Origin: Symbiodinium sp. CCMP2592
Lineage: Eukaryota; Sar; Dinophyceae; Suessiales; Symbiodiniaceae
DNA length: 64,000 nucleotides
Assembly: GCA_905221615.1 (NCBI GenBank)
Contig: CAJNDT010006132.1
Location: 1 to 64,000, forward strand
Reading direction: 5' to 3'
In this document: piece by piece, positions 1 through 64,000 of the stretch
Position numbering within the stretch: position 1 is the first letter of the stretch
How the letters are laid out: each line of letters begins with the position of its first letter
Notes under the pieces: model-generated
Database searches by the model: none
The model's input: the letters and a program-made list of their open reading frames with translations, nothing else
What the model was told of the DNA's origin: nothing
Translations under genes and position numbers: made by a program

Positions 1-2
1 GT

Positions 3-3000
3 CCCCCTGTCGCCTATGACGATTCCATCCATGAGGCAAGGAGGCGTCAGATCGAGAAAGAGATCGCGGAACAGTACGAGGAGAAGAGTGCTGATCTGCG
101 AAGTGAAGTACTCAAGGCTCAGAAAGCCGAACAACGTCTCAGAGCTGATCGTGATGAGTGGAGATTATTCGCTGAAACGATTCAGGAAAACCATGGAGAC
201 GATGACGGTGATGGAGCTGGCGACGAGAACGGAGAGGACGAGCATGATGAAGGAACCGGCACGGGGTATGACCCTCCAGATCCGCCTGACGATGATGATG
301 ATAAGAAGAAAAGCGGTGGAGGCAAACCTGAATCGGATCCTGGTTCGCATGCACGCGATCCTGATGGAGACGCGGATCCTGAAGTCACAGAGGTGAGAAT
401 TTCCAGGAGGGAAGCCGACAAAGTGACCGTTCCTCCATGGCCTACTCTCACTCATCTCAACAACTGGCGATCCGTGTGCACGGCCAATGTCTTAGGGGCA
501 TCAGCCGACCCACATCATGAGGACTGGATGTTATGGCTGGCACCAGCATTCAACCCATTCCCTGATGTCGAAGCATTGAATGATTCAGGACACAAGAAGT
601 TCAAGAGCATAGACGTCAAATTGGGGATCGCCATGGTTGCAATGCTACGTGCCGGTGGTGACAAATCAGCTGACCTGTACCTCGAGGTGAACCGGAAGGC
701 CAACGATTACATCAGCAGGCCTGACGTGAAGATCATCAAAGGACGACAAGTCATTGCGATGATGTACGAAAGTTTTCGAACGCATGATCGTCTTGACATG
801 ATCATCACTCTTGAGTATTTGGTGAAGCTCCAGTATCAAGGCGACAACAAGCTCCATACGTTCAAGCAGACATGGTTGGAAGTTCTGGGACGGATGAGAC
901 CAGAGGACATTCCATCCAAAACAGCTCTCCGTGATTGCTTGTACAGCAAGATCAAGGACTCGCCCGCACTGAAGATGGAGTTGGGCATGCATTACGAACA
1001 CTTGCCCTACAATCATGAAGACCGATCGTACGACAACCTGATGAAGATCATTGACCGTACTATCATGCGGAGACGAGAACAATCAAATCTCACTCAGACC
1101 CAAATTGGCTTGCGCCAGATGCTTGAGGGCAAGGATTTGCTTGCTGCACCGGCCAAGGTACCTGAGAAACCGACGCCTAACGCAGCTCCATCCGCAAAGG
1201 TCAAGGCTTCGCCGACCAAGCCGGATAAAGCAACACCTGTACTACCTCAAAGCAAAGCGAAGAGTCATGCGAAGACCAATCCAAAGCCCAAGAAGAAGAC
1301 GAGGAGTGAGTCAGCGGACAACAGAGGTGACAAAAGCAAGAAGCAAATCCGCTGCAAGTTCCATTTCACAGATGCAGGGTGTCGAAATGGCGATAAGTGT
1401 CCATTCAGTCACTCGAAGAAGACTCCAGAGCGACCCTTCACGCCGAGGACGAGAACTCAAAGTCCATCTGGAGGAGGAGGAAACAGGATATGCTACTCGT
1501 TCAAGAACACAGGCTCGTGCTCAAGAGAGAATTGTCCTTTCAAGCATGAGGCAGCAGCTACCCCAGCTCCGGAACCAAAGACAAAAGCTAAAGCTAAATC
1601 CGAAGCGAAGGCAGCTCCAGCGAAGCCGAATGCCAAGGCCAAGGCACTCCCTGCGGCACCCGCCATCAGATTGTGTCGAAGGTGGAATCCATCAGCTCCG
1701 GCTATATGGAAGCGATCGTCAAGACAAGATGAGGAGGAGTCAGATTGTCCATCCGTTGACAGCGACGCTGATTCGGATTGTTCAACAGATGACGAATCCT
1801 CGGGAACGACTACGTCGACCCGAAAAGTGACAAAGCGCAATGTGACATTTACCAATGACGTGAAGTTCATTTCTTCGTGTCCTAGACGATCGAAGAAAGA
1901 CAAAGAGCGGAAGGTGAAGTACGTCGACATGGAAGCGTTTATCAATGATGAGGATCGCGCTGTGAGCTTAGAATTCGCCAAGCACAAAGCGAGATTGAGG
2001 GCACAGATCATGAGAGACATGGTTGACGACGATGATGATCAATGCGGAGATCGAGTTTCATTCGTACGAATCCCAGGAACGTCTCGAGTGGAAGAAGTAT
2101 CGTTCTACGACGGTGAAGATTCCATCGTTGAGCGCGAACTCGATGCTGCACACAGCAAACGGATCATCAATCAGGGCTTATTCAAATGCATGGTCCAACC
2201 AGTCATCCTCAAGAAGAAGATCAAGTTTCTCATGGACACTGGGTGTGGTCATGACCTCATATCTCAGAAGAAGATCGAGAAGCACAGTCTCGAAACACTC
2301 GTGACTCCAGAGCCCATATCATTTCAGACAGCCAAGGGAATCACCGATACCGATCTCGTGTCGAATTTCCAGACTGAGTCGTTCGAGGAACCGATCAACG
2401 CTTATGTGTTGGATGACACACCGTCGGTGCTTTCCATAGGCAAGAGATGTATGAACTTCAACTACGGGTTTGTGTGGCCACCCGGAAGGGACCCATTCAT
2501 GATCAACCCGCAGGGCAAGAGAATATCTCTGTTCGTGAACGGTGACATCCCGTACGTTCGTGCCGGGAGTTCCAAGTCATTGGTTCATGATGATCCGGAG
2601 GCCAAAGCTATCACCGAAATCTTCAAGGGTGCGTTGACAGCGGGCAATGTTGACGTCAGCGTCGCAGCTGCCGCTGAAGCTGCACCGGGCGAGATTGAAG
2701 CAGAAGAAGAAGGTGATGATCACGAACGACCTCCTGATCCTGAACCCCAAGAACCTCCTATAGAAGAAGTACCAGAGTCCGAGGCCGGACGCCCTCCTGA
2801 CGACGACGAAGGAAAAGGAGTGGGTGAAATTCCATTGGATGGTGACGATGAGGTGATCATTGATGTGGAAGGCGACGGTGCGCCGAGCCGCAAGGCCATA
2901 GTCGGAACACTGAAAGCCGAAGCAAAGACATTGGCACATCTGTGTACTCATCGCTACCGCAATCCATATTGCGAATCGTGCATACGCGCGAAGATGAAGC

Positions 3001-6000
3001 ACTTGCGAACACAACGAGGTGCGTTTCAACGTGTGATCAAACACTGGGGAGATCTTGTGACGTTCGACTTCCTCGATATGCGCAAGGCCGCCGAAGCAGG
3101 TATCGGACTCGATGATGGAGCACGTGAAGTTCTAGTCATCAGAGACATCGCCACAAAAATGATCGCAGCGATTCCCACGGCTTCAAGGAGCACTGACGAG
3201 GTCGTCATGGCCATCAGACGCCTAATGGGAAGACGCAAGATTCATATGGCGTATAGTGATGAAGCACCAGAGTTCGATTCAGCTATGGCGCAGTTGAAGA
3301 TCGTGATAGATCATTCCCTTCCATGGAAACCCAGTAACAATTCACTCGCTGAACGATCAAATCAAGAAGTGATCAACACAGTCGCAGCATCCATGCTACA
3401 CGCCGGATTGCCCGCTCAATACTGGTCCTTTGCGCTTAATTGCGTGATGCAGAACCTCAACGTTGAAGACGTGGAGGGCGATGGTGATTCAGCATGGAAG
3501 CGAATGACTGGAAAGGACTTCGAAGGAAAAGCCATACCCTTTGGTGCCAAAGTCTTCTTCAAGCCGACGGACACAAGGCCGAAGACATATGGCAACAAAT
3601 TCGATCCAAAGGGGATTCCAGGCATTTTTGCCGGATACATCATCACTGCTGGTCAAGGGTGGTCCAAGAAGTATCGCGTTTGGGATATGAAGGAGTTTGC
3701 CAACGCGAACTTGTCGATGGACGCATCTGTTCCCAGGAAGTTGATGAGACCGTACGAGACAGAAGTTATCTACTTCCCAGAGGAGATAACGTTTCCCCTG
3801 AAAGCCGAGTACGAAAGGATGAATTCAACCATTGAGGGACTCAGGGACAACGTTGACCTCGCTGGCAAGGAGATAAAAGACGTCGATGACGGTGATGACG
3901 GTCCGCCCGGAGGAAATGGTGGCGACGGGGATGACGATGATCCAAATGGACTTCTTCCTCCACCGGATCCCGGAGAAGATCCTGACTTACAGGACATAGA
4001 TCCATCTGACATTGAGACGGAGCCGCTCGGCGAAGTCTTCAAGTCAGCAGAACATGAAGCTATTGATGCCATAGGAGACAAAAGACTCGAAGAACTAGAC
4101 GAAGAGCTGGGTCTACGTGCAGCACCGCCTCCTTCAGAACCAAAGGTCACTGGGAAAGATCGACGATCGCCCCGCGAAGTCGGTCCAACCGGTAGATTCA
4201 TCCCCGAAGGAGACATCGAAGAACCTGGAGAGATTATTAAGATCTTGAAAGAAAAGAAGTTGGCTCCCGAGGAGATTGAACATTGGAGTACGGGGAAGAA
4301 AGGGGACGGCATTGTATATCTCACTGATGACGGCGAAGCCTGCAAGATCGACAAAAGGGGAGTTCCGTATAAGATCCGAAGCGACGGTCGACGAACTCTT
4401 CCTACACGGCGACCTATCCATTCTTCTTCTCCGGAAGCATGGAAGAAGATGAGCGAAACGGAGAAGAAGGCAGCATACAAGAAAGAAAAGCGAGACAAAG
4501 CTCGAGTTGCCAAGAAAGACCGGAAGAAGGCTGTGATAGGAAAGAAGATAGTCACCAAGGTTTTAGACAACATGATCTTTCCCAAGATTGTCCCGTGTGA
4601 AGAAATTGATCTGCAACTCAACGTGTCCGTTGATGACGACGATGGTTGGTCATGGGCACAGTCCTATGTGGATCAATATACACAGGAACAATTCTTGGCA
4701 GATGTAGTGCCGGCCGTTCCGGCGCATATGGTCATGGATGATAACTGGATTCCTTCTATGCCGTGTACGACTTCTCACAGACACGTACATCGGGAAAAGA
4801 ATCATGCAGGAGGATCGTGCTTCAATGCCATGGTCACTCGACCCGTCACACGCAAGGAGATGATCAACAATCCCAAGGCTATGGAAGCTTTCATGAAAGA
4901 ATGGAAGGGATTGTGGGACCAAGAGGTGTTTGACTTCTCAACTACGCGTGAATATGACGACGTCGTCGCTGAGGCAAAGAAGAAAGGTGAGAAAGTACAC
5001 ATGGCGCGAGTACATGGACTGATATACGAGAAGAACTATCAGCTCAAAGAGGACGATCCTGCCAGGAAGTTCAAGGGGCGAGGTGTACTACTCGGTGATC
5101 AGGTCAAAGACCAAAATATGGAAGCTGCATTGTTTCAGGATTTGGGGAATTCCCCGGCTACGTTTGACGCCTCACGGTGGGCAGATTATTACGGATGCCT
5201 TCCTGGCAACGATGTCCAGATGGCGGATGCTATCCAAGCATACATTCAGGCTAGATTATCGGGCACTCCATGTTGGGTTGAACTGCCTGATGAAGCCTGG
5301 CATCCATCTGCGAAACGGCACAAATTCCGTAGACCGGTATGCCGCCTGATCAAAGCTCTATATGGACATCCTGACGCAGGAACCATGTGGGAACAACATT
5401 GCCACACCGCGGTACAGAAAGTAGGATTCAAGCCGATTGGCGATGAATGGCCATCATTGTATTTCCACCCGCAAATGAAGCTCTTACTTGTCATCTACGT
5501 GGATGATCTCAAGATGGCAGGACCCAAAGAGAATCTACCCAAGGGTTGGGACATGCTGCGCCAAGAACTTCGATTGGAAGAGGAAACGCCACTGGGCTTG
5601 TATCTGGGTTGTCGCATCTCCAAGGGCGAGGCAACGTTGCATGACAAAACGAAGGTGCAGACCGTTACCTACGACATGGAGACGTACCTGGACATGACAG
5701 TCAAGAAGTACTGCGACGTGACTGGGTTCGATCCGACAAAATTCAAGACGGTACCATCGCCGAGTCCGGCTGAGGAGACTAAGAATCACCCAGCTCGCGC
5801 TCCGGCACAGTCAGGTAAAAGCCATCGATGCACGTGGTGTGGACACACCATGCCTGTTGATAAGGATGGTCGGCTCGTTCCGCCTCCACCTATTCCCAAG
5901 GCGCCCGAGGAAGAGGAAATCAACGAGGCCAATCGCGGCGCACTTGCTCCGCAGGCAGCCAGCATTCTCATGAAATTGCTTTATGCCGCGCGCATTTGCC

Positions 6001-6713
6001 GCTTTGATCTTCTGCGCAGTATCAACAATCTCGCACGCAAGATCACGAAATGGACCAAGAAGGAGGATGCTCTTCTTCATCATCTCATGGCCTATGTGCA
6101 CCAGTCCAAACATCACATGATGATTGGATGGGTCGGGAACTCTTTGGAGGACTCGTCCATCGGGCTGTTTGCAGATGCGGACTATGCAGGTTGTGGAGAA
6201 AGTTTGAAATCTACCTCCGGTGCTCACTTGCACATTCAAGGTTCTCACACAAGATTTCCCTTGGCGGGACTTAGCAAAAGGCAGGGGTGCTTGAGTCATT
6301 CCACACCTGAGGCCGAGATTGTCGCGGCCGACTTTGCCATGTCACGTCTTGGATTGCCTGCTATCACGTTGTGGCAGCAGCTTGGGGGGCAAGACCCCAA
6401 CTTCGTCTTCTACGACGACAACCAGACCATGATCGGGGTGATTCGCACGGGCAAGAATCCGACTATGCGTCACTTGGAACGTACCCACGGTATCTGCATT
6501 GGATGGATGCATTCTATCTTTCAGGAAGGTTACGTTTCTCTTGCCTATGAGGTCACTGCCAAGATGTCAGCGGACATACACACCAAGGTCGTTCAAGGAT
6601 TCCGTGTCCTGGACACATGCGTGTCAGCTCATCAACATCTTTCCGCCGGATCTCATCGGCTCCCAAGAGATTATGGATCTGATGCGCCCTACTCATACCC
6701 AAAGCACGGATGA
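3..6713 (+). CDS. Ty1/copia retrotransposon Gag-Pol polyprotein (copia-A), 5' partial
   Basis: The frame is open from the window edge with no stop, so the real start lies upstream; the codon at 393 is GTG and is not a convincing start. The order of domains is copia type: a Gag-like region, two CCCH zinc fingers (1353-1424 and 1491-1548), an aspartic protease with DTG (2235), an integrase HHCC-like zinc region near 2937, the integrase core (Asp in DFLD near 3064, Asp in AYSDEAPEFD near 3256, Glu in LAERSN near 3351), a reverse transcriptase with YVDD at 5496-5507, and RNase H with DADYAG, TPEAE and YDDNQ (about 6159-6420). PR-IN-RT-RH order separates copia from gypsy. It would make, cleave and integrate its own cDNA. 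No frame break is seen over 6.7 kb, so it may be recent. LTRs are not visible: the left one lies outside the window and the right one was not found. Acidic Asp/Glu-rich spacers separate the domains. Confidence 0.93.
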   Translation, partial: PPVAYDDSIHEARRRQIEKEIAEQYEEKSADLRSEVLKAQKAEQRLRADRDEWRLFAETIQENHGDDDGDGAGDENGEDEHDEGTGTGYDPPDPPDDDDDKKKSGGGKPESDPGSHARDPDGDADPEVTEVRISRREADKVTVPPWPTLTHLNNWRSVCTANVLGASADPHHEDWMLWLAPAFNPFPDVEALNDSGHKKFKSIDVKLGIAMVAMLRAGGDKSADLYLEVNRKANDYISRPDVKIIKGRQVIAMMYESFRTHDRLDMIITLEYLVKLQYQGDNKLHTFKQTWLEVLGRMRPEDIPSKTALRDCLYSKIKDSPALKMELGMHYEHLPYNHEDRSYDNLMKIIDRTIMRRREQSNLTQTQIGLRQMLEGKDLLAAPAKVPEKPTPNAAPSAKVKASPTKPDKATPVLPQSKAKSHAKTNPKPKKKTRSESADNRGDKSKKQIRCKFHFTDAGCRNGDKCPFSHSKKTPERPFTPRTRTQSPSGGGGNRICYSFKNTGSCSRENCPFKHEAAATPAPEPKTKAKAKSEAKAAPAKPNAKAKALPAAPAIRLCRRWNPSAPAIWKRSSRQDEEESDCPSVDSDADSDCSTDDESSGTTTSTRKVTKRNVTFTNDVKFISSCPRRSKKDKERKVKYVDMEAFINDEDRAVSLEFAKHKARLRAQIMRDMVDDDDDQCGDRVSFVRIPGTSRVEEVSFYDGEDSIVERELDAAHSKRIINQGLFKCMVQPVILKKKIKFLMDTGCGHDLISQKKIEKHSLETLVTPEPISFQTAKGITDTDLVSNFQTESFEEPINAYVLDDTPSVLSIGKRCMNFNYGFVWPPGRDPFMINPQGKRISLFVNGDIPYVRAGSSKSLVHDDPEAKAITEIFKGALTAGNVDVSVAAAAEAAPGEIEAEEEGDDHERPPDPEPQEPPIEEVPESEAGRPPDDDEGKGVGEIPLDGDDEVIIDVEGDGAPSRKAIVGTLKAEAKTLAHLCTHRYRNPYCESCIRAKMKHLRTQRGAFQRVIKHWGDLVTFDFLDMRKAAEAGIGLDDGAREVLVIRDIATKMIAAIPTASRSTDEVVMAIRRLMGRRKIHMAYSDEAPEFDSAMAQLKIVIDHSLPWKPSNNSLAERSNQEVINTVAASMLHAGLPAQYWSFALNCVMQNLNVEDVEGDGDSAWKRMTGKDFEGKAIPFGAKVFFKPTDTRPKTYGNKFDPKGIPGIFAGYIITAGQGWSKKYRVWDMKEFANANLSMDASVPRKLMRPYETEVIYFPEEITFPLKAEYERMNSTIEGLRDNVDLAGKEIKDVDDGDDGPPGGNGGDGDDDDPNGLLPPPDPGEDPDLQDIDPSDIETEPLGEVFKSAEHEAIDAIGDKRLEELDEELGLRAAPPPSEPKVTGKDRRSPREVGPTGRFIPEGDIEEPGEIIKILKEKKLAPEEIEHWSTGKKGDGIVYLTDDGEACKIDKRGVPYKIRSDGRRTLPTRRPIHSSSPEAWKKMSETEKKAAYKKEKRDKARVAKKDRKKAVIGKKIVTKVLDNMIFPKIVPCEEIDLQLNVSVDDDDGWSWAQSYVDQYTQEQFLADVVPAVPAHMVMDDNWIPSMPCTTSHRHVHREKNHAGGSCFNAMVTRPVTRKEMINNPKAMEAFMKEWKGLWDQEVFDFSTTREYDDVVAEAKKKGEKVHMARVHGLIYEKNYQLKEDDPARKFKGRGVLLGDQVKDQNMEAALFQDLGNSPATFDASRWADYYGCLPGNDVQMADAIQAYIQARLSGTPCWVELPDEAWHPSAKRHKFRRPVCRLIKALYGHPDAGTMWEQHCHTAVQKVGFKPIGDEWPSLYFHPQMKLLLVIYVDDLKMAGPKENLPKGWDMLRQELRLEEETPLGLYLGCRISKGEATLHDKTKVQTVTYDMETYLDMTVKKYCDVTGFDPTKFKTVPSPSPAEETKNHPARAPAQSGKSHRCTWCGHTMPVDKDGRLVPPPPIPKAPEEEEINEANRGALAPQAASILMKLLYAARICRFDLLRSINNLARKITKWTKKEDALLHHLMAYVHQSKHHMMIGWVGNSLEDSSIGLFADADYAGCGESLKSTSGAHLHIQGSHTRFPLAGLSKRQGCLSHSTPEAEIVAADFAMSRLGLPAITLWQQLGGQDPNFVFYDDNQTMIGVIRTGKNPTMRHLERTHGICIGWMHSIFQEGYVSLAYEVTAKMSADIHTKVVQGFRVLDTCVSAHQHLSAGSHRLPRDYGSDAPYSYPKHG

Positions 6714-8998
6714 GAAGGGTCAGCAGCACTACTCGTTCAAGAGCGAGGTGCCTTGTTTTCCTTACACGCAGACGCCGATCCTCCCTCAGGTGTTGTATCG
6801 CGCTGGATTGTCGAGTAAGGAAGGCTTGCAAGAACATGACAGTGTGGACCCCATCCTGGTTGTCAAGTTCCCGCGCATGTTGCGGGGGCCGCCTTCCGCG
6901 TTGCCGCCTGGTCGTTACCTTCGGTCGACTTGGATTCTTCGTGAAGGGCAGTGGCACCAGATGGAGGACGTGCTGCTATCCTTGATCAACCGGGCAAGTT
7001 CGACCGCTATGTGGAGCGTGCTGTGTTTCAGTACCATCCGGTACGGGGCATTTGCGCCCCGCCGCCATTGCGGACGTCCTTGCGCCGCCGTTTTTGCCTC
7101 CTCCTGAACCGCCTCGAGGCCAGTCTTATGTGCGCGCCCTGCCCGCCAAATGGCGAGCGGTGGTTGTCACACTGGCGCGTGCCATCCATGGGGGGTACCA
7201 GGGCTTTACATTGCACCAGGGATTTTGTTTCAACGACCAATCCAAAAGTCAAGCCTCTCAATTTGGTTATGACCAATGGTCGTCGGTGTACGAAGATGTA
7301 TGGCATGATGCGGCGGAACAGAAAAGGGAATATCAAGGATATGATGGAGCAATTGTGCCTCACGTGGTCAATTTCGCCGAAAACAAGCCCAAGGAGGGTC
7401 TGGTGATCCAATTCCTCGACCACGATGGAAGGTTGGTCCATGCTTACAAGAATCCTTACAGCCGGTGGAAGTACCGTATCACTATCAAAGATGCTCCAAA
7501 GGCAGTGACGGTATGGACATTGATAGGAGTCGATGAGGAGAACTGGTGGAACGAGTATGCTCCAGGCAAGGATTGCATCGCCCAGCATGCTCCCGATTCT
7601 CACTACGACCCTGGGCTGCAAGTAAATGTTCTGAGTATGGGGCGAGAAGTTGACGACGCCATGTGCGCCTACATCTTTGATGTGGTGGAAGCAAGGAAAG
7701 ACAACCCTAACTCCGTAATCTTCATTGGTGCGGGGGTGTTGGGCAAGAATTCGTGGCTGAGTCGGAAAATCGCTGACAACCCTGAAAGGGCCAAATTGCG
7801 GACAGACTACCCATGGGGGGAGGTCGTCCAAAGAATTGCGCGCAGAGCGGCATCATGGGGGTTCCAAATCATCATCGAAGTGCCACCTCGAGTACCAGTC
7901 CAGGAAACCAAGCAGTACAAGGGACTTCAGGAAGATGCCATGTGGAAGAGCATCAAGATCCAAGGATGCACCCACGGGCAACGTTATACCTTTCGGGATC
8001 CTGTGTCTCCCGGAACCGCCGTTGAGCTCGGCTACTGCAAGGATGAATGGGAGTACATTGCCGCAAACGTCGCGTTGCATCCTAAGTCGTCTGATGTGTG
8101 CTCGTCCAAACATTTGCACATGACTGATTCGGACGCTAAGGATCGATCTGATAAATGCGAGTTGACTAGCCAAATCTCCAGAAGATTGCTTAAAGCCTTG
8201 AAATTTCAGGCAACTGGCGATGGGAGATTGGTAGCCATGCCGTCGAAGGCTGGTGGACGAAAGCCAGACCGCATGATTGTTGACCTCTGTGGCTTGGGTA
8301 ATGGCTACGCCGTGCCTAAGTCCACTAAGGGTTGCTCTCGCATAACTTGCAAGGAGCTGATCAGCTCCAAAGCCGATGAGGACAACCTTATCGGTATGAT
8401 GAAGGATGCGTGCCGGAACGACCTGCGCACACCTGTGCTATTCGTGGCATCGCTTTTGCGATCAGGTGCTGGTCCTGGAAGTAGTGAAGGGGCTTGCGTG
8501 GGGGGTGAAAAACGTTCTGGTGGGAAGTACAAGGTTTTCAGAAGTGTCTTGAAATCTCTCAAACGCCTGCTGAAGAAGTGTGCGGAATTTTCCGACGTCT
8601 ATTTTTCGCTTGACATGCCTTCTTCATGCTCATGTTGGTCTTGGCCAGAGTTGCATGCTCTTGTTTCAAGTGGCAAGGTGACGAAGGTTAAGGTTGATGA
8701 TCATGTTGGTGCTGATGGCGATGGTGGTGGACGCAGGATCATGTTCTCTAACATGCCTGAAGCGGATCGTTTGGTGATGAGACCGAATGATTGCTTGGAC
8801 CATGATTCGAAGAGCAGTTTGTCGCAGCGCATTGATGTCTCATGGCGGTCAATTGCGAGGAATGTTCGCAGCCTTGTTCGAGCTCATGTCAGTGTCAGTC
8901 ATGTTGCACATGAATCTGAGGACATTGCATGGCAGCAACATCAGTGTGTAGACGCTGATGAAGGGGCTATTAGACAGCCCCAACTAAGGAACAACTAA
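6682..8998 (+). CDS. second ORF downstream of copia-A, two apparent frame breaks, function unknown
   Basis: An ATG at 6682 overlaps the last 32 bases of the copia-A ORF in another frame. Coherent protein sequence runs in frame 1 to about 6975, continues in frame 3 (DQPGKFDRYVERAVFQYHPVRG) to about 7055, and then in frame 2 to the stop at 8998. Either two small indels or sequencing errors break one gene, or the long part begins at an internal non-ATG codon near 7052. The C-terminal third has a stretch (about 8270-8740) with VDLCGLGNGYA, LFVASLLRSG and a Cys/Trp-rich SLDMPSSCSCWSWPEL block. This reminds me, from memory only, of methyltransferase-like domains in other dinoflagellate retroelement proteins; the Pro-Cys expected at a cytosine methyltransferase active site is absent. 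Treat the function as unknown. Tight spacing with neighbours suggests one transcription unit. Confidence 0.6.
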
Positions 8999-9110
8999 GG
9001 TCTGACCAGACGGATCGGGGAAGGGTGCCTCTTACGGAGAACCCGGAACCGTGAAGTCGAGTAGGGTGTAGGGACTTCCCTCCTACGGAGGAAGGACCGA
9101 AACCCGAGCC
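8999..9110 (+). other. spacer between ORF2 and ORF3 with two TAC-loop hairpins
   Basis: This 112-base gap holds two potential hairpins. One is at 9023-9044 (gggt, gc, ctct, loop tac, ggag, a, accc; one U-G pair in RNA). The other is at 9075-9094 (cttccctcc, loop tac, ggaggaag, one bulged c). ORF3 starts 16 bases after the second, in a good initiation context (gccATGg). A role in translation or RNA processing between the ORFs is only an inference. Confidence 0.4.
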
Positions 9111-10709
9111 ATGGCTGAAAGCTACAATGCCTACGAGCTGGCCTTCGAAGGAGTGGACCACGAAGAAGTTTTCCCGTCTGGTGGGATGATGCGAACGTTT
9201 CTGAAGTTCCACAAGTTCCTGGAGATGTATTCTGGGGATCCGTCGCAGAGCGTCTCGCTCCCGCCGAAGATTACGAAAGACAAAGTGGTCGACAATGATC
9301 TCATTCGCACATGGGCAGCGTTCAAAGCACCTCCGTTGGTCTTGCTGTTCACGTGTGCAAATCTGTCGCCAGGAGGGGATCTTTCCATTCGAGTCCGAGA
9401 AATCCTCAAAGCTTGCTTATTTGCTGCCCCTGAGGAGTACATGGACAAACCCTATGGGGAGATACTCGCCATGGTCATCAAGTTTGGTGGAGGTCTCAAA
9501 CACATTGTTGCTGACTACGAGGGGAAGTTCAATGCCATCACCAGGTTTATGGTGGATGAGGAAGTGATCCGCGATGATGCAAAATTGGCTGTGGTTGAAC
9601 TGGAACAAGAACGAAAGCAAGTTCGGTTCGACTTGAACACTGCAACAAGGAACATCGTCAGTGCGGACGGGTACTACAACCTCGCCGTTCTCATCAACTC
9701 CGTGGAGACGCCCTACCAGACTGTGACAGACACGAGAATTCAACAATGGTATACGGTGAATCAGGACTACTACCACAAGTTGCCTATGTCGGGTAGAGCA
9801 CCTGACCAATCAGACCTGTTGGCGGAGCCTACGTTATGTAGGGTGTGCAAGCTGATGTACATGTTCGCAAAACACACTGGGTATGGACTACGGACCTACA
9901 ACCAAGAATGTGCAGCGAACAACGATGGCGCTACGCCACTCAACGTTCACCAGCTGGCTTTGATGATGCGCACAATGCCTCAAGGCATGGGACATCCGCT
10001 CGCCTTTGCGATGAACTCGCTCCAGGCGTTCAGTGTCTGTCTCCACGTGCTTCATTCCTACGTATCATGGGTTGATCCAGACACTGGACACCCGCATTAC
10101 AGATGGTCCAACGATGTGCTCCCTGATTCCGACTACACCACGTATTCTTTCCTCAAGCACCATGTGGATGCTGTATGTGCAGATCAAGACAGGAACGGTT
10201 TCCAATTGCCGGATGCGTTCCGTAGCTACACCTGGAATCAGTGCGGAGTTGAATCTGGGTATGTGGTCGACTGCTCTACCAAACGCGCCACGTTGAGCAT
10301 ATGGGAAGCAGAATTCCAACAGATGGGGGCACCAAGTCCGCTTATGCAAGATGATGGCCTATTTCCGCCCAATCTTCAACGGCATCCTAGCTGGGTATAC
10401 TCAACGGGGAGAGTTGCGATGCCTACGGCAAGCAACCTCGAACCGGAAGGAATCGTGCACCCTGAGCATGGAAGAACGCCGGGACAATCGCAAGGATCCG
10501 CTACTGAGCCTCGAGCCACCCCTAGCCACGGACCAAAGAGGGCAAGGACGGACGAGGCAACGGCATCGGCGTCATCATCTTCTGCGGCACCTCCTCCACA
10601 ACCATCCGACTTCGCAACCGGAAGAGGAACCATCGCAACCGACATGGGAGGAAGCTCCAATCCCCGCTGGCGCTCAGGAAAGTTGGTACCATTACGTCAA
10701 CATCGATGA
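9111..10709 (+). CDS. ORF3, 532-codon protein of unknown function
   Basis: Starts at an ATG in a strong context (gccATGgct). I do not recognise the family. The first about 420 residues look globular, with a region rich in aromatic residues and short Cys motifs (CRVC near residue 245), and no obvious signal peptide. The last about 100 residues are low-complexity Pro/Ser/Ala with a basic KRARTDE patch that could be a nuclear localisation signal. Its 3' end overlaps ORF4 by 359 bases in another frame; within the overlap the ORF3 frame looks like natural disordered tail up to about 10600, after which the ORF4 frame looks more natural. A Gag-like structural role is possible from position only. Confidence 0.6.
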   Translation: MAESYNAYELAFEGVDHEEVFPSGGMMRTFLKFHKFLEMYSGDPSQSVSLPPKITKDKVVDNDLIRTWAAFKAPPLVLLFTCANLSPGGDLSIRVREILKACLFAAPEEYMDKPYGEILAMVIKFGGGLKHIVADYEGKFNAITRFMVDEEVIRDDAKLAVVELEQERKQVRFDLNTATRNIVSADGYYNLAVLINSVETPYQTVTDTRIQQWYTVNQDYYHKLPMSGRAPDQSDLLAEPTLCRVCKLMYMFAKHTGYGLRTYNQECAANNDGATPLNVHQLALMMRTMPQGMGHPLAFAMNSLQAFSVCLHVLHSYVSWVDPDTGHPHYRWSNDVLPDSDYTTYSFLKHHVDAVCADQDRNGFQLPDAFRSYTWNQCGVESGYVVDCSTKRATLSIWEAEFQQMGAPSPLMQDDGLFPPNLQRHPSWVYSTGRVAMPTASNLEPEGIVHPEHGRTPGQSQGSATEPRATPSHGPKRARTDEATASASSSSAAPPPQPSDFATGRGTIATDMGGSSNPRWRSGKLVPLRQHR

Positions 10710-13700
10710 AAAGGGCTGTCGCTCGAGCTTGCTGGCGACGACCCGTGATCAAGACGAGTACCCACCTACCATTGATGAGACGCCAAAGTTCGTGGCCAAC
10801 CACGACGTGGGGACCACACCGATTCAGCATTACGTCAGAAGACTGGTGACCTACTTGGCAAGGATTCGTTCCGTCTCTCAAAGTGACGACAAGGGTCTCA
10901 ACCTGAAGGTCTACGTGAAGCTGAGCACGAAGATGTGGTTACGGATGTATTCGCGGCTGTACCATGCATTGGCATTGGTGTCGTGCGTGCATCTTCCTTC
11001 TCCTCCAATGCTTACCTCGGCAGTGATGATCGAGGCAGACAACGATCTTGTCGACAACGATGAAATTCCGGCAGAAGCAAGGATCAACACCATGAACACG
11101 CTGAACGGATTTCGCAATAGTTTGGGTATGGGTGGCAAGCCTGATGCCGCGACTATGCGCTCTCAATGCACAATCCTCGTCCAAGACTTTGACATGGTCG
11201 CAAGGACCAGAGGATCATCGCATACAGTGAGAGAAAATCTCGTCATGCATGGATGGAGTGAGATCTACATTGTGAGCCCGTCGATCACCGCAGGTGCCAA
11301 CTACAACTTCCAAGTCACAAAGGGATCGTTGGAATCTGTGAATGAGACATTGGATGGCTTGACTGAAGAGCAGCTTGCAACCGTCACGTTGCATTACCAT
11401 CTGTCTCTCCAGGCGATCCTCATCGAGAACATATCATTTCCGATGAGTGAGGTCGGAGACGGAGCAGCGATTCGTGCTGACTTGCAGCGACAGCTCAAGG
11501 TCACGTACGTTGACCCTATCATTGCGGCAGGGAAGCGTACCACGCGCCCTCCAATTGTCAACATCAATCATGACTTACGGTTCGTAGGAGCAGCCAGCAA
11601 TTACCTTCGACAGAAAGCTTCTATGTTCAACGGCTTCCACGCGCTGGGAATGTATATTGAACTGGAGTTGCGGGCCCGAGCATGCGTGGTGATTCATGGA
11701 TCTTCGTTTTGGTCAAGAATGTACAGCCAGGCGAAACATGCGTCGTCAGGCGTGCATACACTGTCAGCCGAAAAGGTGCCAGCACCGGACAATCGGGTCA
11801 GGTTCAAATTGGGCTTCGCTATCTACGAGAAGCAGCTGTTCTGCGAGAAGATGGTATCCACGTGCTTTGTTGAGGCATCGAAAGTTCGCTCATGGGACGA
11901 AACTGTCCGAACCGACTCAGTCGCTCACCCGTCGCTTGTCGAGATTTGGGAGGACAAGAGTGAAGTCAAGACGTCCACCAAGATTTCGCAGACATGGTTT
12001 ACGGGAGAACAGCAGCAACAGATCAGGTCGGGTGCCCAGGGTGACACGGTCGCTGAATCGTCCACAGTCACCTGGCAGGATTTTGACATCGCCATGACCG
12101 TTCCCGAAGCCTACTACGACAACAGGCACTACTGGTTCAGGATCGACACCTATGCGACCCTGAACACTGGTTATGTCAAAGGGAGAACGTTCTATTGCCC
12201 TGGATGTGAAGCAATGAAGTTGGCTGAGTGCTACGCACAAGCCTTCTTCAAGCCGACCGGAAACGGGTATCCTGGACACTGCATTGGGTGCGCGCATACT
12301 TCAGCCTTGAAGATGCAGCATCAAATCAGCTCCTTCAATGACTTGATCACGTCCCAGAAGTACACCTTGGCTTGCGCAAAGCACCTTTATGACCTGAGGC
12401 TTCAATTCGTGGATCCTCGCGTGGACATCAAGGAGTTCCTCAAAGTTTGTGCAGAGATGGTCTATGAAGACATCGGCAAGACGGTTTCTCACTACGGTGG
12501 TCTCCGAATCACAGCCAGTCAGGCCATCGAGTACGCGGCATGGGGAAAGGCCAAACAGTTGGCGTGGGACAGAGGGTACGACTCCGAAGGCAAGACATGC
12601 TACATCTGCTACTACGATGCCGGGAACTGCGCTTATGCTGGTTTCATGAGGATGCTTTTGACTCCAGAAGAGCGCCAAGAATGCTACAGAGGGTCAGTCT
12701 TGCCCAAGGAAGAGCTCCTGGGTGACACAGTGGAGCTGGCGCTCGGGCTTCTTACAATTGCAATGAGACACCCAAGTCATTTTCCGAATTGGGGTGGCCT
12801 TGAGGGAGCAAATGCGTGCGCGAGAGGAATCGAAAGATCATTCTTCCGCTACGCGTCGGCCGAAGCTATCGAGCTGATCACGGTTGACTCCCCGCGCAAA
12901 AGGACACCGCCCAAGAAGAATGAAGCAGTCGCTGAGATCGTCAACAACATGTCCGCTGACCTCGTGATTGATTTCACAGTGATCGTCGATGGTGATATCT
13001 ACCCTGTAGAGATTGCGAGAACCGACGAGACACAGGCCGCTGACAACGTCACGGACGATCCAGGGTTCTCAGTTGCTCCACCAATACCTGCACAGGATGT
13101 AGATGTGGATGCGCAACCCGAAGAAGAACAAGGTGCAGAAGGCCCTGATCCCAGGCATGCAATTCGTGAAGGATTTGTCGCGCAGCTTCAGGACTATGTG
13201 GGCGTACTCGCTCAGGGCGAAATGTCAGTCGGAAGCGACCGCATCACGTTCTGTGTCGCTTGTGGCAGTGATCTACACACTCTGTCCAATTGCACAGAAA
13301 ATGCTGCAACCCGGGATCTGGTACTTCGAGGCGTCCAGATTATCAAGGAAAGTCTTCTTCGATATCCACGTCGAGTACCTACACAAGAGGCTGAGCCAAT
13401 GGACGTTGACACCACAGATCATGTGAGTGTTGCATCCTCGGACCGACGACCCAAGGCCAAAGCCCGACCGCGACGCGGAGGCGAAGCCGTACGGGGTGAT
13501 GTGGTCTTGATCCGTTATGAGAACAAACACAATCTCTGCACGGATGTGGAGAATCGTCGGGGCCTAAATGATGCTTGTGGCGTACCACTGCAGGAATCGG
13601 GACCAGAGAATAGCCAGCGAGTGGTGGACATCATTGAGCAGCTTTCGGACCATCGCGACCGACGCCTACCTCAACGAGGAGACCGTCCTAGCTTTGCTTA

Positions 13701-16614
13701 CGATGAAAACACTCATAGCTACACCAATGCAGGCTATGAATCCATCGGCGGCGGAAGGCCAATCCGATGCGGGATTCTCGACCTGATCCCAACCAAGGGT
13801 GCAAGCTTCATCAACAATCGGTGGGACCTCGTGAACGAAGTTGTCCTTCGCAACATCACCCGTCAGCGCAGACTGAACGCGGATTGGGCGCTATCATGCA
13901 TCCAGTCTGACTTGCGCCACAGAATCGCCAGGCGCCCAGGCTCGGAATGGCTTGACAACAGGTGCCAGGTGGCATTCAACAGTGTCATCAAATGTGATGA
14001 AGGAGGATGGGTGATGATCGAAGACTTGGTGAGGCATGAGCCACTATGGACCCATGAAAGCAGACGCATCACCGAAGGGGTCTCAAGGACCGATGATCAA
14101 CAGAAGAAGAGAGTGTACAATGAAAGACTTCAGCTATTGTTCCAGGGGAACATGATTGCAGCCACGAAACGCAACAAGGCCAAGATTCGGTTGCAGTTCC
14201 TGGGTGTGAGAGTGAAGGACCCCGGCACGGAAGTTCTTGGATCAGCAGGTTCGAACAGGTTGGTATCGGTTCAGGACCAGATCACGGAGATCCAGAACAA
14301 CGATCATTGCCGGCATGGCCAGAGGTACCTGAACATATGCAACGGCTGGGTGAAGCCATGGGCAGTTCGGGCTACGAGTGGTCACTCTGCGCACTCAGAT
14401 CCCCAGAACAACTTGCTTCAGTTGGACAAGAACAGGTTCGCAATATCTCCATCTATGACCCTCTTGCAACGTCTTGGAGGTGCGTTCCACGCTACGGCAT
14501 GCCGCAACTTGGATTCCATTGTCACGCAAGGCATCATGCCTGGTTCGGAGGACCCCGACGGGGACTTCGACCATAGGCGCCAATTCCGAGGCAACCAAGG
14601 TGGCAGACTCCACAGCTATTGGGGGGTGTTTGCGCCGTTCGATCACCGGAACGCAACGACCAAGATGCGAGTACATGGACGAGACGCCAAGCACATGCCA
14701 TTGGCGGTTCTTCATGTCCCATCGCAGGACCTTGCACGAGAGGATGGACGTATCACAGACAGCGGCATCATGATCGTTGGACGAACGATACCTTTCCATT
14801 TCGTCAAGGAGGTATGGTTCTGCGTCCCTGATCCTCGAGATACACACTCTTTCGCTCTGGTGGAAAAGATCTACGATGAAAGGTTGGAGAAAGAGCTGGT
14901 GTTGGACTACAATGCATCACCGTTGCTTCCTGAGTTCGAGAGATACCGAACGCCAAGCAAGATCATGGAATTGCTTTGCGAGATGCCTCCTGGACCCCAC
15001 GACACAAGCAAGGAGCAGATCATTCGAGACCTCACGACTGTCCTGGAGTCCCACAGGGAGAACACGGTTCGGCATCACTACATGGACAAAGGAATCAAGT
15101 TTGTCATCAAGAATTGGCGACCCGAAGACCTACGCAGAGACGAGGATGGACGGAGAATGAGGGTATGCCCGGCATGCTACAACATCGTTCCAGCATGTTT
15201 CTCCCGATGCACGTCTTGCTGGTCACAGTTCGTTTCGAGCGGATATTACCAAGGTTCTCCACAACGGGAGACTCCTACGGAGATCCCCAGTGACTTCATT
15301 GCTCAGACAATGGAAGCCGCAGCAGCCGCAGTGCCTGAGGCGCCCGAAGAGGAGCAGGAAGCCATGGAGGTAGAGACCGTTGCGGAACCTGAAGAAATCC
15401 CAGAGCCATCTGTCATCGCGGAAGACGATCCAGAACAGGAACCTGATGAAGAAATGGACATCGAGCCTGGAGAGGACTTTGATGACGCAGTTCCAGAAGC
15501 AATCGCACAGGAACGTCGTCCCGTCTTCGTTACCGGCCAGTCTTTGAACATCGATCCTGAGCTACAACTTGCACGTACCGCCATGCAGCCATCCTACTAT
15601 TCTGGAAAGCGAAATGCCCATTGCATTGACGCGAACATGACCGCTCTTTCGTACATGGCATACGTGGTATGCAGATCCATCTACAAGGCTTGGTCAGGAT
15701 TCGCAAAGTGGGCGACTATGCCGTTGTTTCAGATGAGGGAAAGTTTCGCACTTGGCCAACGCTATGATGTGCTTGGAAAGTGGGGATCTTTGGCGGCAGT
15801 GGATAGGGAAACGGGTGTGAGCAAGGATGTGACTGATGAGGAGATCATTCGCTTTGCCAAGGAACCTGAGAACCTCAAACAGTATGATCCCAACGGGACT
15901 TACACCTTGAAGCGCTTCCGGACGAACCAGATGCTTTCTTTACTTACACGGGGAGCCAACATGATGGGAATTGGCAGGGACAACTTCAACCCTACTACTT
16001 ACTTGAAGAGCGAAAGGGATGAAGATGTGAAGGCTATGCACTTTTGTTGCCTGAACGTCCTGTGCGAGGTGATCCCAATGGTGACGGGACACCAACAATT
16101 CTCAGTGCTACGACCAACGCCAACTGGACCAGTGGACTTCTTGTACATCGACCCCGTCGGTATTCTGCTGACTCATTCTGATCAGTCAGTCCAGACCATC
16201 GGCTTGCTGGTGGACCACAGTGTGCAAATGCCTGCACATTTCATGGACAGATTGAACAGATCCAAGGCTGAGAGACAGCAAAACCCGACGACCAAGCGTA
16301 CGGAAGCCCTACACCACATTTCGGCCGCTGACTATCTTCCTCCAGGTGGTACATCCATCCTGGACACGCCTGTCACTACGGAGGAACGTGAAAGCGCTTC
16401 TTCATCCAAGGGACCTTCAAAAGGGCGTGGAAGAACCGGAGGTGAGCAACATGGTGGCTGGAACACCAATTCCTACCACGACTACATCGCCGGCAAAGGC
16501 CGAAACAAAGGCAAGGACAAAGGAAAGCAGAGGAACCAGTATCCAGAGGAGAACCTCCGGCCCTGGGACCGCGATCCTACGTCAACGCGAAGATGGTGGC
16601 GAGACAACGCCTGA
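10351..16614 (+). CDS. ORF4, 2087-codon protein with zinc-ribbon pairs and a KptA/Tpt1-like RNA 2'-phosphotransferase domain
   Basis: Open over 6.26 kb. The first about 90 codons overlap ORF3 and are Arg/His-rich, so the genuine protein may begin later or by a +1 shift from ORF3. Cys pairs suggest zinc binding at residues about 616-650 (CPGC, CIGC), 750 (CYIC), 968 (CVAC) and 1606 (CPAC, CTSC). Residues about 1130-1480 match the KptA/Tpt1 fold pattern in order: LRH at 1188-1190, an acidic-GW block (DEGGWVMIEDLV), RATSGHS with Arg1340, FHAT at 1379-1382 (family: YHGT), then GR-KHMPLAVLHV and a VPF-type end. In that family these Arg, His, Arg and Arg positions act in NAD-dependent removal of an RNA 2'-phosphate. 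The tail (about 2010-2087) is Gly/Lys/Arg-rich and probably binds nucleic acid. The N-terminal 600 residues are unrecognised. Dense packing with ORF1-3 suggests a mobile element rather than a host gene. Confidence 0.7.
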   Translation: MMAYFRPIFNGILAGYTQRGELRCLRQATSNRKESCTLSMEERRDNRKDPLLSLEPPLATDQRGQGRTRQRHRRHHLLRHLLHNHPTSQPEEEPSQPTWEEAPIPAGAQESWYHYVNIDEKGCRSSLLATTRDQDEYPPTIDETPKFVANHDVGTTPIQHYVRRLVTYLARIRSVSQSDDKGLNLKVYVKLSTKMWLRMYSRLYHALALVSCVHLPSPPMLTSAVMIEADNDLVDNDEIPAEARINTMNTLNGFRNSLGMGGKPDAATMRSQCTILVQDFDMVARTRGSSHTVRENLVMHGWSEIYIVSPSITAGANYNFQVTKGSLESVNETLDGLTEEQLATVTLHYHLSLQAILIENISFPMSEVGDGAAIRADLQRQLKVTYVDPIIAAGKRTTRPPIVNINHDLRFVGAASNYLRQKASMFNGFHALGMYIELELRARACVVIHGSSFWSRMYSQAKHASSGVHTLSAEKVPAPDNRVRFKLGFAIYEKQLFCEKMVSTCFVEASKVRSWDETVRTDSVAHPSLVEIWEDKSEVKTSTKISQTWFTGEQQQQIRSGAQGDTVAESSTVTWQDFDIAMTVPEAYYDNRHYWFRIDTYATLNTGYVKGRTFYCPGCEAMKLAECYAQAFFKPTGNGYPGHCIGCAHTSALKMQHQISSFNDLITSQKYTLACAKHLYDLRLQFVDPRVDIKEFLKVCAEMVYEDIGKTVSHYGGLRITASQAIEYAAWGKAKQLAWDRGYDSEGKTCYICYYDAGNCAYAGFMRMLLTPEERQECYRGSVLPKEELLGDTVELALGLLTIAMRHPSHFPNWGGLEGANACARGIERSFFRYASAEAIELITVDSPRKRTPPKKNEAVAEIVNNMSADLVIDFTVIVDGDIYPVEIARTDETQAADNVTDDPGFSVAPPIPAQDVDVDAQPEEEQGAEGPDPRHAIREGFVAQLQDYVGVLAQGEMSVGSDRITFCVACGSDLHTLSNCTENAATRDLVLRGVQIIKESLLRYPRRVPTQEAEPMDVDTTDHVSVASSDRRPKAKARPRRGGEAVRGDVVLIRYENKHNLCTDVENRRGLNDACGVPLQESGPENSQRVVDIIEQLSDHRDRRLPQRGDRPSFAYDENTHSYTNAGYESIGGGRPIRCGILDLIPTKGASFINNRWDLVNEVVLRNITRQRRLNADWALSCIQSDLRHRIARRPGSEWLDNRCQVAFNSVIKCDEGGWVMIEDLVRHEPLWTHESRRITEGVSRTDDQQKKRVYNERLQLLFQGNMIAATKRNKAKIRLQFLGVRVKDPGTEVLGSAGSNRLVSVQDQITEIQNNDHCRHGQRYLNICNGWVKPWAVRATSGHSAHSDPQNNLLQLDKNRFAISPSMTLLQRLGGAFHATACRNLDSIVTQGIMPGSEDPDGDFDHRRQFRGNQGGRLHSYWGVFAPFDHRNATTKMRVHGRDAKHMPLAVLHVPSQDLAREDGRITDSGIMIVGRTIPFHFVKEVWFCVPDPRDTHSFALVEKIYDERLEKELVLDYNASPLLPEFERYRTPSKIMELLCEMPPGPHDTSKEQIIRDLTTVLESHRENTVRHHYMDKGIKFVIKNWRPEDLRRDEDGRRMRVCPACYNIVPACFSRCTSCWSQFVSSGYYQGSPQRETPTEIPSDFIAQTMEAAAAAVPEAPEEEQEAMEVETVAEPEEIPEPSVIAEDDPEQEPDEEMDIEPGEDFDDAVPEAIAQERRPVFVTGQSLNIDPELQLARTAMQPSYYSGKRNAHCIDANMTALSYMAYVVCRSIYKAWSGFAKWATMPLFQMRESFALGQRYDVLGKWGSLAAVDRETGVSKDVTDEEIIRFAKEPENLKQYDPNGTYTLKRFRTNQMLSLLTRGANMMGIGRDNFNPTTYLKSERDEDVKAMHFCCLNVLCEVIPMVTGHQQFSVLRPTPTGPVDFLYIDPVGILLTHSDQSVQTIGLLVDHSVQMPAHFMDRLNRSKAERQQNPTTKRTEALHHISAADYLPPGGTSILDTPVTTEERESASSSKGPSKGRGRTGGEQHGGWNTNSYHDYIAGKGRNKGKDKGKQRNQYPEENLRPWDRDPTSTRRWWRDNA

Positions 16615-16945
16615 TCTTCCTCGCCTATCAGTTCGTGACCTCTGAGCTTCGCCGTGGAATGCCATCGCGAATGCTTCTTTCTTCGGTGACGCCTGATTCG
16701 TTTGTCATTTCAGGGGATCGTTACTGACGTAGATGAGTGTCACAACGTTTCTAATTGGGATGCAAAGCTCTGATTTTCAATGTCAACGTTGCGGCGGAAC
16801 ATTTTCTGTTGTCCTATCGTGCCATCTTCCGGGTGAGCAGCGTCGGAGACGCAACTCATGGGGGGTGCGAACGGACTGCGATGCCTTGTCAAGTTCTAAG
16901 GTGTCACTATAAGAGCTGTGAGCAAGACCGTGTAAAGTGCAAGAG

Positions 16946-16999
16946 AAGGGGGCACGCTACGCGTCCCTCGACTCTAAGGGGGCATGCTACGCATCCCTC
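16946..16999 (+). repeat. two tandem 24-bp hairpin units, 30-bp period, with a compensatory base-pair change
   Basis: Units at 16946-16969 and 16976-16999 differ at only two positions (55/85 and 63/93 in the last two digits). Each unit can fold as ggg-(c)-acgc-tac-gcgt-ccc. The two differences are partners in the stem: acgc/gcgt in unit 1 becomes atgc/gcat in unit 2, a C-G to T-A switch that keeps pairing. This covariation argues that the RNA or cruciform structure is maintained. Confidence 0.65.
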
Positions 17000-17033
17000 A
17001 TCTTTACCTTTCTATGTGACCGCCAACGCAACG

Positions 17034-17044
17034 TTTGGCTCAAG
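17034..17044 (+). other. possible degenerate spliced-leader relict
   Basis: TTTGGCTCAAG is identical to the last 11 bases of the dinoflagellate spliced leader; the bases upstream do not match. It lies about 600 bases before the decayed NTPase gene on the same strand. An 11-base match by chance in a window of this size is unlikely but not negligible. Confidence 0.3.
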
Positions 17045-17648
17045 TCAATGCCCATAGCTAAGTGCTATATGTGTCTTCTATCCTGAGCAATCAGAGCTAT
17101 CCCGTTGCACAGACGAACCGCCGCCGGCAGTGAGTGCAAAAGGAACGGCCGCCGGTTCTGCCTGCATAGGATCGCACGTGTGGAAGTAAGAGGGAGAGAC
17201 AGGGTCCAGTCTGTGGAGAGTGCTAGCCAGCCACACCTACATTCATTACAGCTCTGGTGGGGAGAGCAGCAACCAAGTCGAGATCAATCCCCCACGCACG
17301 AATGTTCACGGCGTTGAAGCTCACCAGCAGTTAGCCAGCTTCCTGAATTGACAAGAAACTGACAGGGATTTAGCACGTTAGAAAGGAATTCAAAAAAATC
17401 GGCAGTCGTGAATTGGCACTCATCAGCAGTTTGGACTTCACTTCAAACTACCGAAAGCTGGAGTACTTCATCTTCAGTCAGCGTAAGACATTCCCACTAA
17501 ACGTGAAAACAAAAGTCGTAACACTTTGGTCCACATATTCTAGTAGGATGTATCAATTAGTGGGGGGAATGTATCGATCACCTGGTACCGCTCCCGCTGG
17601 TGTCAGATGCATCGTTTTGACATATGTATCCATCGCAACACAGGCAGC

Positions 17649-19541
17649 ATGGCTGCGAGCGATGGGCCACCAACCAAGATCTGCAAAAGAGACTGGGAGG
17701 ATTTTATTCTGGCCAGAGGGAGTTATGAAAACACCTTGCCAGACGATGCAATGCCGTTTTTGAACAGAACGACAGAGCTATTTGTAATCATCGAAGAGAA
17801 CATCAAAGCAATCCGGCAACTGAACATCTCAACCAATCTCACGGACTATCGGAAGATGAAGGTGTGCTTTGCTGCACAGATGTTTGGCGCTGGCAAGACA
17901 ATGTTGGGCCGCAACCTTGTTCCCCAGCTAAAACTTGCAAAATCTGATTTGCAGGCCCACCTGAAAGCCTTCTTGGATAAAGAGAAGGCTAAGGGGGAAG
18001 ATGGAAGAAAATTTGCTGCTTTCTTCAGCCGAGAAGTGGAAACTCTCAAGCAAGCAGAACGGCTTTATGTGGACTTCAGGGGGTTATCAGATGTGGCCGC
18101 TGTGCCGGTTGAAACGGCCCGTGTTGCGAACACGAAGGGGCCCCAGCAAACCGATGTTGCTGGTGGAATTGCGGAGGTGCTCATGGAGGCGGCGAAAATC
18201 ACTCAGAAACCACTCTTTGTGCACTTTGATGAAATCGGGGGTTTCCAGGTCCCGGATCTCCGGAAGCTACGTGATGGAGTGATTCGCACGTGGGCAAGCA
18301 TGAACCAGGAAGCTGTTAAGGGCCAGGTTATGCCCCGCATCTATTTCTATTTTTCTGGCAAAAGCGTGCCGCTGTTGGAATTGGGCAATCCCCATTCTCC
18401 CGTTGGCACTAGGTGGATCATACTGGACAAGCTCCATGAGCAACACGTTGGTGTCATCAGAAAAGAACTGCTGAGTGAAGTTGAGTGCTGCGCAGACATT
18501 GATGGCAGATTATGCCAATGGACTGGTGACTGGTGGTGCTCCGCGGCTGCTGCTGTACACTCTTCGTTATTTGTACTCCTGGAAGCCAAACTTGAGCACT
18601 CCACACGCTGTTGATGTGGCCATGAGCGATGCCTATTCTTGCTTCAAGGGCATTGACATGGTCGCCAGAGACATTTTCATCACAGGAGTTGAAAACAGCC
18701 CAGAGGCCACTGCCGTCAAGATGCCTGGCTCCAGCTCCTGGTGCTTGCGCAGCTCAAGGTGCCCATCCAAATGAACACAGAGATTGCAACTCGAACAATG
18801 CAGTTCTCTGTCGAAAAGCTATTGTCTGTCTTGAATGTCTATATCGCAAGAGGACCAGGCGCATCAGAAAATGCGGCTGAAGTGAAGGATGCCAGCTTCT
18901 ATATAGACATCATGGACTTCATCAAAATCTTTGTAATGGAGACATATGAACAGAATTTCCGGACACCGCTTTTTTTTGGTGACTCTGCCGGGGCTGGGCT
19001 CAGTGCTGATGATGTGCTTGAGCGCTTGGTGGAGCATCGCATCATTGTCCAAGCCTGCCTGGCTGACAAGACGACATGGAAAGCGCTCCTGTCTCCGCTG
19101 CTTGACAAATCCAAGCATGCAGGTAAAGGCGTCCAGTTGGACAAACGTGCTCCAATCAAGTGGATGCCAGCAGCAACGGCAGCATGCAAGGTAAATGTCA
19201 CCAACGAAGACACCGAGGGTCAGGTTTTGCAGAGATCGACTATTCCCCCGCAAAGCCTCACCAAGGTTGTGAACGACAAGTTGAGGTCGAACCGAATTTA
19301 CCGACCTCGACCAAAATCCAAGTCAGCCGACACCATCATCAAGCAAGAAGACTTTGTGCTCGAGATACAAGACAAGAGCGGGCTAGCAGCTCCGTTGGAG
19401 TGGGCTGCAGTCTGCACAGAGGCGCAAAGCTTAGATGGAACGTGTTTGTCACCGTTGAGATGTGCTGACTGTAGGTCTGCCCAGCAAAAGCAGCAAAACA
19501 TCCAAAGCAGCGCAGGATTAGGAGAGCGTAGGGCGTACTAG
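17649..19541 (+). pseudogene. decayed P-loop NTPase-like gene
   Basis: A probable start ATG at 17649 opens frame 3 (MAASDGPPTKICKRDWEDF). It has a P-loop-like segment FGAGKTML near 17887 and a Walker B-like segment FVHFDEIGG near 18218, so an ATPase core is likely. Coherent sequence then moves to frame 1 at about 18475 (LSAAQTLMADYANG onward) and back to frame 3 near 18735 (VLAQLKVPIQMNTE), ending at 19541. Two shifts without an intron-sized gap point to indels in a broken gene, though assembly error is possible. I cannot name the family; it has the look of a repeated dinoflagellate ATPase gene rather than a housekeeping enzyme. Confidence 0.5.
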
Positions 19542-20080
19542 CTTGGTGTGAAGTCTTGGCTTAGCGTGCAGACGTGCAGCAGTGTGGTAACAGGAGTCAT
19601 TCCTTATGTTTGCAACTTGGCAGGTGGAGAAGTCCATCAAGGACACCGAAGTCTCCTTACTGTTCATCGCGCTGGCTCTTGGCCCGGAGCTGTCTGGCTG
19701 TGTTGGGTCTGGATTGCTATGCCTAGCTGCTGGCACCTATACTGCATCTCAACGAAAGAGTTCTTGCTGTTCCGGCCAAGAGAAGCTACACAGTGGACAT
19801 TTCAATGTTCGCAGGGTATTTGGAAACCATTCGATGACAATCAGACTGGAGAAGGCAAGAAATGCTTGCAAGTCAGACCTTCCTTGGAGGTCATCATTGC
19901 TATGATTTCAACAGTGTGAGGAGATTGGCTTGCGGCAAGGAGAGGTCACAGAAGATCTCCATCCCTTTCATCTCGCGCTTCTTTGGCTTCAGCACCATCA
20001 AGGTGGATATTGCCGCGGAAGGCAAGCTTTCAAAGGCTTTCTGTTTCTCGTCATGTGTTCTCACTGATGGTGAGTTGACA
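19542..20080 (+). pseudogene. probable continuation fragments of the NTPase-like gene
   Basis: Short coherent peptides appear in alternating frames: EKSIKDTEVSLLFIALA near 19627, NERVLAVPAKRSYTVDISMF near 19751 and ISIPFISRFFGFSTIKVDI near 19957. Each reads like globular protein and they follow the upstream gene in order and on the same strand, so they are probably its decayed 3' part. No reading frame longer than about 30 residues connects them. Confidence 0.3.
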
Positions 20081-21315
20081 GACGCGCTGAGACTACTTTG
20101 TCCTTGTTCTCTTCTTTGGTGTGTGACAATGAAGTTCCAACAACCTGTTCAACAACCAGTTTTCGAACTTTCAAAAACCTCCAGGTTTCTCCTTGGAACT
20201 AAACAGCTTTGGCGCTCCCCTGAGGCCAAACAGCAAGCAGTTCTGGATCAGGCACATCGGTTGAAAGGGTTTTGAGCTGGGAACCGGCTTCTATGAATTC
20301 TGATTGTGAGAATGAGATTGCACATCACCTGCGAGGCAGTGCCCCAGCGCAACCGTCAGTCATTTGGGCCCGTCAACTTCTCAAGGACTACGACTTCGAT
20401 GAAGCCTTCGCGTTCCTGTGCAAGTGCTTCAGTCGACGTGTTGGGTTTCCATGATGGTCTCTTGTAACTGCCCCGTCCCAACACGGCATCTCAGATTTGC
20501 AGGGTTTGTTGCACTTTTTGTGTCCAGCATGTCTCAGCTTCGCCGGGCATAGGTTGAATGGATGCAATTGGCATGAACTGGGATTGTAGCGCGTTTGCTC
20601 TGCGAGGACGGGTCTACGATTGAGGTCGCCGGCAATGCATTTCAAGTCAAAGGGGCCATTGCAAATGCGGCGATCTCAGCTGCGCCACTTTCTGAGGGTT
20701 CCTGGGAGTGTCTTCGCGAGTTTCTGAGTGCGGTTCTGTGCTATGAGCTTATGAACGGTTCTCCACGCTTTTGGTGAGCGACGTCAGGTGGATGATCTGA
20801 AGAAGGTCCCGTGCTTAGAACTGGCGCGTGGATTTAGCTCGTCCTGTCTTCGGAGTTGTTTGCAGGAGGGCGATGACAAAGATTGTAGTTTTGAGTGTCC
20901 ATGTTTGCACCTCTTGCAGCCCGTGAAATCAGGCAATCAAAGCTGAAGCGGAATTGAGCTTTCATTTTCCACTGAGCCGTTGCTGAGCCTTGCTCGAGGC
21001 TATCAAGAACGAGAACCCTCAGACCGTGACGTGCGATGCGTTCCAACTAGATATATACAGCCAGCAGGAGAGCATTTCACGTCAAATCCGCTCTGCCACC
21101 TAGGATCTAGGACCTAGGCCTCCCTGTGCCGCGTCTCAGCTTGACTTGGCAGGATGGACACTGGGTGAAGGAAGAAGCGATGTCAGCAAGTCTGCGCGGC
21201 ACAACTGAGCCCAGCACTTGGTTTCGATGACTTTTCCGCTTAGGGGTTTTTGCCGTCGCCCCGCTCGCAGGTCAGATTGCTACTGGTTCACGCTGCCACA
21301 AAAAACGGACGATGC
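20081..21315. other. gene-free stretch
   Basis: Only short unconnected ORFs in all frames and no motif I recognise. It lies between the NTPase remnant and the 3' end of copia-B; a 3' LTR of copia-B would be expected near 21.0-21.3 kb, but I found no matching sequence upstream of its gag. Confidence 0.4.
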
Positions 21316-22538
21316 TTAAGTTGCGTGCGTGTGCCTCAGCAGCGCTGGAGTTTGAGCGCTGCAAACTTGCATCGTTCTGTATTGCGTGAGCTTCTCGGCT
21401 GCAGATCGCGCGGGTTTGATCGGATCATGCCATACGGACTCCAATCGGCTCAAGTCCCGGAATTCCCGCAGCACACAATCCAACTTTGCATTTCGTTTGA
21501 GGCGCATCTCGCGTCGCAACTCTGTACGGATGGACTTGGACAATCTGCAGCGCTCCATCTTGTCACGGCAACCACGGTATCCCAGCAAAAACTGTAAAAG
21601 ATCTTGTGCATAAATCCCGTGGCGCTTGAGACCTTCAGCCATGGCCGTCACTTCAGCATCTGGTGCCGACAATGCGGTAGCACCTTGACGATGCGATCGC
21701 CAAGCAAATGTCGCACGAGTGCCGTGCGACCCAACAAGTTGCAAAACGGCTCCTGATGTCGATCGCCTGGTATCGGGATCCGTCGCCCAATCAGAATCGA
21801 CCCACAATACTAGCTTCAGAGTGCGTTGCTGCACATCGACAAGATTGAGAACCAATCTAAGTGCGGAGGACCTAGTCGCCGCCAAATACCCCAACAAACG
21901 ATGCAACGCAGCATCCTGTCTTCTTGTCCATTTTGTGGTGTACCGACCCAACCACCCGACAGCAAATGAGATCTCAGGACGACTGTTCCTCGCTACCCAC
22001 AATCCAGCCCCTACGTAGGAACCGCAGTTTGATAAAAAATGACCTGTCTCGCTCATGTTTGAAACATCATTGGCCGCGAGCTTCACAGCCGGAGTGTCGT
22101 ATCGTGGAAGTCTGTATGCACCAATCTCATCCATGTACTTTCTCGTGAGGGTGTCGATGTACGCATCCTGCTTCACTAGAAATGTGGCACCATCCTCTTG
22201 GTCGCGCGATAAGATCTCCTCGGAGACTACTGACAGGTTGAGGCGGGTCCGCGAAATCGAAACAGTCGAAAATCTCAGCCCATACATGTCCCGCCAGCTT
22301 GAAATCATCGACGAAACGGCCCATGCCCACAATGTGCCCGTTATATTCCTTCTTGAAAATCGGGCGCTCAATGTCACGAGCTTGCAGCCAATGCTTAAGC
22401 AACAACCGGTCGTCAGCATGATCTTCCCAATCGCTGTTTGAACGTGTGAGCCCATAGATGGCCATGTACAACAAGTGCACAGGACAGCGCATCTCCAGTT
22501 CGGATTGTGTGCGAAACTCTCTTGGTAAACAAATCACC
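21316..22538 (-). pseudogene. copia-B 3' segment: end of reverse transcriptase and RNase H
   Basis: On the - strand, 22538 to about 22130 encodes the late RT region (ICLPREF, LLYMAIYGLTRSNSDW, then FVDDFKLAGH, the FVDD equivalent of the usual YVDD). A frame change near 22200 leads into the RNase H region: GLWVARNSRPEISFAV, WVDSDWATDPDTRRSTSG and ALSAPDAEVTAMAEG, with the Asp and Glu positions of copia RNase H. The segment begins exactly where the upstream half at 38731-42530 stops, so both are parts of one element separated by an insertion. The C-terminal about 90 codons are Arg-rich and may read past the real end. Confidence 0.85.
22523..22538. repeat. left copy of a perfect 16-bp direct repeat (probable target-site duplication)
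   Basis: TGGTAAACAAATCACC occurs here and again at 38731-38746. Read on the - strand both encode the same copia residues (VICLP). One copy belongs to each half of copia-B, as expected of a target-site duplication around the intervening DNA. Confidence 0.8.
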
Positions 22539-22654
22539 AGCCCATGGCATCTCCAACGCGCTGTTGAACTGCTAGCACCTGACTACCACGCTGTTCTCTT
22601 TTCCTCCTATCGACTTTTGTTGAGATTCTCCTCGTAGCGCATTGTCGTCTGGGC

Positions 22655-24346
22655 ATGGAAAACTTGGAGCCGCCTATCCCCGACACTGGAGGTAGCAGCG
22701 GTAGCGACGTCGAGGACCCAACCGCTGCTGATCGGGGGACAATACCCGTCGGTCGGAGGAGAAACCAGCCCTTTATCGGCACGTGCATCGGGCACGATGT
22801 CAGCTGGCGAGGATCTCAGGTCATCCGGGTCGTCACGCTCCAAGCGGGCGGCATCGGTGGAGCAGATCGCGAGGCATGGGGCCGTTGGTGGGCAGATTGC
22901 GCCGCGGAACTGGGAGCAGATGTTTTTGTGTTAGCCGAAACACGAATTGGTACCACAAGGGGGCACACTCTGGCTGTGACCGGTATGGATAAGGGTGGAT
23001 ACGTCGGTATTAGTCACAATGTGGACCCAATGACTCCCACCCCATCGCAGACCCCTTCGCCAATGTCATCGGGTATCATCATAGCAGTCCGCAAGGACTA
23101 CGTAGGGAACTGGCAGCAAGTCGCCAGAGATTCGGACGGGCGTGCTCTGGCTGGCACACTCTTGAAGGACGATGGAGCTGCAATCCGGGTGGTAGGGGTA
23201 TATGGCCCCACTGGTGCAACCTCCGCCTCCTTCGACCACGATGCTCGGGCACTCTCGCAGGAACAGAGATTGGTCGAGTTTGTCTCCGACCAAAAGGCAA
23301 AAGCACTACTTACGGATTCTTCGTTGCTGGTTGCAGGGGACCTGAACAGCTACTCTTCCCCGGACTTGGACTGCTGGGAAGGTCCCGCCACCGCCAGACC
23401 CGCGTGCCTCGCGCTTCGGTTACAGGAGATGGGTTTGCACGACTGTTTCAGGGAACTCCACTCACAACTGAAGGCTTATACGTTTTTCACTCGACAGGGA
23501 ACCGCTAGCCGACTGGATCAGATTTGGTACTTGGGTGGCATTGGGGGAACTAGTCAAGTGCTAAATGCAGCGGTGGTTTGGAGATGGCAACGGCGTACTG
23601 ATCATGACCCTGTTGTGGTTGACTTCCGCCACTCCCTCCCAACAACGGCTGCCCCACCGGTTTCCGCCGACGAAGTGAATTGGCGTCGGGTTGTGCAGGC
23701 CAGTATGAACGCTGTGGAGGCTGATGAGCTCCGGGCTCAGATCCGGGATGCCCTAGACCCCGCGCGCCATTCACTGGAGGAAGCCATTACTAATGTCCGC
23801 CAGCAAACTGCTGAGCTGCTCAATACACCGTCGCCCTTGGCTACGGTGCTCGAACCTGGTGGTGTACCTGATCGACGGGACCTCAACTTGAGGGAGGCCA
23901 TTGAAAGGGCCACCTCCATCTTCCACTCTTCTGTAGCCGCAAGTCTCCCCCGACACTCGGCCAATCAGGACTTTGCACTATCTAGGGTGAAGGCCTCGTG
24001 GGAGGAGTGTATCCATCAGCTCCGGAGTTTGAAACATTGCTGCTGCATGTTAGCGATACCGACCAGGCATTTAAGCAGATTTCGGATCAGCATGTGGTGG
24101 TTCAGAAACTCTGAGAGAGAAGTGCGGACTTCACCCGCAAAATCGTATGGGGTACGGAACGATCAGAGGACAGCTTCTCCATCGAGGATTGGGACGGATT
24201 CCGTTCAGACCCGAAGGCGTGGGCCAGGTCACTTATTGGTGTATCGGAGCAAGCCATCCAACTTTGGGAACCTGCTACACAAACAGTCGAAACCGAGCCA
24301 ACAGGTAACTTTCTTCAACCACTGGAATGGCAGTCCCCGGCGGTGA
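22655..24346 (+). pseudogene. LINE-A, endonuclease part
   Basis: Opens with an ATG 116 bases after the insertion border. Residues about 55-320 form an endonuclease/exonuclease/phosphatase domain as in non-LTR retrotransposons: LAETRIG with Glu95, VVGVYGPTG, VAGDLNSY, SRLDQIWY and TDHDPVVVDF carry the acidic and His positions. This enzyme nicks target DNA to prime reverse transcription. Coherent sequence leaves this frame near 24030; the remainder to 24346 is out of frame, and the protein resumes in frame 1 from about 24119. A stop also lies in the connecting stretch, so the element is broken here. Confidence 0.8.
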
Positions 24347-27300
24347 ACCGTCGAGCGAGATTGGAGGGCGCTTCACTGGTGAACTCGTGGATTTCCGCTG
24401 CCAGGAACTATCAGGCCAGATGTCAGCGACGTGCTGCTCGGGACGGTGGCAAATCTAGGAAAGCGGCACTCCGCAGGCTGGACTTTAAGACTTGGGCTAG
24501 AATGCTCCGACCCCTTATCGGCCCGACCTCCAGGTACTCTCCCGAGTGGGTAGTGGATAGTCAGGGACGCCGGCGCCCGCCCGCCAATGCGCAGGACGCG
24601 TTGCAGGGAGCAGCTCAGGAATGGGAACGGCTCTTTCATACCCCCTCCATCCCATGGCAGCACCCCGCGTTTCTCTGCTGGTCTGACAAACTCGGCAACC
24701 AACGAGGAGGCTTGAATTTCGAGCACCTAGCCAACATGCTGCACATGGGCGGCGAGGAGACTGTACCTTCTGCAATCCTGGAACCCGGGCCGTGGTGCAT
24801 CATACAATGGCAGCCACGCAGGGTGCAGTTCCCGTCTAACAACAGTGTTTCATTTCCAGGCTGGGTTCTGTCGTGGATGGGCGCATCCCTTGGATGGCTG
24901 GCCCGTCGCCCTGGACCGTGCTCGGGACCAGTACTGCAGGTACTCTGCTTCGGAAGGGCGCCAGCCAACGAATGGACTATGGACCACTTCTGCCACATGG
25001 ATGACATGAACGCGTCGTCCTATGGCGTCGCTTTGCGTCCACACTCCTTCCCGGACCACTCCGCCTTATGCCGCCTGGAACCAGACCAGCGTGAGAAATG
25101 GATTCAGAAGATGCGTTGGTCGAGGCCTGGCCGGTCGGGTTTTAAATTGGCCTACTTGCCACTCCTCCCCACCTGGTGTCAGGAACTCTTTTGGGAACTG
25201 ACGGACATACAACGCGAAACGGCATTGATTGCACCCAGCAACAAAAAGGCCATCCAGATCAATCTCCCAAAAAGCTCTGGCGGATTTCGGCCGCTCAGCA
25301 TGATGGAAGAAGCGTTCAAAGTCATTGAAGGCCCTGTCACGCAGCGCGTTGCGAACTCCAGGAGCCGCCTAGAGCTTGGAGCCATGTACAGCAAAACAAA
25401 CCTCGCCTATGAGAAGAAACAAGCTGCCACCGCGGAAGTTCTATACACTGATTGCATCTTGTGTGAGATTGCGTGCCGAACTGGGGCACCGTTTGCCCGT
25501 GTTCCCTCTGACTACGAGAAATATTTCAATTCCATCCTGTACGCGGAGGTAGATGCCATGCAACTCGCTCGTGGTATACCAGACATGGTGCGCCGTTTCT
25601 ACGATTTCTGTAGCCGTAGACACTCGTTGGGGACTCACCCGTGACGTGGCCTACCAGCGAGGGGTACCACAGGGAACAATTTCTTCACCCGAGCTATCCA
25701 AACCAGCACAGGAACCCATCTTGCGTTTGCGAGAGATGAGCCCAGCCAGATTCGTCACGGATCAAGGAATCGAAGTGGCCGTCACTGCATATGCCGACGA
25801 TGCCGAGCATTATGTAGGAGGTATTCGACAACTGCCACAACTTGTGGATGAACTGGGTAAGGGTAGTATGCTTGCCGCTGTAGGCTATGCTTGGTCAAAA
25901 TTTTCGGCCTATGCTTCGGACTGGGACTCGGTACTTGGTACAGAATGGGCAGCACACCATGGGATCTCACAGGATGGCATACAGGTTACTGGATACGACA
26001 TCTGGACGGGCGGTACGGTCACCACCACCCTTCCCCGCTCCCACGCCGGCTCTATTGAGAAACTTCTTGGTAAACGTGGAACCATCAGTAACAAACATGA
26101 CATTGCGGCACAGGATCTACTCGACAAACTTGGACAACTGCGGCAGAGGTTGACCTTTAGGCACTGCGATTGGGACGAGATTGCCGCGGCCTTCCAGCTT
26201 ATCGGCCGAGGCTATATCTCTTACGCACCCCTGGTAGGCATCCCTTCTCCGAAGAGCTTACACCTGCAAGATGCTGACCTTCAACTCCTGATTCTAAAGA
26301 GACTTCAGCTTCGATGCTCAGTGAAGAGGGTCAGCCTTCTGGCACCCCGTGAAGTAGGTGGCTTGCAGCTGACATCTTTGGTGGAGTCCATGGTTTCGGC
26401 TGTCGCTTCCGATCTGCTCTTGCTCCTAAATGGCATCACGCCCGCCTCGGAACTTGCCAGAGCGGAACTACGCAGGGCCATGCAACTAGACCCGGACGTA
26501 GCTTCTACCCATCAAGGTATTGTTTGTAGGGCTATGTCCTTTCTCGCAGGTTACGGTTTCTATTTGACGGTATCCACCGAACGACTCCTCTTTCGCCACT
26601 TGGACCACCTCAAGAAGCTTCACGGTTCATCGCACGCCCAGCTCGCTGGTCCTGCAGATGAGTGGTCCCACCAACAGGGGGCCCAGTACTGCAGAGTTGG
26701 CCGCTTCGCCAACTCCCTACGTCGTGCTTTGGTTTCAATCCGACATACGGTTGACAGACAGGGCTGGGACTCTATCCAAGCTTGGCAACAACATCTGGAG
26801 CCCTTGTCTGGCCTCTCGCCCGCTGATTGCGCGGCGGCCATGCGGCAAGCTGTCAATGCTTCCAATTCTGACTGGGAGGTGGAGTGTCGGTTATTTCACA
26901 GGCCGCACCCCAATGCTGCCGCGGACGAGGATTGGGCGGAGGAATCTTGGACCAAACCTTGGGTTTCTAGAGTGGACTCGCGCAGCGCATTCCTAGACGC
27001 ACAAGCAGATTTGCCCTACGATGATCTAGACTTCGGTATGTACAGTGATGGGGGTATGCTCAGCGCAGGCAGCTGCACTTTCAGCAGTCAGGCTCGCTCC
27101 TTCGGTGGGGCGGGAGACTACTGGGACTCTAGCCTCGCTTGCACTGCTCGCCTAACTAGTCGTCTCCCTCTCAGGCTAGGGCACGAAACCGTGGGTGTCC
27201 ACGAGGCCGAAATGGCCGCCATGCTCACTGCTCTCCGTTGGCGACGGTCAAACAGCTGGAATCTTCTAGTCGTGGACCGCAGCTCACTATGCGATGCACT

Positions 27301-28006
27301 TCTGCAGACCAATCTTCAGCGTCCCGCTGCACTACTCAACCTCGCAAGTCAGTTCCTCGTGGGCAGACTGCATCGTATCCTGGAGGATTTGCGCTGCTCA
27401 TGGCCGGAGTTCGCAACCAAACCCTCCTGGAGACTCCAGCAAGAAGCCTTCCCTTCGATTTGGAACTGCAAACACCAAGGCAAGTGGATGTGCAGAACTA
27501 CTCACTGTACAGCAGGACTAGTTGCTGTGGACATCAAATCGCACCAAGAACACAGCAGCATCCCGCACCCTGTCATAACCAGTGGAAATGAACAGCAAGA
27601 CCAAGGTTGCGGATTAGCGCGCTGCCAGATGCGCCCGCCAGATGTTTGGTACCCCACTGGTGGTTTCTTTGCTTTTATGGTTACGGAGGGCAAAGCCATT
27701 GGGAGCACCATACGTAAAGTCGTACGTGCACAACTTCGTACTCAAGCTTCTGCACAATGGAAACAGCGCAAGGTTCAGGGACATGTAGCCAACCAGGCGC
27801 TCGAAGTCTTCGGCCCTACACTGGACATGAAGCTGTATACGCAGGTTCCGGTACCCTCGTCCTGGAAACATTGGATGCTCCCCACTGATCAGAGCGATGG
27901 CGTGGACTTGTCCAGATTCCTCTACCGGTGTATTCGCGCAGTGGGGGGCTCATGGACCGAAAGCCTCAAATCTGACACAGAACTGGCCCGGTTAGCGTTG
28001 CATTAG
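24119..28006 (+). pseudogene. LINE-A, reverse transcriptase and RNase H-like part
   Basis: Frame 1 from about 24119 to about 25600, then frame 2 to a TAG at 28004-28006. RT landmarks are GGFRPLSMM, DYEKYFNSI (in place of the usual D-x-x-KAFD), RGVPQGTISSP and AYADDAEHY with YADD at 25790-25801. A later block with FGMYSDGG (near 27033), HEAEMAAMLTALRW and VVDRSSLCDAL resembles an RNase H Asp-Glu-Asp arrangement. The RT is divergent in its first catalytic motif. The frame switch in the palm region and the terminal TAG show that this copy cannot make the full protein. Confidence 0.78.
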
Positions 28007-29519
28007 GCAGAGGTTAACCATCTTGACTCCATGCGAACATGCCCGTTGTGCCGTGTAAGTGCCGGCACTCCCCGCCACACGGTTATGACATGTGCTGGGA
28101 TGAGGCATCTAACCAATACTGCGAACAGACATGGAAGCGTTGTTGGGGCAACTGGCGGAACGAGAACAACTCTCGCAAGATGCATCGGTTTGGAGGCGGA
28201 CTTGCCACCAACAGGGACGAGCCCACTTGATCCCAGAGCCCTCCGTCCAGGACTCCAGCACGTGGCCTATCCTTGCCGCGTGGCGCTGGTTGGTAATTCT
28301 CCCGGGCCGTGAGGCCCAGCTGAGCCAAGATGTAGGCGGTCACAGCTCAGCAGCGGTGGTTCAGGAACGCGGATGGGACTTGGGACACCGAGCTGTTTTA
28401 CCAGTGGGTCTAGGCCATTCCCTTTCTCGCCTGCTCCCGGAACGGGTGCCAAACGACATTGAGGAATTCGCGGTCTGGAGACACACTGACCAAACCACGC
28501 GTGAGGCTGAACTGCAGCTACGCCGACACGATCGCATCAGACCTGCTGTGAAGTGTGTATCTCTCCTTCTCCTAGGCATACGGCGAATTCGAGTGGAATA
28601 CGCCCGCCGCATCCACGCCTGGAAACAGGTGCAGTTGACCATGGAGCAGTTGCGAATCCCGGTGGCACTCCAAGCCCCGCCTGATGTGGAAGATGGCAGA
28701 ATGCCCTCCATACTTGATGCATGGTTCGCGACACCGCGCGGCCTAACCACGGCCCGTGAGCTGCGCTGGTTGGTTCCAAGCCTTTCCGTCCTTGCCGCAC
28801 GCATTAAAGCAGAAGTACCAGCTTGTCGACTCTCATCTCACAGCATCAGGGTATGCGCCGCCTCTCATCGGGTCCCGATCGCAGTGCGTGGTCAACCAAA
28901 CTGGGTGGATAAATGGCCTTCCTTCCCAGACATGCAAATTTCGTTACGTTCCCCGTGCACCTGCCTTACTGCCCTGCCGGAATCCATCTCCTGCTGCTGG
29001 ACTTGTGGAGGCGTACAACTTCCTCCCGCAGTTCCCCCTCGAACGTGCCCTTTTTGCCACCGCAACAATGGCGGAAACCAATGTCGCAACTGCGGCTGCT
29101 GCCTTCACATCATGGGCCAGTGTACTTGGAACCGAGGGGCTAATCGCTGCTACCAGGCAGGCGCGCTGGACGCGATCAGCCTGTGTCCGGACTGTTGGGG
29201 GGTTTGGCGCGCGGCGCTTGAAGCATTACCGAGACGCCCGGCCCGACCGCCTTTGCCGCCTGGCCATCTCCTAACTCACTTGACGCAGTTGGGTCAACAA
29301 CGACATGCTGGTGCTGGCGCCAATACCTTCTTTGCTCGGACGGGCGACCGGCAACGGGTTCAGAGGTGGTGCCTGAGGGCCCTTCCCCCCGACTGGACTG
29401 CCTTCCCCGTCCTCTTGCAACAAGCAGAAAGGAGCCTTGTTGCGGTGGACAACGTCGCTGAGAGAGAGATGTCCTTGAACGACCGTGAGACACAGTCAGA
29501 AGTGAAACCATCGTCATGA
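28007..29519 (+). pseudogene. LINE-A, C-terminal zinc-knuckle part
   Basis: Immediately after the TAG the same frame continues with CPLCRVSAGTPRHTVMTC, a C-x2-C-x8-H-x4-C finger typical of the C-terminus of non-LTR retrotransposon proteins. Another frame change near 28131 leads to a long stretch ending at 29519, with a second Cys cluster (CCWTCGG, CPFCHRNNGG, CRNCGCC, about 28990-29130). The break structure matches the rest of LINE-A. Confidence 0.65.
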
Positions 29520-29559
29520 TCATAGTTTCAACTTGCCAAAGTATGCAAAACAAGGACCA

Positions 29560-29579
29560 ACACACACACACACACACAC
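29560..29579. repeat. (CA)n microsatellite between LINE-A and LINE-B
   Basis: About ten CA units. It lies 88 bases beyond the LINE-B ORF2 stop, so on the - strand it is a (TG)n tract where the 3' tail of LINE-B would be expected. Confidence 0.7.
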
Positions 29580-29666
29580 GCACGTACAAACAATGAAGGA
29601 GTAAGACTTTTAAATACAATATCATCAATGCCCCGCTCAGTCATAGAGTGGATCTGGGATCCACGT

Positions 29667-32600
29667 TCACATTTCACACGCCGACGCATCACGGCAGATG
29701 GTGGCAACAAACACGACATTTCGTAAGATGTCACGTGCAGTGTTTATGGCTGGGTCTGTGCTGAAGAGTGTTTCCAAGCTCAGCATGTTTGATCTCCGAG
29801 TTTGCTGTCGCCAGCGGCGGCGTTGTTGGGAATAGGCAACACAATCCAAGAGTGCATGAGACAGGGTGTCACGGCCATTGGCGCAAAACCGGCATGAGTG
29901 CAGTACCATGCCGTTGCGATGACGCGCAGACCGACCGTCCAAAAAGTCATGATGACCACACCGCGCTAGACCCCAGAATCTGGCAGCCGTGGGACAAGCA
30001 TGCCTGTAAACGACCCTGTGCAGTTGAGGTCGTCTCTGCCATCGAGCGTAGCACTCGAGGGAGTCAGTGCAGTGCAAAAGGTTTGAATAAAGCAAGTTGG
30101 AATGCCGAGATACGGCATTGCGTACATGACGCAACCAAGACTTCACAACCGTCTGGGGTGCACCGGTGACGATGCCCCAACTTGAGGGGGGAGCTACACC
30201 AATACGGGCAAGCTCCAGCAGCACAACATTTACCCAGGACGTCTGTTCAGCACAGGCGTCCCGGGCAATGCGGGCAGCGAGACAAGTGTAGGGCAGGGAC
30301 AACAAGCGTGCTAGCAGGCCAGCCGCCTGCAACAAGCGAGCCGATGACAAGTCTAGCCAACCTAACTGCCCCTGTGTCGCAGCAGTCGGTGCCCCTCGGG
30401 GCCACATCAGCAGGCGACGGCCCCATTGAAACATGCGTGCATTGACACGCTGTAACTGACGGGAATCGGGCACGAGTTCAAGGCCGAAGCAAACTGACGG
30501 TTGGACATATGCACGGAATAACTTTTCAAGAAAATGTACTGGCAAATGATCTGTGTGTGACGCTGTCCAAGAAAGGCATGCAGCCATCCGACGTTCACCA
30601 CGTGCTAGGACATGATCAATGTGAAGACGCCAATTCAAGCTATCATGAAAAACAACGCCAAGGTACGTGTACGTGCGTACCACGGGAACTAGCTGTCCAT
30701 TTACGTGGAAGTTCATGTCACGGCACCGGGAACGGCCCGGGCCGAAGCACATAACGGCTGTCTTGTGAGGGCCCACAGCAAAATTGAAACGCCATGAACG
30801 TGCCCAAGCAGTTGCTGCATCCAAGGCTTTTTGTAAGTCCGCGGGATCGTTGCACAAGATTGCAACATCATCCGCATACATTAGAACCAGAACGTTATTA
30901 CAGGCACGTTTGATTTTGGATGCAAGGCCGTTAACCAAGATGTTAAACAAGAACCCGCTTAAAACCGCACCTTGACCAATACCGTTTTCAATTTCCCAAG
31001 GGTCTGATGTGCATTCAGAAATGCGCACCGCGGCTGTTCGGTTGCAGACCAAGTCATCAATAAGATGCCACAGACCGCCCTGGACCCCTGCACGGTGAAG
31101 GCGCCACATGGCACCGTCACGCCACGCAACGTCAAAGGCTTTCCGTATGTCTAGGAAAGCGCAGTAGGTGCGGGTGTTTTGCCGCAAGCGCAGTGTTTCA
31201 AGGAGTGAATACGTTTGAATGTCGGACCCCCAACGAAATCCAGCCTGGCACTCGTCAAGGCACGGGTCGACCAAGGGGTGGATTCTATTCAACACTATCC
31301 TCTCCAAAATTTTTGCGAAGCAACAAGTTAAAGTAATCGGCCGATAACCGTCATGTTCATTGCTGCTTGCAGCCGCTTTGGGAAGAGGGATCACGACCCC
31401 ATGCTTCCACAGTGACGGGACAGCACAACACGCACGACAAAGTTCAAGGAATTGCAGGATTGCTTCCGTCCACCAAGACAGGTCAACACAGAATGCCTCG
31501 TATGGGATATTGTCAATGCCCGGTGCTTTGGATCTCGTGCACTGCTGGAGTGCATGACGGAGTTCAGATAAAGTGAAGGGGTGATCATTTTGCGTGGGAC
31601 CAATGCATCCGTTACGGAGGCGCTCAATGCGCCTGCGCACACGTGCATATCGCTGCTGGTTGAAAGCTGCCTGGTCAGGAAGAGCGGCTTGCCGAAAGTG
31701 GTCACGCCACTCATTCAAACAAGCATGTTGCTGCTCTTGTGTGGCATGGGGATCGGGGCATAAATTACGGGCTACACGAGCGGAGTTGCGGTGAAATCTG
31801 CGCCGCACGGCGCGTCCAGCATCGCGCGGGCGACGGGATGTGAGATGCTCAACGTCGGCTAACCATCTGGTCCAATACGAATGCTTTGCAGAACGAACAG
31901 TTCGGTGAAACTGGTTGCGGGCAGACTTGAAAGCGGCGTCTGTGGCCAGTGTGAAATCACGTCGACGCGCACGCCAAGCTGCATTGCGTGCAAGCAGGGC
32001 ATCTATGCAGCTGTCATTCCACCACTCCGGCTGCTGTTTGGTGGTCACGGGAAAATGATACAACGAGCTATCACCATCCCACACTGCGCGCAACAGCAGA
32101 TCGTACAGTTCGTCCAACTTCAACCGGGCGTCGACGGGGCAAATGTGCTGGGGGAGGTGCTGTAAAGCACCACGAACTTGCGCCATCCACTCTTGGATGT
32201 AGGCTTGTCTCTCTCGCAGCAAGAGGTGCCAATCACGGACGCGCGGAACTTTTTGAGGCTCAGGCAGCAAGGCAGGCAATTTTTGTTGCAGGGTGACCGT
32301 TAAGGCGAAGTGGTCACTACCCAGCAAAGGACAGCAGGCGGAGACATTTGGACATGAGCAGTGTTGACCATTGTGAACCTCGACTGATGTCACAGTGTTC
32401 GGGGTGGCAAAAATGAGGTCTAATGCTGCTCCATGGCGTTGGGTTGGGGCATTCACAGGGTTGCACAAGACTAAACCAAAAGCATTAAGCAATTGATTCA
32501 ATTGATGGATGTGTTCGATACAGGGACGATCTGCATCCCTTGGCCTACGGTTTTCAACAAGTTCTGGATACCAAACGTTGCTGTCACCTGCCATCAATAT

Positions 32601-33050
32601 GGGAATGCCAGGTAAAGCTTGAATGACTGCTTGGGTTGATGCAAACAGACGTTGCCAAAAGTCTACACGCACGAGCTCCGTGCAGCCTACATGCGGCGCA
32701 TAAAACGAGGCTACTGCCGTGCTGGATAACCCATCCGCTTGATTCAAGATGCGCCACTGGATGTCGGTTTGGTCTGGCACTGAAGCGATTGGCATGAGTA
32801 GGTGTTGCAAAATGTTGTGACAAAGGAAACCAACATCACGACCACGAGAACCATTAGGGCCATCAAAAACGAACGGCTGATCATTTGGAAGGTCTGTATT
32901 CGTGGGACAGAAAGGCTCTTGCAATAAAGCGATGTTGCAACGATGAGATGCCAGAAACTGCGTGAAGCCATGAAACGCACAATGCAGCCGCCCAGAAGTC
33001 GACCACAACCTGTTACAATTGAACACTGCTAGGCGATTGATTGGGCGCAT
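29667..33050 (-). CDS. LINE-B ORF2: endonuclease and reverse transcriptase, intact
   Basis: 1127 codons with no break. Residues about 5-255 form the endonuclease domain: Asn11, LLQEPF with Glu45, SFYAPHVG, MAGDSNVW, LDLIFAT and GSDHFALTV. RT follows with WKHGVVIPLPK, GYRPITL, QAGFRWGSD, CAFLDIRKAFDVAW, GIGQGAVLSG and MYADDVAIL (YADD at residue 725), then the thumb-like NGQLVPVVRTYTYLGV block. CRFCANGRDTLSHALLDC near the end is the C-x2-C-x8-H-x4-C finger. It would nick the target and prime cDNA on it. Start ATG lies 9 bases beyond the ORF1 stop, which suggests reinitiation or coupled translation. It could be an active copy. Confidence 0.93.
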   Translation of the reverse strand: MRPINRLAVFNCNRLWSTSGRLHCAFHGFTQFLASHRCNIALLQEPFCPTNTDLPNDQPFVFDGPNGSRGRDVGFLCHNILQHLLMPIASVPDQTDIQWRILNQADGLSSTAVASFYAPHVGCTELVRVDFWQRLFASTQAVIQALPGIPILMAGDSNVWYPELVENRRPRDADRPCIEHIHQLNQLLNAFGLVLCNPVNAPTQRHGAALDLIFATPNTVTSVEVHNGQHCSCPNVSACCPLLGSDHFALTVTLQQKLPALLPEPQKVPRVRDWHLLLRERQAYIQEWMAQVRGALQHLPQHICPVDARLKLDELYDLLLRAVWDGDSSLYHFPVTTKQQPEWWNDSCIDALLARNAAWRARRRDFTLATDAAFKSARNQFHRTVRSAKHSYWTRWLADVEHLTSRRPRDAGRAVRRRFHRNSARVARNLCPDPHATQEQQHACLNEWRDHFRQAALPDQAAFNQQRYARVRRRIERLRNGCIGPTQNDHPFTLSELRHALQQCTRSKAPGIDNIPYEAFCVDLSWWTEAILQFLELCRACCAVPSLWKHGVVIPLPKAAASSNEHDGYRPITLTCCFAKILERIVLNRIHPLVDPCLDECQAGFRWGSDIQTYSLLETLRLRQNTRTYCAFLDIRKAFDVAWRDGAMWRLHRAGVQGGLWHLIDDLVCNRTAAVRISECTSDPWEIENGIGQGAVLSGFLFNILVNGLASKIKRACNNVLVLMYADDVAILCNDPADLQKALDAATAWARSWRFNFAVGPHKTAVMCFGPGRSRCRDMNFHVNGQLVPVVRTYTYLGVVFHDSLNWRLHIDHVLARGERRMAACLSWTASHTDHLPVHFLEKLFRAYVQPSVCFGLELVPDSRQLQRVNARMFQWGRRLLMWPRGAPTAATQGQLGWLDLSSARLLQAAGLLARLLSLPYTCLAARIARDACAEQTSWVNVVLLELARIGVAPPSSWGIVTGAPQTVVKSWLRHVRNAVSRHSNLLYSNLLHCTDSLECYARWQRRPQLHRVVYRHACPTAARFWGLARCGHHDFLDGRSARHRNGMVLHSCRFCANGRDTLSHALLDCVAYSQQRRRWRQQTRRSNMLSLETLFSTDPAINTARDILRNVVFVATICRDASACEM

Positions 33051-33059
33051 CGGATCCGC

Positions 33060-36000
33060 CTACTGCCGAGCGCCCCGACCGTTTCCCGAGCGACGATGCA
33101 AAGGCGGTCTCGTGTCGTTAGACCGCGATTCAGCAACGCCAGCTGACAAGGTGCTGCCGGGCCGGCTTTGCCCAGGCTGGCCATGATGAGCATTTGCTCG
33201 AAGGGTCTGCTGACGGGAGGGGTTCCTGGGTGGCGGCGGTGGTGGCGGCGGCGGCGGGATGCGAGCGTAACTGGGGCGGGCTGGAAGATTGCGATGGTGG
33301 GAACAACGAGGGTTGGAGCAGCAAGCCCAACAGGCACCATCAAGGCATTGGCAAGGAGCTGGGTTTCCGCAACTTCGACACGACGCAGACGGCTCAACAC
33401 AATTGTGACGACGTCTGCCACGCACACGGGCAGAATGAGCCGGCAACGTTGTGGGCACAGGAGGGGGGGGAGGGAGATCCAAGGCCGGATGGGAAACGGA
33501 GCAAGGAGCAGGAGGGGGCGGGGGTGGAGGGGGAGGTGTGCGGGTAGCGGGTAACACACGGGAAGGTCTTGGCGGCGGTGTGGGCAAAGCGGCAGCGGGG
33601 GGGAATGCAGAGTGGGACAACTGGGTGTTGACGAGATGCAACAAATTCGTCAACGTGATTTCGAATTGCGACATTTGTGCACGAAGTTGGGCTATTTCAA
33701 TTGCCTGAGCATCAGTGGTGCTGGGACTGTGTCCTGGCGGCGGCTCAGCAGGCAGAACAGTGCAGCGTGCATCATTCGCACATGACTGACGTAGCTCGGC
33801 ACTCTCAGCTGCACATGCGCTGTCGGAGCGAGAACTGCAGGAATCCGAATCGGGATGCGAAACAGAGTCGAGGGGAGGCTGCGCATGCTGCAGAGCCGCC
33901 GTGGCAGACAACGTCTGCTCAGAGGTCCACGGCGCAAACACGGGCAGCAAATGTTGACCAGCGGCTTGGGCGTCACCATGAAAAGTAAGCGTGCGGTTTG
34001 CAGCATGAAATAACACCCCGCATAACAACTGCGGACGACGTCCGAATGCACTGTGACGACGATTGATACGGAGCCATGCTCCCCAGGCGGTTGTGCCTTC
34101 AATACGCACTTGTGGCACACCAATACTATTGAAACATCCCTCCGATACTAAGCGGTTGACTCGTTCAACGAACGATTCCAAGGACATGTCAAGAAAACGT
34201 GTGAACTGTGTGCGGCCATAGGTCAATGTGTTTGGCAAAACCGTCGGCTCGACGGTGGACTGTACACCAGGTGGCTCACTCGCACAGCGCTGGTGAGCGG
34301 CATTGGCGTGGGCAGACCGTCCGGAAGGACGGAAGCACTCAGCACACACTGTGAAACGGCAGTTTTGGCTGCAGTGAAAATATGCTGTTCGGTATGGTAT
34401 TTGGGCATTGCAGATCCTGCACCTACGTCGAGTTCCACAGGCTGCACTCATGCGTCGTGTGCAAGGGTGTTGGTGCAAATGGGTGGGGTACAGCTCATGG
34501 GGGCCGCTAGGAAGCCCAATGTTAGGATTGCCTATACGTGTTTCATTTGCCGCGCGATCCGGTGCCACAATACCGGATCCGGACACAGTGCCGGCTGGGT
34601 GCTCATGTGCCGCGTGTGATGTGCAGCGGAGCGTGTCAGCCGCATTGGGCGGAGCATCTGGCACCGCTGCTGCTGTACCAGTTGTACACTCGCCCGTCAA
34701 ATGTGGTAAAGATGCAGGCCAGCAATGCTCGGACCGGAAAATCGAAACCGCACGGTCTAAATCGGATGCTACCTGTATCCCGGCGTACATTTGCAAAAGC
34801 AAATCTTGTAGCAAACTGGGGACATGCCCGTTGCTAGATACCACAACCGGAACTACGCACCGCATTGCTAACCTAGTCTCTGTGGGGTATTGCGCTGCTA
34901 GGTGTCGGAGGTGAGCCACGGCTTGCATCTCGTCGTGATTGACCTCACCAGCAATTTCCAACAGTTCCGAATATGCTTGCACTAGGTGCGAAATTTCACA
35001 CGTTTGACGCGACAAATGCGTGCACAATGTCTGAAACCACGGTATGGTCCCGCACCATCTTTCGGCGGTGGCAGAGTGCAATAGACTTGAGGCATGCAAT
35101 AGGATGGGACAGTACACGAATGAGTTTGTTGCATCAAAATTGCGAGCTGGCGGCCCGTCAGCGGACAAAACTGTGACAGCATCCCGTCCTGCATCCGGGC
35201 ATGGGGCATGCGTCTGTTGCAGGTTGTTAATGTACTCGCCGGTGCAGCCAGGCAAGCAGAGCCACGTTCGCGAGTTGTGGGCAAGGTCAACAACAAGTGT
35301 GCGCGGACCATCAACGGGGCAACACATAGCTTCCGGGGGATCGGAAGGAGATGGCAACGTTAAGGGGTCCTCCTGCAAAATGGAACGGCCACACAGATTG
35401 CAAGACCACTCACCTTGCCACCCAACCTGAATTCGATGCCCTTGGGCGTTCACTTCGAAACGTCGTGTCGGAGCCCACTCTGCCTCACGTGCATGAAGTG
35501 GTGCATCAAATGCTGATAAACGGGCACAGCACAATACGAGAACACGCTCTGGCGCGGCTGGCATTCCAGCACAAAAATCGGGCTGCTCATCATCATGTAC
35601 TGGAAGTGGTTCCCACGTGTTTTGAATGGGGAACCCGGCTTGACGACAAGCGCTTGATAGTGCTTCGTCAGCAGCGGCTCCGGGCCAGGGCGCACGACAG
35701 TGCAGGCACTGGGGCCTTTCAGAACGAAGCCGGACCTGCACGGCACATCCTACATGCAGATGCACACCACAGCTGCACGGCCACCTCCATGGCACGTTGG
35801 ACGGTGGGGAGGTGCAACCAGAGATCACTTCAAGTTGGCATAGTGCGCAGCAGGGGTCATCCGGGCGGCTCGACGAAAACGTGTCTACAGCTGTGGTTGG
35901 TGTATGTTCTCGGGCAGTAATCTGCGAAATGGTCCCGGCCGGGGAGGCAAACTCGTAGTCCAAACACTGCATGGTCGGTGGCGTCATGAGTACACGTTGG

Positions 36001-36068
36001 GTTCGCTCAGGTGTGCAGCTGCGTCTCAGGCGCGGCATGGGAGGCGTACGTGACAGTGATCGTGGCAT
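33060..36068 (-). CDS. LINE-B ORF1: RING-like zinc finger and proline-rich protein, intact
   Basis: 1002 codons. Residues 73-124 have a RING-like arrangement (CCALC at 73-77, CSCGVHLHVGC at 98-108, CLHC at 121-124). Additional Cys/His clusters occur at SCNLCGRS (about 220), RCRICNAQI with CSQNC and CAECF (about 560-590), and CRSCGNPAPCQC with CWACCSNPRC (about 900). Two long proline runs lie in the last 170 residues, and the C-terminus is basic. ORF1 of LINEs usually binds the element RNA; a RING-type finger in this position is unusual and could bind protein or RNA rather than act as a ubiquitin ligase. The start is the first in-frame ATG after the 5' UTR. Confidence 0.85.
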   Translation of the reverse strand: MPRSLSRTPPMPRLRRSCTPERTQRVLMTPPTMQCLDYEFASPAGTISQITAREHTPTTAVDTFSSSRPDDPCCALCQLEVISGCTSPPSNVPWRWPCSCGVHLHVGCAVQVRLRSERPQCLHCRAPWPGAAADEALSSACRQAGFPIQNTWEPLPVHDDEQPDFCAGMPAAPERVLVLCCARLSAFDAPLHAREAEWAPTRRFEVNAQGHRIQVGWQGEWSCNLCGRSILQEDPLTLPSPSDPPEAMCCPVDGPRTLVVDLAHNSRTWLCLPGCTGEYINNLQQTHAPCPDAGRDAVTVLSADGPPARNFDATNSFVYCPILLHASSLLHSATAERWCGTIPWFQTLCTHLSRQTCEISHLVQAYSELLEIAGEVNHDEMQAVAHLRHLAAQYPTETRLAMRCVVPVVVSSNGHVPSLLQDLLLQMYAGIQVASDLDRAVSIFRSEHCWPASLPHLTGECTTGTAAAVPDAPPNAADTLRCTSHAAHEHPAGTVSGSGIVAPDRAANETRIGNPNIGLPSGPHELYPTHLHQHPCTRRMSAACGTRRRCRICNAQIPYRTAYFHCSQNCRFTVCAECFRPSGRSAHANAAHQRCASEPPGVQSTVEPTVLPNTLTYGRTQFTRFLDMSLESFVERVNRLVSEGCFNSIGVPQVRIEGTTAWGAWLRINRRHSAFGRRPQLLCGVLFHAANRTLTFHGDAQAAGQHLLPVFAPWTSEQTLSATAALQHAQPPLDSVSHPDSDSCSSRSDSACAAESAELRQSCANDARCTVLPAEPPPGHSPSTTDAQAIEIAQLRAQMSQFEITLTNLLHLVNTQLSHSAFPPAAALPTPPPRPSRVLPATRTPPPPPPPPPAPCSVSHPALDLPPPPPVPTTLPAHSARVRGRRRHNCVEPSASCRSCGNPAPCQCLDGACWACCSNPRCSHHRNLPARPSYARIPPPPPPPPPPRNPSRQQTLRANAHHGQPGQSRPGSTLSAGVAESRSNDTRPPLHRRSGNGRGARQ

Positions 36069-36345
36069 GAGCGGTTCCCGCCGCAGGTCGAGCAGTGAAA
36101 GTGCACCGTATTTATTATCCCGCTCGGTAGCGGAGCACGATCAAAGGCAATGGCTCACAACGTGGGGATTTCCACACTGGCGACGCTAGCCGCAAATACA
36201 GTAGTAGTGCCAAGTAAACAACGAACAATCCATTAGCTTTACCAGTTAGCAACCCTAACAAACAAACTGCCATGAACTGCACGTTATCGGACGACTGCTT
36301 ATTGACGGATGCCACTGAAGCTAGATTGAGCGTGGCTTGATTGGG

Positions 36346-36384
36346 CTTGAGCCAAAATGGCTCTTGAGCCAAAATGGCTACGGA
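36346..36384 (-). other. tandem dinoflagellate spliced-leader sequences (22-nt full plus 17-nt relict)
   Basis: On the - strand 36384-36363 is identical to the 22-nt dinoflagellate spliced leader (first base T), followed directly at 36362-36346 by a second copy lacking its first five bases (AGCCATTTTGGCTCAAG). Trans-spliced mRNAs of dinoflagellates carry this leader; a genomic copy shows that a mature mRNA was reverse transcribed. Two copies imply more than one round of trans-splicing and retroposition. Confidence 0.93.
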
Positions 36385-38643
36385 ACTCTTACAGACTGCA
36401 CTGCATCACTGGCATCGCCGCGGAGAAGCAGACACCCAGGTAGCATCAGGAGTTCTACACTTCAGACGGCGCCCACCCGTGTGACCACAACTGTAGGGCA
36501 CGTTGACACGAGCATGACGGCTGTTTCGAATCTCCATTGCGAAGCTTCAGAAAACACAAATGGCTCAGGTTCCCCGCGGGCACACGAGCCGTGGGCATCA
36601 TGCAGACTGGCATTCCGATCGACAGCATCCCGCAGCCTTTTCAACAGTCTGGGCATGGTCGAGTGACCATGGCTTTGCTTGCATTTTACGGAGACTTAAC
36701 CAGCTGCGCATCGTTCTGCCCCAAGTAAACCTGCCTCCCCCCTCAGCTGCACTTTGAGCTAGCAACACCAGTACTCCAACACACTTGGCATTCTGCATGG
36801 TCGTTGCAACCGCCTTGATGGTGGCCTGCGGCGACCGGGGAGGCCTCGGAGCGTCCAGGCATTCCATACACCGACAGAGGCAGCATGGGAGTATCTTTGA
36901 CGTGCCTTTTCATGTCCACTTTGCTTTCGGCCGTTTGTCTGAACGCCAGTCCGGCCTGAAAGCAATGAGCACCATAAACCAGTGCACCGACAATTCCTTC
37001 TTACGACATGTGCAGTCCTGAGGATTTGAGCTCGATGTCGCAGTTCAGTAACATATATCGGTAAAAGCAAGGTGGCGCTGACATACACGCTGACATAGGG
37101 AGCATCGCACCCCAACCCGGCGCAGGCTCTCTAGACCTGGCTACGCTCCGCCGGCTCGCTGAGCCAGTATTGATGCGGCAGGGGAGATGTCCTCGCGTAT
37201 CGACTCCCGTATAGACGGGGTTTATTCATTTGGCTTACGTGGGTTTCTTTTCTTGGTTCTTGCTTGAATTGTCCTGGTTCGACTGGACGGTTGTTTGTTG
37301 TAGTTCGGTATACGACGTTACCCCATTACACGGGAGGTGCCGAACACCTTTGTCTGTGGTCTTGAGCTCGGGGCTTTGTGCAGCTTTTGAGGCAACCTAG
37401 GCGCATTGTCCTTTTTCAAGCTTATGTGGGGCAACGAAATTGCCCCTAAACGGATCTCTGCTATACCGAGCTCAGCCGTTACGCAGAAATGAAGATTGCC
37501 TATGCACCCCTGGCATCATCTACTCCTGGGAGTGGGAAAGCTACTCTGAGTTGGAGTACGGTGCAGACCTGAAGGAGCACAGCTGTCGAGGATCGATTGA
37601 GTACCGCAAAAGCTTGATTGAGGTGTACTTGTGGGCATAAACGCTTTGTGTAAGAAACGCTACTGGAATCAGGGCATCCTCTCCAGCATAGTGCAGCTTG
37701 ATGCAGTCGCCTTCAATGATATGCTCACGTCGCCCTCCGGGGCTCTTGAAGATGTAGTCGTGATTGCGATCTTGCATGTCCGGTTGGGGCTGTGTTTTAC
37801 ATGAGTGCAGTTAGACGGAACCAGATGTTTCAACGGTGCAGGTACCACACATGTGCTGCTGCTCGTTGCTGGTTATTTGGGTGGGCAGTCGGCAAATTTG
37901 CATTGTTGAGACATCTGGTACCGCGTATATTTGTGTAGATCCACCGTGTGTGCAGACTCGTGAGTAGACTGGGCCTTGAACAACTCAGTGGGGCCTACGT
38001 ATTTCGCAGCACGGCACAGGTTTATTTAAATTTTTCAATCTTCAGTATACTTCCTTGCCCCGATTTCTCGGGGTAAGGCGGAGCTGGTTAGATATTGGCC
38101 TCACCACAACCAGCGCTGCCACGTTCTGACTCGCGCTGGTGCGGGCAATAACAGACCCAAATGACCCACCAGACCTTTGACCCTCCTTACTCGAGGTGCT
38201 GTTTTTGCTGGGCTCTAGGCTTGGTTCTTCGTTGGGGTTTTCGTCGAGAGATGAGGCATCTGGGTCACAGAAGTGGCCGTGACGCATATCAGCCACGTGC
38301 AAGTGCAGAAGCGCCTCTGTTTTCGGTGCACTTCTGTCTTGGGAATACATTTGCGTAGAGCGAGGAGAATGGCCACTGGCCATGTCATCACAACTTTGGA
38401 GGTCCTTCGCGTCCCTCGAAAACATGCCCGGATGAAGCTCCAGGGCTACGTTGGGATTTGTTTGCACTCTATGGTTATGGGAACTCTTCGTTCCCTTCAA
38501 TCAGATTCTGTTCTTATGCTTGCTGTGCTTGCCTGCCTGCCTTGCGCGGGGCCATGACGTTTTCGGAGCTCCGCGCCCCACTTACGTCTTAACCCCTCCA
38601 GGGGCGGAGACAACGTGGGTGCCCATTCCCTTGCCGGGGGATG

Positions 38644-38646
<3 letters not shown>
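36385..38646. other. non-coding stretch inside the composite insertion
   Basis: Only short ORFs in all frames and no recognised domain. It could be 3' UTR or flanking sequence of LINE-A, cut off from it by LINE-B, because it ends in the (TC)n tract next to the second 16-bp repeat. That is an inference from position. Confidence 0.4.

Positions 38647-38730
<84 letters not shown>
38647..38730. repeat. (TC)42 microsatellite
   Basis: 84 bases of uninterrupted TC, directly abutting the right copy of the 16-bp repeat. On the - strand it reads as an Arg-Glu repeat that artificially extends the copia-B frame. As the right border of the insertion it may be the 3' tail of LINE-A. Confidence 0.95.
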
Positions 38731-38734
<4 letters not shown>

Positions 38735-38746
38735 AAACAAATCACC
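38731..38746. repeat. right copy of the 16-bp direct repeat
   Basis: Identical to 22523-22538 (TGGTAAACAAATCACC); see that entry. Flanking bases differ on both sides (ttcgg here, agccc at the left copy). Confidence 0.8.
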
Positions 38747-40765
38747 TTCGGACGACCTTTGAGTCGAGCCTGCAAATAGGCACCATCAGCATCAGCAGTT
38801 TGACAATCGCCGTCAGGCTGCAAACCGGCATAGCAACCTAGCGCCCGTGATCCTTCAAGCGTGATGGGTCGACCGTGCAATTGGTCTTCCTCCACAAGCC
38901 GGCCGTAAATGTCGCGAACGTTGTCCCCGAGTGCGACTATGCGAGCTTTGAATCGGTGCTGGGATTGATCGAGTTCGTAATGCTTGATCCCCAAGATGAG
39001 GTTTGCCTGCGCGTACTCCACATCAGGGCCGTACTTGGCCACAGCGGTTTCCCATTCACGTGACTCAGACTCCCAAGTCCGCTTCGACGTGTGGTTTGCC
39101 GCCTCTTTGCGGATAGCTTCACGCGCAGCGTTTGTGTCCTACTCTGGATCTCTTCGTTTGACGATCTTGGTGACGCAAGCGAACATCTTCCCCAGCTCAG
39201 TTGTCCGCTTGTCCAGCTCCTGTTCAAGCCTAAGTGCTGCAGGCGTTGTGAAAACCGTCCCACCACGGACAACTGTGCTGAGCCCAGATCGATCGCTTTC
39301 AAACGTCACCGTGGAGGAAATAGCTGCATTGTCGCGATCATTGGTTGGTTGCTGCGATCTCTCCGAATCAGCGTCCGAACTGTGTATGCCGACTGGCCGC
39401 AACTCCGTGCTGGTCCGATTGTGACTGCTGGAGGCCGGCCTGGATCGCTCCGAATCCGCATCTGATGGGTGTGATCCAACCTGGGATGGAGATGAACTTG
39501 AGACGGGATTCTGCGCAACATCTGGGCTTTGAGAAGCGCGCTCCGAATCCGCATCCGATGGACGGCAACCCATTTTGACAGCGGAGTTGATGGTGCTAAG
39601 CCGGGGCGAGGCGGCACTAGGCCACTATCCATGCTGTCATCGAAATGGGGGCCATAATTGTGTTCGGGAGGCATTTTGCATCAGCGAACAAGCCCACTCG
39701 CCAGCGCGGCCTGCGTGGCGAGGCATCCGTATGGCAACGTCCATCGCCTTCATCGTCAGGCGGTGGTCCCATGTCATCATCATCGTGTGCGTCATGCGAT
39801 GTCGAAAACCTGGAGCTTGACGAATCCATGGAGGAGTCGATGACGCCCCCATCACGGCTGCGTGGAGTGCTTGGGGAATAGTCCATGCTCGTCTCGGGCG
39901 AGTCCGGAGGGGGCTGAACGTCAAGGAACGCATGACCACCACATCGAGCGCGAAGGCAGCCGGGACCATCTACATGCCGACGACGACCACCGCCAAGCAA
40001 ACATCCACGGCAGTGGATGTCGGCATCAGCGGCCCACAAGCCGCAAAGTACACATCGGCCGTCATCTCCAGCAACGGGCGTTGGTTGCAACACCTCCGGT
40101 TCGAACAAACGTTGGGCCCAGTATGCCGCATCAGGGTTGTCCATGCCCAGCTCGTGAAATGGCCAGCGCACCTGAGGGGGGAAGCGCGCATCACGTGTGT
40201 GCACAATCCGGGACTCGCCCTTCGTCTCGACGTAATGTTCGAAATCCAGGACGTAGTGTGACTGCAAGCGGCTATACCCCAACACCACACCAAGCCGTCC
40301 ACGAGATGCAAACTTCTCATGTTCCTCTGACAGGTAGTAGCACGCAGAGCCGAATGGACGCAACTTGCTCAAATCATAAAAACGATTGAAGCGCATCTGG
40401 TAGGGTGAGTCAGCACCACCTGCACCCGGGCTGCGCGCATACGCAAAGAGGAAGGCCATGAGGCAGAACGTCCAGAAAGCATACGGGACTCCAGACGCAA
40501 CAACAAGGCAAGCCATGCCTTCCGCAACTGTGCGGTGGAATCGCTCAGCACGGGAATTTGTCTGAGGTCGACGTGGCAAGGAACGTTCGTGTCTGATTTT
40601 CCGTTCCTTGAGTTTGGCGGCGAACTCGCCCTGGAACTCGTTACCATTGTCCGTTCGGACTGAAGACACTGACTGGTTCCCATACATGTCGTCGAAAGCG
40701 GCAGTGGCTTCGGAAGCCTGCTTGGTGCGCAAAGCACGTGCTGCCGGGCACCGTTGCATCATCAT
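38731..40765 (-). pseudogene. copia-B middle segment: integrase core to start of reverse transcriptase
   Basis: From 40765 leftward: RTDNGNEFQG and RPQTNSRAERFHRTV give the second Asp and the Glu of the integrase core, followed by the SPYQMRF, FGSACYYLS and GVVLGYS blocks of copia integrase C-termini. A linker (39573-39340) has three copies of a Ser-Asp-Ala-Asp-Ser-Glu-Arg motif. The start of RT follows (FKARIVALGDNVRD, DADGAYLQARLKGRPKVICLP) and is cut at 38731 by the insertion. Frame changes occur near 39600, 39300 and 39040, so the copy is decayed. Confidence 0.85.
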
Positions 40766-41923
40766 GCGTAATCATGGCATACACCTCCTCATTGATGCTG
40801 GGGCGTGTAGGGCCGACAAGATCACATAAAATGCGTTCCCCGTGAACTCGAGCTGTCTGCTTGTCATCTTCGACAGCTTGCTTTTTGCGAGCCGCTGGAG
40901 CTCGACACATTTTTGCTTGCAGCACACTTCGCAGGTGGGGTCCTTCGGGTAGTGAGCCAAGCAATGTTGATCCGCAGGCTGCGACTGCGTCGCCAATGCA
41001 AGGGGAACCGAAAGGTTAGCGAGCTCTGTCTCACCAAGCGTCAAGCAAAACTCCCGAAACATGTGAGCGAAGAAATCGTTCAAGTTCGTGTCGCTTGCAG
41101 CCTCAATCAAGCTTGCCGGACCAGCATCGACTGCGCTCAATAGAAATGGGACGCGATTGACCATGGTGAGCGGCACCACGCTGGAAACACCGTCGCGCCA
41201 GAAATGTGGCTGCTCAGACCATGCGGGCCAGTAGAAATGATACCCCAGCTCGGCGCAAGTTTCGCCCATCGACGCCATGTTGATTTTAGAGTCCGGCATC
41301 ACCATAGCCGAGCGACGCCCGAGATGCGGAACCATGGCGTCCACCATAGCTGTTGGCCGAGCCGTGCCAGCGCCTGTGTCGATATCGCAGTCTGCACGTT
41401 GCATAGTCTCCCAAACGGCATCATCGGCATTGTCGCCCATGATGCAGAATTGGCTGGCTCCCGAATCCAGAGCCCATGCCGCACCTGCAAACTGTTGAAG
41501 ATCGTCAGGCTTGACATCGGCAAGCCACGCGGAGCCACCGAAACGTTTGGTGAGAAACTCCGAAAACTCTTTGGTGAAGACATCTGCCGGAACTGCAGGC
41601 CCAGGCCGAGCGCCCATGGACGCTGCCCCCAATCCAGGCGGCGCAGATGCCCCACCGCTTGACGAAGAGGCATTGATCTTCGCCGCGAAGTCCGGTCTGT
41701 ACGCGGAACTCTTTGGATTCAACCACCACTTTTGTGCTGTGTGTCCGGGCTTCTGACAATGATCACACGGCTTGTCATTGCCTTTCTTTGCTGTTGCCTT
41801 TGCCTCCCTGTGATTTGCCGCCCGCTGCTGTGGCAGCAGCGACCTTGGCCGCAGCAGCCTTTTTCTGTGCGTTTCGCCTTTCAATCTCCTCAGAGTGATG
41901 TGCAACCAAACCGTTGATGGCAT
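40600..41923 (-). pseudogene. copia-B protease and integrase N-terminal segment
   Basis: Contains a zinc-knuckle-like CDHCQKPGHTAQKWW in which the last Cys of C-x2-C-x4-H-x4-C is Trp, a protease active site AWALDSGASQFCI (DSGA), and an integrase zinc region HCLAHYPKDPTCEVCCKQK. A frame change near 40950 continues as QTARVHGERILCDLVGPTRPSINEEVYAMITHDD, which holds the first integrase Asp. Confidence 0.8.
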
Positions 41924-42530
41924 TTACCAAGGCGCCTGGATCCACACAATTGCTGGCATTGAAAACGGCAAAAGTGGCATCCATTTCTTTGATATCCTTG
42001 AGCTTGCGCTTCAAAAGCGCAATGCCCCCAGCATTGGTGAGCTTATGCTCGCCGGAACCCATCTGGTGGCGATACAACGAAAAAGATGCCATGTAGCTGT
42101 CAAGCTCCGACACTCCAGAACAATTAAGCTATTGAATCTTGGTGTTAGCCTCCGTGGCTAAATGTGTTGACTCATGCAAGTGCCGCTGGTCAACGATGCG
42201 GACAGCTTGACGACCACAACCAAACTGTGCACGTGATTGTATAAGCTTGAGAATCTCTGGTCCCTTCTTTCCCTTCTGACATGCGGCAACCACTGCCGCG
42301 AAAACATTCACATCTGTTTTGTTCATGTCTACAGACAAGTTTGACGCCAAATCGCCAAAAGAAACAGATTCATCATCAAGCTCTCTGATATAAGCCATGG
42401 CAGCAACTGGGTCCGGTGTTACACGCAAGATTTGACTCTTCAAACTGAAGCGCCAGCCCTCATAATCAGAACCAGTTTCTGGCAGATCTTTAATGTAGAT
42501 GCGCCTTGACGTTGCATCGTCTGTCGCCAT
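41775..42530 (-). pseudogene. copia-B gag
   Basis: Starts at ATG 42530 with MATDDATSRRIYIKDLPETG and continues with a UBN2-type Gag pattern (YEGWRFSLKSQI, then the helical MSELDSYMASFSLYRHQM block). An in-frame TAG at about 42126-42128 interrupts it, and the same frame resumes to 41775. The Lys/Ala-rich end then shifts frame into the zinc-knuckle segment. The two halves being in one frame shows a simple nonsense change. Confidence 0.75.
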
Positions 42531-43031
42531 GGCACCTTCGAGCTACGGCTGATGACCCTGTGTTGGTCACAGTTCAAGCAATGCACAGCTACACACAGCT
42601 TCGACGGAGCAAATGTTTTCACCCGGTCACTTGAGCCAAGGCATTGCCAAGGCAAGTCTGCAAAAGTCATGTCTGATGCAATCCTTCTAGAGTGACTTTG
42701 CGTGACATGCGAGGCACGTTCAGTGAGCAAGTACTTAAACTGCCCACACTCGGTATCGAGTGCTGATGCTGCCTGTCGGCCCGAGCACGAGCACGCACTG
42801 CTTTCCCACTGCAGCGTGCAGCGACAGTGGCTGCCTTCGTTGGGCGATGGTCGGGGTTGTGGTCGGTAGCTGCAGCTCGGATTTTTGCTACCAGCGTACT
42901 TTCCTCGCCAATCGCCAACACCGCCAACGTCGATGGCGAGCTACCTTTGCTTAGCATTGCTTAGCATTGCTCAGCGACGTCCCCGCTGACTCTGCCGACT
43001 CCTGCCTCCCGCCTCCCCGGCATCGCCACAG
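42531..43031. other. region upstream of copia-B gag
   Basis: Expected to hold the 5' UTR and LTR of copia-B. There is a 10-base match to the spliced-leader 3' end on the - strand at 42639-42630 and a 10-bp tandem duplication (ttagcattgc) at 42951-42970. I could not recognise an LTR. Confidence 0.35.
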
Positions 43032-44041
43032 GTGACGTGTTTCGACGCTTCGTTTGCCGAGAGCTGGCGAGAGCCGGCAGCGCCGAGCTTGATGCTGTCA
43101 CCCGCCTGTTTCAGTGCGAACTATGCAGACCCGCGTCAGTACTGGCAGCTTAGCGGCGGTCGTCTCGAGGCATTGGGATATGAAGTGGACAATCCCGGTG
43201 CCAGCATGCCCTGCAACCCACTTGGGTGTCGTGGTGCGAAATGCTTATAATACCTTCAACGCGCGACCATATTTGCCAAGCTATGCGAAAGCGCGCACCT
43301 CCACTCACTTGTGGTTGGCAGCGACATGCCGTTCTCGCACTGCGCATTTCCTTACGAGAACGCGTGTTACCTCTGGGTTTGGCTTCGGCCGCTCGCGCCG
43401 TCCTGTACTTTCACTCCGGTCCGCATGCCGGAGTTTGGCTTGCAGCAAAACTCGCCGCGCTTGCACCCCACTTGATGCACGTCGCACTAGGTGCCGCCTT
43501 CGGTTCGCTCATGGCGCCGCAGGCCAACACGGCTGTGGGGCTGAGGTCGATGCCTTTGGACACCACCACGTCGCCTGCCCCCGCCCGGTTTGCGTGCGTC
43601 AACCGGAGGTGATGTTTGTTGTCCTTGAACTGGAGGTCGTAGGCCGCTGGAGCTCCTCCCAGGCCGCCCGGTTCGTTCGGCTCCTCGCTCGCTGCCGGGC
43701 CCGTGCCATCCCTCGCCAGTTGCGACCTGCAACCGTCGCAGCATTCACGTCCCGATGGTCTGCCTTGCTCGCCTGTTCTGCCGCCAGTGCGTCGTCTTCC
43801 ACTTGCCGGCGCTGCCAATGTCGACTAGCCGCCGCTCAGCGAGGTCCTTTCCTCGACTCGCTTCGACGACACCCCGCCCTTGCCAGCCGTCTTCCCCCGC
43901 GCCCTTGAACAAACCTTCCCGTGTCCGCAAGCCGGGCCCTGCCGCCGTAGGACGTCGCCTTGGGTCTGGGCTTGCTGCACTGGGACTGCGTCGTGGATTG
44001 CCGAAAAGGGTGCGTTGGAAAATAATTCAGAGCTCGCGATA
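43032..44041 (+). pseudogene. C-terminal fragment of a third LINE
   Basis: Peptides in two frames resemble the end of algal non-LTR retrotransposon proteins: YFHSGPHAGVWLAAKL (frame 2, near 43410) and CGAEVDAFGHHHVACPR (frame 3, near 43525), the latter like the C-x-C-G-x-x-x-D-x-x-G-x-H-x-x-x-C finger. No RT motif is visible, so only the 3' end remains and it has frame changes. GC-rich compared with neighbours. Confidence 0.45.
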
Positions 44042-44535
44042 GCAAGCGCCCCAAGCCGGCTGCCGCTTCGCTAGCATCCGTACAGATCGTATAGGCGTCT
44101 AGGTCCAGGTAATTACCGACGGTGGGACAACGTTTGTGCGGACGTTAAAAGGTGAGGAAACAAAGAAATTGTTAGCTGTTTCTGCCGCCAAAACCTTTCG
44201 GCATCGCATGAACTTCCACTTGCCTTGACTTCGCGAAAACGGTGTGTAGCGGCAGTCTGTGCTGTCCTGCAGAAGCAGCGCGGGCCTCCAGTCGCTGGAA
44301 CGCACAAGGCTCACCGGTCACCGTTGTATAACTTCAGTGCTGGAGCTTCATGCTCTGCTGTACTGTGATTTGTGATGCAATGAATAGAAATTAAATGTGT
44401 TCTCCTGTGCATGCGGACAAATGCTGACCGCAAGGACGGTTGTTTCAAGACTTTTGTTTGTTTGTTAGCGCCGGTGCAAAAGACGGAGCTAGCACGTTGG
44501 GTCAGGTCAAAGCCTCGTGTTGCGACACATGGGCA

Positions 44536-45219
44536 TCAGAGGCCACTCAACCATTTCGCTGATGTGCATATGTGTGGAATGACACGTAAGCACTTTATGC
44601 TGCTGCCAAACTGTTGGAGTTTGTCCCTTATTAAGCTACGCCGAGCGCCGCATGTATCCAGAGCCAGGCGAAATACCTCAGAAAACCATGTTTGTTTGGG
44701 TCTACGCAGCTTCCGAAGTCCATCAAGCCATTGTGGCTGGAACGTCCCATCATGGAAAATACATGTGCGCATGACATCCTCCCGTGGAAGTTGCGCGATG
44801 CGCTCCAAAAATAGCAGCTGTCGGCGCCAAGCAATGATAGAAAGTTTCTCAGTGCCAGCTTCTTGTAACTCAGTGTCGTTGTGCATGCGGCTGATGAATG
44901 AGTGTGGTATGCCGAGGATGGAACGAAGGCAACGGGCTTGAAAGACATCAATTCTGCGTGAGTCAGATTTACAAAGCGAAATTGTATGAAGGGAATACAT
45001 CAAGTGGTGAAACCACTCTCGTCGCAAGGCTCGAAAGCAATTGACATATGGCCGAACCGATGCGGTTGATACGTTTGCAGTCAGCGCCTTGCCACCTCGG
45101 TGGCGGCAGCTTGTTGTCGGTGAGACACAGCGCCACGAACAGCGAATAATGGTACGATCGCGCCACGTTAAACAAAGCTCAACGCAGTATTTACTTTTGC
45201 GGAGAATCGCATGCACCAA
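44536..45219 (-). pseudogene. C-terminal RT fragment of another non-LTR retrotransposon
   Basis: The 227-codon ORF contains RIDVFQARCLRSILGIPHS, followed by LSIIAWRRQLLFLERIAQLP and GLRKLRRPKQTW. This matches the post-RT pattern of LINE-type elements (R-x-x-x-F-x-x-R-C-L-R-x-I-L-G-I, R-R-x-x-x-L-G-H-x-x-R, R-G-R-P-x-x-x-W). The catalytic YADD region is missing, so the copy is 5' truncated. Confidence 0.65.
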
Positions 45220-47650
45220 GCATGCACCGCGTCCTGCACCGCAGCTCTTCAGGACAATTTAGAACGTAGATACGACTGCATTGGCCGTTTGCCAAGCGTG
45301 GTCCGGGCCTGAAATATGTTCCGTGGATATCGTCGTAACGGCCACGAACATGTTTGAGTCACTTGGAAACGCTATTGACGGCATTCCGTGCCAGGTCGGC
45401 TAAAGATGGAGGCCTTGAGTTGATATTTTTTTTGCCCGGCTTGCACCACCTTCCGTTTTGCTTTCAGATGCAAGGTTGTGGTGGAAAACGCTTCTGGCAT
45501 CCCGGAAGGAAGCATTTTGCTTGGCTGACTTGGTTAACACAACAGAGTTCGCATAGTTTCAGGTGGAAGAATTGAAGACAACTTGGCAGGTCCATTCGTG
45601 CTGGCAACGTCAGACGGCAGGGCACGCTTTCCACCGACAAGCCAGTGGATCTCACAGCTTTGCGGTATGCATATGTATGCATGGGATATCATGGGGTGAT
45701 TGACGTGCCATGTGTGAAATTTGTTCCATACTGTACGGCCGCGGCTTTTACATCGCAACCCTTCATCAATGAGGTGCAGTTCGCTCAGACAAGTCTTCTG
45801 GATGCGTGTCCGTTCAAAGTGGACATCTTTGCCCCGCTGGGAAGCTCCAGATTGGTTTTGACCTGAGATTGCCAAGCTTGCAGTGTCATGATCCTTTCGA
45901 TGTGCTGCATGCCCGGAGATGATAAGGTGTTGCGACCAAAAAATGATCGCTACACCGTTAGCTTCGGAGATCATGAGAAGAAGCCCAGCGCTTGAAACTT
46001 GTTTCTCGAGTTCTTCAACAAACTGGGCTTGCGGAGCCTTGGCGGTTTGCCGAGGATGAGTTTGGATCTTTTGGTGCAAGGGCTCTCAGCGGCTGGACCC
46101 GAGAAGCCACAGCCACACCCTCGCGACTGCGAAGAGTCGCTCCTGGAAGCGTTGTAACATTTCCGAATTGCTCATGACCTCGAGGCTTACAGCACCGCGT
46201 GAGGAACTTCTATCTGAGACCGAGGTGGGGTCACCCCTGCACAGACCTTTCGGTTAAGACAACTTGCCAAAGGCATATCTGGAGCGTCACGAGCTGCAAC
46301 GCTTCATCCAGAACTTGATCACGAGCGCCGGAATTGCAGCTGGAAACTGGTGTTTTTTAGGCTGTGGAATGGTGCAGGGCTATGTAGCATGCATACAGGC
46401 AATGTGAATGACGGAAGTATTCTGGTTTGTGCTTTGCTGCTTGTATCGGTGACGTACCTATCGTTTCCGCTTGTAAGGTGTCTTGGCGGACAAGCCTGAT
46501 GATCCCTATGTGCTTCGGCTACATATTGTTTGTTAAGATTGAATCACGTGCGTGTGATGCTGCGGAAGCGTTTTTTCTTGACTGTTGGTGAGAGGCTTAC
46601 ATGGCACACCACTTGTCCAACGCTCGAGCTATGCTCTCGGAAATATCATCGTTGGCAGTCCGGGCAGCTCAGTTGTTGCAGTAGTTTCGGGTTTTCCAAG
46701 GTAAAGGAAATCCCGCGACCACCATCTGTGCAGGTAGATGGGTCTTATGAGAGCATCCGCTAGATCACCAGTGGTTCGATCATTTCTGGGGGAGGCTGCG
46801 CAGAGCCACACGAAGCGACCAGCCAAGAAGCCTGCACGACTGGCGTCGTGAGCTCAAGTCAGTTTCTGTTGTCTTTCAGGGAGCAAAGCATTGGCACACT
46901 GGCACACTCCACTTAAAGTGCAGATCAAGGCCTCACAAGAAGAGCTTTGGCCATCCTGCGTTCGTCGTGGAAGACTATGACGGGAATCTCCTCACCTTGC
47001 GGGAGCTGGAGGCCACGCACTGCCACGCACTGCCTTTGCTTCGGAGCGCGACTGACGCGACTGGCGCGACTCGGGAGGCACGGGACATCGTAGCTCCAGG
47101 AGCAGAGTTGAGGCGATTGATCATCGATGACCTCGGAAAGGCAGGGCGAAGAAGAAGCGAAGCAGCATCGATTCAGCATTGCTGGAAGGTTTTCACGTCA
47201 AAACGCCTTCCTTCTCCATTGAGCCTTGGCGCGACGATTTGCCGTCCCTTCTCTTCAGTTTTCTGTCCGGTTGTTGAAGCTCCGGCACGGCCAGGAATGA
47301 GATTGTTGGGCACTTCATCCCAAATGATGCACGAGCCACCCAGGCTGGCACTCAACACTGCAACCAATCACTAGTATCGTCTCTAACTACTTGTATTGCG
47401 GGCGAGCCCAAGAACAGCACCGCGCAGGCAATACAACTTGGCAGCTGGGTGCCTAGCTGCTGCTTAAGGCTGTTTTCCGCACCTGACGATCACGAATTTG
47501 GGCCTCATGCGTTGCTGTCACTCAGGCAACGATTGCTTCTACCAAATGCCGCTGGCTGGTCCCAGGTGTGGCTAGCCATGGTCAAGAAGCATCAGTAGTA
47601 CAGGGTTTTGAGCTTAAAATTGCACGAGACTTAGAACGTGCAGGTCGACG
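45220..47650. other. no recognised gene
   Basis: The largest ORF is 181 codons on the - strand (46079-45534) with no known motif. On + strand a stretch at about 46960-47060 (EDYDGNLLTLRELEATHCHAL) reads like protein and could be an upstream exon of PFK copy 1, but I cannot connect it. Confidence 0.35.
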
Positions 47651-50600
47651 CTGCATTTTGATCCCGAGGCGGTTGTCGACAACTGTAGCATGTGTCTGTA
47701 TGTCTTGCCGACGGACTGCAGGAAGTTGTGGCCACTTTGGTGACCTGTGGTGGCTTGTGCCCTGGTCTCAATGCAGCGCGGGTCCCAGGGCAGGTGTAGG
47801 AGCGCAATTCGTCTTGCAGCTCGGACCTGGCATGATCTGGCACTGCACGTAATCAAAGGTGCTAGAGAGTATGTTGCCAGGAAGTGCTGGAATATGTTGG
47901 AAGCCAGCACTCCCGCCAGGTTATACGTGAGTTGGTGATGATGCTCGCGCAGTACGGTGCCGTTGCCTCGACGTCAACTACGCTCCATCTTCGAAGATCG
48001 CCAAGCTAAGTTCAGCAGCCACTCCTTCCGAGCCTCCACATGATCAGGTCCGCAAGATTTATGGCATCCGTGGTGGCTACAAGGGGGTGTGGGCCCAATG
48101 CCATGCTTTGCGTAGCAGAGCAGCAAGCAGTCAGGCAGCCAGACGTGGAGTGTGTTGTTACGATCTAATTAGAGGAACGAGGAAGACCGCAGAAACTCAT
48201 CAATCGGGGGTTCAGGGTCAGGAGCACCGTTGAAGGAGAAGGTGCCTTGTGAGGCCTCTAGTGATATGCAGGTTGTAAAAAGTCGTCTCAAGATGCCTGA
48301 AGCTCACGAGGATTGTGATTACAATGATCAGACCCGCTAGGGCACCCGAATGCCACAAGAAAGCATCAGAAGGGCTGCGGGCTTAGCAGCCAAGGCCGAA
48401 TTCAAGTTCCTTTTCCTTCGTCTTGCAAGTCTTGACATGCGGAAACGGCAGCATGTAAGCCTGCCCTGGCGCAGAAGTAATCTGCATGCTCAGTTCATGC
48501 AAGTGTTCCAGTGAGCCATGGACGTATTAGATGCCTATACCGCAAGAAGGGGTCTCAAATGGGCATGTTGCAGTTTGGGCAGCTTCCGGCAAGCCAGCGC
48601 ATGAGTTGAAGGTGGTCAAGCCGGAGACGTGGATGGAGCTGACGCCAGATAATGTGCAGGCACCGTGTCGTCAGATTCAGATCATTGTGAGGATCACACA
48701 TCAGACAGTATCATGCCTTGACGATGATCTAACGCTGTATGCGAGTGCAAGTGTGTGCATGCGTGTACCGTCCTCGCACACCTGCGTAGAGGGTCACAAC
48801 TTTCATCCTTCGTTGAGCTGCTCCTAGCCGCAGTCACACAACGGCAGAGCCTGAGCGGTTCTTCGTTCATGAATCACAACACCAATGCTGGCATCGCTGG
48901 AGAACCAAACCACAGTGTCTGGAGGCTGCTGGTGTCAAAGACAAGCATGTACTTGGGATCTGTCTCCTGGAGCTTTGCTGCGAAAGCAAGGGATTCATTC
49001 ATGGGAGTTCCAGGTTCTTGGCTGGAGATGTCCGATCGCAGCTTTGCATCTCATGAACGATTTGCTTCTCAAAGACCAGGTTTGGGGTGAGACAAAAAAA
49101 ACACCAAATTTGCCATGTGGTTCAGGGCAGGTGGCAGCCATCAGATCTCAGGTTTCGGGTTTGAGGTAGACTTCAAGAGGCCTGGATGCAAAAGGTAGGC
49201 CTGACGCTTCGAGTGCCCGTGAGTGAGAGAGAGAGAGAGAGAGAGAGAGGCTGTTGCCTTTCCTTGTCCGAGTGCAAGCAAGAGAGAGAGAGGTGGCCTT
49301 TAGTTACAATGCGACAGCAAATCAGCTTTTGGTTTCAGCCTATCAAGTGTTGATGCAGGACATCAACAGCATGGGAGGGCCAGGATCTCAGCGACGTGAC
49401 ACAACGCATGAGCCCACTTACGTCAGCCGTCGATGATGCCAGCAATACGGCTGAGGACCATCCTTGTCAGTGACCGGGGTAACCCAACGGAAGAGGCCAC
49501 TTGACCTGCACGATAGCGGTAACAGGAAGTAAGTGCTACTGACTGGTTCTTAAGCATGTCCCGAAGATGTAGTCTCCCTACGTCTCCTTTCCTCCTGCCC
49601 AGGAACAAGTGCAGGTTCTGATGGACATGGGAGTCCGTGCCGCCCTTGTCTAGAGGGACAGGTCAGCTGTTTCCTTATAAGCATCGGTGCACGCTTGTTT
49701 TTATATCTGCGAGGTGCCCATTTCATCATCGGAGGTGATGGCACTCATCGTGGTGCCTTCGACGCTTGGCGTGCAGCAACGGAAGAGCGCCGCGGTGATC
49801 CAAACAGACGGTTGTTGAATGTTATTGAGGATTGTGCGGAGCTGGTGAAAGCCAAAGGCTGGAACTGCTCAGTTGCCTGGCAGCTTCAGCGACGGGCACG
49901 TGTTGCGACGGCTGACTTCAGCCTCCTGCAGCTGTTAAGGTCATCGGAATTCCGAAGACTATCGACAATGACATCCCCATGCTGGACTGCACGTTTGGTT
50001 CTTCAGCGGCCAGTAGAAGGCATAGTTGTAAGCCTGTAAGCAAGGAGAGCAGTTGGGGCGAGCATGAGCTCAGGTTTCGACACTGCCTGCATGGAAGCAG
50101 AACGAGCCATCAAAGCTGGATACGTGGAAGCGACTTGCAATGCCAACTGCATTGGCCTCGTCAAGCTGAGCCCTGACTGATCTGACTGCAGACTCCTCTT
50201 GCGGCCTTGCAGCTGACGATGCTTGGTTTGTACGTTGTCAGGATGGGCCGGCACTCCGGCTTCATTGCCTTGCATGCCTGCTTGGCAGCACGGAATGCAG
50301 ACATTGTATTACTCCCGGAGATGCAGATCTGTTGCTTGATCGGAACCGTCCGCTGCAGAAGTGATTGAAGGAAGTCTTGGAGAGCTAGAGCCGCCTTGCA
50401 GCCTAGGCTTGGAGAAGGTTTTGCAGCATTGCTTGGAGTTGATGCAGTGGCGGCACCAAGACACGTAGTGAAGTGGTGACTTGGCGGTGCAGAAATGCTT
50501 TGAAAATCTGAGGTCCAAGGGTCACTGCGTGATCGTGGTGGCCGAAGGCTGTGGGGACACCCTGCTCAAAAGTTCTGGGGAAGTTGATGGCCGCACTCTC

Positions 50601-53600
50601 AGACCTCGGGACAGGACGAGTTGCGACAACACTCTGCCCAGCTTCGCATCTGAATTTCGTGTCTCAAGGTACCAAGTGAAGGCATTGAAATATTGAGCAT
50701 GTTGCCTGAAGCCGCGCCGCAGCATGGCGGCTGACCGTCTCCTTGTCTTCGGCGCATCCATGGTTCCACGCCGACTCGGAGCTCATCCTGGTCCTGGCAG
50801 CCTTGGCGGCTGTCGCTCTGCGTCGGCGCCAGCCTGACGCGGCCTCTCGCGACTCAGGCGACGGCCCCGCGCGCGGCACGCGAAGCCTCCGCATGGCAGG
50901 CCTCAGCCCCTGGCGCTCGCGCCACACCCCAAGTCCTAGCCCACACTGCGTAATGACATGCCAAGCTGAAGGCAGCAGAGCCGGCTTTATCGGAAGCATT
51001 GGCTGCTGAGATTCGGCAGTAGCTGCCAGAGCTTCCTGCCCAGAAGCTTTCGTACACGGGCCAAGACTTTGGCACCCCGTGACTCTCCCAAGCTCTGCCG
51101 TGGGTCGCAGTTGTCGACGTTGCAAGACAGAAGCTCTCCGCTGCCGGCAGTTCTTGGTCCTCGCAGGACTTGTCAGGTTTGTTATGGACGCCTGGCAAGT
51201 TGAAGAAAGACAATGAACTGGCCATGGCTGCTGCCTTGTTGCAGACCCAGCCATTGATCAAACGGCTTAGCATGCGGAGCCTCAGTAACATGGCCCGGGA
51301 TCTTGGCACGTCACAAAAGGTGAGCTGACTCATCTTGGGTGCAGCCGCGTCACAGACGTTTTGGCTGGCCGGGTCTACTCGGCAGCCCCAGGGCGTTTCC
51401 AATCTGGCCTGGTGGTTTGCGAAGCTCCAGTTCGTCGAGGCACTGTCAACGAATCTGCCTGCCAGAGAGGCCGCCCGGCTGTGTGCTGGATTTCGGCCCC
51501 TGGAGCTGACCAGCACTTTGCAGGCGTCCGCCACCCTCGAACTCTATGATCTCCTGCTGTGGGATGCGATGGGCCCGCGCTTTGCATCCAAAGTTCCGGG
51601 GTCCGATTCCCAATGCTTGGCCAATGCAGTCTGAGATGCTGCGAAGCCCCTGACATCGGACAAGCTCCTGTCAACAGCCGCTGGAGCTGCCCGGGCGCTG
51701 AAGGGCTTGAAACCGCAGGAGCCGTGCAGCTTTTCTCGGGCCTTTGGGAAATCCCAGCTTGCAGAGCAGACCTCGCTGAAGATGGCTGCCACCCTCTGCT
51801 TGACCAATCTCAAGAGGCTCAACCTGCGGGCCTTGGCAAGCATGAGCCGGTGCCCTCGTTTGCACTTCAGACCTGGCTTCGGCGCACCGTCTTGCGGAGT
51901 AACTGAGTAGCCGAAGCCTAGCCAATGGCCGAGGTGCTTCACTGCATCGCTCCATGCCGACATCCCGCTACTGGGCTTGATGAGATCAGCTGCAGCAGCT
52001 GGAGTGGCCGAGGCTGTTCCGCAAGATGCTGCGAACATGTCTTGAAGATGTGGCACTGCTCTTCTGTCAGATGTAGTCTCGTCGGAGACAATGCCGAGCT
52101 GGAGCATGGCACACGTTTCGCAGCTCAAGCTGCAAGAGCTTGCCAGCACTTCGCAGTCGCATGGGACGTCGAGAATGCTTGAGGAAAAGCTCTGGGATGC
52201 AGCGGCTGTGGTAAGCGCAAGAAAGTTTAGACAGGATGAGATGGACGGTGACGTGTGTTTCGCGGATATGGAGATGTTGATCGCTGCTAGCAGCATATCC
52301 GACATGATGGAACGGCAAGCCTCAATAGATCTTCGACAGGCAGTGAGTGAGGAGTTTGCACGCTGGGCAGCAGCTCGTGATTCCGTTTCCGATGTGAAGC
52401 AAATGTCTTTCACTGCATGCGCTGGAGCTATGCAGCTTCCCGATGAGCCGTGTGTGTTCAGCGCGCAGTCGCGATTGTGTGTGCTTTGGAAGCCTCCCGG
52501 GTGGTCTGTCATGGTCGGCCGTGACGACTTTGAGTCCGCAGAGGCACCGAGGTCGAGGCTTACCGAGATCGACCGGATGGAAGGGCTGGCCTCCAGAGAT
52601 CGGGACATCAGTTCCTGGCTAATTCGCACGTTTGGAGAAACCAACCCGATTGTGCTGGATTCGAAGAGATCGCACGGGCTCGTTCACAGGCTTGATAAGA
52701 TGACATCTGGTGGGTTGCTGTGGGCGAGTAGCTACAGTGGATATTATGCGGCGAGACTGGCTTTCGCTTCCCGCGAGACCTTGCGAAAGGAGTATCTCTG
52801 CTTGAGCGAGGGCTTGATGAAGCGCAGCCCACACCTGATCACCATTGCCCTGCGCCAGCTTGCAGACGGAGCCGATACTCGCAGGTCAGTGGCTGCGGAT
52901 GCTGTGGGAGGCAAAGAAAGCTCGACAGTGATACTGGATGCGTCCCATTGCATGACTCCGGAAGAATCCGGCGTTAGCTTCGTCAGAGTGCAGATCTTCA
53001 CCGGTCGACAGCACCAAATTCGAGCACATCTTGCAGAAAGTGGTCACGCACTTCTTGAGGACGCGGCTTATGGAGGCAGTGCCGCGGCCTGGTGTGAGCG
53101 CATCTTTCTGCACTCCAGCCACCTGGAGATTGATATTGGCGACGGAAGTCTGGAGGTCAACGTCCCGTTACCTGCCGACCTGCAGAGCGCTGCCCTCTTT
53201 TTGAGGGCTCTGGATGGCCCCTCTCGTGCGGCACTCCGGAGCCAGGTCACGTCAGATAACGACAGAAAGGATGTCTGGCGGTCTAGCGCCGCTGTGCTTT
53301 CTCGGGACATGGCTCGGTTGAGGCATTGCCTGACCCTGTCGCCGAGGTGGTGGCAACAAGAAGCTTGCCGACGTGGGACCTTGGCTTCGTGACAAGCTGT
53401 TGGAACGCTTCAAGCAGGTCGGGGTTCAACGTCGTCAGATCATGTCAGGGCACAAAGAGTCATTGTGCCCGAGAGTGGGCCTCTGCTTAGTCCCGAGTTC
53501 AGTGGGCGCCCAGAGAGCCTCGTCAGGTGAAGCTGCCGCTGACAGCCGCTAGCCTGATGCAGCCGAATCTGTGCCATCTTTGCCTGCTGCTGCTCCTGCT

Positions 53601-53893
53601 GCTGTTGGCGTTGGTAGTGTTGTTGATGTGTTTGTTGTGGTGCAATGGCAGTATCAGCCTCATTTGCCACATCTGCCCACAGATCCCACGACAGAGGTCA
53701 AGTACATCGATCCAACCTACATGATCCGAGCCATCGGGCCAAATGCAAACGACAGTGGCCTGGCTTCAAAGTGGAAGGCAGCTGAAACCCAAGCTTGACA
53801 GTCAGACTCGGAGCAGGTGTTTACTGTTCCTCGCTGAGCCACAACGCGGTGCATGCCGCTATGGCGGGATACACCGGGATTACCGTGGGTGCG
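47651..53893 (+). CDS. PFK: 6-phosphofructokinase copy 1, multi-exon, C-terminus not found
   Basis: Exon cores in order: LHFDPEAVV (47651), TLVTCGGLCPGLNA (47722-47775), VIRELVMMLAQYG (47920-47958), VRKIYGIRGGYKGVW (48048), ETWMELTPDNVQ (to 48659), ILVSDRGNPTEEA (49457), VQVLMDMGVR (49609), HFIIGGDGTHRGAFDAW (from about 49714), VKVIGIPKTIDNDIPMLD (49934), FDTACMEAERAIKAGYVEA (50073-50167), MGRHSGFIALHACLAARNAD (50242-50323), HCVIVVAEGCGDTLL (50484), GNKKLADVGPWLRDKLLERF (53352), VKYIDPTYMIRA (53691), VYCSSLSHNAVHAAMAGYTG (53816-53893). GGDGT plus PKTIDND is the plant-type, ATP-using pattern; the enzyme makes fructose 1,6-bisphosphate in glycolysis. The DIH-GG exon and the final exons were not recognised, so this may be a pseudogene. 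The 50.6-53.35 kb intron contains another gene. Confidence 0.8.
49225..49249. repeat. (GA)n microsatellite in a PFK copy 1 intron
   Basis: About twelve GA units, with a shorter GA run at 49281-49290. Confidence 0.8.
51190..52045 (+). CDS. possible exons with OPR/FASTK-like helical repeats upstream of the pseudouridine synthase
   Basis: Several protein-like stretches on + strand: LAMAAALLQTQPLIKRLSMR then SLSNMARDLGTS (about 51210-51310), PQGVSNLAWWFAKLQFVEAL (about 51390-51450), LYDLLLWDAMGPRFASKV, LKPQEPCSFSRAFGKSQLAE and CLTNLKRLNLRALASMSRC (about 51700-51850). The recurring L-x-N-L-A-W-x-F-A-K-L type motif is typical of organelle RNA-binding helical repeats in algae and alveolates. A final stretch (51940-52045) is in frame with the downstream synthase but separated by a TGA at 52043-52045. 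Exon limits are not resolved. Confidence 0.4.
52091..53392 (+). CDS. RluA-family pseudouridine synthase, nested in a PFK intron
   Basis: 433 codons from an ATG at 52091. RluA landmarks in order: CVLWKPPGWSVMV (about residue 135), HGLVHRLDKMTSGGLLWA with the catalytic Asp202 in HRLD, LRKEYLCLSEG, VRVQIFTGRQHQIRAHL (about residue 300), LLEDAAYGG and IFLHSSHLEI. This enzyme turns specific uridines into pseudouridine in rRNA or tRNA. The first about 130 residues are not part of the catalytic domain and may belong to the helical-repeat region upstream. The gene lies wholly between PFK copy 1 exons on the same strand, and its last 14 codons run into the next PFK exon in a different frame, with its TGA at 53390. 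It has no introns in the catalytic part. Confidence 0.82.
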   Translation: MPSWSMAHVSQLKLQELASTSQSHGTSRMLEEKLWDAAAVVSARKFRQDEMDGDVCFADMEMLIAASSISDMMERQASIDLRQAVSEEFARWAAARDSVSDVKQMSFTACAGAMQLPDEPCVFSAQSRLCVLWKPPGWSVMVGRDDFESAEAPRSRLTEIDRMEGLASRDRDISSWLIRTFGETNPIVLDSKRSHGLVHRLDKMTSGGLLWASSYSGYYAARLAFASRETLRKEYLCLSEGLMKRSPHLITIALRQLADGADTRRSVAADAVGGKESSTVILDASHCMTPEESGVSFVRVQIFTGRQHQIRAHLAESGHALLEDAAYGGSAAAWCERIFLHSSHLEIDIGDGSLEVNVPLPADLQSAALFLRALDGPSRAALRSQVTSDNDRKDVWRSSAAVLSRDMARLRHCLTLSPRWWQQEACRRGTLAS

Positions 53894-55309
53894 CTGCTGA
53901 GAACTTTTAGATTTTGGATTTCAGCTTCCTTTTGCTGCTTGACAGAAACACGAATGCAGTACATGCGCATCAGGCCAGATCAGCAGCCGACAAGTCTTGT
54001 TGCCGATTGCTTGCGTTACGAAGAATCCGCAGCATCTCGCTTGCAGCAAGTTTGCACCCGCCAGCACAGCAGAGTCCCACCCACCGATGCAGGAAGCGAG
54101 TTGATCTCAAGGGTCAAAGGCTGCCATCCTTGGCTGTGCTCTCTTGCGTTCCAGATTCACGGCTTCGGGCAGGTTCCAGGAGCTGGTAAGCTCCACTTTG
54201 CAGCCGAACCTGGCGCCAGAAGGTGCCGAGGAGGGGGTAGATCAGGCGCCCTTGCCCGCCAGAGCCCCGACAAGCGTAGAAAAGTGCAGACCCGCGTTCA
54301 CAGACATGCGAGCAGTCTGATCAAGGCGGAGAATCCTCTGCTGCACGATTCAGAGCCGGTCGAGCTCGTCGGCGCCATCGGAGAAGGATGCGAGGCCGTG
54401 CGGACGGGCCCTTTCCAGATCTTTCTAGCACACGCCCGCATTGTCCGCCTCGGCCGTTGATGGTGGCGAGCGGGAGATTTATGTGGACTCTCTGTTGCCG
54501 CTTGTCGGCCGGTGTTCTTCCTAGATGTGCCTTCGGTTAGCACGATCCGACCTTTGCCAGCATCTGTGGTCCTGGCCCCTGTCCGAAACTGCAATGTGGA
54601 GGTTCGGCGTCTTGAGCTGGAGCATCTGTCTCTCAAGTTTGGTGAGCAGTCGGAGCAGACAACGCTGATTGAGCAGGTGGGGCTTTTCGGGGCTTCGTAT
54701 ATAGGTTGGAATCTCAAGACAAACTGGCTCCGGTCGTAGTCGTCCTGTAGCTATCGCTGCGACGCCACAGAGTCTGAAGGAAAGCTTATGCATGATCCTG
54801 CTAGAACTGTGCAAAAATCGCTGCTACCTCTCGGCTATCTGGGGCTGCTTGCGGCTGTACCTGTAGAATGCGAAGTTGGAAAGGCGCATAGCTGAGCACT
54901 GACCTGTGCAATGGGAGGTCAAGGGAGGCAAGGTCTGCTTCTTCGATGAAGCTTCCTGGGTCTCAGTCTGAGAGCCCATGCAAGGTGGAATCCCCGTGGA
55001 ATCCATGCCCAGGTCACTCAGACCCTCGGTCTTCCCGGTGTTCGCCTGCAGATGCTGAAGGCATGGATCGGTTTGTTTGTTGAATTTTCGCAGGAACTTC
55101 GTGAGCAGCGTCTGTCTCAGAGTGCGGTACTCGTAGGCTGGGCCAAGAAAAAAGCTGTACTTCAAGCCGCCGTCCTGGTCGCCGCAGTTTTGGAAACGTT
55201 TGTACCATAGCTGCTTCACCATCTGACCGAGGCCGTCGGAGGTCGCAGCCACCATCGTCACTTGCCTGGGCCTCGGAGGCTGTGTTCGCCTTCGTTCAAG
55301 CAGCACACC
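53894..55309. other. spacer between PFK copies 1 and 2, with one possible - strand ORF
   Basis: The VVYLPI and C-terminal exons expected for PFK copy 1 were looked for and not seen. A 160-codon - strand ORF (55306-54824) reads like real protein (MVKQLWYKRFQNCGDQDGG, LGPAYEYRTLRQTLLTKFLR) but matches nothing I know. The rest has no signal. Confidence 0.35.
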
Positions 55310-58300
55310 ATCGAAATCGAAGGTGGTGGCTTATGTCCTGGCTTGAACTCCGTCATCCGTGAGTTGGTGTCGGGCCCAGCCCAAGCCCAGGCAAAGACCA
55401 AAGCTGAAGCCATGACCAGTCGCGACGAGGTCATGATGCTGTATGCCTACGGTGTCAAGAAGGTGTACGGTATCAAAGGCGGTTTCAAAGGCCGCCCTCT
55501 TTCGGAATTGCTTTGTGGAGGCAACAATCGAACCGCAAGCATAGCGATGCAGGTTGCATGTTCATGTTTACTTATGTTGTCTTGTCTTCAAACAAGTCGG
55601 CAGGGTTTCAATAGCTAGCCAGAAATTGTCAATGTTTTTGAAGGGAGTTTTGCTTGATGCGGGACGATCCTGGAAGCCACTGTCGTCACGTATGCTCCTG
55701 CACCTTTGATTGGTTGTGCCCTGCAAGACGTCGTTAATGTCCACTCCAACTCGCTTCCCATTCACGCTTCTCTCGTCGTTCCTAGTAGGTGAGATGGAGC
55801 TTGTAGCCCATACCGCTCGGTGGTGCCGCTTACAAGATTGGGCCAGTGAAGGCACCAGTTCGAGTGTTATCGGAGTAGGCGGTCATAGTCCTGGTGGAAG
55901 ACCTCTTCACTAGTCAAAGTCAAAGGCTCAAAGCCTCCGTTTGGTGACTCGACACGAATCATTTATGCTGTGGAAGGCAAAGGCACACTCAGATTGCTGA
56001 AGATTTAGTCTCATGTGCCAGGTGTCGTGAACCCGCAGAGCTGGGTCACATTGACGCCTGAGAATGTGAAGGATATTCATCTACAGGGCTCCTCGTCCAG
56101 ACGCTGACCCTCGTGAACCGACATGTTTTCCGATTCGTCATCTTGAAGCAAAGGCGGGTCAATCCTCGTGAGCGATCGTGGGAATCCTCCTCACATTGAG
56201 ATGGCCAGATTCCTGGAGTGCTCGACTTCTTTGCGCGTGGCATTGTGTGGCAGTTCACGGGCACATACAACCGTCTCTGGCATGAACCATGCCTGGTGAG
56301 GCGAAAGCCTTGAAGAAGCGCGGCGTGCGTCAGCACTTCGTCTTGGGCGGAGACGGTACGCAAAAAGGCCCGTGTCAAGGGCTACGTCCAGAGGCATTGG
56401 AAGACGGCTCCAGCTCTGCCATTCGTGAGGTGCGTACCAGACGTACGAGCAGATGCAATCGATAGGCCCGGCCCTTGGAGGAAACATAACAGGTGCATTG
56501 TCTCCGTAAGGTGCACGGTCTCATACGAGAAGCGCTTGTCATAGTGAAGCAACCGGCTGAGCATTGCTTTGTTTGGCCTGAGGTTGGGAGTGTGCCGTTG
56601 TCGGCATTCCAAAAACGATTGACAACGACATCAATTTACTGGACTGGGGTGGCGACATGCTGTTTCACAACGAGCGTTTCCTCGAGATGCTTGATGCTGA
56701 ACCGACAGGACCGCAGCTTCGGGTTCGACACAGCCATGAACCTTGGTCATGGATACGGAAAGTATGCTAGTGTTTCTAGCTCCCGAATCTTTGTCTTTTT
56801 GGAGAGCTGCTTAAGCTGAGGACGGAAGCACAGAAGGCCATAGAAGTCGCGTACGTCGAAGCCACGTGCAACGCGAACGCCATTGGCCTCGTGAAGCTCA
56901 TGGGCAGGAGCCACGCTTCAATGCGGCACGTACGTGCACGGTAGACCGTTCTGGTTGGGCACGCCGACTCAACGTGTAAATTTGGCGATGCTTGCTTGAC
57001 ATATCTTCGGACGTGTTCTGGCCAGGCATTGTGGCTACTTGACAATGATGTCTGTCTTGGCTGCTCGTCACGTCGACATCTGCCTACTCCCGGAGATGGA
57101 CATAAACCTCGAAAAGGTGAGAGACGGGCGGAGACTAATCGGTGGCAGCTTGACCCATAAATGCCACGGGAGATAACTTCAAGCTTTGTTGGATGCAGGC
57201 ACCAGCACGAAGCTTGTTTCTGATGTCTTCAATGTCCGAGCTTCCCTGAAGGTCCTCGATCATTGCGTAGAACTTGTCAGCACAAGTGGGTATGCCGTGG
57301 CTTGCACGCATCATGGCAGCTTCCAGCTGAAAGTCAGGATTCCGAGCTTCCAACTTGCGGGTCATGGGGTTACGCGGTCACGAACTCAAGAGGGCCGCGG
57401 GATCACGTGGTCATGCCCCAAGCCTCCTAACTGAAGGGTCATGGAAATGCACAGTGCTCGAACCAGGAGCATGCCTGGGTCAAAATGACCTGTTCCCTTC
57501 CTGTCGTTGTTTGGGGTGGGGCATCAAACTCTTGTCGAATTGAGGTGGTCGTGGTCGCGGAAGGCTGTGGAGACACGCTGCTTCACAGCTCAGGAGAGCC
57601 TTCGGAACACTGAGTGTGCTTGCGATGCTTTGCACAACGGATCTGCCTGTCTGCACTGACTAACAAGGAGCAATGGACGAAGGCGGAAACAAGAAGATCA
57701 ACGATGTCGGGCCATGGCTGAAGGCCGGAAGTGTGCAACAAAAGAAAGCAGGAGTTGTCAGAGGCAAGAGAAGAGTAGAGTCTGCGCAAGACTCCCGGTA
57801 GGACGCCATCACGTCGCATTTCAAAACCTTGAAGCCCCCTGGTTCGAGCATTTGAGGTACAAGTGGCATGCACGCAAGAACGCCTAGGATGTTTGATTTT
57901 GTCCTACCTGCCAAGGCTGCCAATTACCATCAAGTACGTGGACCCGACCTACATGGCACCTTGCTTCAGGTAGTAGTTTTCACAATCTAAGGCTGAGCAT
58001 TCGCAAGAAGCGCACCCGTGAAGTAAAACGCATTCTGTGGCATAAGGTCCGTGCAGTGCCTGCCAATCCCAATGACAGCAGCCTGGCCAGTTGCTTGAAG
58101 CGAACTGCAGGATGAAGACGCCCGCGGAAGCTGAGGTATCTACTGCTCGGAGCTGGCGCAGGCAGCCGTCCATGCTGCCATGGCCGGCTACACAGGTGCA
58201 ACTGTGGGCAAGGTCGATCAGCAGGCGGGAGCTCGCGCAGCCAGCATCCTCTTTCCGTTCCTTCTCCGGCCTCCGGCCGCACTGCTCAGAATTCTCGCAG

Positions 58301-58575
58301 ACTGTTCAGGTCGTGTACCTGCCCATCAAGATGCTAGTGTCTCTTCTGCAACCAGAACTGGCGTGACTTAGCTCAGACAAAGCATCGGAAACCTGGCCGA
58401 GACCTCGATGCCCAGCCGTGTTGTCGACATCAATGGCCGATGGTTCGAAGCCCTGCGAACCACGACGCAACAGCCGAATCTTGCGGCTTGGCGAAAAGCG
58501 ACGTCCCAGGTAGAGAAGACAGAACTTTCGCTTCGTCCGAGGAGTGGGTCGGCAATGCCGCAGCCAAGCCCATAG
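55310..58575 (+). CDS. PFK: 6-phosphofructokinase copy 2, about 15 exons, probably complete
   Basis: Exon cores: EGGGLCPGLNSVIREL (55310-55366), VMMLYAYGVKKVYGIKGGFKG (55430), WVTLTPENVKDIHLQ (56042-56087), GSILVSDRGNPPHIEMAR (56154), ALKKRGVRQHFVLGGDGTQKG (56298), VVGIPKTIDNDINLLDW (56597), DRSFGFDTAM (56706), EAQKAIEVAYVEATCNANA (56822-56907), HCGYLTMMSVLAARHVDICLL (57026), VVVVAEGCGDTLLHSSG (57545), GNKKINDVGPWLK (57676), IKYVDPTYM (57922), VRAVPANPNDSSLAS (58047), YCSELAQAAVHAAMAGYTG (58140), VVYLPIK (58310) and SIGNLAETSMPSRVVD to the TAG at 58573-58575. All parts of the plant-type ATP-PFK core are present in order, including GGDGT (ATP) and PKTIDND (catalytic Asp). The 5' start is uncertain: an exon with the FDP motif seen in copies 1 and 3 was not found. 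Likely cytosolic or plastid glycolysis; no targeting sequence can be judged. Confidence 0.85.
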
Positions 58576-59868
58576 ATCCTACGAAGAAGCAAGCCTTGCT
58601 GCGGTCCCGACGTGCCGGCCCGCATACCTGCCGCTCAGTCGGGTGTTTGGCATCATTTGTCTCGTGTCCTGTCTCGTGACACCTGGGGAGCTAGATGCCT
58701 GGTTCCTGCTTGGTTGTGGCACCACATTGGCTTCAGCTGCACCTCCACCAAGTGAAACCACCAGGAACCCCTGGACAGAACCCGCCCACATCCGCCCGCC
58801 CGCTGTCTCTGCCCACTGGCGCTTTCCCGCAGACTCTCGGATCCTCACCTCTGTTGGCTTTCGCATTCCTCTGTGGTAAGTTGAGGCAAATGCAGGCCCC
58901 AACCAAGGCTTTCTGTTTTTCTGAGATTTTCTGAGGTACCTGCTGTGCACCTTCGTGATCGTTTGTGCAACGGAGGAATGCGCACAACAACAAACCTCAC
59001 AGAACTAAACCGAGGTGTTTTCTGGCGGGGGCGGGGTAGAACTTACACCGAAAAGGCGATTCCGTTAGTCTGCTGCTGCACAAGTCAGATTTCTACCAAG
59101 ATAGGCTGGCTTGAAAACTCCAAGGGGCAAGAGGGAAGAGCATTGACGACTTGGAGAAGTCCGACACGCTGCGTGTTCCAGACACGATGCTGACCATCAT
59201 GGACGGTGTCCCGGCAAGATGCAACAGAAGGTTTGCGACTTGGGACTCTTGGCCGTCCGCCTTTTTGGCTTCCTTTTTGCAAGCTCAGGATTCGGAAGGG
59301 TCCGGGAAAGTCGGCCTTTGGCCAGAGATGACCTGATACAGGACGGTTCTCAGTGACCAATCCCGGCACCAGTTAAGTTAGTTCGTGCTCTGTGTTTATG
59401 CCGAGAAAGTGCAGGACAGCACAGAGCTACGCTCCCTTCAATGCTTCAATCTGAGCCGCTTGCCTCAAAGGTTTGGCGATGCTGGTAGTCGGTTAGGCAA
59501 GCATTGATGCTTTCTTTAAAGACTCCGTGATTATCGCATTGGTGGTCTTTAGCTGAGGTGAACGCTATGGGACGTTTGACATCCCATCCACCCTAAAGGG
59601 TGTCAGGCTGTCTGGGTCTGAGAATGGTTGTCGTGGACGCGCATGCGGCACAACTGTTTTTCACTGAGGTTCAGTGATAACTTCTCTTGGACTTCTCAAG
59701 CCTTGTTCCTCGGGAACCGTCGGGTGCCGAGCACGGCCTCGCTTGAGCGGGCGCATAAAGTGCAGCCATGTGGGGCAAGGTTTGGACTCTGGCAGAGGGG
59801 TCCCATACTTCAAAATGCACCGAGCTCAGTGTGCTACAGCCGTACATGTCAGAGAGAGAAGTCTCTCA
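58576..59868. other. spacer between PFK copies 2 and 3
   Basis: No coding signal that I recognise. It should contain the promoter or 5' UTR of copy 3 if the copies are transcribed separately. No TATA-like or other promoter motif stands out, as is usual in dinoflagellates. Confidence 0.4.
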
Positions 59869-60907
59869 GCCAAGGACTCGCGCAGGTCCGCGCGAGTTTT
59901 TGCATTTTGATCCGCATGACCCAGCATCGGCTGCTGCCATCATCAGCTGTGGCGGGATCTGCCCTGGCCTCAACTGCGCCTTGGCAAAACCACCCCCACA
60001 CGGGAAGCCGTAAGCTGATTCTCTGGTCTTTGCTGAAGCACTGTGGGCTTCAGGTGTCATCCGCGAGATTGTCAACACCTTGTGGGCCTATGGCGTGCGT
60101 CGCATCTATGGCATCAAAGGCGGCTACAAGGGAATTCTGGAGCCAGACACATGGTTGCTCGGCAAGGGTGCTATCGCTGTTGCAGAGGCCAGCATGTTAG
60201 CACCAACTCTTTATTGAGGTTGGAGCTCAACCCCGAGGTTGTCAAGGACAGCTATGGATGGTCTTAGGAACTTGGGAAGGGCCATCACAAGTTAAGATTC
60301 TGCCAGGACATACACGCGGAAGGTGGCACAATGCTCGTCAGTGACAGAGGCAACCCACCCCACATGGAGCCTTGGCCGCATATGCTGTCCAGGGCGACTT
60401 GGTGATGTGCAGTTCCTGTTTTTGCATCCTCAGCCTGGCAAGAGCGCGAATGAGATGTGAGAGTCTATTAAGCTCGATGTGACGCTGAGTGACAGCTGAA
60501 TGTGCTTCGAAGTTGGCCAGAATGGTGAGCTAGCATATCTCGAATGTAAGTTTGCATGATCAAGTTTTGTCACTAGGCCACTAGGCGAAGCCCTTCACGA
60601 ACAAACCCACGCCGTGATCCAGGTGTTGTGAATCGGAGGAGAAGTCACAGTCCACGCCGCTGTACTTCGTGTTTTGTTGGTGGGCGCTGAGGACATGGCC
60701 AGGGCATTGCAGAGCAAGAACATCCGACAGTATTTCGTGCTGGGTGGGGGACCCGGGCATGCTGACCAACGTTTTCTTTTTTTTTTTGGGGGGGGGGGGG
60801 GCTAGGTGCTGTAGACGGTTGTGCTGTCCTTTCGATGATGGCAGGTGGTGACGGAACGCACAAGGGGGCCATGCAGACCTTCAATGGCATGATGGCATCT
60901 TGGATGA
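59869..60907 (+). CDS. PFK: 6-phosphofructokinase copy 3, N-terminal half only within the window
   Basis: Exon cores: RAGPREFLHFDPHDP then AIISCGGICPGLN (to 59975), VIREIVNTLWAYGVRRIYG and IKGGYKGILEPDTW (from 60054), DIHAEGGTMLVSDRGNPPHM (60307), MARALQSKNIRQYFVLG (60694-60743) and GDGTHKGAMQTFNGMM (from 60845). The PKTIDND and later exons are not found between 60908 and the window end. Either the copy is truncated or its next exon lies beyond 64000, with a long intron that would include the SET-like ORF. Confidence 0.8.
60744..60844 (+). other. 101-nt GT-AG intron of PFK copy 3 with T11-G14 tract
   Basis: Joining 60743 to 60845 restores V-L-G-G-D-G-T. The intron carries 11 T (60777-60787) followed by 14 G (60788-60801), a likely site of polymerase slippage or sequencing error. 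Confidence 0.65.
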
Positions 60908-61160
60908 GAGTTTTGGATGTGGGGTCATCAGAGACACGAAGCAACAGGAAGTTCAGTCCTGGTTCAGCGGCTTGTTGTAGCTTCTCCTTTCGTTCCTGGA
61001 CATGCTTCATGTGCTGTATAGTGAACTGAACAGATCAAGGGTGGCACCGTGGGTCGTCAATACAAAGTAGGCACTTAGGCGGATGTCTTCTATGAGTGTG
61101 CTTAGCAATCGCTTATGTTTTCATGGCAGCTTGACGCCTCCGGTGTTGGACAGCTGATTG

Positions 61161-62522
61161 ATGGATCCAGCAGTCTTCAAGCAAACGTTCTCCGAATTGG
61201 GCTACACTTTCAACAACTTGGAATGTGACACCGCAGGCCGTATCGTTTGTGCAAAAGCCACGCGGCGAGGCTGCCCTCTGTTGGCGATACCCCTGACGAA
61301 TTGTTGGACAAAGAAAGCGGCCCAGCAAAGTTGCCGAGACGTGAGATCAGCCTTATCGACAGCCTTGCGTCGGAATCCCGACAGTTTCCTCCTGAGTCGC
61401 GACTCGACATGGATTGTGTTGCACATGCTGCACACGCACAATCACGGGCAGCTGGCTTCGATGCGCCGACATGTCGAGCGTCTTAAAGAAGTTACCGGCA
61501 CGTTGACCTCGTGGCCACAAGAAGACATGGAAATCCTACGTCCAAGCTTCTGGTGGGAGGAAGGTTGCAGAAGGAGGCAGCAAATCACCATTGACTACTC
61601 TGATTTGCGGTCCGACCTCGGACCTGAGGTTTGCAGGTTTCTGGGAGTCACGGAATCTAGCTTTAGGTGGGCACGAGAAGCCCTGCAGCAGCTAGGCTTG
61701 AAGATCCATGGAGAAGATCCGTTCGTACCCATGCAGTTATTGGTCCCCGGCTTCGAACTTCTGCACACAGAAACGCAAGCCGAGCCTGATCCGTATGCTG
61801 TCCAGCTCGTTTCTACCCAGAAGGGTCCTGTTCTGATTGTTGCCGCAGGCAAGGATTATGCATGTGGAGAGGAATTCTTTCTGTCGCATGGTGGCCTGCT
61901 TGTCTCATCCGGTGCGCAGCTGGCAACCAGCGGGGTGCTGCTGAATCGTGTGACGGTTGATCCGGAGAAGTTTCCTTGGGAAGGTGTCGTTCTTTGCATT
62001 GAATTGCGTACAGATTCCATGAGAGAAGATTCGGACGAGAAGGCGGTGTTTTTCTATCAGCTGCAGGAATCCTTAGGACAGGCCCTTCGCGATGCCTCGC
62101 CAACGTGGAACATACCAGGCCTGTGCATGGCTCCGAACCCCTTGGAGGAGCAGTCAGCGGTTGAGTGTGGACTTGACGATGAGCTGCTGCTCCGAATATG
62201 CATTTGCAACGACCGGCCCTTGCCGCCGGGTCCGTGCCTTCAGATTCTCGGAATGGCTGCACTCGCGGACTCCAGCAAACAGAGGGACATCCTCATGAAT
62301 GAATGTGCTTGGGAGGGTGTCTGGGAAGATTCCGCGTGTGAATCGCGTGGCTTACAGTTTCTGGTGGATGAGATCCAGGCAGCTCTGGCGCAGTATCCAA
62401 CCGATGAGAACATAAGGAGCAGAGCCTATGATGGATGCCCACGGACGGATGCGCTTTGCTTCGACCTGCTGCAGAGGGAGAGGCAGATGTTGGAACGCGC
62501 TGCAGAGGCCGGGAGCGCATGA
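61161..62522 (+). CDS. SET-domain-like protein of the SETD3/Rubisco LSMT type, divergent
   Basis: 453 codons from the ATG at 61161. The layout fits this family: an N-terminal helical part with WEEGCRRRQQITIDYSDL, a MQLLVPGFELLHTETQ stretch at about residue 191 where the family has L-P-x-x-D-x-x-N-H, then VAAGKDYACGEEFFLSHGG at about 228-246 where the family has G-E-E-x-x-x-x-Y-G, and a C-terminal helical domain. The Asn-His of the SET core is replaced and the catalytic Tyr position reads His, so methyltransferase activity is doubtful. One uninterrupted exon, unlike the PFK genes around it. It follows PFK copy 3 by about 250 bases on the same strand. Confidence 0.55.
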   Translation: MDPAVFKQTFSELGYTFNNLECDTAGRIVCAKATRRGCPLLAIPLTNCWTKKAAQQSCRDVRSALSTALRRNPDSFLLSRDSTWIVLHMLHTHNHGQLASMRRHVERLKEVTGTLTSWPQEDMEILRPSFWWEEGCRRRQQITIDYSDLRSDLGPEVCRFLGVTESSFRWAREALQQLGLKIHGEDPFVPMQLLVPGFELLHTETQAEPDPYAVQLVSTQKGPVLIVAAGKDYACGEEFFLSHGGLLVSSGAQLATSGVLLNRVTVDPEKFPWEGVVLCIELRTDSMREDSDEKAVFFYQLQESLGQALRDASPTWNIPGLCMAPNPLEEQSAVECGLDDELLLRICICNDRPLPPGPCLQILGMAALADSSKQRDILMNECAWEGVWEDSACESRGLQFLVDEIQAALAQYPTDENIRSRAYDGCPRTDALCFDLLQRERQMLERAAEAGSA

Positions 62523-63044
62523 AGTTACATGTGACTGCTTGTATGAATGTTCCCCCAAGCGAGAAGCAGTGTCCAGCCAATGCAAACGAGCACGGGATCG
62601 TATCCGGTTGCAAAGCTGGGCTGTCGCAGGCAGGGCGGAAGCGTTTGGAATCCTTCAAGCAAAGGGCTCCATCGCAAAAGCCGCCGCCGCAGCCACCGTC
62701 GGAACTGAAGCGCGACTCCCTGCGGGATTGGGCCGTGGAAGCCATGGTGAAGCTTGGCATCTCACTCTCACACTTCCGTTTTCCCTGCCGTCTCCCATTT
62801 CCCACTTTGAAGAGCTGAATCATTGGGTAAGGACTGGTTTGAGCGAGACGGCCCAGGAGTTTGAACGGCTTGCTCACAAGGAGTCGCTTGGACAGGCAAG
62901 GGTCCAGGGCCGACGGACAACGCGGGAAAAAAGCTTTGCACTCGTGTCTCGCCACGCATGCAGGCCTTGGTGCAGCAGCTGGAGCTGCAGCTGGCAATGC
63001 TTGCCAACCTGGGCTTCGCCCCTCCGTCTGTATTTGCAGCATGA
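62523..63044 (+). CDS. possible terminal exons of an unidentified gene
   Basis: Protein-like stretches lie in successive frames: GRKRLESFKQRAPSQ then SELKRDSLRDWAVEAMVKLG (about 62630-62760), LSETAQEFERLAHKE (about 62838-62882), and MQALVQQLELQLAML then ANLGFAPPSVFAA ending at a TGA (62958-63044). They could be the last exons of one gene with a coiled-coil-like C-terminus. Introns are not resolved and no family is recognised. Confidence 0.3.
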
Positions 63045-64000
63045 GCGCCTAGCTTCTCTCATTCCAAAGAGCCTGGCACCGGGGCGGGGGCTGCTGGACT
63101 CAGGACCTTGCGGCGCGAGAAGTGAAGACGCCGCCGGCCCCGCCGGAAGCTCGGCCGCTTCACCGAGCGGAAGACGCCGGCCTACGAGCGCAGCTGGCTC
63201 GGAAGCGCTGGCAGCTTCAGTGCTCCTCGGCCCGTTTGCGCGAACGCTTCTGTATGCTAAGCTGAGCCTAAGCACGAGAAACTCACGCAAGAGAAACGGG
63301 TCAAGCTTCCGGAAACTGCCCCAGCGAACCTCAAGGTTTACAAGTTTTCCAACGGATTCAGATTTTGAGAAGCAGGTTGCTCGTCATCCGGTTTCTTTGA
63401 GCTTGGACTGGAGTTGTAGCGATTTTGAAACAGATGGCATTCCGTTCTCTCTGCTCGCAGGCCCCAATTCCTTTCTCCGAACGGTCGTAAAGTGCACCAT
63501 CAATGGAGAAATCAGCAAGAGTCCCAATTCCCCATCAAATCTAGTTACATTGTAGCAGTGCTGAGGCAACGAATGAGAAAGCTGAGAACTGGGTCTGAGA
63601 AATAAAGGTCGTTCGTTTTCCATGTTTGTATGCATGTCGTGCATGCATCCTGGCCTGAGGAGGACTAGTAAAGTTGTAAAGTGTCGTTTCGTAGATTTCC
63701 TTTCGTTCGCCACTTTCCCTGCATTTGCTGTTGTTGTTTTCGACATACCGCATACATTACAGTACGGATCAGTGGAGTCAGCACAGAAGCCACCAGCAAT
63801 ACTAGTAGCAGATCAAAAGGCAGAGTCTGAGATGTTTCGTGAATCCAGCCGGAATTTTGGGGGCGTCCTTTCCAGCAGGCTTGAGTGGAGAACCTGGCTG
63901 TCCTCGTGTCGCAGCGCGGCTGTTGGAGCTTGCGTCCCTACACCTTCAACTGGGTGACAACGAAGCCGCACGCGACGACATATCAGGTGCACTGGAAAGG
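63045..64000. other. right edge, no recognised gene
   Basis: Only overlapping Ser/Arg-rich ORFs that look like non-coding shadows. The PFK copy 3 C-terminal exons, if present, are not in this stretch. Confidence 0.35.

Follow-up and report, generated by a model that had tools for sequence, protein, structure and literature searches.

LINE-B, a retrotransposon with two open reading frames (ORFs) located in a 64,000-nt stretch of the Symbiodinium sp. CCMP2592 genome (hereafter, the window), begins with a complete dinoflagellate spliced leader (DinoSL; SL) placed exactly at the boundary of its insertion. At LINE 5' ends, we observed one to four SL units, the order SL-flank-SL, and leaders that differ between copies at 0.5-1.5% divergence. 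Judging from the DNA, LINE-B is probably an autonomous non-LTR retrotransposon whose template is the host-processed, SL-trans-spliced mRNA, which would have been inserted repeatedly.

A spliced-leader pair at the 5' end of LINE-B

The features of LINE-B and its 5' flank in the window are as follows (basis in brackets):

36363..36384, minus strand: complete 22-nt DinoSL (TCCGTAGCCATTTTGGCTCAAG), the 5' terminus of the inserted LINE-B (SL matching, insertion boundary)
36346..36362, minus strand: 17-nt truncated SL (AGCCATTTTGGCTCAAG), a relict that keeps its AG (SL matching, TRF)
36169..36345, minus strand: leader of 177 nt, specific to the window copy (comparison with C450, C2524 and C4457)
36069..36168, minus strand: 5' UTR shared among LINE-B copies (comparison of copies)
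33060..36068, minus strand: LINE-B ORF1, 1002 aa (ORF, Pfam)
29667..33050, minus strand: LINE-B ORF2, 1127 aa, with RVT_1 (Pfam E 3.1e-30; LINE-1 ORF2p and R2 matches)
29462..29666, minus strand: LINE-B 3' UTR and terminus ...GTTCAAGGACATCTCTCT(C), without poly(A) (copy comparison)
36385..37200: 5' flank of LINE-B, the older repeat LINE-A (itself on the plus strand), which resumes from 29461 downwards (L049-L052)

Read 5' to 3' on the minus strand, the sequence at the SL pair is GTCTGTAAGAGT-TCCGTAGCCATTTTGGCTCAAG-AGCCATTTTGGCTCAAG-CCCAATCAAG. The sequence-only reading of this DNA had described tandem SL copies, a full one of 22 nt followed by a truncated one of 17 nt, lying 277 bases before LINE-B ORF1. 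We confirmed the pair at 36384-36346 of the minus strand, where the truncated 17-mer (36362-36346) lies directly 3' of the full 22-mer (36384-36363), as well as the distance of 277 nt (36345-36069) between the relict and the ATG of ORF1. Shuffles of the window gave an expectation of 0.00 matches to the SL 21-mer with up to three mismatches. TRF identified the pair as an exact 17-nt tandem, and no further SL core with two or fewer mismatches was found in the window besides the LINE-B pair.

Relicts in the consulted passages of the literature are 15 nt long and cut after SL nt 7 (PMC3229502, PMC12014239). Unlike this form, the relict in the window has 17 nt because the AG is kept, and it thereby differs from the 15-nt product expected if the AG of the relict itself (SL nt 6-7) had been the acceptor of a second trans-splice. 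The 15-nt relict directly after an SL does occur in another LINE-B copy, L076. In starting with a complete SL, the inserted LINE-B of the window shares a feature of DinoSL retrogenes.

LINE-B interrupts an older repeat

A DNA search of the genome with window positions 35000-37200 retrieved four copies (L049-L052) of the host repeat LINE-A that do not contain LINE-B and lead from 36383 straight to 29461 with 95-99% identity. Because these four copies are uninterrupted across the site, the LINE-B insertion starts at the SL, and the SL belongs to the element. The insertion comprises 6,923 nt (36384-29462) inside LINE-A, the older element on the plus strand, which LINE-B splits into 22655-29461 and 36385 to about 38700.

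The uninterrupted LINE-A site reads GAGTTCAGCG, and the filled site reads GAGT-TCCGTAG... at one end and ...CATCTCTCTC-TCAGCG at the other. No more than 2 bp (TC) can be duplicated or common to both ends; a long target-site duplication at the window insertion was rejected, as none was found. Target-site duplications are usual, albeit not universal, for LINE or non-LTR retrotransposons. Judged from the filled sites, possible duplications are GG in L076 and GA in L077.

Proteins and noncoding regions of LINE-B

LINE-B ORF2 carries the RVT_1/LINE-type reverse transcriptase of LINE or non-LTR elements (RVT_1 at E 3.1e-30) and resembles the LINE-1 ORF2p and R2 chains. For an endonuclease, ORF2 had no Pfam match, APE-type motifs were seen by eye only, and a relative, P0008, is annotated with PF03372; a zinc-finger-like motif at the C-terminus was likewise recognized by eye only. 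ORF1 (33060-36068, minus strand) did not match Pfam up to E 5, and Cys/His-rich RING-like and ZZ-like motifs were noticed by eye. Two relatives of ORF1, L091 and L042, match zf-RING_2 weakly. In accordance with a non-LTR element, LINE-B has no LTRs (no repeats of at least 40 nt flank it), a defined 3' end and an otherwise intact insertion site. The terminus ...GTTCAAGGACATCTCTCT(C) was common to all four copies whose 3' end was read.

A 38-nt block of the 5' UTR (window 36136-36099, minus strand) is 97% identical to positions 1599-1636 of L080 (C4882), a LINE locus whose ORF1 is 47% identical to that of LINE-B. The block is a candidate promoter or other cis element. We rejected an internal promoter with secondary structure at the start of the body, as the structure was not beyond that of shuffles (z 0.33). 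Near the 5' end (35900-37000), no ribozyme or other Rfam RNA matched at E<=1, and no LINE-B relatives were confirmed in viral contigs.

Elsewhere in the window, a 2087-aa ORF (10351-16614, plus strand) weakly matches the Tpt1/KptA RNA 2'-phosphotransferase (E 6e-5, below the cut-off). Two diverged direct repeats with 75% identity (50093-50167 and 56824-56898), 6.7 kb apart, are possibly a duplicated gene.

SL stacks differ between close copies

Two other copies, L076 (C450) and L077 (C2524), match the LINE-B body from 36168 on, with 1.48% and 1.40% substitutions relative to the window copy, respectively. Between each other, their bodies diverge by only 0.50% (32/6430), despite which their SL stacks and leader lengths differ. 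L076 starts with CCGTAG followed by four times CCATTTTGGCTCAAG, that is, four units with canonical 15-nt relicts. L077 has a truncated CCATTTTGGCTCAAG, which adjoins TTCGA, then 20 nt and then a complete SL, TCCGTAGCCATTTTGTCTCAAG, with one mismatch. The older copy L078 (C4998), 84-96% identical by piece, bears two degenerate SL units. Full-length ORF2 was found in neither L076 nor L077, where the longest ORFs have 625 and 725 aa.

Among the eight loci with the N-terminus of ORF1, an SL core with two or fewer mismatches is present in five: the window, L076, L077, L078 and a second LINE in L078, whose SL pair lies 820 nt upstream of its ORF. The divergent LINE in L080 has one SL with three mismatches, matched by 12 of 1000 shuffles. 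For the two old, degenerate ORF1-bearing loci L079 (C3334) and L081 (C256), no SL better than in shuffles was found (177/1000 and 998/1000 shuffles were as good as the best SL-like match). Thus, the concern that other copies would lack the SL does not apply to C450, C2524 and C4998, the three further loci having a LINE-B body with an identifiable 5' end, which carry two to four units; C3334 and C256 show no clear SL.

Leaders between the SL and the body

The leader from the SL to the body measures 177 nt in the window, 186 in L076, 262 in L077 and 138 in L078. The window leader is not homologous to those of L076 and L077, whereas the last part of the L077 leader matches the L076 leader. Position 36168, the start of the body, is the common joining point of these different leaders, and an AG in front of it is absent in all four copies. 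Moreover, the L076 leader starts 87 nt inside the L077 leader, where L077 has no AG. Lacking an AG at either place, these joins are unexplained by simple splicing; they may have been made by template switching or recombination.

One further occurrence of the leader's first 54 nt (53 identical) was found in the genome, in C4457, where it directly follows a genomic AG. No SL core with two or fewer mismatches adjoins this match, and two SL-like cores with three mismatches lie about 200-260 nt upstream of it. BLAST of the leaders against 37 viral-contig stretches with the SL 15-mer returned no match. In L082 (C4457:489000-498900), the minus strand bears a tandem SL pair, the first unit with two mismatches and the second exact, at about 2029-2058 of the reverse complement.

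Spliced leaders across the genome

In the whole genome (1.098 Gb, 5,383 contigs), we counted 429 exact SL 21-mers (217+212) as opposed to 0 for the reversed control pattern. Exact tandem SL pairs with a gap of 0-6 nt numbered 107; among 100 listed, 91 had no gap and nine were gapped, by AG twice and by G, TAG, ATAG, GTAG, CTTGG, ACGTAG and CCGTAG once each. The two AG-gap pairs among the 100 listed of the 107 are at C1802 and C4113; the window's own AG-gap pair is presumably among the seven unlisted ones, since its contig comes later in order. GTDB contigs contained no tandem SL.

We surveyed about 2.9 kb downstream of the first 26 of the 429 full-SL sites in contig order, a non-random sample in which the exact 21-mer criterion favours young insertions. 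LINE-type ORFs followed the SL at eight of the 26 sites, seven recognized by Pfam or BLAST and one by eye:

L084, L085, L088 and L041/L100: Pfam endonuclease matches at E 4e-6 to 2e-3, those of L085 and L100 falling short of the Pfam cut-off
L092: RVT_1, E 6e-10
L091 and L042/L101: LINE-B-type ORF1, E 1e-9 and 6e-5
L086: LINE-type by eye, weak reverse transcriptase match

The ORF1s of the four loci in the first line resemble one another. At five further sites (L098, L106, L107, L103 and L097), the SL is followed by a group that we call recombinase-like, a name resting on one weak PHROGs match (L107, phrog_1 integrase, E 0.0017), BLAST links for the other four, of which L097 is linked weakly, and motifs seen by eye. 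No Pfam integrase was found in this group, and a PDB sequence search with L107 gave nothing relevant. By eye only, L094 appeared recombinase-like and L108 to encode a copia-like protease. The other 11 sites were assigned no class from Pfam, BLAST or by eye.

As controls, we used 12 regions located about 50 kb away from 12 of the 26 SL sites. A BLAST panel matched 11/26 SL sites and 0/24 control strands (Fisher p 2e-4); the panel includes proteins from the SL sites, none of which was counted against the site it came from, and hence favours the SL set because family members within it help each other. The longest stop-free stretches were longer at SL sites than in controls (p 3e-5). Pfam endonuclease or reverse transcriptase matches at E<=0.05 occurred at 5/25 SL sites scanned (all but L090), three of them above Pfam's cut-off, versus 0/11 control regions scanned, where 20 of the 33 control stretches of at least 180 aa were covered and L112 had no such stretch. 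A first test of eight full-SL sites, with loci of +/-1.5 kb and an earlier protein panel, had given 0/8 matches; longer stretches at the same sites revealed LINE-type ORFs at 5/8.

Several observations concern individual SL sites. At eight of the 26 sites (L040, L041, L084, L087, L088, L090, L093 and L095), the SL lies within 30 nt downstream of CCCTAAA-like, telomere-type repeats, as compared with 20/2,328 control 30-mers, the pattern having been picked after viewing the flanks; two more of the 26 SLs sit in (AG)n. The recombinase-like ORFs of L098 and L106 are 99.7% identical on different contigs, with the SL joined to the same leader, and in L106 the first 16 nt of the leader are repeated just upstream of the SL, giving a short direct repeat around it. 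In L089 (C55:42308), the end of the full SL and the upstream flank constitute an inverted repeat (arms of 22 nt by eye) and no LINE-like ORF is present. The leaders following the SL in L083 and L092 look alike by eye; L092 has a reverse transcriptase near the SL, and L083 has none within 3 kb.

Alternative origins of the SL units

The SL pair might be flanking DNA, a retrogene relict or a fragment of an SL gene, beside which LINE-B was inserted by chance, and with 429 exact SLs in the genome such neighbours are available. However, the four LINE-A copies have no SL and break at its first bases, and the SLs of the other LINE-B copies sit in unrelated flanks at different loci. The flanking-DNA origin, which would have overturned the sequence-only reading, is refuted here unless all four LINE-A copies had lost the SL and LINE-B together, which we consider extremely improbable. 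Alternatively, trans-splicing could have provided a single SL, the second unit being a later 17-bp tandem duplication by slippage. The units in the window are indeed an exact 17-nt tandem, and their junction is not the canonical 15-nt one. Slippage of 15 nt between the two AGs of the SL would yield the same letters as canonical re-splicing, so that pure stacks such as L076 alone cannot discriminate between the two. The 20 unrelated nt between the truncated and the complete SL of L077, however, cannot arise by slippage; moreover, AG-gap pairs are also present at C1802 and C4113, and two copies with bodies as close as 0.5%, L076 and L077, have neither SL stack nor leader in common. We therefore regard slippage as unlikely.

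We give a similarly low probability to template switching, in which the LINE enzyme would have jumped to another SL-capped RNA, making the SL and the leader a piece of host mRNA. U6-L1 chimeras are a known product of such switching. The different leaders of the window and of L076/L077, joined to the body at 36168 without an AG, would be accounted for in this way, as would the presence of 54 nt of the window leader elsewhere in the genome. Template switching leaves the stacks of several units and the SL-flank-SL order unexplained, though, and still requires an SL-bearing RNA as template; in C4457, the position of the SL joint coincides exactly with an AG, which is what splicing predicts.

A model for repeated trans-splicing of LINE-B RNA

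We thus favour repeated trans-splicing of the element's own RNA. A resident LINE-B copy would be transcribed from upstream of its 5' end, and the host would join the 22-nt SL to an AG acceptor, a splicing event of which we see the products. An acceptor in the old SL (nt 6-7) would leave a 15-nt relict, as in C450, and an acceptor in the flanking DNA would leave flank between two SLs, as in C2524. Shortening of the leader by splicing inside it would be a possible but weaker route, the start of the C450 leader lacking an AG in C2524. The LINE enzyme would then reverse-transcribe the RNA to or near the end of the SL and insert the product, the SL becoming the first base of the copy, as is seen at the boundary of the window copy, and the next round would repeat these steps. 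As each round adds an SL, the SL units would record the rounds: L076 would have undergone at least four SL-adding rounds and L077 two.

For the window copy, the parent might have had an SL truncated near nt 8, as in C2524, beside a flanking AG. We give about an even chance to the next SL having been joined just upstream of this AG, which would create the 17-nt relict. About 70% of the DinoSL transcripts that were read start at two CC positions, 2 and 8, according to the portion of the source consulted (PMC7245778), which fits an SL truncation near nt 8.

On this model, the SL would renew the 5' end of the element and supply its cap. Whether a renewable 5' end is the function of SL acquisition, as the sequence-only reading had suggested, appears evenly balanced, although such a function would fit the leader differences. 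Its proposal that the element's own RNA is trans-spliced is well supported from the DNA for more than one cycle but not for each cycle. More broadly, retroelements of several unrelated classes, comprising at least two LINE groups as well as the recombinase-bearing type, could do without a 5' end that is fixed and their own: every transposition template would receive its 5' end from SL trans-splicing by the host, SL units would count generations, and flank capture or leader loss would turn over the 5' UTR. We put this generalization forward tentatively, leaning slightly against it.

Comparison with known systems

Dinoflagellate retrogenes, or recycled cDNAs, with DinoSL relicts were reportedly described by Slamovits and Keeling in 2008. 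That retroposed dinoflagellate genes carry such relicts, which the sequence-only reading took as known, is indeed in print (PMC12014239) and is cited in the passages seen of PMC3229502, PMC12014239 and PMC7245778. As in these retrogenes, an SL-capped mRNA would have been reverse-transcribed and inserted for LINE-B, with relicts stacked after a full SL and, in L076, relicts of 15 nt. The present case differs in that an autonomous LINE is the cargo, closely related copies have different leaders, the relict in the window has 17 nt, and the insertion boundary is set by uninterrupted copies of the target repeat. With an autonomous cargo, the enzyme is encoded by the tagged RNA itself, so that the cycle can be closed. 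The parts of the sources at hand also suggest the TTTT box of the SL as a portable promoter (PMC12014239), and they report DinoSLs in the vicinity of endogenous viral elements and suggest that LINEs were the agents (PMC10235124).

The trypanosomatid LINEs L1Tc/ingi likewise live in a host with SL trans-splicing. In the excerpts consulted, they have a conserved 5' promoter with ribozyme activity (Pr77) and unspliced transcripts (PMC8190864). Unlike such Pr77-type LINEs, LINE-B has no conserved leader, has no ribozyme or known RNA element among Rfam families near its 5' end and starts with the SL. SymbioLINE and SymbioDIRS are dinoflagellate LINE and DIRS-like retrotransposons, the LINEs having a separate ORF1, as described in the accessible part of the source (PMC5890265), whose text uses the term 'spliced leader' 0 times. 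LINE-B shares the separate ORF1 of SymbioLINE, albeit without its DNA-methylase match in Pfam.

New sequence is also joined occasionally to LINE 5' ends in L1 5' chimeras and 5' transductions. LINE-B resembles these in receiving new sequence at its 5' end but differs in that the addition is the host SL and occurs repeatedly. In the portions of the open-access literature consulted, we came across no dinoflagellate LINE described as having an SL for its 5' end.

Implications

On this reading, autonomous LINEs would depend in their life cycle on SL trans-splicing by the host, a possible route by which a LINE lacking a conserved 5' leader could retain its cap and 5' end. Autonomous LINEs also probably supply the enzyme with which dinoflagellates recycle mRNA. 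The SL units would provide a trace of transposition rounds that can be read from DNA, copy by copy. They also carry a warning, as genomic DinoSL counts may include many retroelements: if several classes indeed have no fixed 5' end, many of the 'DinoSL relict' sites in retrogene counts would mark retroelements.
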